Below are positions 1-64,000 of a stretch of 64,000 bases of DNA, piece by piece. Position numbers and translations under genes: made by a program. The stretch spans positions 34,339,422 to 34,403,421 of the forward strand of contig CM059570.1 in assembly GCA_030386875.1 (NCBI GenBank). The letters are read 5' to 3'. The notes beneath the pieces are model-generated. The model was given only the letters and a program-made list of their open reading frames with translations. It searched no databases and was not told the DNA's origin. Every line of letters begins with the position of its first letter. Position 1 is the stretch's first letter. This DNA comes from Morinoia aosen. Its lineage: Eukaryota > Arthropoda > Malacostraca > Amphipoda > Talitridae.

Positions 1-1937
1 ACACAACACACTTAGATCTGGCACACAACACACTTAGATCTGGCACACAACACACTTAGATCTGGCACACAACACACTTAGATCTGGCCCACAACACACT
101 TAGATCTGGCACACAACACACTTAGATCTGGCCCACATCACACTTAGATCTGGCACACAACACACTTAGATCTGGCACACAACACACTTAGATCTGGCAC
201 ACAACACACTTAGATCTGGCACACAACACACTTAGATCTGGCACACAACACACTTAGAACTGGCACACAACACACTTAGAACTGGCACACAACACACTTA
301 GATCTGGCACACAACACACTTAGATCTGGCACACAACACACTTAGATCTGGCACACAACACACTTAGATCTGGCACACAACACACTTTGATCTGGCACAC
401 AACACACTTTGATCTGGCACACAACACACTTTGATCTGGCACACAACACACTTTGATCTAGCACACAACACACTTAGATCTGGCACATAACACACTTAGA
501 TCTGGCACATAACACACTTAGATCTGGTCCACAACACACTTAGATCTGGTCCACAACACACTTAGATCTGGCACACAACACACTTAGATCTGGCACACAA
601 CACACTTAGATCTGGTCCACAACACACTTAGATCTGGCACACAACAAACTTAGATCTGGCACACAACACACTTAGATCTGGTCCACAACACACTTAGATC
701 TGGCACACAACACACTTAGATCTGGTCCACAACACACTTAGATCTGGCACACAACACACTTAGATCTGGTCCACAACACACTTTGATCTGGCACACAACA
801 CACTTAGATCTGGCACACAACACACTTAGATCTGGCACACAACACACTTAGATCTGGTCCACAACACACCTAGATCTGGCACACAACACACTTAGATCTG
901 GCACACAACACACTTAGATCTGGCACACAACACACTTAGATCTGGCACACAACACACTTAGATCTGGCACACAACACACTTAAATCTGGTCCACAACACA
1001 CTTAGATCTGGTCCACAACACACTTAGATCTGGCACACAACACACTTAGATCTGGTCCACAACACACTTAGATCTGGCACACAACACACTTAGATCTGGT
1101 CCACAACACACTTAGATCTGGCACACAACACACTTAGATCTGGCACACAACACACTTAGATCTGGCACACAACACACTTAGATCTGGCACACAACACACT
1201 TAGATCTGGCACACAACACACTTAGATCTGGCACACAACACACTTAGATCTGGCACACAACACACTTAGATCTGGTCCACAACACACTTAGATCTGGCAC
1301 ACAACACACTTAGATCTGGCACACAACACACTTAGATCTGGCACACAACACACTTAGATCTGGCACACAACACACTTAGATCTGGCACACAACACACTTA
1401 GATCTGGCACACAACACACTTAGATCTGGCACACAACACACTTAGATCTGGTCCACAACACACTTAGATCTGGTCCACAACACACTTAGATCTGGCACAC
1501 AACACACTTAGATCTGGCACACAACACACTTAGATCTGGCACACAACACACTTAGATCTGGTCCACAACACACTTAGATCTGGCACACAACACACTTAGA
1601 TCTGGCACACAACACACTTAGATCTGGCACACAACACACTTAGATCTGGTCCACAACACACTTAGATCTGGCACACAACACACTTAGATCTGGCACACAA
1701 CACACTTAGATCTGGCACACAACACACTTAGATCTGGCACACAACACACTTAGATCTGGCACACAACACACTTAGATCTGGCACACAACACACTTAGATC
1801 TGGCACACAACACACTTAGATCTGGCACACAACACACTTAGATCTGGCAAACAACACACTTAGATCTGGTCCACAACACACTTAGATCTGGCACACAACA
1901 CACTTAGATCTGGTCCACAACACACTTAGATCTGGCA
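1..1937. repeat. 22-bp satellite/minisatellite array
   Basis: About 88 head-to-tail copies of a 22-bp unit whose core is CACACTTAGATCTGG, so nearly every copy carries a BglII-type AGATCT palindrome. The array is already under way at base 1 and stops at GGCATGCTACAC near 1937. Variants cluster: a run with CTTAGAACTGG near 250-295, a run of four with CTTTGATCTGG near 385-460, and TCCACAAC units scattered from about 530 onward. It lies on the 3' side of the last visible DOCK exon, so it may be intronic. No coding role is apparent. Confidence 0.97.
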
Positions 1938-2360
1938 TGCTACACTGTACAATTCTACCTCCTCATCTTACACAAATGTTGAAGCACAGGTCACTCAAGC
2001 CACAGTAACCGAATACTTTCCATTCCTTTTGCGAAAAGAAACAAAACGTCGCACAAAAAAGAGATGAATGACATGCTACAGCTCGTGAAAGTGCTATACG
2101 CTCTCTAATGTACTGGGTAAAAACTATTTGAGTACACGGGTGAATTAGAATATTTTATCACTTCCACCTATATTCTCAACAAGAAAATGTGCAAGACACT
2201 GTTCTCAAAATTTTCAATCAAAAATTGAAAGAAAAGACTATTTGCACTTACACACCCTTTATTCAGAGTGTACTCAGGCAAGCACTAAGTACCGCACTTA
2301 TATCTGTTCACATTATCCCTACACTTGAAACCGTGAATATACTGTACATATCATTCTTGG
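1938..2360. other. AT-rich sequence, nothing recognised
   Basis: Single-copy-looking AT-rich sequence between the satellite and the next mobile element. Short ORFs here have no recognisable similarity and no exon-like composition. It is presumably intron of the DOCK gene, whose later exons must lie further left. Confidence 0.5.
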
Positions 2361-3501
2361 TTAAGGGGGTCCTCCGGAAAAAAAATTTTTTTGCTCCGAT
2401 TGGTCTGAAACTTGGTGAGTATATGTAGTATTGCAAGACAAACGTATTTGAACTCGAAATTTTTTATTTAGGCCTTAGTTTTTCCGAAAAATTTGATAAA
2501 TAGGTTTTTTGGGTCATTTTTATCCATATTTCAAAAGAATAGAAGTCATTGAGTTTTTATGCTAGAACAAATTCAAAGACAGTTTTGGAATCCTTGAAAC
2601 ATTTCTAACAAAGATATGATCGGGGATTTTGCATATTTTTTCTTACATTTTTTATATGCAAAAATTTATCAATATATCAAAAAAAACCTACATTTTTGGA
2701 TTTGAACTATTATAAAAAAAAATATAAGGTAAAAATGAAAAAAGTGGATTCATAACTTTGTTAGAAATGTTTCAAGGATTCCAAAACTGTCTTTGTTTTC
2801 TACCTAGCATAAAAACTCAATGACTTCTATTCTTTTGAATTTTGAAAATGAGTAACTTTACAGTATAAGGCATAAACCAAATATTTTGTTTTAGTGTGAT
2901 ATACTGGAAAATTTATGTAATTGAATGCTGTTTTCATTTTTATTTCGATAATCTCCATGCATAACATCATATTCACACTGTGAATTGTAAAAAAAAAATG
3001 AAAAAATTTAAACAATTTTTTTTCATTTTATAAAAATTACGAAATTTTTTGTTTTCAATCTGATTCTTATGAAATTTGACTATTATATGTAACTTTTGAA
3101 AAGAAACACAATTTCTTCTATACATTTTTTTGATTCAGGTCTTAGTTTTTGAAAAAATTCGACATATTGGTTTTAAGTCCACTGGTATTGATATTTCTAA
3201 AGAATAGAACTCATTGAGTTTTTATGCTAGAACAAAAACAAAGACAGTTTTAGAATTCTTGGAACATATCTAACAAAAGTACATTCACAAATTTTATATT
3301 TCTTCTTTTGTTTTCTTTTTATATGGGGTCGAAATGGGCTCAAAAATTTAAGATTTTGGTCCCCTTACCCCTCCCCTAGGGGGGGATCTTTTGTCCGTAG
3401 AGCCATGAAATTTTAGGACCGAATAGTCCACCACCTAAGGGTTCTTTTTCAACAATAAAATGAAAAATGACCATCAGAGAGAAAAGGGTAAGCCCCCTTA
3501 A
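2361..3501. mobile_element. TTAA-flanked non-autonomous element with internal hairpin
   Basis: TTAA at 2361-2364 and 3498-3501 flanks a segment starting GGGGGT and ending GCCCCC, the layout of a piggyBac-type target duplication with short inverted ends. Inside, 2525-2640 and 2752-2840 are inverted copies of each other: the block around ATAGAAGTCATTGAGTTTTT and the block around GGAATCCTTGAAACATTTC recur in reverse complement. A third degenerate copy lies at 3195-3290. No transposase is encoded. The same hairpin sequence reappears at 8700-10165. Confidence 0.6.
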
Positions 3502-4115
3502 GTAAGCCTGCACAAATGAATCATTCAAGAGCAAGTTCAAAATACAAAATTTGCTCATGACCTAAAACAATGAGTGGATTGTTTACGGGATCAAAGCTCG
3601 GCAATTATTTTGACAACAAGGAACATTTAAGGTAAATGAAATGAATTAGTCCTAGAGATGAAGTATAAAAAAAGATTCGTGTAGTTCCGCGGATTTCTCT
3701 CCTCCAAAATTCAAGTAGAAAAGAGAGGGAAAGGCCTGCAAAGCCACAGAATTAAGCTGCAATACACTACAACATCAAGCAAACTGTGAAAGCACAAAGC
3801 TAAAGTTATTTACTCTTGGGTAATCGCAATTTCTTAATACATACTGACGAGGACACGTACAAGTATTTCCAGCAACCCTGCCTTTTAGCAAAAAAGTGAC
3901 TCTCAAAAGCTGTACAAATTCCTCACCGAGTGTGACATCCCAAGTATGCTATGTTGAATTTTCACAACATCTTGCTAAGACGCCTCATGACTTGCATACA
4001 CTCACCAAAAATCTATTTAGTGCTTCAGACCAATCAAAACATAGCTAAGTGATGTTCTTTACTATGTGTGAATGTATGAGTCGAATATGTTTTACAAGAA
4101 AGATCGGAGACCCAC
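3502..4115. other. Intronic sequence, no feature seen
   Basis: Sequence 3' of DOCK exon 15. I looked for the next DOCK exon on the minus strand and found no stretch matching the family, so the following exon probably lies left of this window or is too diverged for me to see. Confidence 0.5.
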
Positions 4116-4278
4116 CTGGGAGCCTAGAACTTTTTCCTTCTGCACAAGGAGGAGCTGGGCAAAGGAGTCAAAGAGGTTAGCGACATCTGTCCTGAAGGAG
4201 TCTTCGTTGGTTCCACCCATCGCGCGCACGAACAGCAACCGCGACTGGATGCTGAACTTGAAAATGAACTCCAAGGCT
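4116..4278 (-). CDS. spg: DOCK3/4 exon 15 (last one visible)
   Basis: Acceptor TTGAACAG, donor GTGGGT, ends in phase 0. Residues 746-799 read [19 protein letters not shown] and [14 protein letters not shown], matching the ALEYLFKFIVQSR segment of DOCK3. The gene must continue to lower coordinates. Confidence 0.93.
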
Positions 4279-7200
4279 CTGTTCAATGCATTACAACACA
4301 TGTTAGTATCATGAATAGAGACATTATCCATGAAAAAAGTTGACCTTGGTCCCAATTTTCAATGCAATGGAACTCCGCACACAAGCCAGTAAATGCTATA
4401 AAGGTTGAATCTTAACACGACAGCAAGCCCTAAAGCCCAACAAAGGCTACCAGAAAGCACTTCGAGTGTATTGAATGAATTAAATTGAACCATGCTCCAC
4501 GTTATACCTTAACACAGAGCAGTTGTATTTAGGTAACTCACGCAAGTCCGTTTTTTCACTACACTTCACTAAGTTAGGAAAAATCAACAACAGTCACAAT
4601 TTAGCCGCGGTGCCTCGTTCTTAGTGAGGCAGTGTGGAGAATAATAATTTACCTATATCACATTGTCTTAAGGTGAGTGAGGCAGTGTGAAGTACAGTGA
4701 CTTACCTAAAGCAGCGAATGATGGGCTCCTGCTTCTCTGTCTGCGGACACAAGTCAGCAAGGTGTTTCACGCAGCTGATGAGGCCTTTGTGGACCAGCGC
4801 CGCCGCGAAGTGGCCGGTGATGTACGCGTCCATGACAGGGTTGAAATGCTCGAACTTGCGTTCCTCCAACATCGAGAAAATGAGAACCAGCGAGTGGAAG
4901 ACGTGTCCTGAGTGCTGCGTGCTGTTGCCCTCCTCAGTACTGAACATAGAGAACAGCGCGTCGAGAACGTCTTGCAGAAACTTGACGATTTCCTGGCCGT
5001 CCACTCGTTCCAGGCGACTCAGCGTCTCGCCGATGCCTTCAGGATCGCTTTTCCAGCGAAGTAAGGACAGCAGGTCAACTGGAAGAGGAGCCAGAAGTTA
5101 ATGATGTCATCTTCAGGAGGTAAAGAGATGTTGAACGAAGTGTAAGAACATTCTTTTGAACGTCGCTGTTACATACAATTTACAAATGAAGCCACAAATA
5201 TAGTGCTTGACAGCAAGCTATTTCTCCACTATTCAACGCTCATGCCGGTGTAATTATTTAACTTACAATACTTCTACAAGCTTGAAATCAAAATTAACTC
5301 TTAGCGTAAACTTTATACAACACTGGAGAAGTGGTGATAAATCTAATCCTGAATCTTGTGATACAGTAATGCATAAAATCTCAAACAATAGCCTATTCAA
5401 GTACCTCTCTTAGCTTAGAAGAGCACACTTGGTCCATGGTAAATAATTAATTTGCTATACACAGTCCTAACAAATGAGAACCAACCAACGGAATAACCAC
5501 CATTGCAGAGAATAACTTGTTTAAAAAACAAATAAGTTATGTTAATAAGACAACACACAAACACAAAGATTTCCCCACACAAATACACCAAGACTGACCA
5601 ATTTGAGCCAAGACTGACCATTTTGTGTAAGTTTGGTGGAGCAGAGCTCGGTCTCGATGACGATGAACTCCCTGACGGAGCGCTGGAAAGAGAGGGAGTA
5701 GACGCAGTCGAGTGCGGTGCGTGTGAGGAAGGGGCTACTGAGGTACTCAGCAGGGCACGCCAGGCGAGCCCTGTCCTCACACTTGTACACGCACAGCTCG
5801 TGGCTGGAGTCGCGCAGCGTCGTGCCGCCCTCCGCCTCCATCAGACGTACAAACGAGAACCCGAACAGTTTCTTCTCATTTTTCTCACGAGCTGCACAGT
5901 CAGAGTTTAGCTTATCCGCACAGCACATTGCAAATGTTTTCCAGATGTACATTCACAAATGAGTTATTGATTATTTTGGATCTAGTTTTACTAGAAGTGA
6001 AGAACAGTTTTTTAGTTCTTCATGTGACCTGCATAAGCAAAGTTTACATTTTGCATGAAGCCCGCTACATAATGTATAACAAGAAATGCATTCATCAAGG
6101 CCACTGGTCACATTTAGCTCAAACAGAAGTGAGAATTTCACCAAAAAGAAATGATGAATAGATCTAATTCACCCTGATAATGGCAATATAGTTCTACAGA
6201 AATATTTGTACAGTGTAAGAAATTTCCATTCAAATTGACCGACATCGAGAATTTAAAACACCAATATTATAAATATGTTAGATATGATGGCAGTTCAGCA
6301 AGCTCAGAGGAGAGTGTGTTACCTGAGGAAGATGTGAAATACAGGGGAGTATTATTGGTATTGCGTGACACAGACAATACTTCAGAAAATATAAAAATAA
6401 ACGTAGAGTCATTACAATCACACAGTTTATAAGCTGCAGCATTCAACACCAACAGCAGGGACTAATCAAAACACCACTACAACCAGACCAGGCACAAGCC
6501 GCACAACCACACAGGCACAAACCACAGCACTCCAGGACAAGCTACCGTAAAACCATTGACACAACAGGCACAAGCCACCATCACCACACAACAAGACTCA
6601 AGACACAGCACCACTATAATCAAACCGGGCACATCTGGAACATACCACAACACAACTTTAACAAAAACGGGAGCATACCACAGCACCACCACAACCAAAC
6701 CAGGAACAAGACGCACCACCGTCATTGCCACCATCACACTAGGTGCTATCCACAACATCACACAATTACGCCACAACACCATACACAAACCACAACACCA
6801 TACACAAACCACAACACCATACACAAACCACAACACCATACACAAACCACAACACCATACACAAACCACAACACCATACACAAACCACAACGACACCATA
6901 CAGAGCACAACAACACCACACACAAGCCACACCACCACACACAGCACAGCCAAAACACCATACACAAATCACAACGACACCATACAGAGCACAACAACAC
7001 CACACACAAGCCACACCACCACACACACAGCACAGCCACAACACCATACACAAACCACAACGACACCATACAGAGCACAACAACACCACAGACAAGCCAC
7101 ACCACCACACACAGCACAGCCACAACACCATACACAAACCACAACGACACCATTCAGAGCACAACAACACTGAACACAAGCCACACCACCACACACAGCA

Positions 7201-10200
7201 CAGCCACAACACCATACACAAGCCACAACACCATACACAAGCCACAACGACACCGTTCAGAGCACAACACCACACACAAGCCACACCACCACACACAGCA
7301 CAGCCACAACACCATACACAAACCACAACGACACCATACAGAGCACAACAACACCACACACAAGCCCCACCACCACACACAGCACAGCCACAACACCATA
7401 CACAAATCACAACGACACCATTCAGAGCACAACAACACCACACACAAGCCACACCACCACACACACAGCACAGCCACACCCAACTCACTGGAACAGTGGC
7501 GGTACTCGAAGCGAAGGTGCGCGCCAGCAAAGCGGTCAATGGGGATGGCGACTTTGATGCACTCCCCCCACCGCGGCGTGTTGTTGTGGTACAGCACCAC
7601 GGAGCTGTACTCGCTGCATGGGTCGCATCCCGTCGCTCCCGATATACACTGTGCGCACAAATGATTACGCTGCTAATGTGATTTCTGTTGACCAATGTTG
7701 AGTGTTCAAAAAAAAAAACGATATACACTGCACACAAATAATTACTCTGTTAACGTGATTCGTAGAGTGATATTGAGTGTTCAAGAAAACTATAACTCAT
7801 GTGGAATAGGAAACCCCTACTGAGAGCATTAAGAGCTTGAATATATTCATCAAAATGTATGCCTTTGACCAATTTTACCACATTGTAAATTAGCCAACAC
7901 GCAGGTCCAACACTAAAAAACTATAGAGGCAAGTATGAACGTAATAGTCTCCACAACAGACAAACAATAGAGGCAATAGTCTTCACAAAGTAAACTAAAT
8001 ACAATACTGATATCGACAAGCTCGATTATCTTTCAACCGACAAGAAGGAAAGCACTACTCACATATATGGGCGCCCCAGTGGAGTCCACGGCAACAACGG
8101 TGACCTCAATGTTTTTGCCGACGCTCTTACCACCGCGCTCAAACTCGCCGTAGCTGAGCGTGAGGTAGAGGTCGTTCCTGACGTCGCCAGGCATGATCAC
8201 GTCAGAGAAGCCAATCTTGCTTGTGGGCCTCACGTTCTTTAGGAGCAGCGGGTGTTCTTTGATGACCGTGTCCAGCTCGCCTGACAGCACCCGCACGCTC
8301 ACCACCAGCCCTGGTCACGGTGAACACGTAGTGAAGTACATGAATACGATGCAGCACTGGTGCTGCAAAAATTGTGTGAATTGATATATGAAGACCGAAT
8401 GTTAAGGGAAACGAATGTTAATTCCTACCAAAAACAAAAGATTCATTTCCATTTGGAAATAACATCTCGCTTGAAGAAAACTTTAGAATATGAATTCCAG
8501 TACGTCATTAGTGGTATGACGGAACAAATGAGGTGAAACTGTGAAAATAACATTTGCTTGAAATAAATTTTTTACAAGTTGTCAACTTCCGATCAAAAAA
8601 TAGCATTACAAAATAGAACAAACATTGACTATTTATTGAGATAACGCTGTAATTTTCTACATAAAGATCTAATAGTGAAAAATATTTCATTCACTTCAAG
8701 TGGGGACAACCCAGCAATTTATAATTTTTTGGCCGATCGTTTTTAAATTTGCAAAATAGGCCTATATGTATTTTTAAAAAAGAAGCACTTTGCGTATGTA
8801 ACTGTTTCGATTTTGGCCTTAGTTTTTGAGAAAATCGAAATACAGTGGTACCTCGGTTCTCGACCGCCTCTATACTCGACCAAATCGGTTCTCGACCAAA
8901 AAATTCGAGTAGAAAATGCTTTGAACCTCGAACAGATTGTCGGTACTCGACTAGCCGAGTCGACCCGAACGCGCTCCTCGGCCAGCGGGTAAGCAATAGT
9001 TAGACTTTGATCGTGAACGGAGTAAGACGTACGCAGTTTGTTCGAATACTGTATTTCTTTCCAGATTTAAACTTTTTCGTGTTGCTCTAGCCCTTAATTA
9101 TGGGTCCAAAGAAAGACAGTGATAAGGGGAAGGCAAAGAGGAAAATAGTGAGGACCACTATTGAACTGAAGAAGAAAATTATATTGCAAAATATGAAAGT
9201 GGTGTACGAGTGTCCGACCTCGCGTTGCAGTACGAAATGGCAAAGTCAACCATTTCCACAATCTTGAAGCATAAGGAAGTGTTAAAGAAAGCTGATGTTG
9301 CAATGGGAGTGCCAGGAATTAGTAAGCAAAGGCCTCAGATAATGGAAGAAATGGAGAAGTTGTTTCTTATCTTCACCAAGAAAAAGATGTTGGCAGGGGA
9401 CAGCATTAGTGAAGCTCTCATCTGTAAAAAAGCTCTTCAAATTTACGAAGATGTATGGATGTATTGCTTTGTTTATCGTTATCATGTACTGCTTGTGCAC
9501 ATTTACGTCTTCATTGTTGTTTAGATACACGTTCTTTTGATATTTTAGGTATTTTTCTTAATGGTAGGAATGGATTAAATTACTTTCCATTATTTCTTAT
9601 GGGAAAATTGGTTTCGGTTCTCGACCACCACCTCAGAAGGGATTATGGTTGAGTACCGAGGTACCACTGTACTAGCTTTTTATATAGTTTTTTTCGGACA
9701 TTTTGAAAGAATAGAAGTCAATGAGTTTTCATGCTAGAAAAAAAAGTTTTGGAATCCTTGTAACATTTTTAACAAACTAAGGTTCCAGTTTTCCCAAATT
9801 TTACATTCAATTTTTTATCACGGTTCAACATTACCAAAAAAGTGTTTTTTATTACTTCGAAAATCGCATATCAAAAGAAAACTAAAAAAAAATTGAAAAT
9901 CTGGATTTATTAGTTTGTTAGAATTGTTACAAGGATTCAAAAACTGCGCTTCTTTTTCTAGCATGAAAATTCATTGACTTCAATTCTTTTGAATTGTCCA
10001 AGAAAATTATATAAAAAACTAATATTTCCATTTTCTCAAGAACTAAGACCAAAATTGATTAAGTTACAGGAGCAAAATGCGTTTCTTTTCAAAAATTACA
10101 ATTACTGGGCTAATTTTAGAATAATCAACTACAAATAAAAAATCGCAGGGTCGCACCCCTCAAAACCCAGACCGGATGTTACCAGATAGAAGCGGCAGCT

Positions 10201-13200
10201 ATAGAATTATGGCCTGTCTGCTGAGTCAGCGGCGCGAGAAAACGCACACCAATTAACAGAAGCGCACGCCCGACATAACTCGAACAAGAAACTCCCCTTC
10301 AATGACATTTCTTTTTCTAAATCCGTTGAAACTAGGCAACAGCAGCAAATATTTTCACTTCAATCACACTGAATGTTAAGATTTTAAATACACAGATTTG
10401 CAAACTATTCACTACAAACTATAATCATCACAGGAATTGAAAATGAGTAGTCGGAAAACATTCGATAGAATGACGGGTTCAACAGAAAGATAAACTGATG
10501 GAGCAGCAACGAAAATGCTGAGCAGAGCAAAATGCACTGAAAAGGCCAAGCTAGCGATAGTGAGAGCCAAGTATAACTTTTCTACGTAAGAAGTTGAGGG
10601 AAGCGTTAGCATTTAGAAAGTTATTCTTTAATATTAAACCTAGAACAATGAAATTTGGTATACTAATAGGATATGCAATTGGAAATCATTTGTCTTCCAT
10701 AAAATAATGCGATTTTCCCCATAGAAAACGAGGTATTCATAGAAAACGAGATTTGCTGGATTTTTTTCAAAATGCATCCCCTCCAATAGTTTTAGACTAA
10801 AAAAAGTAATTTTAGTGTGTCATTGGATGCGGAAAGACTTGTCAACTCCATAAACTAACATGGCATTCTCAAAACTTTAGTTTGAAGTTGAAAAAACATG
10901 AAAAATTCCAAGGCATGTCTTCTTTCATAAAATTCCGTACCTTATGACGTCACAACATTTGATTTTTATCAAAAGTTAATTTTGAACTGCCATTTTCGTT
11001 TTTGGAATGCCCACGCCTTTCTACATCCAATGATACCAAAATCATTACTGTAGCCAGGGTGCGTACAGGCTCTGAGGTTCAAAATTCCACTACTTTTTCA
11101 TGACTTTTTATGCCAACCAAATCACATTTTCACTACCTCTCTCTGCCCAAAATAATGTCACACAAAGTTAAATTGCAGCACAATAAATGTATTTCAGTCA
11201 TAAACTTCACAGAACATTCATCATTACTTGCAGGTCTTGTTTTCATAAATGTGTAAATGATCATCACAACACCAAACAGTCATGCTGGACAGTTCAATAG
11301 CATCTGCTATGCATTTGCCAGTGCATTAAGTTTGTCATTAATTTCCGCATTCAGCCCCTTGAGTTGTTCTTGCTTGTCTTTGGCTGATTTCCTCAATGCA
11401 TTTGACTTTGCCAGTAGGCGCAAATCATTCTTGTCCTCTGCCTTCCGTGCAAAGCTGTCAGCATCCTCCACCAGCGCTTGCAGACTCTCCTCCATCCTCT
11501 TCCGTTTTGTCTTCAGGTTCTCCACTTTATCCAGTTCTCTCTTCCTCTTCTCTCCCTTCTTCTGCTTCTCTGCCTCTTCCTTCTTTTGATCCAGGTAGTG
11601 TTGATAGCGCTGTCTGCCCTGTGAAGCTGAAAAGAGGAGTTTCTTGGAAATGTCAACCTTGGAGATACCTCCTACATGTTTGATGTGGTCCATGACCACT
11701 CTCTGCGCCACGATGGTGTTCTCACCCATGTTGACTTCCATGAGCTGCTTGCTCACAGAAAAGCCCCTTTCCACTGAAGCCTGGCCATGTGACAGGACCA
11801 GTAGCATCTTCACAACCAGCCACAGTTTCTTGAGGGAGGATGTGGCCAGCTGGCTGCTCCAGAAGACATCTAGCCAATCAGTGTCTTGCTGAAAACTGTT
11901 GAAAGTGCAGATCTTCCTCTGTGCCTCATCAAAGAACTCTGAAAACTGGCTCATCACCTCATCGATGTCACCCTGTGGTAGCCTCTTAGCATCGCTGAGC
12001 AGCTGCAGACAGTTTTTCAGCATGGACTTGGTCTTCTCTCTCTTTGTGCGATCCACAAAGACACTTGGCACCAGCCAGCCCATGTTTCGGGCCATGTTTC
12101 AATGCCTCATCGAAGAGGAGGACGAAACCGTCTGCAGTTTTGGCCCTCTCCTTCAGCACACTTGAGAAATGAGGGGCCAGTCCAAATGTCGTCAGATAGG
12201 CGCATTTCTTTTCACTCATGGTGAACTTGCTGGCTGTGAGGGAATCCTCAAACATTGAGGCGAAAAGCCAAGGAGTCTGGTTTGAGCACTTGAAGGACAG
12301 GTGCGATGCTACGGTCTTCAACGCCCAAAGCGTCTCGGCCTTCAGGACTTTGTCCCTTTGCACAAAGTCAGTTAGAGCCGTTTTCTTGCGACAGCACTGA
12401 CAGGTGCAAGTTTTGACTGATGGCGATGAAGTAGAGGTACTAGCAGACTCTGGTACTGCTGGCACGGTCTCACTGCTCTCAGTCTGAGCCTCCGAACTGC
12501 CCTCAGCAGGCGTCGGAGGATCGGTCGATGGTTGGGAAGTCACGAAAAAATCCCCGATCTTCGGGTTGGCAAGTCTCGTCGTCTGAGCTTTCACGTTCTT
12601 GGCATGCTTTGTTCCCTTTGCATGACTCCTCACCGCCGCTATTCCATTGTTGGCGATGTCGAACTCCGACTCGCACGCGGTGCAAACCGCCATTGTTTTC
12701 AGTTTGGGATGCGGTGCTATCCATTGTTGAAAATCTTTGTCTCGCAACCACAAGTTGTTGAAAGAACAACTGCCTGGCATGACGATAATTCCTCAGCTCA
12801 GTCTCGGCACCGTAACTCTAGTCACACACACACGGGATGGTCAAGACCGATGATAAAAACTCAGCTCGAAAATGTTCAACAGTGGCGACAGGTCAACAAT
12901 GGTCCGAGCGAGCGCGTGTCTTCAGTCACACTGAGCGCGTTTGGTTTCACGTGACGCCTGAGAACCAATCAAAATCGCGGACACTAAAGACGTAGCTGTA
13001 TCAACCAATCAGAGCCCAAGTAATACTCGAAGGTTACTGACAACGCCTCGCTCAACGCGGACCAAACGGAACGAAAATTTTCAACAGTAAAATTTTCTTT
13101 TCACGAAAATCCTAAAATTTCATGACTTTCGATGACCATTTTTAAAATTCCACTACTTTCGAGGCCTTGAATTTTATTTTCGAAATTCAACTACTTTCCA

Positions 13201-16200
13201 TGCTTCTCCATGCCTGTACGCACCCTGTGTAGCTCAAAAACTAAAGGAGGAGATGCATTTTGAAAACACACATTCCAACCCTCCCAAAAGAGGTAAACAA
13301 AGAAACATGAACAATCTAAATTTTTCTTTATTATTATTGGATGGGTCAGCTAGGACCCTTGAAATCATTATACAGTAATAAAGAGACATAGAAGATGATA
13401 TAGCAACGTCGCGCCGTGAAGAAAGTGCCAAGGGGGAGGTGTAACATGATAAAATACCTCTTCCCCCTCCCTTCCCCCCCATACTTCAAACCTCCGTAGC
13501 GGGCGAACGAGAGAACGTACAAACCTCATTTTTTTACAGGATGTACCTGACATCTTACCCTTCCTATAGAAGCTAAAATCAATATCTCTAGAAAATTTGA
13601 CATTCTGGGCGAACGCTTCCCTTAAGTCATGATTGTGTTTCCAAACTTCCTTTGAAGTGCTTCTGCTGCGCTAACAATATGCAAATGTCTGAACAAATTA
13701 GAAGAAATAGAACAGAAATACCAAGTTATAATGACTGACTTCAGTGCATATCTATGATATAATGTGGTTTCGCTAACTTGATTAAAATAGAAAATTGGAC
13801 TTGAATACTCACACAGCTTACTCTCATTCAAAATGACAAACAAGGCATGATAACACAAAACAGATCTGATCATCTATACCAAGCAGATGAACACAACACA
13901 AGAAGCAGACCAACAAAACACACCGTAACATTTGCACACAATCTATGCTCTCACCACAACTGGTGTTGGTGGACACGGCCGAGTATTTGCCGTTGAGTTT
14001 CTTGATGATGAATTCGTGCAGCTGCCACATGTCCTTCTCGTCCGTGTTGTAAAGTTTGGACGCCAACTCCACCTGAGCATGGCGCGCGAGTTTTACAATG
14101 GGTTATGTTCCACCAATAACATCATAAAAGCTCCCCATGGCCATAGCATATCAATAGGTTAGACTGAATACGTTAAAGTCTCTCTAACAGTAACAAAGGC
14201 AATTTAAAAAAGGAAGGACAAAGGCTCCATTTGGTATAGAGTTTAGGAAAGGCAGAATCTATGCACAAGGTGTGTTCCCACACCAGATCTCCAGTGCATA
14301 GAATCAGTAAGTTGATTAAAATGTTTGTGAAACAAGATAAAAGTTGAAGAACGTAATAGTTACTGAAAAACAAGACAAAAGTGAACCGAAAAAAGATAGT
14401 CATTAACAAAAACAAAAAATATCTTATTTCTATAAAAGAGAAAGCCTATTTAACTTTCAGCTGTGGATCTCATATTTCCCCTATGAGCGCTAATTCTCTT
14501 AGACACGATAGCGGTATCCCCTGAGGAGTAGCATAGCAGAATTGGACAAGTGGATAAGATTTGTATCTAGAGTAATCGTACTCTTATCACCCCAAGGACT
14601 GAAAAAACTTGAACTTTTAAATTTCACCAAATGCATAAAATCAAAGAGTCTATGAACACACCTCTTACAGTCCTGCACAGGTTGTATACAACCTTCTCTA
14701 AGTACAACGTAGAAACCATAAAAATACCGGGGAAGATCCACATCCTATGTTCAATTCAAACAGAAGTAAAGTAGCCCAAAAAAATTTTTTGGAATACTCC
14801 ACATCATAAGACATTGGAAATTCCTCACACCCAAAATTAGAGCTCATTTGACTACCCTCAGTTTGCGTAATTCTGAGCTCATCTTAAAGAACTTGGTAAA
14901 TTATGAGGTGACTGTTAATGGAAAATTATTCCAGGCAGCACACACAAGCTTGTTTCATACCGTGCAGGTGGCACTTGAAGGATATTGATGGTAAAATAAC
15001 CTCGATCACTCCCATTGGCTTTGGCCTCATCAATAATTTCATAGTTGAATAAAGAAAAAGAACTAAATACTCCTTCTGAGCTCGAGCCTCATAGTAAGTT
15101 TAATACTTGTATAACAATGGTAAAAAAACAAAGGCACTTAGACAAGAAATTCCTTGAGCCTCATTGTGTGTCTAACTCTTGGATAAGAAAAGTAAAACCA
15201 GCCAAGACATGCCCACTGGTCTCAGCCTCATAGTGAATTTAATGCTTAACTAAAAAACGAAGACACTCCATGACATCCCTCGAGTCTCATCGCGCATCTA
15301 ATTCTGGTATAACAAGAGTAAAATCAACCAGGGCGCTACCACTGACCTCGGCTTCGTTAGCCCTGAGCGTCTCCATGTCGAGCCTGATGACTGTGGCGGC
15401 GTAGGGCCGGCGGTACAGCTGACACGAGGTCTTCTTGCTGCTCTCTGAGAACACCATCCTGCCAACCCTCACCACCTGGCACACGAGATACACCTCGCTC
15501 GAGAAGTCCCGTGCGCCAAGGTCCTAATGGGAAATACCGTGGATGGAATATCAGTCATCAATATGGGAGGTAACAAGAAAGTTTAGTGATGGAGTAAGTA
15601 GTTAATTATAAGATGATGGAATATTTAACAATGATGATGGGCTAGACTCATCGTCCAATTAAATTGAGTCGTACTGCGAGACAAGGTCTTCATGGAATGT
15701 CAGTCATCAATATAGAAGGTAACAAGGAAGTTAAGTCCAATAAACGTGTTACCCTCGAAAAAATACGCCGAGCGATTTTCGTCCCATTTCAACCTAATGC
15801 TATGGATTAATATGAATAGGAATTGTTTTCTAGGGCAAAAAATGATGTGAAAACAATGAAGGTTCAAGATTTCAGATTGTAGGCGTGGCCCCAAACATGC
15901 TTCTAGTGTAATATCCAGCTTGCATCAGCCTGAATTCATTCTGTTCTCTTCTGTCTTTTTGAATGATTTTTAATGTTAATTATAGAGATAATAAGAGTTA
16001 AATGTGTGTTTTCAAGTGTACATTGGTTGTTTTGTGTTCTTGATTTCGCTGTGTTTTTGTGTCTGAATTGTTTCTTAATGCACTGTTTTTCTTTCACTTT
16101 CAGTCACTCAGAGTTACAGTAAAACTAGTGTATTATTATTTCTTGGCAAAGCTATTTCTTCACCTTATAAAACCAAGTGTTGATCTGGTGAGTGTTCTTC

Positions 16201-19200
16201 ATTGTACAGTTTGCTTTGCTTGTATATGTTTTCTGTTGCTCTAGGCTAAGACTTACCTTATGTTGAGCATGATGTTTTTTTTTTGTCATATTGGTTCTTT
16301 CATTCCTTCATGTTGAAAGATTAGGTTTTCCAGTTTTGATAGATTTCAAGACCATTTTTGTAATAATATTTTTCCTGAGTTACTCCTTTGAATTTGTAGT
16401 TGAATGATTTTATTTGAGTTTGATTTCATTCATATTCATTTCATAGTCCATTTTTTCAGTTGTTTTGTTTCATTTTTTTGTCAGTGCATCTACTTTATTT
16501 AGCATGAATTTATTCTGAGCATGATTTATTTTGCTCTGCTTCTTACTGGATTTTGAAGTTTAATTTTGAGGAATCCAAAATGAATGGTATGGTTTATTAT
16601 CTTCTTTCCTGCATTTTTATTATTGTTTTATCTCTGTTTTCAGGGTTTTTTATTATACTGGCTTCTGATTTGACTTCACTGTTTCTGAGCCCTGTCACTT
16701 GTCATTGCATGTACAATCACCTGTTCCACAATAAACCATCATTTGTCTAAACCAGTTTCATTACTCCCTCACTATGTGGTTCACAAACAGCAACGTGTAA
16801 TGATGGGTAAATGCTAGCACCCCTAGTCCCTCGTCCTCTTACAAGAACAATACTGAATTTTATAATTGAAGGGCACAGTTTTTAAACATTTTCAAATTTC
16901 TTTTAAACAAATCTTTTACTTATATTTTTAGAAATATATGTCGTTGTCCCAATTGAGCAAGCGTGTCACTCAATATAAAATATGGAATCAATGAAAGAGA
17001 TCACAACTCCAGTTAACGTTAACAAACGGAAGCAAAAGGATGTATACAATATACTACCCACCCAATACTTCATCGCCCTGTAATCCCGACTGAGCAACGT
17101 CTCGTGTGAGTGTAAAGGGAAAATACAAAAAGGAAAAATATAAAAAAGGAGCATAAAAACGATTTTTGCACATCATTTAAATGACTTCGAGAAATAAATG
17201 ATTTCAAAACTTTTCAAAAGTCATTTTCAGCACAATATCAAGCTTCCCTCGATTTTTGCTCTACCTCAATAAAACTTGGCATCGATCTCAAACAAATCAG
17301 TGAGTTATGATCAAGAGGTTAAAACCTGATAGAATTACATTCGCTTCTAAACATGTATCAAGCTAAAACTCAAGAGCCTTATTGATAAATGAAACAAAAT
17401 AACTTGGGAAGTAATTAAAACGGTCCAATTAATAGATAGCAATAAAGAAGTTAGGGCATGGAAGTAGATAGCTATAGCCCTACAACAGAGCTGCCACTGA
17501 CAGCAAAACAAAGCAAGATGAAACTGTGGTTCTCTCATTCACAGCTATCAGAACTCATTCCGTACGAGGGTGAAGTCATAAATGATGCTTCAACATAAAA
17601 GAGGAAACTCTTATAGAATCGGGCCTAACTGAGCTCAAAATATAAATATAATCACACATGTTTACCAAACATAAATCAAGCTATTGGCCATAGCATCAAA
17701 ATACAGTATTAAATTCAATGATGCGTTAAAGTTACAGTGACCATGCAAGTCCCAACAAATCTCATCGAAAATGATATAGTCCCGAACAATTCACAATACA
17801 GCATACATGATACAGACAGCAATAACTTAAAGTAAATACAATACAGTCCCAGGCAACAATCTAGTAATCATGATAGAGTCCCAGGCAACAATCTAGTAAT
17901 CATGAGACAGTCCCAGCAAACTAACAATGAACATGGCACAGTCTCAGTAACCAACTTACTACAAACACACCAAATACCTCCCAACAAACTTCGAAGGCAC
18001 ACTCACAGTGAACAAGGTGCAGTTGCTGGTAATGCGATCGATGTAGTTAGCAAAGCCTTCCTTGGTGAGCCTGACCAGGAAGCGTTCACTGATGAAGCGT
18101 TGGCGGCTTGCGTCATAGAGAGAGAAGTAGACCTCGGAGTCCTCGCCCACAGTGTAGGTCATGTCGCGCATGCAGAAGAAGAGGTGGTGGGTGAGGGCGC
18201 GGGGTCTGGCACCGGGCAGAGCCCGGCTGCTGCTGCGGCGAGATGCTAGGCGCTGCGAGAGGTGCACAGCATCAGATGTGTTATGACAATCGAGCAAGCA
18301 GAATTTATGCAGCACTTGAGAGGTGCAAGTTATGGTTCACTTGCGGCCAAACAAGTCTTTATACATGCTAAAACTGTAAATGAAGTTTGAAGATCTCTAA
18401 TGGAGTGCACGAAAAAAATTTGGGTGCCTTGGGATTTCAAATTATCATTTTATGTATAAATTAAATCATAAAAGGTAGTTTCTGAAGTGATACATAATTA
18501 TTGTCTGTGATGACATCTGCGCTATTTCGAAGAAGGGACATAAGCATGATGAGGGTTGTAACGGTGAGGGAAAAAATATTTAAAGAGTGTGAAATTAAAA
18601 AATAAATGAATGAATGTGGAGCATTTTTAATGGATGAGAGCAGAACTCAACCGCTGAATGGATTTGAGAGCGAAATATTGATTTCGAGACATAAAATCAA
18701 ATGAGAAAGAAACAAAAAATAAGTCTGTAGCAGGTACAAGTTGGTACTAAAGCACGCACAAAAAGTACATTAGGCTGACACATGTAAAATATGAAAGAAG
18801 ACTCAAAAAGGATAACAATAGAAACATGGAAACAAATTATAATGACTGAGGTAAAGGAAGGAATGAATACTAAATTATGGACAGTGAATACCCAATTATA
18901 TACCCCCAAAAAATAAAAAGGCTTCATCACAAAAAAAAAAATCTACACGTACAGACAATTGTTTAGCTCTAAGAATGATTAAAATTTCATGGATACTGTA
19001 TTTAAATGAATACTTAATTCTAATCAGAAATCTCCAAACCATTCACCAATAATGTATTTGAAGAACACGTCTATGTGCAATGAAAGATGCATAAAATTTT
19101 TCCACTCTTTCATATTAATCAAATTCTTGCTGGTAGAATATGGAGACAACGCCATCCGCTACAGCGGCTCAATGGCCAGTCAAACAGGCAATGGCTTCTA

Positions 19201-22200
19201 ATTTAAATAAAAGACAAAAAGGACAACAACAAATTATAAAACTTGTTTACAAAAATCATTGAAAAACAACAAAAAGACACTAAAAATCAGCAATGGTGAA
19301 TTATAGCAGAGTACAAAACATGGTATTTAATAATTAAATTTAACACGAAAAATTTCTATTGAAGTCGGTACTACAAAAAGATATTCGAAAAATCAAGAAA
19401 AATGACAGAGCAGCAGCAAGAAAGCAGTAACGACCAGATAACTGAAAACATCAAAAAAAAGCCTTTGCAAAGACCAAGGCCGAAAACACACGGAACTGAA
19501 GTGGAGTTGGTCAGGAGAGTCAGGAAAAAATCTATCATGTACTCAAAATATTGAGTACACACACTACAGCCCAAACGGACACAATAACAATGAAAGGATC
19601 GACAAAAACACATTAACGTCTAATCTTTCTCATCTGGCATCATGAATAAAATTAGTGAAAAAGCAAACAATAAAAAATAAAAAGCCAATTTAACTCACCA
19701 AAGTTTGGCTTTGAGAAGACTCGGTGCTTTGAACGTGCTGCAAAAGAGAAGACATGTTAGCAGCTAAATAGGAACAGATCGCAGGCGGGGCAGGCTGTGT
19801 GCGGTGGTCACTGGCACGCCCTGCAACTGCTGTCCCCCACCGCCACGTTAACACAACTACTACTAAGCATCTAACCGTACAATTAGGGAGTTGCGATGTA
19901 AGCCTCAAACGTAGCGTAGCAAAAAAAATGGAAAACCAGGGTAAAACTAGTACAGATAATTAGGATTAGTGACTGAAACGGAGGCGAAAAACCTCCCATC
20001 ATATAAAGATAACAAAAATAAGACATTGTAGAAGATCGTTCTTCCATGAGGTTCCTATTTACTTTATCCAACACGCCAAGCAACTAGAAACTCTCACTTG
20101 CACCCTGCACCACGGAGTTATCTGGCTTCAGTAAGCCATGTTAGTTGGGTGGTAATCTTGGCACGAGATCGTAGTGTACACGAGGCTTTAAATTCGGCAC
20201 TCAATAACATTAAACAATGACATACAAGTACACGCGGAAAAAAAATTTACCCCCATCATTAAATGTAAAAAAATTAAAGCCTCACTAGCAACTAGCAGAT
20301 GGCTAAATAATTTGTGCATGGTATAGTAATTAATGATATTACGCTACAGAACAAGAGCGTCTGAAATAAAAAAAAAACAGCTCATACACTAATAAGAGTC
20401 AACCAGTGATATCGTAAATCATGAAAAAATTCATGTTAAAAATAATTGTGCTGATAAAACATCTACAGGGACACGCCATACCAGCTTAAAGAAAACAGGA
20501 TAAAATGTACAAGAGAACTTAGCTTATCTAAATAAACAGATTGGAGCAATAAGCAAAGAAACTAAAAAATACAAACTTACTTTTTCTAACTCCTCTAAAG
20601 AAACCCAAGACTCAACAACTACCCAAGTAGAATTTGTAACTCCAAGATACGTTTGAAAGTTGTCTCAAGAATACACCTATACAGTAGGAAATTTTACAGA
20701 AATTTCTGCGACAGTCATCTTAGAAAACTATTCATTTGCATCAAGCAATATTCAATTTCACTCTTCCCAATGACACCAGCACCCACCAACTGATAAAGTT
20801 CGACGGCGCCGACCGCGTCCACGTCCACCATGACACCCTCCACACGAGGCACCAGGTCCAGGCCGAGCTTCCTGTGTGGGTAGGTACCGGCATCACAACG
20901 GCTTGCATGATTCCAATGATTCAAGGCGCAGCACAGCCTTTGGAGCACTACGATTGCAATGATCCCTGGCGCAGCACAGCCTTTGGATCATTACAGCCGC
21001 ACTACGATTGCAATGATCCCAGGCGCACCAAAGCCTTTAGATCATAACAGCCAAACTACGATTGCAATGATCCTAGGCGCAGCACAGCCGCATCACGATT
21101 GCAATGATCCCTGGCGCAGCACAGCCTTTGGATCATTGCAGCCGCACTACGATTGCAATGATCCCAGGCGCAGCACAGCCTTTGGATCATTGCAGCCGCA
21201 CCATGATTGCCATGAACCCAGGCGCAGCACAGCCTTTGGATCATTGCAGCCGCACCATGATTGCCATGAACCCAGGCGCAGCACAGCCTTTGGATCATTG
21301 CAGCCGCACTATGATTGCCATGAACCCAGGCGCAGCACAGCCTTTGGATCATTGCAGCCGCACTATGATTGCAATGAACCCAGGCGCAGCACAGCCTTTG
21401 GATCATTGCAGCCGCACTACGATTGCAATGAACCCAGGCGCAGCACAGCCTTTGGATCATTGCAGCCGCACTATGATTGCAATGAACCCAGGCGCAGCAC
21501 AGCCTTTGGATCATTGCAGCCGCACTACGATTGCAATGAACCTAGGCGCAGCACAGTCTTTGGATCATTGCAGCCACACTATGATTGCAATGAACCCAGG
21601 CGCAGCACAGCCTTTGGATCATTGCAGCCGCACTATGATTGCAATGAACCCAGGCGCAGCACAGCCTTTGGATCATTGCAGCCGCACTACGATTGCAATT
21701 ATCTAAGGCACACCACAGCCTTTATATAATTACCAGACCATCCGTGACTCGTTAAACAGAGTTATTTTATTTTTATCTAAACTTTAGATCATGCTATTCA
21801 CTAGGGTAAAATAGTTTAATAACAATGAAAACATCACTACTAAACTTGCTGCAGAGCCAATAGTAAATATCTGTGTTAAATGGATATTGGTGACATGACC
21901 CACAATATCGCGGGCGAGATAATTATGACAAGTTGGGATAAGGAAAATATTAATTTCCACCACAGATTATTGGTACGACTTTAATGATCTGAAATACAAA
22001 ACAATGTTGAATTTCCCTTATACTTGGTATTAGCAGATTCTCTAATTTTTCCCAACCATTTTCCTGAAAGCCTTTTACTGAATTATACACTGACTTATAA
22101 CTAAAAGTAGAGCGCGAATGGGGATAACCAAGCCAACAAATGCCCAGGCAAGCAAGCCAAAAAAATTAACAATGTCCTATCAATAAGCAGATAATTACCT

Positions 22201-25200
22201 ACGACACAAAACAGCCATTTTTTAATCTCAACGACCCAAAGAGCACAACAGCGCTTTGTTAATTATTTAGACTCAAGGAATAAAATGAGCGATTTGTTTC
22301 AATTTTCATTTATAACAACCCAAAGCACCCAACAGGGGGCACAAGTATTGCAGTCAGGATACTTTCTTAAAATAAAGCTAGCCTTGGATAACTGTTGAGT
22401 GTACTACTTTGCTGTCTTATTCGCAAGTCCTCCAAAGGCTTTAGAAGATAAATCAAAACAAGTTCTTCTTCGCGTTTCACAAATATGATGCACCAATGAT
22501 GGAAGAGATCCTACCAAAATACTTTGAAAACTTAACGTAAATATCTGATGAAAACCCTTAGAAATGAATGTACTAGCAATCCTCTCCATAACAGTAAAAT
22601 AAATCTGAGACGGGCAGCTTAGGATATAAAATTTGTTAGAAGATTTTTTGAGATTTCGCAGAGTTTATCGTCCGAAAATTATTGCCCAATCTGGAGCAAT
22701 CATGGGAGCGCGTTTTTAATGAGATCAGCATTGAAATTCAAGAAGAAATGAATACTACCCTCGTAAATAAGGTACGCCGCTTTAGTGAAGAAATGAAGCA
22801 AAATTTAAATAAAAAAAACTGTAGCAGCAAAGCGATCAATCCAAATGTGTGAAAATTCAAGATTTAAAACTCTTCTTGCTACAAAACTGTTGAGCATCCT
22901 CAGAGTCATTATTAATAGAGCAAACATACTCGGCAGTGAGACCTAATAACACAAGAAATTAAACTCAAGCTCATGAAAATCTCATACAAATTTGAAATCC
23001 TAAAATGAGACCATGTAGTCAATCTAAACTTTAAAGATATGACACGCTCCCTGGAATGCTTTCACAAAGCATCATTCTGAAATTTAAATACTTCAAGACC
23101 ATTAGTTGATGTCATCAACATCATGCCTATCTGAACCAATAATGACCATCAATAACATCTGATCTCAAGACAATAAATATTACGAATAAAAGAAGCGAGA
23201 CAGAGGAAAACAGAATAAAACATTTAATTCTTAAATGAATGCAAGAAATTAAAAGTAGAAACGCTTTATTCTGTAACCCCATACATAAAATTTTAGATTG
23301 AGTGTTGCTTGCTTAGTTTGTCCACCCAGACACACATTACATTGAACACTAAAATCTGACCACAACTTTTTATTTTCCTAAATTACATTTTATCCCAAAG
23401 TTACCCAAAAATAAAAATATGAAAACCGCCGTTAGAACCAAAAACGCATTTGCACAGCTCAAGAAGCAACACTACAGAAGGATAGGAAGGAAGTATGGTG
23501 ACCTGTTGCCCCAGTCGATGCGGCGCGTGATGCAGATGTGGAGCTGCGTGATCTGGTCAGAGGTGAGGGTGGCGGTGATGAGCTGCCGCCGCCACCCTGC
23601 CACCTCCAGCATGGCCCCGCGGATGGCCTCAAAGTCCACCAAACTCTGGCTGCTCACCGCCGCATCGTCGCGGGCACCGCTCGGCAGCTTGTGCTGCAAC
23701 ACCCGCGCCGTTAGTTGCATCTATGAGGCGCTTATTGCATGCTGTCGCACGCGCGGTGCGTGGCACCAGTACGTTCTGTATATTGGCTTGAGTAGTAATG
23801 GAAATATTTCTGACCATTTAGCAGTAAAGGACTCGCCTCTGTGCTTTAGTGTGGATTTTGTCAACACCCTTTGATACTATTATTATTCAGATCCTTTAAC
23901 TTGTGTAGTTTACTGCATGGTAAAGAGGAAAATAGATGAGTCCCCTCATTTTATTTAGAGTTCAAAACAAAGCCGACAATAAAAATTTAATTGATACACA
24001 TCGCATCATAAATGAATGCTGTTTAGTACTTCTAATGTCTTCAGTAGTTATGGATTCATTTTATAGAATTAAGGAAGAATTACACATACGCTAAAAACTG
24101 CATTAAGAAGAAAAACTAAAGCCATCTGCTAATAGTTATTGCCTGCAGCAAACAGTTCCTATCCTTAAGCATTTATTTATTTATTCAAGGTTTAACCATT
24201 TATGCTCCCCTTAGCGTTCGATCGCACAAGAATAAACATTTTCACGACACAATTCAACCAGTTGTTGAATTGAGCTTATCAACGGTAACAAATTAGGTTG
24301 ACGTTTCTTATATTATGCATTGATGTGACTTTCTTCAACTCTTCTACACTTTCTTTGACCACCATTTTTGTTGTAAATGAAGTTTTTACAACTCTGGTGC
24401 ATACAAAATGTCGCGAAAGTCATGAAAAAATGTAAACCAAATCTCAAGGAATTAGGTGAAATGCCAGGCCGGAAATTAATTAGGGTTAAATTATGTAACT
24501 AGTATAGTATACACGGACCGTATACCACAATGGCAAAGAATGAATTTCGTTTGAGCGTGTAATTCCAATGGGGGTGAAAGGGTTAAACTCACACACGATA
24601 CTCGCCTCTGAAGAGGTAGGCTTGGTACAAGCTTAGATATTTACCAAGGTGAGTTGCAACACTCCTATAGAAATGTAGTGATCGCATCTTGTATTCCCCA
24701 ATACAAGTAGCTCTGCCATTTTTGAACAGTGTGGATAACATGGCAAAAAATTCTGGTTCCAATGAGCTGAACACACACGGCCAACCAGAACCACTCACCA
24801 CAAACATGTCCTTCCATATCTGCCCCCACTCTCTGAGGACGGCAGCTGCCTCCTGCACCACAGCATCCTCTATGGGGATCACCAGCTCACGAGATCTGCA
24901 AGACATCCAAAAGTTTTCACTTCCATTTCACAAGCATGGATGTCAAACAGAGAAAAACTGTACATAATTCGCCAGTTTACGAGGTCTGCAAGACATCGAA
25001 GAGTTTTCACTTCCATTTCACAAGCATGGATGTCAAAAAGAGAAAAACTGTACATAATTCACCAGTTTATAAGATCTGGAAGACATCCAAGAGTTTTCCC
25101 TTCTATATCACAAGGATGGGGGTCGAGCAGAGATAAACTGTACATAATTCAACAGTTCACGAAATCTGTAAAACATCCAAGATTTTTCCCTTCCATTTCA

Positions 25201-28200
25201 CAAGCAAGGTCAAACAGAAAAAATTATACTATTTTCAAGCAGACTAGCATATTAGATAAAGTAGTTGTGTGCCGATTGATCAGCAGCGATAACAATCAAC
25301 ACTACACACTGAGAGAAATTTTTACACACCTGTGTGTGTCAAACGATTATTCAGAAATATTTTGTTGCACATTGAAGTATTTCCTTTGATCACACGTCAA
25401 AGCGGATGAGAGAGTTAAATCACATATTCACATTACAAATGCCTCAAAAATGTTTGTAGAAAACCGATCTGTGTTCAGATTTTGTGAATGGAGTACAATT
25501 CTCCATAAAAAACTCAATACCATCGCTTATTTTTCTTCAAATTTTTAGACGTTGTCTGTATATTAGTGTAATCGGTGGTCAATCTAAGAAAGTGATATTT
25601 ATGAAAATGAGTGACTTACGTCAAGTGTGTTATTGTCGGTTTACTTTAAGTGCGTCGTATAAGCCCATGCCACGTAAAAGTGTGTCGTAAGACATTGACT
25701 GATAATGTATATTGTTGACACACTTGTGTGTGCTGGTTTTGTGAGAATTTGACACACCTAAGTGGGTTCATTTTGTTACAGAATTTTTCTGTTTATTGGC
25801 TGATTTTGGCCCACGGTAAAAATTGCTTATTTCTTGTTGCAGTGCGAAATGATGCCAGAGTAAACTCATCGCTATACTAGCCAAATTCCTAATTTCTTTC
25901 TTTTGTCAGGAAAAAGATAAAATATTAAACTAATAACACGTTTTCCGCGTTTCTGCGGTTAACAGATGGTTTGGCTAGGTTGAAAGTTACAGAACTGAGA
26001 AATTGATTTTGCTGCCAAGATACATTTATAGCCTTCCAAAGAAATATGAAAAATACAATTGCTCAGTAACATTCCACCTAATATAATGAGCGTTATTTTT
26101 TTAAAAAGGTCGCAAAACAGAAGAAACGTCATTCATTTATACCGGTACGCGAATGACCAATTTACCTAGTGATACACATATGTTCTAATTCGCGGTGAAC
26201 GTGTTAAAGTACCCTAAGTACAACAAAGGGTTCCCAAAGGAAGAAGGAGAAAAAACCTTTTAGTATGAAATTAAGGGAACCAACAATCTACGCACAAGGT
26301 ACGTCTCACACCCTACGCTTATAAACAACAAGAATGAAAGAAGAATATGAAACAAGATAGAAATTGAAAAAGAAAGATTAGGCTAGATGTTAGTTTAAAC
26401 CTCACTAACAGCAGCAAAGGCATTCCAAAGAGAGGAAAGAAGAAGGCACCATTTAGTTCGAAGAGAATGCGGAATTTAGGCCCAAGGACAGAAACAGTAA
26501 GTCGAGAAAAATTTAACAAACAAGTTGAAAAAGAAAGTAGTAAGTGCTGAAAAACAAGACAGCAGAGAACCAAAAAAAGATGGTTCATAACAAAATAAAA
26601 AACTTATGTTTTGATAAAAGGAAAGTCTACCTAACCTTTGGTTCAGGACCTCACATGTTTTGCTTAGGAGCGCTAATTCCTATAGATGCAATAGTCGCAT
26701 CAGCCTGAGGAGAAATAAAGGAATAGCAGCTAAAAAATGGCAGCAATGAACTGAAAAAATACTATATCAAAACTTCTATTCAACAAAAAAAAGGCCTACT
26801 AAATATTTAGCTTGACACCTCTCATCTTCCCTGTACAAGCGCAATAGTTGTATCCTCCTATAGGGATCGTCAGGAAAAATACAATTTCCGAATAATCTTA
26901 ACTCTCAACAGCTGCAAACATGCAAAGCAAACGTACCATGATAGTGTGCAACCTATGAACTTGCTGTAGGTTGGCTTCACATCTGGCATCATCATTATTA
27001 GTATGTAATACTACTTCTGTTCAAAATAATTGTACCAAAGTAATTTCAAGATTTTCTATAAATAGTGCTAATTTCTTAAATTGCTTTCCACCCATTTTCG
27101 TGATAGTTTTCCAAAATTAATTATTTATTAATGAGCTCAAAGCGTGGTCTAGTAATATCAAGACTGCAACACTAAGGGGCTAAAATATATAGAGAGATGC
27201 CAATAGGTACAAAAGTTGTCCATGACCTCGACTGTGCATGCCCGCCAAGCTTCAACGTCTCGGATTACTTCAGTTCCACTTTCAGTGCTTGGATTAGAAC
27301 GTCCCTAGCGCGTGGTCGCTGCATTGACTGACAGAGAAAAACGAGCAGGGAATCTGCATTTAAGTTTCTCCAAAATCTTGTAATCACTCGCTCCTAAGCC
27401 AACAAAAATTGCAGAACGTCAAGAGAGGGATCTGTTTGAACTACACACGAGTTAATGCTCAGCTTGAATTTCTACGATGACGGAAAAAGTGGCAAAAGAT
27501 GCTATAGCACTGGGAGGTCCACAACCAAACAAACCTGAGAAAGAACATCATGAGTAAGCAGCGCCCAACCACACAGTAAACAAGAAGCACAACTCTAACG
27601 TGTTGCTGCATTTCTGGGATGCAATCATCGCAAAAGGCTAGAATTGTTAGCGTCCAGTAGTGGCAGCTGCACAGTGACAATGCACTTGCTCATTCAGTGT
27701 ACCTCGCGCGGAAGTTTTGGCTAACCACAGCATTTCCCAAGTATTAGCCAATTCCATTTGTGCTGACTGATCAGCATAAACAAGAGTCGGCACTTTTACC
27801 GTAATCGGCAGCTTTGCCGAAATCGGCAGCTTTGCCGAAATCGGCAGCTTTGCCGAAATCGGCAGCTTTGCCGAAATCGGCAGCTTTGCCGAAATCGGCA
27901 GCTTTGCCGAAATCGGCAGCTTTGCCGAAATCGGCAGCTTTGCCGAAATCGGCAGCTTTGCCGAAATCGGCAGCTTTGCCGAAATCGGCAGCTTTGCCGA
28001 AATCGGCAGCTTTGCCGAAATCGGCAGCTTTGCCGAAATCGGCAGCTTTGCCGAAATCGGCAGCTTTGCCGAAATCGGCAGCTTTGCCGAAATCGGCAGC
28101 TTTGCCGAAATCGGCAGCTTTGCCGAAATCGGCAGCTTTGCCGAAATCGGCAGCTTTGCCGAAATCGGCAGCTTTGCCGAAATCGGCAGCTTTGCCGAAA

Positions 28201-31200
28201 TCGGCAGCTTTGCCGAAATCGGCAGCTTTGCCGAAATCGGCAGCTTTGCCGAAATCGGCAGCTTTGCCGAAATCGGCAGCTTTGCCGAAATCGGCAGCTT
28301 TGCCGAAATCGGCAGCTTTGCCGAAATCGGCAGCTTTGCCGAAATCGGCAGCTTTGCCGAAATCGGCAGCTTTGCCGAAATCGGCAGCTTTGCCGAAATC
28401 GGCAGCTTTGCCGAAATCGGCAGCTTTGCCAAAATCGGCAGCTTTGCCAAAATCGGCAGCTTTGCCAAAATCGGCAGCTTTGCCAAAATCGGCAGCTTTG
28501 CCAAAATCGGCAGCTTTGCCAAAATCGGCAGCTTTGCCAAAATTGGCAGCTTTGCCAAAATTGGCAGCTTTGCCAAAATTGGCAGCTTTGCCAAAATTGG
28601 CAGCTTTGCCAAAATTGGCAGCTTTGCCAAAATTGGCAGCTTTGCCAAAATCGGCAGCTTTGCCAAAATCGGCAGCTTTGCCGAAATCGGCAGCTTTGCC
28701 GAAATCGGCAGCTTTGCCAAAATCGGCAGCTTTGCCAAAATCGGCAGCTTTGCCAAAATCGGCAGCTTTGCCAAAATCGGCAGTTTTCCGAAATCGGCAG
28801 TTTTCCGAAATCGGCAGTTTTCTGAAATCGGCAGTTTTCCGAAATCGGCAGTTTTCCGAAATCGGCAGTTCTCCGAAATCGGCAGTTTTCCGAAATCGGC
28901 AGTTTTCCGAAATCGGCAGTTTTCCGAAATCGGCAGTTTTCCGAAATCGGCATTTACGCCGAAATTGGCATTTTCGCCGAAATTTGCATTTTCGCCGAAA
29001 TTGGCATTTTCGCCGAAATTGGCATTTTCGCCGAAATTGGCATTTTCGCCGAAATTGGCAATTTCGCCGAAATTGGCAATTTCGCCTAAATTGGCATTTT
29101 CGCCTAAATTGGCATTTTTGCCTAAATTGGCATTTTCGCCGAAATTGGCATTTTCGCCGAAATTGGCATTTTTGCCGAAATTGGCATTTTCGTCATAATT
29201 GGCATTTTCGCCGAACGTGATATTTTCTCCGAAATTTGCATTTTCCCCGAAATTGGTATTTCGCCAAAATTGGTATTTCGCCAAAATTGGCATTTCACCG
29301 GAATTGGCATTTCACCGGAATTGGCATTTCACCGGAATTGGCATTTCACCGAAATTGGCATTTCACCGAAATTGGCATTTCACCGAAATTGGCATTTCAC
29401 CGAAATTGGCATTTCACCGAAATTGGCATTTCACCGAAATTGTCATTTCACCGAAATTGGCATTTTGCCGAAATTGGCATTTTGCCGAAATTGGCATTTC
29501 ACCGAAATTGGCATTTGACCGAAATTTGCATTTCACCGAAATTGGCATTTCACCGAAATTGGCATTTCACCGAAATTGGCATTTCACCGAAATTGGCATT
29601 TCACCGAAATTGGCATTTCACCGGAATTGGCATTTCACCGGAACTGGCATTTCACCGAAATTGGCATTTCACCGAAATTGGCATTTCACTGAAATTGGCA
29701 TTTCACCGAAATTTCCATTTCACCGAAATTGGCATTTCACCGAAATTGGCATTTCACCGAAATTGGCATTTCACCGAAATTGGCATTTCACCGAAATTTA
29801 CATTTCACCGAAATTGGCATTTCACCGAAATTGGCATTTTGCCGAAATTGGCATCTTTACCAGAATTGGCATTTTTGCCGGAATTGGCATTTCTGATGGA
29901 ATCGCACTTTTGCAGGAATAGGCACTTTAGCAGGGATCGGCACTTTTGCCGGTATCGGTAAAAATTGCTGAATTGCCACAGTAAAAATTGCCGAAACTAA
30001 GTTACAATTCAAGATGACGTGGAAATAAACCCATCACTGTACAAACAATCATTTCGAACTTTCTTTCCATTATCAAGAAAAGATTATATTGTTAGTTAAT
30101 TCAAGCTGCCCGAATGAGTTCACCTAATACATCTCATGACTTTTCCTCTTTTAAAAAATCAAACCCTACTTGAAGAGGAAAAGATTTCAGTACCTCGAGA
30201 ACATCCATCAAACATGGTGGAGCAGCTACGGACTATTTCAGAAAAAAAAGTTTCATGAATGTTGCTATCATTGGAAACGGCACTGGATTACGGGAGTGCC
30301 TTCCAATAGGGACTCGGTATTTAGATGATAATTAAATTTATACATACTGTATTTCCCATTATAAAGTTACAATCCTGACACTTGTTGATTTTGCCTTGTA
30401 TATGGATCGATTTTGTTTTCTGTACTGTTAACGCTAATTTTTTCTATTGGAACAGAACATTTATATGGAAACAATACGATAAATTCTTTAGTAACTACTT
30501 CAGAACTATAACACAATGGTATGAAATGATCAATTCCAAAAACAGAATGCTCGTTTCAGTAATTAGGTAAAACATGAAAACTGATCAAACATATCCTCCA
30601 ACGAATTGCGTAAATAAATGCATCATGTCGGTGTGATGTAACAGCATCATATGGTCCCATCATGAACTGCAGGCCAATACCAACAAAGGAAACACAGATC
30701 GCTAATCAAGTACAATACTTGCACACAAAAGACAGAAACATTCAAAATCTATCAAAGATTACGGCGGTAATTTAATAGGTCATGCGGTAAAATGCAATTA
30801 CAGGAAAAAGTACAAGATGGAAAATCCAGAATTCTACGGAACAAATAACGCTGTAGTGAGAGGGGTATATTATTTTTTAACATATTCATTGCGGTATGAC
30901 CCGCTGGTGGGTCGTGCTTAAGTTTGTGCAGCTGCAAAGCGACCCATTGATGGCTCATTATAAAAATTTTAACAATCTTTTTAAATTAATGGTATGTATT
31001 TTATCAAGTTAAAGTTTGCTGTTTACAACATTTTTAACAACATTTAACTTTAAATTTGAGTTGGATATTGAACTTCAATTTAACCCATCACAGTTAATGT
31101 ATTAAGCCATCTTCAGTCTTGAGGCATTGGGTTACAGGGCGTCGTGGTGACTCACGGCGTCACGCATTCGAGTGTAGGCATGTTTAGCCTGCATGGACAT

Positions 31201-34200
31201 TGTAACATGATGTCAGGGGGTTATCATGTTTCATTCTCAATCACATTAATTCAATTGCTGCAGTCAGTATTTTGATGATGCATTGTCTCAAGATGTCAGA
31301 AGCAAATCTGAAAATGTGCTGACAATTTGTCCTGCTGCTTAACACGTTTCCCGTGTCTATGATATATATGTACCAAGAGGTAAATTGTTCATGCACGTAC
31401 CAGTATAAATGAATTAAATTTCATTTTTTGTGGCCTTTTTGTACAATAACTATTATTGTAAGAGGTGAAATATTATCGTGCAATTCATTTTTGCGATTTC
31501 TTAGGAAAGATAAAAGTGTATTTGAGAAGTTAAGTCGATTTCCCTCTTCTGCTATTCACAACTTGACCAAACAAACCGCTAACACGCGCGGAAACGCGGT
31601 GAACGCGTTAAGATCTCCATCTTAAATATTAAATAATACTTCTTAGACACTTTCACTCAGGTCAGGAACTTAACGATCATACATAACACAGGATTTTATC
31701 ACGAGTCAACTTTTTGCAGGTACAGGTAACTCTCGATTTATCCACATCTCAATTAGTGCCTCTCTCGATTTATTTAGTTTTGTTTGCCTCCGTTAGTCCG
31801 CACCATCTCGATTTATCTACCCTTTGCGTTCGTCGCGTATTCTGCAACATTTCTTGTAAAAAAATCAGAAAGACATTTTGTAAACAAAGGCTGATCTTTC
31901 ATCTGTTACTCTGTTCAATGTGTGTCAGTTCGAGATATGGGCCAATATAACAACCCCTATGCGTTCAAGTAAAAAAGTTAATGTACTCATGAAAGTAAAA
32001 ACCAGAAATAGCAGAAAACAAATACCACAAACAAGGGCATCAAACAATTTATTTATTTAAATATTTTCATTTTATTTACTCCTTTACTGTAAGATGCTAG
32101 GATAATTATTCAAATGCAGCATAAAGTGCACATAGAGTAACACGTTCACTTTTTCGTTTGAACCAAATCTGGTACCTCGATTTATCTCCCTTCTCTATTT
32201 ATCCAGTCCCATCCCAGGCAACAAATCGAAAGTTACCCGTACTTCCCTCAAAACACAAACACAAAGTTGACTTAAATAAAGGCCTGACGTATGCTATAGA
32301 GTGACTCCATCTACGCTAGCTTGGGCTGGAGGTCAACGCCGATTTGTTGTTTGGCTCATGTGCACAAACTTCAGATAAGCTGATAAATAGTTCCTTCCCT
32401 CTTATATTGTTATGTTTCTTTGTAATATAAATTAAACACATACTTCCAGGCAAGAGAGGCCACACAATTCATCAAACCTTGTAAAATATCAAGTTCAGAC
32501 ATGAATCTTCAGAATTATAAAATAATAATTATAGAAACACAACAGTCAGACATTGGTGCATGAATAACATTTTCAAGAAGTACGAAAATCAATGATGAAC
32601 CATAACATTTTAATTTCAACAGATTTGATCATTTTCACTGTTACTTTTGCCAAATACAAATAAAGAAACGGAAATTTTCAAGTTTGAAATTTATTGGGCT
32701 AAGATAAATTTAAAAACCCACAACAGTGAAAAAAGTATAGAAAATTTGGACCATAGACGAAGAAAGTAGCGCTAGGGGCTACAGTGTGGTAGCCTTCTAA
32801 AAACCTTCCATACTTACACAACTAATCTCAGCTTCAATTTCAAATTTTGCAAAAGTTTTGTAGTCTGTGAGATACGCATTTTTATTGAAAACTGATTGGA
32901 AAATCATAAAATGCCAGTTTGTGATTGACTTGTTCATTACAAGCACTATCTTCTTTTCATCAAAACTTTTGTTTGAGTGAGTCAATTTGCATTATTTCAC
33001 ACTCTATTTCAGAATACGATAAATATTGTACAGCAACATTTGTGTGCACTTTCTAACAATTGTCACTGCTGAAAAATTTGCCATATTTTGTCATACTTTT
33101 CACCATCAAGTGCCCTAAATAGAGTATAATCAGCATCGGCTAAAAGAAAAAATTGCCATTAGTTTAGGAAAAAATTTTGTAATTAGCACATGAATACAAG
33201 TAAATTAGTCTCATCTTTCATTTCCTTCAATAAACAGAGCACAAAACAGGAACATACCCTTCGTTTTCAACTCGAAATGGCTTGAGGCGAATGTAGTTGG
33301 CAGGAAAGATGCCCAGCGCATTGCGGTTTTTGGTGCAGAAGCCCCTCAGCCACCCTGAAAAATCGCACAGAATTTCACTCAACACACAAATCATCAAGTA
33401 CAAGGCTACTCGTAAGGTTAGATTCTAAGTTAGTTAAAGTTTCCCTTACCACAACAGAGGTGTGCTAAAAGAAGATGGAGGAAAGCATAATATAGGATTA
33501 GTATGTAATTAAGGAAATGGGAATCTGTGCACAAGATGTGCCCTCCAAACCCTGCACATAGAAACAGCATAAACAAAAATAAATAAAAGTTGAAGGGAAA
33601 AGTATTAGGAGCTGAAAATAAGAACATAATAGGAAAACAAAATCGTACAAAAACAATTCATTCTGTATCAACAAAAGGAAGACCTACTCACCCATCAGAT
33701 TGAGGCTTCACATCTTCCCCAGGGAGGGATAATTCTCCAGATACAATACATGATTCCTGTTGAGGGACTACCAGGCAGCTAGACAGTACTATTCAAATTA
33801 TTGCCACAGAGTTAAAAATGTACCTGATGCTCATAGAATTTCTAGCAATTATGAACAATGCAAGTATCAAGAGCCAAATTAACACATGGTGTGTGTCAAA
33901 CTCGTGGCTAAGAAAAGATTTTACAACAGTTATAGAAGAATAATTGTTCACAAAGTGAATAAATTATCAAAAAGCCCCTAGACTCATAAAAATTATTCCA
34001 AATACAAATATCAATAATTATCCAAAAATAAAAAATATTTCACAGATATAGTTAACTAGACAGGTGGTAAATACTACGAAATGTGACAAATAATATCTGA
34101 ACTGTTTCATTTTGTTGATGTGTTTTATCCACTTTTTACTTACATGCAGAAAGAAGGAAAGAATCATTAACAATATGAAATAATCCTAAATAAAACAGTA

Positions 34201-37200
34201 GATAGGTAGAGACATGAGACACTGTGTAAACTATGTGGCTATACTATTATAATAGGTAGAGATTTCCTTGCTACAACAATAGCCATATCAAGAGAGAAAA
34301 GACCCTTTTGAGTAAGCTGCAGCAAATGAGAAATGTGTGCACAGCATGAATTCCTACACATATTCTGTACTAGAAAAGAGCAAGTTAGGAAGGAAGAGGA
34401 AAAGGAAAACATAAGAGCTGGCAAAGATGGCATGACAACTGAAAAAAGCAGAAGTTCCAAAGGACCTACCTTTGGCTGAGGTAACCTAACAGAATCTCTT
34501 CTAACGCACCAATCTCCATAGCATAAGCTAGATAAACCCATATGCCCATCCTATTGTCTCTTGAGAAGAATGTGATGGTGCAACACATATTTTTTCATGG
34601 ACATATGAGCAGCAGTAATTAATAACAAATGGCAATACTATTTTCCCCACCCAAATAATAAATAATTTCATTCCACACAAAAAATTTCAACTTGTTGATA
34701 CCATATTTGAAAAACAGTAAGTAAATCAACAAAAATGCATCAAAAACTCACTGAAATCTTTTATTCTTAATAGATGAGTTCTATTTTCAACTATATGTTC
34801 GGTTACTTATTTTCAATTAACCAAAATATAAATCTATCTGCTTCTATATAACATAAGTGGGCCATTCATGTTAAGGCAAACCTTAAGAAATTCTTCAAAA
34901 GACTGGGAAAACTAAGCATCAATTTGAGGCCTGTCCAGAAGCCTGACGAGAATCAGACAATGTTTGATTTTTGGGACTGGGCTTAAGCGCACTAAAGGGA
35001 AACCTGAACGTGAATGTTCAGCGGTCCGGTCAGTGCTCAGCGTTAGCTGCTTGATCAGCGCGTTTAGATGGCAGAAGATAGAATATTTTGGAGTGAGTTC
35101 TCCCAGTTATACAAAGAAAACCCATGCCTTTGGCAAATCAAACCCGCTGATTACTTCAATAAGTATAAGAAAAATGTTGAATATGAGAAATTAACAGAAA
35201 AGCTGAAAGAAAAGTATCCCAGTGCTACTTCTGATCTTGTGAAGAAAAAAATATTCATCAAAGTATTTCCTGGAAAGAAGTGAAGAAAACTGAAAATTCT
35301 ATGCGGTCAGGAGCTGGGGCAGATGAAGTGTACACACCATCTTGGGTTTATTACAATGACTTTTCTAATAGGACCAAGAAAGTTTAAAGAGCTCAACTTC
35401 GAATTTAGAAGAAGATAAGATAAGTTAAATGTAGTAATTTTACTATTTTTAATGTTTATTAGCAATCACATTTTCCTGAAAAGATAAGGCTCTGTATTGC
35501 AAAAAAATTGATTGAAAAGTTCTCTCGAATTGGAGGGCAAATATGCAGAGTGGCCTAACCCACTAAACACAGAATTTTAGAATACCCAAGTTAGAGGCTT
35601 GGTGTTCATCGCAGGGTCGGCAAACTGGCTTTTCCTAGCAAAGTTACTAACTAGGAACTAATTAGGCCTAGTTCAGGCCAAGTGCCTCTTCAAGGCAGAG
35701 TGGCCTAGTTCAGGCCACTCTGCCTTGAAGACATCTACGGTGAAATTTATGAGGTGAAATTATCTCAATCTATTCTGACAGTTTTGACATCAGATTGGCG
35801 GGTTAGGACACTCTGCATATTTGCCCTTCAATTGAGGCTGGCTTCTGATGAATGTCTTTATAGACCTCTATCTAAGCTTTCTTTTTCTTCTTTGATTTTG
35901 AACTTGAATGCACCCACAAGCCCTTACACCATTAACACTAGTTCATTATCACATATAGACGTGGCCATTTTGCTCACAAACACTTTGGTAGTTAGCCTGC
36001 ACAGATGAACACCCTGAGCATTAGTGGACTGCCCCATTCTGCACCTGAAGGAATTCCTTATGGTTTGCCTTACCGTGTATGGGCCGCTATAGATCCCCCA
36101 CTATCTCTCTCTCTCTCTTTTTCTTTAGCACCAAAACAAATTAACCTGTCATTAAAAAAATCCAACAAAATTTTCAAGGGCATAAAAATAGAATACATTC
36201 ACACTAAGCCCTTTATTTTGAAAAATTTGAATTTAAATTTTTTGCTGTATTACATTTCTACAGCTTCCTCAAAGCCAATGACAAAGATCTAGAACAGAAA
36301 CAAGGCACTAACCTTCACAGCGCTCAAGAATGTGGACCGTGTCTCCCACATCCAAACGAAGCGCCCCTTTCAGATCTCCGGGCCAGTCATGGAAGTTGTG
36401 AACCGCTGCACATAAAATTCTCATCAAACGTGTTCAATTGCATTGATTAAAAGCTAACAGATTTTTATTGTACAAAACCTTTCGAATGAATTTAAAAATA
36501 ATTTAAACATAACTTTAGCCATGCAAATTGTATATTTCTTACAAAAATTGGCTTTTTCATGGCTTATAAACTTTATGCATAAAAATATGATGTATTTGGT
36601 ATTAATTCAAATACCCTGCATGAAGCCCTAAATCAGCAAACAAAAAAAACCTGTTTGATTCTCATCTATTAATTATTTAATTATAACTAGGCAAAACACT
36701 TTTAATATTGTGATTTTGAAGAACACAATTAATTATAACAAATATCAAAGCAATTTCCAAAGAAAAAGGAGCATCAAGCTCAACCAGAAAATTTTGAAAA
36801 CACAGACATTGATTTCAAATTTTGAGGCAAAATATACAAAGCACACTTTCAACAATCTTATTTCATTCACATGCTTCCAAGGAAGAGAAAAAAATTCCAG
36901 GTTACGAAGTCTCAAAAGAATTTGTGACCATAATGTTGGGACGTAATTGGGCCAAAGATTTTAAATTATAGCCTCTGTTGCAAGGAACATCTCTACATGT
37001 GAACCAAGAAAATGGCTGTAACGTTGATTGTATGGGACCTAGATCTATGAAAATTGGCATACATGTGTATTTTTGGAAGTAAATAGGTGTTGTCTCTATA
37101 ACTTTTTTCCTGCTTTTGACATAATTTTGAAGATTATGGGAGAAAATGAGGGTAAATTAGAGGGGAAAATGGGGGGTAAGTGGGGGAAAAATAGGTACTT

Positions 37201-38138
37201 TTCAAAAGATGTCCTCTCAGACAGTACTTCTTGTAAAAAAAAGGGTTAGGTATCATTGGATGCCCAAAAAATTGCTGCATGAAGAGTTGCAGGATTATTT
37301 TGATATTCATGATAATTTCTAAGTGTAACGAACAAAAGCCTGAAAACGTTTCGTCACTGGAAGCCGACCCGTCAGGATGCCGACCAGGCAGGAATTAGCT
37401 ACTCAGGCTTAATAGCTAGGCCCAGATACAAGGTTTAAGGTACGGCACGGACAAGTAACAAGGGTATATTTAAAAGGGAGGTATGATAGTTAACAGAACA
37501 GACTCGGGGCGTGTCTTGCGGTAGCCGTCTCTCTCACACGAGATCGTAACTCTCCCGCTGACTGAACACCCCGGCAGAACACCCTAAGCTTCAACAAGTA
37601 AAAGGCATAGGATTCGAGCAAGCACGACAAAGGACACTTACAAACATCAGGCAACGCAGCTTTATTAGCCTGTTCGTAGACAAGTGCACTCTAGGAAGGT
37701 CCTAACGCAACTGACTAGCTTCGGTCGAGCAGTTGCCCACTTTAGCTGCAGCCAGGCAGCCGCAGGACGGACCTCTATGTAAGTCATAGCGGTACCGTCG
37801 CGGTCCAATGAAATATTTTCACTACATAAGTTACATAGGAAAAATCTATGTAAAGAATTACAGATTGGAAGATATAAGTTGATTTTTACAAAATGGCTGT
37901 AACATTTATTCTCTCTATTGGATCCAGACCTATAAAAATTGGCATGCGTATGTATTTTTGGAAATAAATAGGAGTGATCTTTATTACTTTTCCCCATTTT
38001 CCTCATCATTGCAGAAATAATGTGATCCATCAAACAGACATTTACCATGAAAGGAATAAGATATGAATCATTTCAATAATTAATTATACTTAAGGACTTA
38101 CCAACACCATATTTTTCAGTTTTGGTAGGCTCCCACAT
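4116..38138 (-). CDS. spg: DOCK3/4-subfamily guanine nucleotide exchange factor (sponge ortholog), 5' 15 exons
   Basis: DOCK proteins activate Rac/Rap GTPases at membranes, with ELMO as partner. Fifteen minus-strand exons join in frame to 799 codons: 38138-38102, 36405-36313, 33354-33258, 24895-24799, 23693-23503, 20871-20787, 19737-19699, 18252-18007, 15523-15347, 14072-13955, 8310-8063, 7648-7489, 5891-5619, 5078-4706, 4278-4116. SH3 is at about residues 11-72 ([16 protein letters not shown]). DHR-1/C2 is at about 425-600 ([40 protein letters not shown]). An armadillo-like region follows ([33 protein letters not shown]). The start [18 protein letters not shown] and EKKLFGF resemble DOCK3/4 rather than DOCK1/2/5 as I recall those sequences. 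The family is near 2000 residues, so the DHR-2 exchange domain is off the left edge. No promoter is recognised upstream. Confidence 0.95.
4625..4713 (-). repeat. 53-bp tandem duplication spanning the exon 14 donor
   Basis: GTGAGGCAGTGTG followed by a GTAAR-type donor (in reverse complement) occurs at 4625-4660 and again at 4676-4713. The right-hand copy holds the true donor at 4705; the left-hand copy has TATAG/GTAAAT at 4652. Confidence 0.7.
4706..5078 (-). CDS. spg: DOCK3/4 exon 14
   Basis: Acceptor CTTCCAG, donor GTAAGT, phase 2, the largest exon seen. Residues 622-744 run [19 protein letters not shown], then [20 protein letters not shown] and [19 protein letters not shown], matching the region that follows DHR-1 throughout the family. 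A second donor-like copy lies 53 bp downstream. Confidence 0.96.
5591..5630 (-). repeat. 20-bp tandem duplication of the exon 13 donor
   Basis: The string TGGTCAGTCTTGG (minus strand) begins at 5620 and again at 5600, so the donor GTCAGT is duplicated exactly 20 nt apart. Confidence 0.85.
5619..5891 (-). CDS. spg: DOCK3/4 exon 13, end of DHR-1
   Basis: Acceptor TGTGCAG; residues 531-620 contain [34 protein letters not shown] and CSTKLTQN. The donor GTCAGT is present twice, 20 nt apart (5618 and 5598). Only the first keeps frame with exon 14. Confidence 0.95.
6480..7488 (-). repeat. Intron 12 minisatellite (about 84-bp and 19-bp units)
   Basis: From the exon 12 donor outward there are seven units of about 84 bp, marked by CAGAGCACAAC at 6901, 6985, 7071, 7155, 7258, 7339 and 7423. 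Then come six 19-bp units (CAACACCATACACAAACCA) at about 6773-6890, then degenerate CCACAAC-rich sequence to about 6480. The plus strand is almost free of G. On the sense (minus) strand it is G/U-rich with long UGUGUGG runs. The long ORFs in it on both strands are products of the repeat, not genes. Confidence 0.93.
7489..7648 (-). CDS. spg: DOCK3/4 exon 12, DHR-1 continued
   Basis: Acceptor GCGCACAG, donor GTGAGT, ends in phase 1. Residues 477-529 include [20 protein letters not shown] and [19 protein letters not shown], near-identical in pattern to DOCK3/4. A G/U-rich (sense strand) minisatellite starts directly at the donor. Confidence 0.97.
8063..8310 (-). CDS. spg: DOCK3/4 exon 11, start of DHR-1/C2
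   Basis: Acceptor GACCAG, donor GTGAGT. Residues 395-476 contain the family signature [20 protein letters not shown], then [19 protein letters not shown], the first strands of the DHR-1 (C2-type) domain that binds phosphoinositides. This is the most diagnostic exon in the window. Confidence 0.97.
8843..9669 (+). mobile_element. Truncated Tigger/pogo (Tc1-mariner superfamily) transposon
   Basis: 827 bp with terminal inverted repeats CAGTGGTACCTCGGT at 8843 and its reverse complement ending at 9669, flanked by TA at 8841-8842 and 9670-9671 as this superfamily requires. It contains the amino-terminal part of a Tigger transposase but the catalytic DDE part is missing, so it is a non-autonomous internal-deletion copy. 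It sits inside the foldback element at 8700-10165, so it arrived later. Confidence 0.88.
9100..9460 (+). pseudogene. Tigger transposase N-terminal fragment, frameshifted
   Basis: ATG at 9100 reads [15 protein letters not shown], then [10 protein letters not shown] two-base insertion near 9180 shifts frame, and the reading continues as [18 protein letters not shown] and [16 protein letters not shown], then [16 protein letters not shown], ending at IYEDV near 9453. These are the CENP-B/Tigger helix-turn-helix DNA-binding segments. The DDE catalytic domain is absent. Confidence 0.85.
11055..13227 (-). mobile_element. Internally deleted hAT transposon
   Basis: Perfect 16-bp terminal inverted repeats, CAGGGTGCGTACAGGC at 11055 and its reverse complement ending at 13227. 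TGTAGC flanks both sides (11049-11054, 13228-13233); a full 8-bp hAT duplication is not perfectly preserved. It encodes the two ends of a hAT transposase on the minus strand with the catalytic middle lost. It sits in a TTAA-flanked element inside DOCK intron 10. Confidence 0.88.
11307..12780 (-). pseudogene. hAT transposase remnant, core deleted and frame broken
   Basis: ATG at 12780 opens [20 protein letters not shown] and a BED-like zinc-finger segment (CTACESEF, then [10 protein letters not shown]). A serine/threonine-rich linker and a conserved stretch ending VLLFDEAL near 12105 follow. The C-terminal part then continues in another frame from about 12095 to 11307: [29 protein letters not shown] (the hAT dimerisation motif) and a lysine/glutamate-rich coiled-coil tail. 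The DDE region between VLLFDEAL and the C-terminal part is missing. Full-length relatives are normally over 600 residues. Confidence 0.82.
13955..14072 (-). CDS. spg: DOCK3/4 exon 10
   Basis: Acceptor ATGCTCAG, donor GTGAGA, ends in phase 1. Residues 355-393 read [20 protein letters not shown] and [12 protein letters not shown], matching DOCK3 around its IHENIIRKSSAKYSA segment. The following intron is 5.6 kb and holds nested transposons. Confidence 0.92.
14173..14560 (+). repeat. Dispersed A-rich repeat, family R1, copy 1
   Basis: About 390 bp containing AGAATCTATGCACAAGGTGTG, AACAAGATAAAAGTTGAAGA, CTGAAAAACAAGACA and GAGCGCTAATTC. The same blocks in the same order recur at 26215, 33421 and 34240 and, reversed, at 58920. 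Not identified by name. It lies in the right-hand (5') side of DOCK intron 9's neighbour, intron 9. Confidence 0.65.
15000..15350 (-). repeat. Degenerate about 60-75-bp tandem repeat spanning the exon 9 donor
   Basis: Five or so units marked on the plus strand by GCCTCAT or GTCTCAT at about 15020, 15085, 15157, 15227 and 15288, each followed by a TTTAAT- or CTAATTCT-like block. The unit nearest the exon includes the real donor GAG/GTCAGTGG. The next unit has the diverged counterpart GAGACCAGTGG. Confidence 0.7.
15347..15523 (-). CDS. spg: DOCK3/4 exon 9
   Basis: Acceptor CCATTAG, 59 codons (296-354). Contains [16 protein letters not shown] and [14 protein letters not shown], matching the DOCK VGRM and RRPYG blocks. 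The donor GTCAGT is weak and is repeated in tandem just downstream (15000-15350). Confidence 0.93.
15900..16800. other. T-rich block in intron 8
   Basis: The plus strand is strikingly T-rich here, whereas the flanking intron is A-rich on that strand. This suggests an insertion in the opposite orientation. I see no inverted repeats, protein or tail that identifies it. Confidence 0.35.
17745..17960 (-). repeat. Degenerate 32-bp minisatellite next to the exon 8 donor
   Basis: The block AGTCCCAGGCAACAATCTAG recurs with 31-33-bp spacing: AGTCCC or AGTCTC at about 17748, 17779, 17845, 17877, 17909 and 17940. The two central copies are nearly identical over 30 bp. The array ends about 45 bp from the donor at 18006. 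Confidence 0.8.
18007..18252 (-). CDS. spg: DOCK3/4 exon 8
   Basis: Acceptor CTCGCAG, donor GTGAGT, phase 0 on both sides, 82 codons (214-295). The exon contains [28 protein letters not shown] and [14 protein letters not shown], close to the DOCK3/4 pre-DHR-1 region. An arginine/serine-rich stretch (ASRRSSSR) opens the exon. A degenerate 32-bp repeat lies about 45 bp past its donor. Confidence 0.95.
19699..19737 (-). CDS. spg: DOCK3/4 exon 7 (39-nt microexon)
   Basis: Thirteen codons, [13 protein letters not shown], between acceptor TTTTGCAG and donor GTGAGT, phase 0 on both sides. It fits the family's LYKMHLSSRQSVQQS-like segment after exon 6. Being phase 0/0 it could be skipped without breaking the frame. 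Confidence 0.75.
20787..20871 (-). CDS. spg: DOCK3/4 exon 6
   Basis: Follows acceptor CACACAG and ends at donor GTGGGT. Residues 173-200 are [16 protein letters not shown], then VGAVELYQL, matching the GLDLVPR motif of DOCK proteins. A 54-bp minisatellite begins about 10-25 bp upstream of its acceptor. Confidence 0.9.
20881..21727 (-). repeat. 54-bp minisatellite upstream of the exon 6 acceptor
   Basis: About fifteen 54-bp units with GCGCAGCACAGCCTTTGG and ATCATTGCAGCCGCACTA. The units nearest the exon are the most diverged and the central ones nearly identical, as expected of an array growing from one end. Because 54 is a multiple of 3, long ORFs run through all frames; they are not genes. 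Confidence 0.95.
21728..23480. other. Intron 5 remainder, no feature seen
   Basis: AT-rich sequence without an exon-like GC-rich patch, inverted ends or recognisable protein. Confidence 0.5.
23503..23693 (-). CDS. spg: DOCK3/4 exon 5
   Basis: Follows acceptor GTTGCAG and ends AACAG before GTCACC, a weak donor. Residues 109-171 include [19 protein letters not shown] and TRRIDWGN, equivalent to the conserved block before GLDLVPR. The early part (residues 113-127) is diverged from vertebrate DOCKs. Confidence 0.93.
24196..24582. mobile_element. TTAA-flanked MITE (387 bp)
   Basis: TTAA at 24192-24195 and 24583-24586. Left end CCATTTATGCTCCCC and the reverse complement of the right end, CCCTTTCACCCCCATT, are similar inverted termini. 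Non-coding. Confidence 0.5.
24799..24895 (-). CDS. spg: DOCK3/4 exon 4
   Basis: Follows acceptor TTGCAG and ends in phase 0 at GTGAGT. Residues 77-108 include [21 protein letters not shown] and GQIWKDMFV, matching the family's segment just after the SH3. The acceptor lies inside the first unit of a 90-bp tandem repeat (see 24884-25230). Confidence 0.95.
24884..25230 (-). repeat. 90-bp tandem repeat containing the exon 4 acceptor
   Basis: Four units exactly 90 bp apart, anchored at GAGATCTGCAAGACATCC (24891) with counterparts at 24981, 25071 and 25161. The first unit overlaps the start of exon 4 and its acceptor. On the minus strand every unit keeps an AG where the acceptor lies (24897, 24987, 25077 and 25167). 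Confidence 0.92.
25937..26203 (-). mobile_element. TTAA-flanked MITE, copy 2 of the 31.3-kb family
   Basis: Left end CACGTTTTCCGCG and right end CGCGGTGAACGTG are inverted termini. TTAA is intact on the right (26204-26207) and degenerate (ATAA) on the left. The body aligns in reverse complement with 31343-31607, including TATACCGGTACGCG against CACGTACCAGTATA. Confidence 0.6.
26215..26720 (+). repeat. Dispersed repeat family R1, copy 2
   Basis: Shares with copy 1 the blocks GAAACAAGATAGAAATTGAA, CTGAAAAACAAGACA, CCAAAAAAAGATGGTTCATAA and GAGCGCTAATTCCTATAGA. It looks like two overlapping partial copies. Confidence 0.6.
27797..29990. repeat. 2.2-kb minisatellite of 17/18-bp quasi-palindromic units
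   Basis: About 115 units in four blocks: 18-bp GAAATCGGCAGCTTTGCC (27797-28775), 17-bp CAGTTTTCCGAAATCGG (28780-28950), 18-bp CATTTTCGCCGAAATTGG (28950-29215) and 17-bp CATTTCACCGAAATTGG (29215-29850), with decayed edges to about 29990. The core TGCCGAAATCGGCA has 6-bp self-complementary arms. All frames stay open across 18-bp blocks, so the ORFs here are artefacts. It lies in DOCK intron 3. Confidence 0.97.
30881..31101. mobile_element. Possible TTAA-flanked MITE (221 bp)
   Basis: TTAA at 30877-30880 and 31102-31105. Left end CATATTCATTGCGG and the reverse complement of the right end, TACATTAACTGTG, agree loosely. Non-coding. Confidence 0.35.
31343..31607 (+). mobile_element. TTAA-flanked MITE (265 bp), copy 1
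   Basis: TTAA at 31339-31342 and 31608-31611. Left end CACGTTTCCCGTG and right end CGCGGTGAACGCG form inverted termini. The inverted relative is at 25937-26203, which supports a real mobile family. Confidence 0.7.
31723..32239. mobile_element. TA-flanked non-autonomous Tc1/mariner-type element (517 bp)
   Basis: CAGGTAACTCTCGATTTATC at 31723 and the reverse complement of CAAATCGAAAGTTACCCG ending at 32239 are inverted termini, flanked by TA at 31721-31722 and 32240-32241. The motif CTCGATTTAT is repeated inside at about 31764, 31808 and 32177. No transposase is encoded. Confidence 0.65.
33258..33354 (-). CDS. spg: DOCK3/4 exon 3, second half of SH3 domain
   Basis: Follows acceptor TTTCAG and ends at donor GTATGT in phase 2. 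Residues 44-75 read [10 protein letters not shown], then [13 protein letters not shown], the conserved end of the DOCK SH3. The next intron is 8.4 kb and holds most of the repeats of the gene. Confidence 0.95.
33421..33790 (+). repeat. Dispersed repeat family R1, copy 3
   Basis: Shares GGAATCTGTGCACAAGATGTG, AAAGTTGAAGGGAAAAGTA, AGGAAGACCTACTCACC and the AATTCTCCAGATACAATA block with the other copies, in the same order. It lies just 5' of exon 3 in intron 2. Confidence 0.6.
34240..34550 (+). repeat. Dispersed repeat family R1, copy 4
   Basis: Weaker copy: AAAGGACCTACCTTTGGCTGAGG and the CAATCTCCATAGCATAAGC end correspond to the right half of copies 2 and 3. Confidence 0.45.
35068..35390 (+). 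pseudogene. MADF-domain pseudogene
   Basis: The ORF from 35068 reads [20 protein letters not shown], then [21 protein letters not shown], the helices of a MADF (Myb/SANT-like) DNA-binding domain. After KKKIF near 35262 the frame breaks and continues elsewhere with [20 protein letters not shown] and VYYNDFS, the usual end of the domain. Single exon, frameshifted, inside DOCK intron 2 on the opposite strand. Probably a retrocopy or the accessory MADF gene of a PIF/Harbinger-type transposon; I see no Harbinger transposase. Confidence 0.75.
35528..35833. repeat. Nested foldback repeat
   Basis: Outer arms 35528-35561 and 35800-35833 are 34-bp inverted repeats around GGGCAAATATGCAGAGTG with two mismatches. 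Inside, 35688-35706 (CTTCAAGGCAGAGTGGCCT) is perfectly complementary to 35712-35730 with a 5-nt loop. The motif GCAGAGTGGCCT is shared between outer and inner arms. Confidence 0.85.
36313..36405 (-). CDS. spg: DOCK3/4 exon 2, first half of SH3 domain
   Basis: Follows acceptor TGCAG at 36410-36406 and ends at donor GTTAGT. Residues 13-43 include AVHNFHDW and [14 protein letters not shown], the first strands of the SH3 fold. Phase 1 at both ends fits exons 1 and 3. Confidence 0.93.
37009..37996. repeat. Direct repeat pair flanking the solo LTR
   Basis: 37009-37112 and 37891-37996 are about 100-bp diverged direct repeats: AAAATGGCTGTAAC, ATGAAAATTGGCATACATG against ATAAAAATTGGCATGCGTA, and GTATTTTTGGAARTAAATAGG. 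The region between them holds the probable LTR and further AT-rich sequence. Confidence 0.75.
37324..37826. mobile_element. Probable solo LTR (503 bp)
   Basis: Begins TGTAACG and ends CACTACA, giving the TGTA...TACA termini typical of LTRs, with a 4-bp direct repeat TAAG on both sides (37320-37323, 37827-37830). It is clearly more GC-rich than its flanks and has a TATA-like TATATTTAAAAG near 37467. No internal retroelement genes adjoin it, so it is a solo LTR if the call is right. It lies in DOCK intron 1. Orientation is undecided. Confidence 0.6.
38102..38138 (-). CDS. spg: DOCK3/4 exon 1 (start codon)
   Basis: ATG at 38138-38136 begins [12 protein letters not shown], close to the amino terminus of vertebrate DOCK3/4. 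The exon ends in phase 1 at a strong donor GTAAGT (38101-38096). The 5' UTR extends to higher coordinates but its limit is not visible. Confidence 0.88.
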
Positions 38139-40785
38139 GATGATAAGAAAGCATCAACCAATTGTGGATGAGACAAGAGCCTCTCACAAACAACACTTCA
38201 TAGCTACCAGTCTTTTTTTTTAGCTCAAGGCCATAGCTGCACAACTAAATTACCTACTGCTAAAAAAGTATTCAAATGCAAAGTACAAATGCTTATAGAT
38301 ATTGGTTTTCTGGAAGCTGCAAAAAATATTATATAGAAAGTATTTTATTGGTCATTGACAGATAGTTATAAATAGGTATAGCTTGTAGTTTCAAGTGTAT
38401 AAATCAAATTTATAACGTGATATAAGAAAAGGTTCAAAACAGCCGTAGATCAGGTTCAGCAATAATCATCTGAAAAGCCAGGATTTTTCTTGGGAGACAC
38501 GACTTACAGGGTTTAAGATAAAATTAACTAAAAAGTTTTGCTAAAAACATTTGTACAATAAAACAATTGCAAAGTAAACACTAACTGTGATAACTAGGCC
38601 AGTATAACTAGGGCAGTTATTTCAATCTTAATTTTTTTAAATAAAATTGTAATTTTTAGGCAAATATTTGCAGTGCCTAAAGAAACTTGAGTTGTTTCAT
38701 ATTCTTTTGATAAACATTTTTAACAGAGTTATCAATTATAACTTGATCCATACTAATATGTGTTTGTAAATCATCCAAGAATTACTTACTAGAAAAATTT
38801 TATTTTATTGAACTATTGTTCAGCATATATTTTTCTAAATTAAAAACAACTAATATAATAATCTAATTAATATTTATTTAAGAATTGCTTGCCACTATTT
38901 TCTGGATAATGATCTAAGGACAAACCTCAGGGAACTAAATTATGTCCCAACACAATAGCAATTTGGAACAGCATATAGCAGACAAGCAAATATTTGTGGA
39001 CTAGTATTTATGAAATATCTCAACCCCCTAATTGACATTGTAACTTTGATCAGAAATGATAATAACTGAAGTTATTAACTGGCTTTGCAATGGATAAACC
39101 ATGATAACTTCATTTTCATGCAATTTTTCTTGCCCTGGTCAAAAAAAGAAATTTGATGGGATGAAAAGTGGGTCAACAGCATTTTTTGTCCAACTGATGC
39201 AACTAAGTTTACTTTAAAATGCTACCACATTTTATTAAAAGATAATTTTAGACCAAAATTATTTTATTAATTGGTCTCAAATTTCTTTCATTATAAATAT
39301 GAAACTTTTAGCCTTACAAAGAAGTTATTTTTTCCATTAAAAATGTTTACAGTTATGGTAAATTATTATTGTTCCAATATAGAAGGACCTCTTGTCTTTC
39401 ATAGAAAATAAAAGTAATTTGAGCAAGTTCAGGCCAGAAAAAAAAGTTGCCACACAGAAATGAACTTTGGAGAAGGTTTTTTGGCAACATATTGCTGCTT
39501 CTGTTTTGTTGCCACAACCTGGCAGCTTGCAAGAATTGTAATGCATGCTATGCACTACAGTTATATTATAAATCTCATTTCTCTATTGGATTGCATAACT
39601 ATTCCCATGATATTTTAGATCATATTGAAGTGTGTAGGATGCGACTATTTATCTTTGATTGAGAATTTGATGGTAACTTTAAATTGAAAGGAAACCAATA
39701 TGTTGCACACCAATTTGGGATCTAAAATTAGGCATTTATCATTAGAAATGAAAATGTAACAAGTTTGACTCATGTCTTGTTTAAAATGAAAGAAAAAATT
39801 CTCTAAGAGCTAATTGTGAAGGATTTTATTTTTATTGTCCCCATGTTCATAAACTTTTAACAAACTAATAAAATATTATTCATAAAACAAATTTGATATT
39901 TCATAGGCAAATAAAATATACAAAGGGATAAAATGTAAAATATACAAATGTAAATCTCCAATGACGGCCACCTGGTACCCAAGATGGCGGCCGCAATTTT
40001 AGAGCCGATGTAAATGGATGTCACTAGAAACCTTTATTTATAATTTTCATAGAAGAACTGTGGCTACCCCTCACGACCTAACCTCTTTACGTTTGTAATA
40101 GGTGGTTAGCTGCAGTTGTTAATTAAATTACGCTTGGCACGCTCGCTTCCCTGGCATGCTCAAGCCAACTTCAAAGTTGAATTATTCAAAAATAACGCAT
40201 CAGCGAGCAGAATGTCATTCTTGTAAAACAATTTTAAATGTGTTCCATTATTGATTATTGGCAACAAAACTATAAAAATCATTGACAACATTAGAGTAAA
40301 AATTGACCAACAATTATTCTACTTTATATACTATATACTAAAGCTTAAAAACATTATTTTAAAGCCCAATTTTCAATATCTTTGAATACTTATATCTGAA
40401 AGAAGAATATGCAAAGTAGAATAAAAGTAAGTTTCAGCCTACTATGAATAATAAATCATATCATACATTTTTATCTGCAGTTAGAAGCAGATATTAAATT
40501 CATTAATAACCATTAGAATCCAAAATAGATTGTAAACAGCTCAAGCTTAGCCATATGTAATTTATATAGCTAGTCATAAAGTTATTTTATTAAAGGTCAT
40601 TTTAACCTTAACTTTATTTTAAATAAGTGCAATAATTTAACCAGTAGCTAAAATTAGGCTAACTGGATGATGCAACAATTTGTTCAAACTGTCATGCACA
40701 CAAATCCATTAGAAAATTTCAGTTAACTGCATCAGAGCAATGGCAGTTAAGACCATAACATTTAAAATCAGTTGCACAAAATTTC
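38139..40785. other. Upstream region of the DOCK gene, no firm promoter
   Basis: AT-rich DNA upstream of the start codon. No TATA box or CpG-rich patch stands out near 38.2 kb; the 5' UTR may be split by an upstream intron. The only notable motif is the one at 39979. Confidence 0.4.
39979..39995 (+). promoter_or_regulatory. YY1/Pho-like motif
   Basis: CCAAGATGGCGGCCGC fits the YY1/Pleiohomeotic consensus AAGATGGCGGC exactly and stands in AT-rich DNA 1.8 kb upstream of the DOCK start codon. It could mark an upstream promoter or be part of a repeat; a single motif proves neither. Confidence 0.25.
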
Positions 40786-40789
40786 AGCA

Positions 40790-41178
40790 ACAGAGTGGTA
40801 TGCCAGATGTGCTGAAGATGATTGCAGTATAAGCTGTCTTGCTGGATTGGATCAGGAGTGTAATTTGAGTATCATTGAAGCTTTGAAAATGTTTCTTGTG
40901 CGTGCTTGAAGTAAGAGACAGTGACTGGAATGAGCCAGTCAGGTAGAGTGGTCAGCAATGACCCAATATGCATAGGAATGGTGTTTTGACACTGGTTGTC
41001 CCAGTGATGCCAACCAATGGCAGCTCGCGACAAGGATTGGTAGATCCTGAGTAGTTAAGTGGACAAGTCTGGTACCAGGCGCTGAACTCTTTGTGTGAAA
41101 ATTCTGGAGGAAATTGTAGGCCGTTACAAAGGCACCAACACTGTCGGCCCTCAATTTCAAGTTCAAGTTCACATTAGA
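40790..41178 (+). pseudogene. 5'-truncated second copy of the CR1/L2-like retrotransposon
   Basis: The plus strand matches the 3' end of the minus-strand element at 41700-46600, starting at ATGCCAGATGTGCTGAAGATG (ORF2 near its carboxy end) and ending in a TTCAAGTTCAAG tail. The reading frame is broken, for example by TAA after GATTGCAGTA. Truncation at the 5' end is typical of target-primed reverse transcription. Confidence 0.88.
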
Positions 41179-41699
41179 GAAACTGAAGTGAATATGGAAT
41201 CAAATTTAATTAGCTTAAATACATACAGCTGCATAGATAGTAAATTTTTCTTTAAGTCAAACAACAAAACTGCATATGATAGCTCATTTCGATACAAGAA
41301 ATGTGAAGAAAGACTCAAGCACTAGGCTCATCTAAAGAAATGTATGCATAGTCTTTCATGAGAAGCTTCATTGAGTTGAAAACTTCTACAAAACACAAGC
41401 ATACTCATCCAACTAAAAAAAATCAAGACCCTACTTTGGCAAATCCATTACACTTCCATACGATAAAATAGTTTTAATACAGGCAAATAACTGTTCTTCG
41501 TATATCAGCACAGAAAAAAATTCAGCAGTTAATCATCCGCTTTGCTTTCAATCACACTATTGTATCATTTACTCTCATAATGCGCAAAATTTGCTCAATT
41601 TACTACTTTTCTTGAATGAAAACAAAGGAATAGTCTCATTATTTTATCGATTTTTAACTTTGACTACGTACTTATACGCAATATCAACTTCGATTGACA

Positions 41700-41735
41700 C
41701 ACAAGTGAACTTGAACTTGAACTTGAACTTGAGGG
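41700..41735 (-). repeat. (CAAGTT)n 3' tail of the retrotransposon
   Basis: GAACTT is repeated about five times on the plus strand at 41707-41733, reading CAAGTT repeats at the 3' end of the minus-strand element. CR1/L2-type elements end in short tandem repeats rather than poly(A). The same hexamer ends the copy at 41178. Confidence 0.85.
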
Positions 41736-41957
41736 CCGACAGTGTCGGGGCCTTTGTAACGGCCTACAATTCCCTCCACAATTTTCACACAGAGTTCAGC
41801 GCCTGGTACCAGACTTGTCCACTAAACTACTTAGGATCTACAATCCTTGTCACAAGCCTCCATTGGAAGGCATCACCGGGACAACCAGTGTGTCAAAACA
41901 CCATCCCCCGGCACATTGGGTCATTACAGCCCATTCTGCCAGACCGGCTCATTCCAG

Positions 41958-44900
41958 TCACTGTCTCTTACTCCAGGCACGCACAAGAAACACTTTCATA
42001 GCCTCAGTGATACTCGCATTACACTCCTGATCCAATCCAGCAAGACAGCTCATACCGCAATCATCTTCAGCACATCTGGCATTCCATTCATTCTCTCCAT
42101 ACTGCTCAGACACCACATTCATTAAACTCTCTCTCTCTTGCTCATACTTACTACATTCCAGCACAAAATGCTCAATTGTTTCCTCTACTCCACCATTACA
42201 CTGCTGACATAATCTGTTATTATTCTCATTCCATCTCCATGTACGTCTGTTCACACTCAATGACTTACATCTCACAGCAAACAAGAGTTGACTTCCAAAA
42301 CTACCATCATAGAACAGCTCAAACTTAGGTGCTTTCTTTTTCATATACCAGTTAAGTGTAGGCTTCCGCATCATGCTAAGCTTCCACTTATTCAATCCAT
42401 ACTCTTTTGTTTGTCTCTCAATCTCTTTCTTCCACCTCTTGCAGTCCCACTCAGGCCCTACACCTCCAACATTTATTAAACTCCAGTCATCCACAGGTCT
42501 CCCAATTCTAACATGAATAATCTTTTGCATACTGAGTTTCCTTGCATGCCCCCAACATACTTTCTCCCAATAGCTTACACTCAGATTCCATTCAAAGATT
42601 CGCCTTACCCACCTGCTATTCTGCATTCTTTCAATTCTCACCTTATAATTCAGCACAGCTTTCATCATTCTTTCTGAAAATAGGCTCCACCCTAGGTCAC
42701 CTCTAATGGCTTCTATAGCTGTCCATTTTGGAGCACCCAATGCTACACGTCCTACCTTATTTTGTATCACATCCAGCTTTTCAAGATCACTACCATTCCA
42801 AGCAAGAGCACTCATACCATACATGACACTAGGTACAGCAACATACTTCCACATTCCTCTCACACATTCGTACTTGTTTGCTCTGTATCTGGCCACACTA
42901 CCTAACCGTCCACTCCACTGCATTGCTTTAGCCACTTTCTCACCTTTAGTTCTAGTACATCCATCTTCACTTATCATACAACCTAGATATTTGTATTCTT
43001 TTGTTCTACCTATTCTGATTTCTCCAATATTCCACAGTCTGTCTCTATCAGTCTCATCACTATTTATAACCATGACCTTACTTTTATCTGCACCAAAGTT
43101 CATCTTGAAATCTGTACTATATCCATTCACAATGTCAAGCATCCTTTGTAGTTCATGACCACATTCACTAACCACAACCACATCATCAGCATACAACAAA
43201 CAGCTCAGTCTCTCATTACCAACTTTCAGTCCTAAACCACTCCCTCTCAGTCGAACTGCTAATTCTTCTGTGTACAATCCAAACAACAGGGGGGACAGAG
43301 TACAGCCCTGTCTCACTCCTCTAACACTCCTCACTTGCCCTGTTTCCAAATTTCCTAACCTGTAGATAGCACTTGTGTTCTCATACAGACTCTGTACAAT
43401 GTTCACTATTTTTCTGCTAAAACCAACTTTTCTCAAAATTTCAAACAGCCTAACCCGATCCACTCTGTCATACGCCTTTTCAATATCCAGGAATGCTAAA
43501 TATACCTTCTTATTATCCTTCTTCATTCGCTCAATTATTTCACTCACTACAAACAGATTATCCTCCCCACGTCTATCTTGCCTAAAACCATTCTGTTCTT
43601 CTCCCAGGACTCCTAATTCCTCAACTAAGTTTTTCATTCTCTCATTCAAAATACCACAAAAGATCTTACATACGGTGTCACCCAGTGCAATTGGTCTGTA
43701 ATTTTTAAGTTCTTTCATACTCTTATGTCCACCCTTATGCAACAGAACTACATTACACTTGTTCCAGTCATCCGGTACTCTTTCACTCTTCCATATCTCA
43801 TCAAATAAACATTTCAACATACTGACTACACTCTCTCCTCCACATTTATAGAACTCATATGGTATCTTATCAGGGCCACATGCCTTTCCATTTTTCACTT
43901 TCTTCAAAAAACTTACAATCTCTTCACAAGTGATTTCGTCTTCCATTTGCAGTTCATGTTCATCTATCAGAAAATTTATCGGTTCATCATCTGTAACCTG
44001 CTCATTCATTCCACCAATGTCCTCCCAGTATTCTTCAACTGCTTTGACCATTTGCATCCTATCTTGCACACTGCAACCATTGACTACTAATTCATCAACT
44101 TGAACTTCACTACCTCTATCATTACCTTGTATAAACCTATACCAATCTTTTATTCCATCTGGACCTTTCTTTCTTAGATTTTCAACTTGGTGTCTCTCTT
44201 CTTTAACCCTAGCCTCATTGATCATTCTCTTTACTTTCTTCTGCTGGTCCTTGTACTCATTCCATACACTTCGCCATTCATCCTCAGTAATTCTGTTTCT
44301 TTCATACATTTTCCTCATACAGCGTTGTTTTTTATTTAAAGTCTTCCTTCTCATTCGTTCTTCCTTTATCTCACTCGTAAACCACCTAGCATTTCCTGTA
44401 CTTTTCCTGCATTTCATTCTACCAATCTTTTGCTCTGCCACATCATACAGGGTTCTTGCAATCTCCTTATTTAGGTCATTTACATTTCCACACCTGTTCC
44501 AGTTACATCTACTCAATTCATTTCTAAATTCTTCCCAGTTTGCCATTTTAATACGCCAATTTTCACTTACTCTGCTGGCCTTCTGCATTGACTCCTTTCC
44601 ACCCCAATTATATTCTAGTACAAGCATTTTATGGTCACTATCAATATCAAAATCATCTTCATCTACAAACATTTTTTTGACACACACTCTAGCTCTACTA
44701 TTCACTATCATATAATCAATTGCAGATTTACATTCCCTGCTTTGCCATGTATGCAAGCCATTTCCTATTGTTACATTCAGGTTCTCAAGTTCATTCTCAT
44801 CACAGAAATCAATCAATTTTTGTCCATTTGCATTCACAGGCTCACCAAGTATACCAACATGGCCATTCATGTCCCCCATCACAATCAGAGGGCACCTGCA

Positions 44901-45374
44901 ATGCTCTTGCACAATTCTTGTTAATATTTCATACTTTTTTACATTCTCTTGATGAGCTAAAATACCATCAGTTGTCATATAGCATACAACCACAATAACA
45001 CATTCTCTGGCATGCATTCTTTCACACTTTATTACTAACAGATCTTCACTCTCAGGTTCATTTCCAACAGGAATTTCTTCTAATTTCCAATTTAGAGCGT
45101 TTTTTACAATGAGACCAACTCCACCACCTCTTTTTTGCCAACTTACACGCCCTTTTCCAATCATATAGTACTTGCTCTCCTTACATTTTAAACTGACTCT
45201 ATCACGCATTTGGGTCTCTACTACACCAACACAATCCAAATCTCCATTCTCAAATTCTGCTACAAGGTCATTTAACTTTCCTGCATTCCATCCACGCACA
45301 TTTATACATCCAAACCTTACAACACTATTGGACAATTCACGACATTTTTCATTTTTGCTCTGACAGCTTTCCAT
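41958..45374 (-). CDS. Retrotransposon ORF2: endonuclease-reverse transcriptase
   Basis: 1138 residues. The N-terminal APE-type endonuclease shows FGCINVRGWNAG, VGVVETQ (catalytic Glu), MGDMNGHVG, IDYMIVNSR and DSDHKMLVLEY. The reverse transcriptase follows with GPDKIPYEFYK, KNYRPIAL, LAFLDIEKAYDRVD (first Asp), VRQGCTLSPLLF and CLLYADDVVVV (catalytic YADD). The C-terminal tail carries a zinc-knuckle-like CQQCNGGVEETIEHFVLEC. The enzyme nicks target DNA and copies its RNA there. ATG at 45374 directly follows the ORF1 stop and lies in the same frame, so translation must reinitiate or read through. All key motifs are present, so it may be functional. Confidence 0.96.
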   Translation of the reverse strand: MESCQSKNEKCRELSNSVVRFGCINVRGWNAGKLNDLVAEFENGDLDCVGVVETQMRDRVSLKCKESKYYMIGKGRVSWQKRGGGVGLIVKNALNWKLEEIPVGNEPESEDLLVIKCERMHARECVIVVVCYMTTDGILAHQENVKKYEILTRIVQEHCRCPLIVMGDMNGHVGILGEPVNANGQKLIDFCDENELENLNVTIGNGLHTWQSRECKSAIDYMIVNSRARVCVKKMFVDEDDFDIDSDHKMLVLEYNWGGKESMQKASRVSENWRIKMANWEEFRNELSRCNWNRCGNVNDLNKEIARTLYDVAEQKIGRMKCRKSTGNARWFTSEIKEERMRRKTLNKKQRCMRKMYERNRITEDEWRSVWNEYKDQQKKVKRMINEARVKEERHQVENLRKKGPDGIKDWYRFIQGNDRGSEVQVDELVVNGCSVQDRMQMVKAVEEYWEDIGGMNEQVTDDEPINFLIDEHELQMEDEITCEEIVSFLKKVKNGKACGPDKIPYEFYKCGGESVVSMLKCLFDEIWKSERVPDDWNKCNVVLLHKGGHKSMKELKNYRPIALGDTVCKIFCGILNERMKNLVEELGVLGEEQNGFRQDRRGEDNLFVVSEIIERMKKDNKKVYLAFLDIEKAYDRVDRVRLFEILRKVGFSRKIVNIVQSLYENTSAIYRLGNLETGQVRSVRGVRQGCTLSPLLFGLYTEELAVRLRGSGLGLKVGNERLSCLLYADDVVVVSECGHELQRMLDIVNGYSTDFKMNFGADKSKVMVINSDETDRDRLWNIGEIRIGRTKEYKYLGCMISEDGCTRTKGEKVAKAMQWSGRLGSVARYRANKYECVRGMWKYVAVPSVMYGMSALAWNGSDLEKLDVIQNKVGRVALGAPKWTAIEAIRGDLGWSLFSERMMKAVLNYKVRIERMQNSRWVRRIFEWNLSVSYWEKVCWGHARKLSMQKIIHVRIGRPVDDWSLINVGGVGPEWDCKRWKKEIERQTKEYGLNKWKLSMMRKPTLNWYMKKKAPKFELFYDGSFGSQLLFAVRCKSLSVNRRTWRWNENNNRLCQQCNGGVEETIEHFVLECSKYEQERESLMNVVSEQYGENEWNARCAEDDCGMSCLAGLDQECNASITEAMKVFLVRAWSKRQ

Positions 45375-46544
45375 TCATCCAGTTCCACCTTCCATTACAA
45401 TATGAGTACACCCAATCCACCGGATGTATCTCCTGGAGAGTTTCATCTCACCTTCTTGAGTAAGGTGGACTCCATCTCCACGAAAACACCCACTCTGGAT
45501 CAGGTTATCCATATCAAGGAAGCTGGAACCCATTTCACGCTTTCTCATACTCTCAGCTTTCATACTCATAATCCTTTCATGCACTTCCCTATTCACCTCC
45601 TTTCGCACCCTTTCATACTCCTCACCACATGCAGGCCTTCTCAGCAGGCTAGTCACAGCCACTCTTACATTCTTCTTTCGTGCCCTTTCAACAACATTCA
45701 TAATTGCATTCACTGTACGCTCTCTCCCACATTCAAGCAATCCATTGCCACCTCCTTGCAGTACAACCATCCCTTCATCCATTCCATCTATCACATCCTC
45801 AGCATGCCTACAAATCTCATTCACTCCCTTTCCTCTCATGCTCGTACATCCACTACGGTCAGTCATACTCACAAACCTATCCACATTCTTCACCATGCTG
45901 TCACCACATATTCTAATCGTAGGTCTCACTCTCCCTTTCATACTACTCTTTCGTTCAACTCTTCCACTCACATCACTCTTTCCATCCATCTTCCTTTCAT
46001 TCACTTCCACTACAGGCGCCTGCACCTCATGTGGCATATCAACAGGTTGCTCCTTCACTCTCTTCCCATTCGTACTTCTTTCATCATGCTCATTCATCCT
46101 TCTACTCTCATCTGGCACATTTGCACCACCATTCACTTCATTTATTGCATTTACACTCCTTGCACCATCATCCACTTCATTTGCACTCCTTGCGCCATCA
46201 TCCACTTCATTTGCACTCCTTGCACCACCACCATTTACATCCTCATTCACTGCATTTGCATCATTCTCATTCTTTCCTTCATTCAACTTCCTTTCATCCT
46301 TCAAATCAGCCTCTAAAGCAACCATCAGAATTGTCAATCTCTCAACCTCCTCTTCCAACTTCTTTCTCTCGTCATTCAAACATTTCCAGCACGTAAACAC
46401 AAGATCATTCAACTTCCTCCGACTCATCTCTCTCAAACCTTTGCATGCATCTATATCTACCCACTCTTTACAAGTCATGCACTCAATCTCCTCATCCATT
46501 CCACTTGCACCTCCCTTCCTACGACCAGTTCTATTTCTTGCCAT
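45375..46544 (-). CDS. Retrotransposon ORF1: PHD-like finger plus esterase-like domain
   Basis: 389 residues from ATG at 46544 (MARNRTGRRKGG). A Cys-rich PHD-like finger (CMTCKEWVD, then TCWKC) near residues 20-55 is followed by a heptad-like acidic coiled coil (LEEEVERLTILMVALEADL). Then comes a low-complexity stretch with repeats of SANEVDDGAR. The last 170 residues look like an SGNH hydrolase: ICGDSMVKNVD (GDS), LQGGGNGLLECG (GGxN) and GDGVHLTQEG (DxxH). ORF1 esterase domains are known in CR1/L2-type elements and are thought to help RNP assembly or membrane contact. It ends TGA, immediately followed by the ORF2 ATG. Confidence 0.93.
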   Translation of the reverse strand: MARNRTGRRKGGASGMDEEIECMTCKEWVDIDACKGLREMSRRKLNDLVFTCWKCLNDERKKLEEEVERLTILMVALEADLKDERKLNEGKNENDANAVNEDVNGGGARSANEVDDGARSANEVDDGARSVNAINEVNGGANVPDESRRMNEHDERSTNGKRVKEQPVDMPHEVQAPVVEVNERKMDGKSDVSGRVERKSSMKGRVRPTIRICGDSMVKNVDRFVSMTDRSGCTSMRGKGVNEICRHAEDVIDGMDEGMVVLQGGGNGLLECGRERTVNAIMNVVERARKKNVRVAVTSLLRRPACGEEYERVRKEVNREVHERIMSMKAESMRKREMGSSFLDMDNLIQSGCFRGDGVHLTQEGEMKLSRRYIRWIGCTHIVMEGGTG

Positions 46545-46600
46545 CCTCAAACACAGACTTCTATCTCAGTACAAATTCACAGGCAGAAGAAGTCTTCACT

Positions 46601-47360
46601 CACCAAATCTACTGAAAATCAAGTTATCAAACAAAAAGAAACAAAAACGTTTCCTACTACTCACAGTCACTCTCTACAATGTCACACACTATACTCTTTA
46701 TATGCAAAGAAAGCTTAACTACCAGTCAAAACACCTCAGTCAAAACTTGCAAGTCACCACACCAAAGTCCAATGCTCAGTCTCAACTCTCACGCAACAAA
46801 AAAACTACTCTCACGAGCACTCCATACAAAGTCACACACTGTACTCACGTGAATATACAAACTATACCATTTTTTAGCAACTTCACTTTAATTCACCACA
46901 ATATTCGTCGGAGGACCAGAAACACGTGCACACCGCTCGGAACGAAACACCTCGGAACGAAAGTTCGGGCTTCACCCAAATAAACATTCCTAGCTAGTTA
47001 GTCCTGAAATTTTCATTCCGTCCGTATTCTAAAATCACTTGTGTACCTTAACCTTAGTCATTGATGACGTCAGTCAAAGGCACTGATATACTCAATTCAA
47101 ACAAATGACTCATACATGATTCTACCTGGATTAGTTCTTGATAAGTTTTTTTACAGTTCAAAAAATTTTCCATGGCTATTTCTTTGGTAATTTTTTGGCT
47201 CCAATCGTTATTATTTTTCTCATGTTTGAATCCATCATTATATGAGCTTTATATTTAAATATTTCTACTCCATGAAAAATTAAAAAAAATATCTGATGAT
47301 AGAGCTTCTATTTCGATGACTGTGGTATATGTCGAGCCTTAAGTTGAGATTATTCACAGG
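46601..47360. other. Possible retrotransposon 5' UTR and unassigned DNA
   Basis: 46601-46985 is likely leader of the retrotransposon (repeated TCACACACTATACTC and TCACACACTGTACTC blocks at 46680 and 46830). 46990-47360 is AT-rich and unassigned. Confidence 0.4.
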
Positions 47361-47369
47361 ATAGCAATA

Positions 47370-47690
47370 CTTTTGTCCCTCTAGGGTTAGGGTTAGGGGG
47401 TTAACATCGGCATCTTTGGGATGCTTTATTTCCAATCAAGCCTGATACATATGATCTTAGCATTGGTTTTTCAAATGTCTTATAACTAACCCTATATATA
47501 GGACACCATGACGGTTCCCCCGTAAAGCCGGTACCCATTTCCGACACCTGGGTCGAGTGGGGTATTGTGCTTGAGCTTTCCCTTATACCCAACGGGGAAA
47601 ATCTCCGCGCCAGCGCTGGGAACGAACCCGCGACTTCCAGCATACAAGTCCGATCCCTTAACCGCTGTGCCACGGAGAGTATAAATTGTA
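47370..47690 (-). mobile_element. tRNA-derived SINE
   Basis: On the minus strand from about 47683, CTCCGTGGCACAGCGGTTAA carries an A box (TGGCACAGCGG) and GGTTCGTTCCC at 47629-47619 is a B box, spaced as in tRNA genes. A seven-pair acceptor-like stem forms between CTCCGTG and CGCGGAG. The tRNA-like head is followed by about 200 bp of unrelated body with GGGTACCGGCTTTACGGGG. The tRNA arms are imperfect, so this is a SINE head rather than a functional tRNA gene. Confidence 0.8.
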
Positions 47691-48095
47691 TCTTTTCGCA
47701 GGTACATCAGTACAGTAGTTATGAAGTATCTAGAGAGCCGTTCGAATATACTGGGAAGCCAATTTTACTCCCATGATTTCATGAAAAAATGTTAAAAAGT
47801 GTGAAAAAATTGAAGTCTTAGAGTACTTAATTCAACTGAGCCTCTAAAATAATGAGCTTTCAATATCTACATCAGCCGTAACATTTATGGCAATGACATC
47901 TTGAAAAAAAAAAACTTTTCAAAGACCATTCATTGAGCCATTTTATGCATGATTTTTGTAGAAATACCTCTTATTTAAAGCTACTCTTCGCAAAAACTTA
48001 AAATTAGTCACAAAATTAACATAAAAATTTCACTGGCACCGTATATCACAGCCGTGTGACCAGAGTGACCAAGTCTGAAACCCAACACTATACGG

Positions 48096-48400
48096 TAGCT
48101 GCGACTCGACCTCTCCAAAGCGTTCGATAGCGTCAAACATAAGCAACTTTTACGAAACAAATTCAACTTAGATGTAGACGCAGAATGATTTGGAAGCTAA
48201 TTATCAAATCGATCTCATGCAGTCTGCTTAGATTACAAATTGTCCCTTTCATTCACAACAATTTTGGGATTCATCAAGGATTTATTCTTAGTCCGCTATT
48301 GTTTTCTATTTTCACGAATGTTTCGGTTCAGTGACATATGACACATGAATCTCTACGTATGCTGATGATGTTGTACATTTCCTACTATTCCCAGTATGAA
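48096..48400 (+). pseudogene. Decayed non-LTR reverse transcriptase, catalytic part
   Basis: Broken across frames but recognisable: LRLDLSKAFDSVKHKQLL, then GIHQGFILSPLLFSIFTN, then STYADDVVHF, the A, B and C motifs of a reverse transcriptase in the right order. Several stops and frameshifts. It is not the family at 41.7-46.6 kb. Confidence 0.75.
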
Positions 48401-49914
48401 ACCTAACACATAGCCTGTAAAGTGCAGTTGATAATGAAATCAAAATCAGGTTAATATTTAGTCGCTGTAAAAATTTTGGGGCTATTTGTTACGCACACGT
48501 AATACCAATCCAACACTGCGTCTCTATTTTATCGCATGTAGGCCTACGCATATCCGTATATTTTTAAAGAGAATACCGATAGGGTGAGATGGGATGAGAC
48601 CAATTAAATGTTTATGTTGTTGCTCTCAAAGTGTAACTTGATTTTCCTGAAAATTCTGTTGAAAAATTAAAAATTAGCTAACTTCAACGTTCGCTAAGCC
48701 ATTTTAATTTTTACTCAATTGTTTCCATCGACTATAATGAAAAATAGCTCTCAGTTACTGAAGTAGGACGAAGGACGTTCTCATTACTTTTATTTTTTCA
48801 TCTTTATTTTTGAATTTTCTGAATTCATACATCATGTTTTTTAATGAGAAAAAAATAAACCTTAAAGTCATGATGATTAATGTATTGAGGCTACCTAGCA
48901 CTGAACCTTTAATCCGAAATAACTTGATATTTCTGTAAAAATATCTATTTCACCTGCTAATAGTTTCAAAACGAGAATTATCGCTACCCCAGAGAGCGTT
49001 GCACGTTACTGGTTCCCAAAATGTACAGAGCCAATTAAAAAAACATAATCTGAGCATAGGATACGTGAAAAAATTACCTTACCGTCAGTTCGATGAATAA
49101 GCTCTGAAATTTATTTTGTGTGTATGTTTGTTTACATGTATCTAAATGTGCGTGTTGTGCTATGTTTTTACCTATTGTTTTTGGCTAACCTTGTCTCACT
49201 ACTTTGAATTCATTTACGACGGTGTTTCAGTCGGCTTCGGTAGAGCGTTTTCGTGTCCTTTCTTTCATCTTTCGTGTTGACTTATAGAGAAGGACTTCCA
49301 AGCCTTCTCTAGTAGTATTAATAATTTTCAGTCTTCTTATCTATATGTTTGAATTTTTTGCGTAAAAGAGATTCTCAAGGCTCATTACATTCACTCAATG
49401 CTCTGCAACCAGTTAACACAGAACAATTTTTCAGAAGTAACTCCATAATCCAGTAAATAAATTTATTGCACTTGCATATGTTTCAGAAATAAATTTATTG
49501 CTATCCCACGGGAGTTTCGGTGAATGGATAAATTTAAAATATCATATAAGTAGACAAATGAAATATAGCGTAATTTGAACACTTCATTTTGCAGCAATCT
49601 GCGAAAGAGAAAACCAATAATCTTTTTTGTCCGTTTGACCCCATCAAGCATTCACGGCGGTGTTTCAGTCTATTTCAGTAAAACTATTTTTGTCTTTTCT
49701 CCTTTTATTTCAACTTATAATGAAAAAATTCAGAAGGATTCCCTTGTAGTATGAAAATTATTTATATGTTGTCTCTTAAAAGTTATTTACAAGTTGCCTC
49801 TTTGTGTATAAAACATTCAAGAGACGATATTCTGATTGTCTATCTCAGTAACATAATTAGAACCCGACGTGGTTTGTCCATTAGAACGCATCGTATGGTT
49901 TGTCTATTAGTACA

Positions 49915-50035
49915 CCTCGTGTGGCTTGTCTATAAAGTAAGGAGCGTTATATTTAGAAATTTTTAAAAACCAATGTGTTGAATCAATTTTTTTTAAATAA
50001 ACTGTTATTTCTTTTTTTCTTTCTTTTCACATTTC
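49915..50035 (+). repeat. (TTTC)n-tailed repeat family, copy 1
   Basis: TTTTTAAAAACCAATGTGTTG then AAATAAACTG and a CTTTCTTTT tail. It is preceded by two or three 25-bp tandem units with CGTGTGGTTTGTCTATTAG-like sequence. Confidence 0.75.
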
Positions 50036-50109
50036 AGTGACAAGTTCTGAGGCGAAAATGCCGCAAATGCAAAAAAAACTGAAACCCTATTGTGTAGCCT
50101 GAAACATCG

Positions 50110-50600
50110 GTACGACCGAAATTATCTTTAACTAAATGCAGACAAAATGAAATGCACTATTTTGGGGCCCATAGATGCAATTAAAAAAATTCCAAATCTG
50201 ACTCTTGAGGTAGGCAATGATGAAATTAGGCCATTTGAAAAAAAATTCAGCCATTTGGTTCAATCAACACATGTCTTTCGATTCTCACGTTCAGAAAACT
50301 TGCAACAAAATTTGCTTTTTTTCAAGGTCTTGAAGTAATGTTTGACGAAAACCTAAATTATCGGCCATTCGATGTTTAGTGGTATCGCGATTGATTATTG
50401 TAGCCTAGAATGGAGAGACATACCTCAGTATCTGTGAAAAGAGTTGCAAAATGCATAAATTTTGCGGTCAAGGTGGTAAACCGAGGTAAGTTCAAGAAGA
50501 GGAATCACGCCATCCCTCTCTTAAACAAACTCGGCTGGACTCCTGTTCAAGAAAGAATCCTCACTCATAAATTAGAAACCAAAGTTAGCTATGTTTAAAA
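50110..50600 (+). pseudogene. Decayed reverse transcriptase C-terminal part
   Basis: LNADKMKCTILGP at about 50137, then NLTLEVGNDEIRPFEKKFSH, resemble the segment after the RT active site in jockey/RTE-type elements. Downstream, RVAKCINFAVKVVNRGKFKK and LLNKLGWTPVQERI fit the C-terminal part. Stops intervene. Probably the continuation of 48096-48400 with inserted repeats between. Confidence 0.65.
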
Positions 50601-51161
50601 AGCAATGTAATTCATTTTATGTATTAACTTTACAGCTCATGAGTGTTTTCTTTCCTTATTTGTTTATTAAAATGTCTTGTTAGCTTTGTGTGGAAATTTC
50701 TCGTTTCTTACGCTCGTCAGTATATTATGACAGTATTATTTATGTGGTTAATTTCACGTACTGCTTCAATTATGTTACAAATGTTTTGGTTAGCAATGTA
50801 CAACAATCCTTGTCAGGGCTCTGACTCCGGTGAACTCTTTTGTGTCAGTAAAATTAGGTAGGAAATGTCATAAATTTGTGTAGTTGTAAAATATTTTATT
50901 TTCTCCGAGCTCATTAATTGGTACACTAGTTGATGCACAATAGTGAAAGGATAGTTCCGAATATCGACCTCACAACCTTAGACGCAAAATTATATAAATC
51001 CACCCATTTTATTCTCATAATTATTTCCTGATTTCGCACTTTCCTACCTCGTTTTTCAATGTAAGTACGCACTGATAAAACTTTTTTAACAATTAATCGT
51101 CACTGGTATTATTTTTTCAACTTGTGTCTACATGCATTATCAAACCAAGATTACGCAACAA

Positions 51162-51330
51162 AGAAAAAAAAAGAAAAACAGTTTATTTCCAATAAATTGG
51201 AAACATGAAATGTTTGAAACATTGGTTTTTAAATATCTCAACATTAATCCTTAGGTATTTGTTACTTGCACATGGGTATCGCAATACCCATATCACATGT
51301 CGAAACAAAAATGATTGAGAGAAAAACCCG
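51162..51330 (-). repeat. (TTTC)n-tailed repeat family, copy 2
   Basis: Reverse orientation: AAAGAAAAACAGTTTATTTCC, CATTGGTTTTTAAATATC, and then GGGTATCGCAATACCCAT, a small palindrome shared with copy 5. Confidence 0.75.
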
Positions 51331-51409
51331 AAGAAATGAATGCAGTTTTCCATCCTTTTTTTAATCATTTCTTTTAACTATTGACATTGCCATTTGGATA
51401 ACCTTGGGT

Positions 51410-51520
51410 GGATATAAACTAAGGATCTTTATGTGAAGACATTTAAAAACCAATGTTGGTTTTTGTTTCATCATAATTGAAAATAAATTGGTTTTCTTCT
51501 TTTTCTTTCTTTCTTTCATT
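51410..51520 (+). repeat. (TTTC)n-tailed repeat family, copy 3
   Basis: AAGGATCTTTATGTGAAGAC, ATTTAAAAACCAATGTTGG, then AAATAAATTGG and TTTCTTTCTTTC. Confidence 0.75.
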
Positions 51521-51899
51521 ATTCACGAATCCAAGAAAACAAGGAAATGATAAATTTTAGTCACGTGAAGTTGAATCTGTGAAACTAAGGCGTAATCCCC
51601 TGTCACGTTTCTATGAGACCAGATAAAATGAAAAATGCTAAAGATATGCATGCCATGTTGTCTTGTCTCGATAGAGACAAAACAAAGCGCTAAGAGATAT
51701 AATGATGATCTTAAAGCAGCCCGAAGTAATTTCTGAAGACATGCTTTTGGCACGATGAATTCTCTGTATATAAAAAGTTTTCAACCGGAAAAATACTATG
51801 CTCATCACACTTTTAGGTACTGAAAGCCCTGTTGGAGAAACTACTGAAACCTATATTAAATACTAATGGCAAAACATTATATTTATTGTATTTTATAGG

Positions 51900-53330
51900 G
51901 GTGGGAAGTTTTGTCTTCCATCGTTATTAGATTCTTTTCTATTGACCTACGAATTGAATACACGCTTGACTTTGTGTGATACAAATTTGAGACAAAATTG
52001 TTGTCTGAATATAATGTTTTCTGAATATTCAGTGTTTCTGAAGCTCACATTATGTCCTAATGAAACTGTTAACCTTCACGGGTCAAAAATTACGATATTT
52101 GATTATGTTCAACATATAAGTTAAATTTGCGTAATTCGCTCTTTTGTTGAACATCGAAAAGTATGCAATGGATGTCTCCATCGTATAGGTATTAATCCTT
52201 CAAACCAGGGTACCGAAATAATATATCCATGTTAATAACATCAGCAATTTGAATAATATGTCTATACCCGGAGGTTGAGTAACCTGTATTATAGCTACGT
52301 ATACGGTCGTAATGTACAGGGTATTTCAACTAAATGTGTACAGTTTCCATATCCACGATTAAATCCTAAAAACTCGACGAAAAAAACGTAATACGTATTA
52401 CTTTGAAATTTCGACAGTTTATTTATCAGTTTGGGAGAATAGAACTTTTATTAGGTACTGATGTACACGTCTGTCAATAATGACTGGATTCTATATTTTC
52501 CATATGATTTCTTTTTCCAAATGTGAGTGATAAACAAAGATATTCATCCTAATGGTACCCGCGTTTAAAATATTTTTGTAATTGTGCGCTGATGAAACTT
52601 TCCAGGAATAAACTTTAAGGTGATTTTAGCTAATAATTCCAAAATAGACCCATTTTTTCGTTTCAAATGCTTGTTTCATACCGCGATGCAGGCTTCCTTA
52701 ATTTACAAATTTTGTTATGCACGATGTGCATCTGATCGAGTAGGTCGGTTTGACGTCGCGTACTCTAGGCTGTAGGATGGCTGAGCATCGAGATAGGAGT
52801 TACCGCTCTGGAAATATTCAACTAGTCCTTCGCATTCGGCTTTTAGGGATGTTTAGGAGCATCATAGTAGTCCATTTAACAACAGTAATTTCAAAATTCT
52901 TTCATGATCTAAATTTTCCTCTGATTCAAGAATTTTAGAGTCTCTATTCATTTTAAGAAATAAGTTGATTTTAAACTACAGACTTAGTTGTTTTCCGTTG
53001 TCAATAGTTAACAGGAAGATTTTAAGGTTAGTTATTTCAATTCATCATCTTTCTAATTCATATAATGTTTCTCCATGTACATTATTTTGCTGAAGATGAG
53101 CGAATGCTCGAAACGTCCAATTTTGTTTTACTTGCAATTTTTAATTGGAGTAAATGTTTTATACGGTGTTTTTAGCTCTCTCATATTTACTTACTGATGA
53201 AACTCGTATCACAGATACGATCATTAAGCATCCTCATGAGCGCCACGGAGAGACGGAAGAAGCAGACACCAAACAAATAAACACACGGAAGTTATTCGTA
53301 GTATTAGATTGTAATACAGTATACCAGATG
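51900..53330. other. AT-rich DNA, nothing supported
   Basis: No exon-like patch, inverted termini or protein similarity recognised. GTACAGGGTATTTCAACTAA at 52315 resembles arthropod MITE ends but I find no partner. Confidence 0.4.
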
Positions 53331-53332
53331 TC

Positions 53333-54117
53333 CCACAAAAATGTCCTCGACCCTTTAATTGATTATATTTCCGCTTTAAATTAACATAATTGAATTGTCA
53401 TTTTTTCCAAATGTTTCAAATTGTGTCTCCTTTTCGACTAATTTAAGTTTTTGAAAATCGGTTGAATAACCACTTTACAATGATCGATTTACTGAAAGGG
53501 GTAGAAAAACTAATTGTTCAGAGGAAAAGTTTTTAAACAATATTTATATTCTTTCTTATTTTGTACTTTCCAAACAAAAACGATCGATCAAATACTTAAA
53601 AGAGCAACAAATCATTGCCCTAAAGACGTTTAAAGAACGTTTAAACAAATAAAGTAATTTAGTATCCTTCGACACACCCTCCATTTCTCTCAAGTCAAGT
53701 ATGTATTCCTTCTATAGTCACCATTGAACGAAGAGTTTTGCGGATTATTTCACCGTTTTCTTTCACTTCTTGAATCACTTCTTCAAATTCGTTGTCGAAG
53801 AATTACTGATGATGGAGGTGATACACACTTAGAGGTATGTAGGATACATCATTTTGATATTATTTTTGCAGTAGGCTTTGAAAAATGAGGAATACCAGTG
53901 TTGTTTTAAAAACATTTCCTCTGAGCAATCAATTTTTCTACCCTTTCAGTAAATCGATCATTGTGAAGTGGATATTCAACCGATTTCCAGAAACTTAAAT
54001 TATTTGAAAATTAAACAATATTTGCTATATTCTGAAAAAACACAATTAAAATATGTTAATTTAAAGCGGAGATAGAATCAATTAAAAAGTTGAAGACATT
54101 TTTGAGAGACACCTGGT
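53333..54117. mobile_element. Foldback MITE (785 bp) with arms of about 200 bp
   Basis: Left end ACCAGATGTCCCACAAAAAT at 53333 and right end ending CACCTGGT at 54117 are inverted. The arms stay complementary for about 200 bp, including TTTCCGCTTTAAATTAACAT against its reverse complement at 54055, and GATCGATTTACTGAAAGGG against CCCTTTCAGTAAATCGATC at 53943. TA-rich flanks (TAT/ATA) suggest a TA target. Non-coding centre. Confidence 0.8.
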
Positions 54118-54714
54118 ATATAAGGTTTTCCAATACAACAACAAACTATAATAGAGGGAAAATTTTCTATATTTTTCTCCCAACATCTGAAGCAGCCTTT
54201 GACATGACGATCGTGGAGCCTATTGCATACTAACAAAGGACATTATTGTTTAAACACTTTTAAAGTTATTCTCATGTAATGTATTTTTGGTATAAAAATT
54301 GTTGCAAATACACGGTCTTTCTTTTTCTTCTTTCCCTAACGGAAATGGAGTTGCTGTTGGTTCATTTTTCTAATTTCCCCTACTTTATAAACTTATCGAG
54401 TAAATTTTACTGCTGCGCTCTCTTTTGAAATGCTCTCGACACCAATGTGATTGTGTAATGTGCTCGTCGTCTGTAAATAATCAGCATCATAATAGAGTGA
54501 AAAACTCAAAACTAACATTGCATACCTTCACTCTGAGATCGTGCCTCAGAGGTTTGAAGCGCTTGTAGATCATGTATTTCACTAAATACTTCCGAGGTAT
54601 TCTTTAGTAGTATTTAAAGTATTTTGATGTTCTCAGTCATCTATCCGTGGATAAAATATCCAAGAAAGTATAGGTATTTTACTTGTTTCTCTCAATAATT
54701 ATTACCATAATTAA

Positions 54715-54872
54715 CCCCTGACGTGGCTAGTGTACACATCGTATGGTTTTTCCGTCAATTAAGGATCTCTATATTAAGAAACTTACTAAAATTCAAGGTG
54801 TTGTAAATTTCATGAATCAACTTTTGCGGAAATAATCGTTTTTCTTTCTTTCTTTCTTTTTTCTTGCGTTCT
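54715..54872 (+). repeat. (TTTC)n-tailed repeat family, copy 4
   Basis: CGTATGGTTTTTCCGTCAATT, AAGGATCTCTATATTAAGAA and a long CTTTCTTTCTTTC tail at 54843. Confidence 0.75.
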
Positions 54873-55044
54873 TGTGAAGGGTTCATGGGCTAGAAATCCC
54901 TCAGTATATGTTCTCGTTGGAAAAAAAGGAACCTCAATTTCTTTCCCAACAGAGGTAACCTCAATTAGAGTAACCGTCATTATATCTTGGTGTTAGTTGT
55001 GAAGCATTTGAAAAAAATTGCTCAAGATGATGTGCATCGAATAT

Positions 55045-55210
55045 ACCATGAAGAAAAGAAAGAAAAGAAAAGAAAAACAGTTTATTTCCAATAGAGTTAA
55101 AAAATGAAATGCTTAACATTTTTTTTAATAACATAACATTAACATCTTAGTTGATAATTACGTATCGGTATCGTAATACCCTCGTAAAATGTGGAGACAA
55201 AAAGTGACTG
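55045..55210 (-). repeat. (TTTC)n-tailed repeat family, copy 5
   Basis: AAGAAAAGAAAGAAAAGAAA tail, ACAGTTTATTTCCAATAGAG, then GTATCGGTATCGTAATACCC. Its body is followed by related tandem segments at 55385-55530 (TTAATTGCTATTCATAYATGG twice). Confidence 0.75.
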
Positions 55211-56599
55211 ACAGAAAAGCACAACAAAAATGAGGTCCTATCGTTTTGTAATCTGATTTCGACAGTGCATTTAAATAAAGGTAACTAAGAAAACATAATC
55301 CTCGTGAGTTGAAAAACACTCTCGTTAGTGCGCACCTGTATTGAAATAAAAGCGAAAGACGCATTCAAATACCTTGACATAGAGACCCTTAATTGCTATT
55401 CATATATGGTTATCGTAATACCCATTTTAAGTGTTGAAACAAATGATTTAGATCCTTAATTGCTATTCATACATGGTTATCGTAATAACCATGATAATTG
55501 TCGAAACATGATTCGAAGGAAAGCACGAAAAAATGCGTTCCTCTTTGTCGCGGTAGTCGGATTTTGCTAATGCATTTAAAATACAAGTGACAAGAAAAGC
55601 ATAAATCATGTGGCGCATTGCTCAAAACCCTCTCGTTAGTGCGTACTCGTATTGAATTATGAACATAAGAACATAGGAACTAGTGATACGAGCGTGAGGG
55701 ATTGATGTTAGAAGTAAAATGGGCAGATATGATTTATTTTGCGTCTAGAACTATGAGGTCGACAGTAGGGATTTGGAACAATTTTTCACACGGACGCATC
55801 ATCTAGTATGCCAAGTGGTGAGCTCGGAAAGAATATAATATTCCCTGAAACAAAACAAAAAATTGTTATGACATTTCTTACTTAAGCTAATAGTGCTGGG
55901 GCAAAGAGTTCATCGGAGTCAAAGACATGAAAAGGATTGTTGTACAATGCAAGTCGTGATATTTTCAACATGGGTGGAAAAGTACAAAAAGTTAACTACC
56001 CAAAATAGTGTTGTCATAATGTATTCACGAGAGCAAGAAAGTAAGAAGAGTTACCACACAAAACTAACAAGAGCAATTTAAAACTTCCATTTGAAAGTAA
56101 TAAGCAGATGACGTTCCACCGCGTTAAGTTTAGGAATATCGTTGGTCACGGTGTGGTTGCGCAATTGATTTTTTAATATCGCAGCAATGGATATGATTTT
56201 AAATATTTCTTAAATAGTCGAAATTACCATAAGTCAGCCAGTTAGCCCCAGAATTACCATCTACATCAGTAATTTAAGCGAATTTTAGCCTAATATAGTC
56301 AGCCAAGTGTAGTCCATGCTTCGATTTCAATTAAATTAGGCTCTCTTTAAAGGCTTGTGTGTCACCTGATTGCAAGTTTTTAGTTACGAGAAAAACGTAA
56401 CATCTCACGGTCTCGTCAGACTATGTTGGAGATCAGTATCAGCAAAAAGGTCAGAAGAAAACTGTTCTCGTAAAAGAAAATATGTCGAAGAGCGATTTCA
56501 AACAAACGAATACTAAATTATATCGTGATGATATTCTTAACTGACAAAGAACACGGCATTCACAAAATTGTGAAGGTAAAAATTTTATAAATACGCAGA

Positions 56600-56660
56600 G
56601 AAAAATAAGAAATTTCAATTTGCAGATATAAACGAAATTTCAATTTGCAGATATAAACGA
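56600..56660 (+). repeat. 25-bp direct duplication
   Basis: AATTTCAATTTGCAGATATA occurs twice in tandem, 25 bp apart. Confidence 0.85.
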
Positions 56661-57369
56661 AAAATTTCCCGCAATATAGAATCGTTTTAACTAACTGGGT
56701 TTTAACTAACTTTTTAACTCGTTTAATAATAACTGGGCTTTCCTTCTTTTAAATATAGCCGATTTGACCTTTATTGTGAATTACAGCATAAAATATTGAG
56801 TTAATTATCTCAATGATCAGTCTAATGCGAAACTAGGTTAAGTGAATTAGGTTAAACATTATTGTACACCTTAGAATAACGTGATGGTAGGATGCCCTAG
56901 AAGTCTCTGAACTTGTTCGGGCCCACAGGTAGCTATACTCTAGTTTGACCATTGTACTAGACTTAAGAAACATTCTACCTCTGTATCACCAGTGGTAAAT
57001 AAATTGTTTAAATTGTTTGAAATTGTTTTGGGAATATTTCTCTAATGGTCATCACTCTTTCCGAAGTTGAAAACAAAGCAAGGATTACTTCTGGTTCTTC
57101 AGATGTTTCAGGAAGTGAAATAAAGAATGAATAGGACCATATTTGCGCATAATTTTGTGTTTGAATGGTGAAGAAATCGACAATACCGCAGAAACACTAT
57201 TTTAAATCACGCAGTATCGAGGTGTTCACGTCAATAATTAGGAAGTCCAAAGGAGTCTCTAGTAGTATTTAAATTATTTATAAGTTGTCAATCATCTCTT
57301 TGTGTATGAACTATCCATGATATGACATTTGATTGATTCTCTCTATAACATAATTAGCCTCTCGGCACG

Positions 57370-57620
57370 CCAATTAGCCCTTGATATGGTTAGTCTATTA
57401 GCACGCCTAGTATGGGTTGTCTACTACATAGTACGCCTCGTATGGTTTGTCTATTAGTACGACTCATATAATTGTCTATTAATACGGCTCGTATGATTTG
57501 TCTCTCAATTAAGGACCTTTATATAAAGGAATTTTTAAAATCCAATGTGTTGTAATGTATCTCATGTATCAAATTTTTGTGGAAATAACTGGACTTTCTT
57601 TTCTTTTTCTTTCTTTATCA
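57370..57620 (+). repeat. (TTTC)n-tailed repeat family, copy 6
   Basis: The fullest copy: four tandem 25-27-bp units with CGTATGGTTTGTCTATTAGT, then CAATTAAGGACCTTTATATA, then AAATCCAATGTGTTG and the TTTCTTTTTCTTTC tail. Confidence 0.8.
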
Positions 57621-58919
57621 CGGCTTTAGGTTTACTTCCTAGTTATTTGACCGAGTCAAGCCTAGTGAATTTTTACATCTTAATGTTTTATATAAACCTA
57701 ATTCGCTAAGCTTGTCAGCCTTCGATAAGTTTGTCAAGTGTTTTGAATTATTCGAATGTTATGAATTTGATGATGTTCGAAATGCTAATTGTTTGAAACA
57801 ATTTCAAACGCCAATTATTCAATCTTATGTTGAATGCTAATTATATGAGGAAATTTCGAGCAAGAATTACATGATGATATTTTGAATACTTATTATTTTA
57901 TAATCAATTACCGTTTCCACTTCTGAATTATGTATAATTTTTAATTTTAAATTTCAATATATTATTTGCGCAAAGTGTGAGCACCTAATTTTTTGTAATT
58001 TATTCATGCCGATATTTTCGTCTCAAATTTTTCAAACAGCGGAGCAGATCATGTAAATTTCTGCGCCTAAGATAACCTATGAAGACCATTTGGTAAAAAT
58101 TCCCATAGTTGTTCAAAAAGTGATTGGCAAATTTTTTAGTTCAATGAACGTACTTAGTTCCAGATAAAAAGGGGGTCTGACATTACGAATCACAATAAAA
58201 ATTACTTTGATTGAAAAAACATAGAAAAATTTGGGAAGCGATGAGAGAGTGGTATCATGTGGCTGTCACCCAGCCTCGCGCCCCTGCAAGTGATCAGCGA
58301 ATGTCGAGGGTAGATACTTCAATAAAGCGTTGCTTTCCAACAATGCTCCTAGAAATTAGAAAAAAACTAACCTTGCTCCAAAAGGGTTCAAAAAACGTAA
58401 TATGCAGTGGATGATACGTTCGACGAATGAAAATATAGTTATTCAAGCTGTACACATGGAAGGCAAGATGAGTGAACGAGTGAATAATTGCTTGAGAGTG
58501 CAAGTTCTTGCCCTCATTCACAATCTGCAGATACAGACGGGAGTGTTCAATAACATCAATACAGTAACATTCACTTTCTGGCATAACAATATCACTAATG
58601 AAATCTAAAACGAAAAATTTCAGAAATACTTCTTGACGATAAGCGAAAAATCTTAGATTCACGATGTTTAAAAATGTAGACAGAATACACTCGGAGGAAA
58701 TGTTTATACCAAAACACTACTTGGAATTACGGTTCCAACAATTAGATTTTAGCAACAACATTACTCCAATTTATGTAAATTAAAATTTTTCATTTTTCTT
58801 GGATTGGGCCATTCAGGGAGATCAACTGTTGTATCTATGAGAATTAAGGCTCACAGGGGGAAAATGTGTAGTCCAGAGCTTAAAGTTAAGTTGGTCTTCT
58901 TCTTCATGAAATAGAATAT

Positions 58920-59110
58920 TTTTTGTTACGTACCATCTTTTTTCGGTTCGTTGTTGTCCTGTTTTCAGCACCTTTTCCTTTCTTCTTCAACTTTTCTTTT
59001 GTTTCATAAAAATCTTTTTTAACTTACGTTATCTATCAACAGTTTGTGGAGATACACCTTGTGCGTAGCTTCCTCATTCCCATATCTCCAAACTAAATGA
59101 TACATCCATC
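58920..59110 (-). repeat. Dispersed repeat family R1, copy 5 (outside the DOCK gene)
   Basis: Reads on the plus strand ATCTTTTTTCGGTTC, CTTCAACTTTTCTTTTGTTTC and ACACCTTGTGCGTAGCTTCC, the reverse complement of copy 1 blocks in the expected order. It shows that R1 is mobile or dispersed and not a local duplication. Confidence 0.65.
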
Positions 59111-60261
59111 CTTCCTCTCCTGAATATTTTTGTTTGGGTAAGGGAGTCTGAAACTGACTAACAATCAATCATTTCTTGGTTTGTAGAGTGTAATGTTATT
59201 CAGGCGTCCAACGGCGTGCTACTGGCAGACACGAGACACGAGGCCAAGCCAACGTGCTACCTCATAAGCTTACTAAGCTACTTTGATCAATAGTGAGGTT
59301 TGATTACTGCGCTGAACAGATCGTGCCTTATGAAGGGTCACTATTGACTGTAAAATTGGTGCAAAATGTTCCAGAAATGCGTGAACGCCATTAGTGGTGC
59401 ATTTTGGGTACGTTTTATGCAATTTAAGGGGGCATTTACGAAGATATTTAAAAAAATACATAGCAAGGCGCAACGCTGAAATATCGATCGTAATGTAAGG
59501 GTCTTGTTTGTTTATGTTCGTTGAAGGCTTTAAATTCATCAGTCTCCGCATTACCTTAGATGAGCACGCTTAGAGCTGCAACTATCTGTTCCAATTTACA
59601 CAATTATAAACTTCACTAGCAAATAATGTGAGTGTGCATCACGGTGTGGCAAAAGTTGACGCTTCAATAGCTGAAACAGCGACAGAGAGGGAGTACCGAA
59701 ATACATTTCAGGGCGCAAAAATTCCTCTCGAGTGTCGCTTGAACTTTGGAATGACAGGATAAAGATGTAAGCAGACACGAAGATGAATCTGCAAATAAGA
59801 ATGAAATACGACGGATTAAATAGTTACACATAATAGTAAACAAACTCAGTCAACAAATATATCTCATCCTAAATTTATTCTACTATTATATATAAAGTTT
59901 TTACATGGTTCTTCTGACTCTGATATTGCTAGAGAATACTTAATTGTAACTATTTGTTTTCTACGTCCTAAAAATATAATTTGGAGACTTCAATACCTAT
60001 ACATGTCGGCATTTCGTCAATGACTGATAAGACTTCAAGGTGTCTAGGGCATCAGTTTCACTCTGGGCGCTAAACTAAATATATAATGGGAAAGATTTCA
60101 TTTTTATTCAAATTAGCTAAATGCGCGTAGATTATTTCACTCGAAGTAGATCAGTAGTGCTTGAAATGTGTGTAGGCTAAAGCTGCCTAAATAAGTCGTT
60201 ATTATATGAGGTTAGCTCTATATAGCCTCAAATAGTTAATCTGTACAACGCACGTACTGCA

Positions 60262-60360
60262 AAAAAAGAAGGGGGAATAAATCAGTTTAATTCCAATAAA
60301 TTTGGCGAAAAAAATTCTCATTGGTTTTTTAAATATCCTAGCATTGATACCTTATTTGGT
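60262..60360 (-). repeat. (TTTC)n-tailed repeat family, copy 7
   Basis: CAGTTTAATTCCAATAAATT, CATTGGTTTTTTAAATATCC and TAGCATTGATACCTTA match the family in reverse; the tail is degenerate (AAAAAAAGAAGG). Confidence 0.65.
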
Positions 60361-61209
60361 AAACACACGTGCGAATCATGATTAATTGCCATGTCAGTGG
60401 TTGAACTAAAGATTGAGAGGAGAAAAACAAGGAAGTATATTCCCTTAGTTGAGTAATTCAAAGTTTGATGAAGCTTAAGAGTACGATGAAGAAAGACAGA
60501 CACATCGGTGGAAAGTGTTTTAGATAATCTACACGCTTTTGAGTATAACCTCATGGAAATTTAATCTCCGCTTCTAAAAACAGAACTGGAAATCTGAAGA
60601 TATCAAAAACTGATAATGCACGAACGTTTTAACCGTTTAAACTAAGATGTCAACAGCAATCGTTCGCCATGGCGCGCGGGAGTGCGATGGCTAGCTCTAC
60701 CCAGAATTTTCAGGAACCTACACTTCGAATGGCACAAAAGTAGGATTATAGTTCATGGGTTCTCATTTTCATTTGGTATGAATATATAGCTGGATTATTT
60801 TCCACGTATTATCTAGATCTTTAATTTTCTGTAATTCATGACACCCATACTTAAAAAAGCGCTCTGAATTATTCCGTTAAGCGAATCAATGGTACGGAGT
60901 GTGCGTAATCAGTGTATAATTGTGTTAAATGAAGCTCGTTGTTTTGAGAGAGCAGCAATCCTCAAAGCCTCAGAAGTGAAGTTCGTTGAGCTAGAAAACA
61001 TTACCATGGAGGAAATTACCGCACGTTCACTCCATGCATGAGTACTGAGTGATAATTGATTGATATATTATCGACGTCAGAAAACGACGTCACCTCGTTA
61101 ATCGCTTAAAAAAATATTGATGAATCTTCGGTAAAAGACACAGGAGGCACGCGGCAAGGTGTCCTGAGCTAGTTTAGTACTTCACTTCAGTGATGTGCAC
61201 TTACAGTGC

Positions 61210-61352
61210 CGTCGAATTATTATAATTTAATGCCGTCGAGTTATTATCATTTAAGGATGTTAATGTTAAGGTATTTTAAAAACCAATGTATCAACATTTC
61301 ATGTTTTTACTCTATTGGAAATAAACTGTTTTCTTTCTTTCTTTCCTTCAGT
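61210..61352 (+). repeat. (TTTC)n-tailed repeat family, copy 8
   Basis: Two tandem 26-bp units (GTGCCGTCGAATTATTATAA type), AAGGATGTTAATGTTAAGG, AAAAACCAATGTATCAAC, GGAAATAAACTG and TTTCTTTCTTTCC. Confidence 0.8.
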
Positions 61353-62831
61353 ATCAAATGCCAATATAATCTCCATTTAAACAAATGGACAGTCCCACGA
61401 GAGCTCGTTGCATGTGCCACAGCATATAATATCATTTGTAAACAGTTATTTAGGCGCTTGGTTCCCATATGCAGACCTCAAATTTCAGCGCTTTGAAATA
61501 GCAAAAGTAAATAAAAATCCATCTTCCTAACCAATGCAAAAAAAATTAACTTACAATGGCCCTTAAGACATTGTAATTAGTTCAATTTCATTTTTTTCTA
61601 ATTTCACGTCTTTTCTGCATGAGTCCGCTGACGAATGCAGATTTTTGACATGAAGCAGCAGGAATATTAGTTGAACATATAAAACAAAATATTCGAGAAG
61701 ATACTCACAATAAGCCATGAAACAGTTGTAGAAGGAGAAGAATTTCCCAAAATTATCAGGATATCTAACTGGAAAAGCGTTTAGAGTAAAACTTATATTC
61801 ACTCAAATTATGGCAGCGCAGCTGTAGAACACTCCCAGACACATTTATTTCGATGTTTTAGTTCCAAGTTGGAGGAAGTGAAGCAATGGATTTTGGCACT
61901 GGGGCGTGAAATCTCACATGAAATGATCATTAAATAATAATTAAAGCACTGCATGTTCTCGGGCTCAGTGTCCAAGAGAAGCTTCCCATCTTGATGATAG
62001 CTTCCATGGTGAATAAATTGCTTATAATACATGAGAGTAGGTGAGGATAATATCGCCTACATTAGCTGCAGTGTCGCCGAACATCTGTGCAGTAGTAATC
62101 GTGCTAATCGTCCGTCCTACAACCCTTAACATTCAGCAATTAGAGACCGCGTGGAAATGTGCAATATTAGCCTGAACAGCGTCAAGACACTCTCGGGTGA
62201 GCAAAATTTTCAGCAGGCTTTCGGGTTTTAAAATCTCTATTCATTCTCGAGTTGAAGCCTGGTTCAAATAATCACCTTAGCGGCATTTGTTCGCATGCAG
62301 TAGTTACTGAACCTATTGGGTATTTTCATCATACATTCGTAAGTTGTCAACTTTTTAAACTTTATTTATTTAACATAGTCAAGTTTCTATAGTATTTATC
62401 TTGTTAGCCGATGACTTGCCACCGTTAAAAATGTCGATTTGAAGGTTAAGAAATGATAAACACACTGTCAAATACACTTATGAGTTGATCTTTTTCTCAG
62501 TTCTTCCGTCTATTAGTTTCACATTTCCATGGACTATTTCCTTAGCCTCATCATGATATAACAATTTTAGTTAGCATTTATCCCCTTATAAGCGATTTTG
62601 CAGAAAAATGTATATGAATATTTTCTCACTATGTTGCTGCACATATGATGCAACATTTGTAGACATGTAGTATCTTTGAATTGCAGAGAATAAAATTAAT
62701 TGTTGACTTTTTTATTTCTTTGCATAATGAAACACGTTCAGGACCTCGTATTAATACTACCCGCTTGGGTTTTTCCACAGCTTCTTTCGCTGCGTCCAGC
62801 TTTGGTCCATCTCTGACCTGGCCTCGGGACC

Positions 62832-62842
62832 TATAAATAGCA
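62832..62842 (+). promoter_or_regulatory. TATA-box-like motif
   Basis: CTATAAATAGC is a textbook TATA box in a slightly GC-enriched context (CTGGCCTCGGGAC just before), about 390 bp upstream of the candidate exon at 63225. No confirmed transcription start. Confidence 0.3.
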
Positions 62843-63224
62843 ATAAGAAATCTGGACTCTCAAACCAGCCAGTAATTTTCTTTCTAGGTCTCATCAACGC
62901 TCGTTTTTCCACGTTCTAATTATATCAAATTACTTTCGCCCAAATTCTACACTTCACTCATTGCTCTACAAATATTTATTTTATCAAACACTAATTGAAT
63001 TCATTAAAATTAAATAAATAAACATATTTTTATCTCAACGACTTCTGGCAAAAATTTTTCATCGTAGACATCACAATTTATATTATTTCATATCATCAAT
63101 CATTCATTACATGAGCAAAAGTGTTTCTCAATCTTAATGCATTTGCTAATCTAAAAACTGAAAAGCTAATTGTTTCTATATTACAAAAGTTTCGGAGAAA
63201 GCTCATGCCTTAATATTCTAGCAG

Positions 63225-63428
63225 ATGCCTTCCGAGCAGCGCTTTAAGCACCACACTTATCTGGAGCCGGAGTTCAGCTATAAAGGTAAGGGAACCCCAC
63301 GGAATATCCACTCTTTCACTTTGCGAAGAGCAAAGCTTCCTAAGATTCCCTTTGATACTCGTGTATTTTGTGCAGGCGCCCTGCATCCAACGCTGGAGCG
63401 CAGATTCACCAAGGATAAAAGGTCATGA
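63225..63428 (+). CDS. Candidate two-exon coding segment, unknown protein
   Basis: 63225-63285 reads MPSEQRFKHHTYLEPEFSYK and ends in phase 1 at a good donor GTAAGG. After a 90-bp intron with acceptor TTTTGTGCAG, 63376-63428 continues in frame as GALHPTLERRFTKDKRS and ends in TGA. Codons are GC-rich in third position, like the DOCK exons and unlike surrounding DNA. The first part could be a start exon (ATG at 63225) or an internal exon after the AG at 63220-63221. I do not recognise the 38-residue product and claim no function. It may be the end of a gene whose earlier exons I missed, or chance. Confidence 0.3.
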   Translation: MPSEQRFKHHTYLEPEFSYKGKGTPRNIHSFTLRRAKLPKIPFDTRVFCAGALHPTLERRFTKDKRS

Positions 63429-64000
63429 GTTGCGACCGCCCTTGCGAACGACCCTTTATGATAATTTTACGGCCGCAGCTCGCGAATTCTGCGTCAGGTC
63501 GCCCTCACGAACCTCAATGTTACGGCCGCGTCTTTTCGCTCGGGTCTAGCGTGTAGCGGTGACCCCACAAACTGCACTCGACGCTACGACACTTGTTCCC
63601 TGCAGATGAACTGCTGATATTTCCCTTAATAATATGAAGGCACAGCGTCGTAAAACATTTTATCCTCTCTTGGAATTGCCATAAAAATTGTGATGAAGGC
63701 AAACCGTGTCGTGATGTGTTCAATTGTCCAATGAAGCGTGCAAGCTGCGCTGGTATTCAACTAGCCACCACTTGGCAACTTCGGTCGTCTCTCTAACGTG
63801 TGGGGGTTACGGCAACAGTCCGGCCATTTACAGAACATATGTTTAAGGCATTGTTGGACGGCGTTGAACGAATATCAGATTGTGTTTAAGGGATTATTAA
63901 CTGATAGTAGGGTGCATTTGCATGCAACAGACACAGAGCAGTGGCAATTTCTATGCCCGATATTGATTTATGAAATTATTCACACTCGCACACAACTTTT
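63429..64000. other. GC-enriched end of window
   Basis: Contains two diverged tandem blocks (GCGACCGCCCTTGCGAACGA and GGTCGCCCTCACGAACCTCA, each followed by TTACGGCCGC) at about 63430-63530. No supported gene. Confidence 0.4.

What the first reader, a model, noticed from the sequence alone, without database searches (positions are those of the whole stretch)
4625..25230. Tandem repeats are seeded at splice sites of one gene
Seven of the 28 internal splice sites in this DOCK gene have a tandem repeat starting at, containing, or within about 45 bp of the site: exon 4 acceptor (90 bp x4), exon 6 acceptor (54 bp x15), exon 8 donor (32 bp x6), exon 9 donor (about 68 bp x5), exon 12 donor (84 bp x7), exon 13 donor (20 bp x2), exon 14 donor (53 bp x2). 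The units are unrelated in sequence and length, so the common factor is position. This suggests a process that duplicates DNA at exon-intron edges (selection sparing the exon, slippage, or repair at transcription-linked breaks). I know of no named system that does this.
Basis: partly seen in the sequence, partly recalled or inferred. Interest (0 to 1): 0.78.

Follow-up and report, generated by a model that had tools for sequence, protein, structure and literature searches.

The report
Tandem duplications sitting on splice sites
In this arthropod genome short pieces of DNA that include or touch the edge of an exon have been copied in tandem more often than pieces inside introns, a pattern known as "mirages" from amphioxus whose cause is still unknown.

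Summary
In the window 8 of 13 independently detected intronic arrays lie within 45 bp of a splice site (1.75 expected). The unseen second half of the same gene did not repeat this (1 of 6, 0.27 expected); unrelated CCT chaperonin genes did (15 of 35, 4.4 expected). Pooled unseen data: 16 of 41 (4.6 expected, 0 of 40,000 simulations). Nine of 113 splice sites carry a duplication that spans the boundary with 3-24 exonic bases. Against this: measured by coverage instead of by count, true sites (24 of 112) hardly exceed interior positions (15.2%), because a few interior arrays are very long. This genome has 115 cuticle-protein matches, so it is an arthropod's. Best explanation: local tandem duplication seeded at exon edges, tolerated because the exon-proximal splice site stays intact. 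The seeding step is inferred, not shown.

The parts
4116..33354 (-). DOCK gene (DOCK1/2/5 type), exons 3-15 with their introns
   Evidence: one open frame of 755 aa, Pfam DOCK_N, DOCK-C2, TPR_DOCK, DOCK5 match
24879..25206 (-). 90 bp array at the exon 4 acceptor; units carry the AG and 17 exonic bases; 4 copies, all with AG
   Evidence: TRF score 474; unit alignment; spans the site
20909..21723 (-). 54 bp array ending 37 bp before the exon 6 acceptor
   Evidence: TRF
17748..17989 (-). degenerate 32 bp array after the exon 8 donor (strict core 17841-17916, 90 bp away; relaxed 17 bp away)
   Evidence: a copy of the exon end is suggested but no better than shuffles (score 24, shuffle maximum 27)
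15543..15736 (-).
   Evidence: alignment score 65 against shuffle maximum 24
15081..15330 (-). degenerate copies after the exon 9 donor, offsets 126 and 198
   Evidence: score 43 against shuffle maximum 25; not found by TRF
13881..13922 (-).
   Evidence: TRF score 63; not in the ungapped scan
7640..7789 (-).
   Evidence: alignment score 60 against shuffle maximum 22
6771..7478 (-). TG-rich array of about 84 bp units starting 10 bp after the exon 12 donor
   Evidence: TRF; relaxed TRF 6467-7488
5588..5625 (-). 20 bp x1.9 over the exon 13 donor; 7 exonic bases, GT kept
   Evidence: TRF score 69
4623..4708 (-). 53 bp x2 over the exon 14 donor; 3 exonic bases, GT kept
   Evidence: score 36 against shuffle maximum 22

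Best explanation
These are mirage-type duplications. A local DNA event (fill-in of a staggered break, or replication slippage) makes a tandem copy of a piece of about 20-270 bp that overlaps or abuts an exon edge. The copy lies on the intron side, the exon-proximal splice site stays intact and is still used, so the change is nearly neutral; some copies later expand like minisatellites. The excess is most simply explained if such events start at exon edges more often than inside introns. Shown: the duplications, their overlap with the boundary, the excess by count in unrelated genes, and that it fades beyond about 90 bp. Inferred: the break or slippage, preferential seeding, and that splicing ignores the copies.
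For: Unseen data: 16 of 41 arrays within 45 bp, 4.61 expected, 0 of 40,000 simulations, still P 2.5e-5 or less when any one gene is left out; 10 of 41 at 1-45 bp (not touching the exon) against 2.97, P 1.7e-4. Re-placing whole arrays within each intron: 16 against 3.88. CCT genes alone: 15 of 35 against 4.4; strict TRF 9 of 27 against 2.89, P 7.5e-4. Boundary-spanning duplications at 9 of 113 sites: 4 in DOCK, 5 in CCT genes; 5 donors, 4 acceptors. The splice dinucleotide is kept in the nearest copy in 7 of 9 (8 of 9 if the gapped alignment of the E12 acceptor is used). Arrays near exons have larger units than far ones (strict TRF median 43 against 28 bp, P 0.04).
Against: Second half of the same gene: 1 of 6 arrays by the ungapped scan, 0 of 5 by strict TRF, 0 of 15 by relaxed TRF. 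Coverage measure: array sequence within 45 bp at 24 of 112 true sites against 15.2% of interior positions; decoy donors inside introns 12 of 50, as many as true donors (14 of 58); boundary spanning 8 of 112 true sites against 10.1% of interior positions. Rotation of coverage in the window P 0.14-0.18. No excess in introns over 4 kb of the unseen set (0 of 5, 0.16 expected). No RNA data; splice sites rest on homology, frame and motifs.
Confidence: 0.5

Rival explanations
1. Even seeding, uneven survival: tandem duplications arise everywhere in introns, but those beside exons last longer because deletions or insertions that would destroy them would also harm the splice site, and because part of one copy is under constraint.
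For: Dispersed repeats found within the window cover 0% of intron sequence within 100 bp of splice sites and 15% beyond 500 bp (the latter includes part of the 18 bp array), so interiors are more disturbed.
Against: Predicts older arrays at edges: strict TRF match 85% near against 81% far, P 0.25; relaxed 78% against 71% (far set holds many chance arrays). Predicts a gradual fall with distance, but arrays are fewer at 91-360 bp than expected (5 of 41, 14.3 expected).
Confidence: 0.2
2. Barrier: arrays start anywhere near an exon and creep outward by duplicating their flanks until the exon stops them, so borders pile up at exon edges.
For: Excess at 0-45 bp together with a deficit at 91-360 bp (5 of 54 in all data, 18.2 expected).
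Against: Several boundary cases have only two copies (E12 acceptor, E13 and E14 donors). Array length near and far is alike in the ungapped set (median 152.5 and 149.5 bp) and not different by strict TRF (150 and 90 bp, P 0.48), although relaxed TRF shows longer arrays near exons (143 and 73 bp, P 0.007).
Confidence: 0.12
3. Splicing function: the repeats are kept because they add splicing enhancers or spare splice sites.
For: In C. elegans a minisatellite is enriched in introns beside alternative exons of genes with several splicing decisions (PMC4039745, passages read); the TG-rich E12 donor array resembles known GU-rich regulators (recalled).
Against: Units share no sequence; both donors and acceptors are affected (14 and 10 of 24 near arrays). 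At the E4 acceptor an in-frame stop lies just upstream of the authentic site (ORF start), so use of upstream copies there would add a stop.
Confidence: 0.08
4. No real excess: the pattern is an artefact of counting arrays and of the reader's choice of gene and distance.
For: Coverage measures are weak and the second half of the gene is negative.
Against: The 45 bp limit was fixed before the CCT genes were examined; the excess there holds with four detectors, two placement nulls and after leaving out any one gene.
Confidence: 0.1

Closest known systems
[quoted passage not shown] the original Adh paper was not seen)
   Same: Tandem units of tens to about 160 bp that span the 5' or 3' boundary, include some exon, and often keep AG or GT.
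   Different: Here in an arthropod; many arrays near exons only abut the boundary; an excess by count is measured over several unselected genes. Splicing and instability were not tested.
Variable internal tandem repeats in human segmental duplications (PMC2812944, passages read)
   Same: Minisatellite units, some at exon-intron boundaries.
   Different: There they lengthen exons or make new introns in young paralogs; here exon frames are intact in old single genes.
Direct repeats of new Daphnia introns attributed to staggered double-strand breaks (PMC4202315, passages read)
   Same: An arthropod; direct repeats near exon edges; a possible mechanism.
   Different: There repeats of 4-12 bp between the exon end and the opposite end of a new intron, or inside new introns; here larger units at one end of the intron.
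Tandem duplication of proto-splice sites as a source of Drosophila introns (PMC2891723) and dual-specific splice sites in tandem repeats (PMC10809524); passages read
   Same: Tandem copies that carry splice motifs.
   Different: Those make new introns out of coding repeats; here copies sit inside existing introns.

Membership tests
Mirage | Tandem repeat whose unit spans an exon-intron boundary | tested here: met
   9 of 113 splice sites: DOCK E4 and E12 acceptors, E13 and E14 donors; CCT genes on C3 (donor), C4 (two acceptors, one donor), C9 (donor). Only these are filed as mirages.
Mirage | The same, for the arrays that lie within 45 bp but do not overlap the exon | tested here: not met
   14 of the 24 near arrays lie at 1-45 bp (for example E6 acceptor, E12 donor, E9 donor); they are mirage-like neighbours, not filed as mirages.
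Mirage | Both 5' and 3' boundaries can be duplicated | tested here: met
   5 donors and 4 acceptors
Mirage | Many but not all copies keep AG/GT | tested here: met
   7 of 9 nearest copies as printed; 8 of 9 with the gapped alignment; the C4 donor copy lost GT
Mirage | Normal splicing is not disturbed | not testable with these tools
   no RNA data
Mirage | Length instability between haplotypes or in somatic cells | not testable with these tools
   one assembly only
[quoted passage not shown]
   the scan covered offsets up to 400 bp only
Dual-specific splice sites in tandem repeats | Intron length a multiple of the surrounding repeat unit, same motif used as 5' and 3' site | not tested
   no call addressed it

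The most novel reading that the evidence does not exclude
Exon-intron edges are mutational hot spots for tandem duplication of about 20-270 bp in arthropods as well as chordates, through something tied to the edge itself (transcription- or splicing-linked breaks), so that intron ends are continually rebuilt by copying their own splice sites.
Probability: 0.3. Interest if true: 0.85.

Novelty: new member of a known kind. Interest (0 to 1): 0.6.

Why it matters
In the papers seen here mirages are described gene by gene in amphioxus, with an unclear origin, and are proposed as a route to new introns. Finding them in an arthropod, with an excess by count in unselected genes, points to a more general process and makes its cause testable by a whole-genome count and by population data. 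My ten paper searches listed no paper that uses the name mirage, or reports an excess of tandem arrays at splice sites, outside amphioxus; boundary repeats in human segmental duplications are reported (PMC2812944). The library lacks most subscription journals and I read only passages.

Tried and rejected
Rotation and coverage nulls: reported as evidence against, but not used as the main test, because they let arrays run across exons and weight each array by its length.

Transposon dilution of intron interiors as the whole cause: judged insufficient, since the excess fades beyond about 90 bp and a deficit follows.

Splice motifs as the trigger: unclear. Decoy donors inside introns are near array sequence as often (12 of 50) as true donors (14 of 58); decoy acceptors less often (12 of 174) than true ones (10 of 54).

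Amphioxus as the source: rejected. The assembly has 1.99 Gb in 29 contigs and 115 cuticle-protein (PF00379) matches. That this family marks arthropods and that amphioxus genomes are near 0.5 Gb is recalled. The species is not identified; the telomere-motif search did not complete.

Dropped or left out: the E10 donor alignment (query and target overlapped); DOCK exon 16 (ends not settled); 9 of 33 adjacent CCT exon pairs without a frame-consistent splice pair, where single-site scores were used or the site was dropped; 1 of 9 multi-exon CCT genes (contig C22) not fetched and others held in part; adaptin hits listed but not fetched; the DOCK relatives on C19 and C20 were fetched but not used in the count, since few of their exons were found. 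A first pass over the CCT genes with less sequence gave 9 of 22 arrays, 3.14 expected.

Full report
Gene and genome. Exons 3-15 give one open frame of 755 aa with Pfam DOCK_N (4e-70), DOCK-C2 (1.5e-52) and TPR_DOCK (1e-47); a partial concatenation matched human DOCK5 at 9e-85. The window is C15:34339422-34403421 of a 1.99 Gb assembly in 29 contigs. The assembly has 115 matches to the cuticle family PF00379, which marks an arthropod (family range recalled). The species is unknown.

Repeats. The seven repeats of the finding exist: four are found within 45 bp by strict TRF, one by relaxed TRF, two only by self-alignment. Three more were missed: E12 acceptor (77 bp x2), E9 acceptor and E10 donor. 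Four in the window span the boundary: E4 acceptor (17 exonic nt, 4 copies, all with AG), E12 acceptor (9 nt in the gapped alignment, 5 in the ungapped one), E13 donor (7 nt), E14 donor (3 nt).

Test in the window. An ungapped self-match scan (offsets 8-400; shuffles give 0.9 segments at score 15) finds 13 arrays in 29.9 kb of introns; 8 lie within 45 bp of one of 26 splice sites, 1.75 expected if arrays are placed at random inside their intron, P 5e-6. Strict TRF gives 6 of 13 (1.17 expected, P 1e-4); relaxed TRF at score 50 gives 8 of 29 (2.11 expected, P 3e-4), a set in which shuffles yield about 13 chance arrays.

Test on unseen data. The second half of the same gene (exons 17-27, 10 introns, 25.0 kb) gives 1 of 6 arrays by the ungapped scan (0.27 expected, P 0.25), 0 of 5 by strict TRF and 0 of 15 by relaxed TRF: no replication; one further array lies 49 bp from the E21 acceptor. 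CCT chaperonin genes, held for 8 of 9 multi-exon genes, some in part, give 15 of 35 arrays within 45 bp of 66 sites in 55.7 kb, 4.4 expected, 0 of 20,000 simulations; strict TRF 9 of 27, 2.89 expected, P 7.5e-4; relaxed TRF at score 100 14 of 32, 3.77 expected. Pooled unseen data: 16 of 41, 4.61 expected, 0 of 40,000 simulations; P 2.5e-5 or less on leaving out any one gene; arrays not touching the exon, 10 of 41, 2.97 expected, P 1.7e-4; at 91-360 bp 5 of 41, 14.3 expected. Re-placing whole arrays within each intron gives 16 against 3.88. By intron size: below 800 bp 5 of 11 (2.42 expected, P 0.058), 800-1600 bp 7 of 11 (1.11), 1600-4000 bp 4 of 14 (0.92, P 0.011), above 4000 bp 0 of 5 (0.16).

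Boundary-spanning copies elsewhere. Five CCT sites: C3 donor (13 exonic nt), C4 acceptors (5 and 24 nt), C4 donor (23 nt), C9 donor (16 nt). In all 9 of 113 sites, scan threshold 13.

Result against. By coverage, 24 of 112 true sites have array sequence within 45 bp against 1433 of 9408 interior positions (15.2%); decoy donors 12 of 50, decoy acceptors 12 of 174; boundary spanning (threshold 15) 8 of 112 true sites, 12 of 224 decoys, 949 of 9408 interior positions. A few interior arrays of 1-2 kb supply much of the interior coverage. Counts bear on where arrays begin, coverage on how much sequence they fill; I give more weight to counts for a claim about seeding, and this is a judgement.

Mechanism. 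Tolerance is easy to explain: the copy is intronic and the exon-proximal site stays intact. Tolerance does not explain excess. Longer survival predicts older arrays at edges, which is not seen (85% against 81% match by strict TRF, P 0.25). Outward creep predicts longer arrays at edges, which the ungapped and strict sets do not show and the relaxed set, rich in chance arrays, does. Preferential seeding fits best, by staggered-break fill-in or slippage; that step is inference. Staggered breaks are the published explanation for direct repeats in new Daphnia introns (PMC4202315, passages read).

Known kind. Tandem repeats spanning exon-intron boundaries are named mirages in amphioxus; their origin is called unclear, and copies are reported not to disturb splicing (PMC3087553 and PMC3902484, passages read). 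The boundary-spanning cases here meet the structural features; splicing and instability are untested. Human boundary repeats in segmental duplications are also in print (PMC2812944, passages read). I therefore call this a new member of a known kind, in another phylum, with a measured excess whose cause is open.

Noticed in passing
G000 contigs C26 and C27 (L022-L028): Seven intron-less chaperonin frames that cover at least 469 of 490 profile positions, one on C26 and six on C27 between 56.8 and 71.8 Mb. They look like bacterial groEL, so these contigs may hold bacterial DNA; not compared with bacterial genes.
   Followed up: no
G000 C20:64.98-65.01 Mb and C20:65.44-65.47 Mb (L013-L018): Two copies of a DOCK-like gene about 460 kb apart, about 96% identical over their longest aligned stretch of 7.3 kb. 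Similar pairs of matches about 0.6-0.7 Mb apart occur on C12 and C1: recent duplications or assembly duplicates.
   Followed up: partly
window 27787-29951: 18 bp x123 array deep in intron 3, 2.9 kb from the nearest splice site: the largest array in the gene's introns and a counter-example to the finding.
   Followed up: partly
window 1-1937: 22 bp x88 array, 95% alike, which starts at the window edge, in the DOCK gene downstream of exon 15.
   Followed up: no
window 41958-46565: Two long open frames on the minus strand (1138 and 396 aa) that look like a non-LTR retrotransposon with endonuclease and reverse transcriptase (label by recall, not searched).
   Followed up: no
window 11307-12792: Two overlapping open frames (263 and 268 aa) that look like a DNA transposon inside intron 10; no Pfam match for the two stretches scanned.
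   Followed up: partly
introns of DOCK and CCT genes: Arrays are fewer than expected at 91-360 bp from splice sites (5 of 54, 18.2 expected). Found after the fact and partly forced by the excess at 0-45 bp; unexplained.
   Followed up: partly
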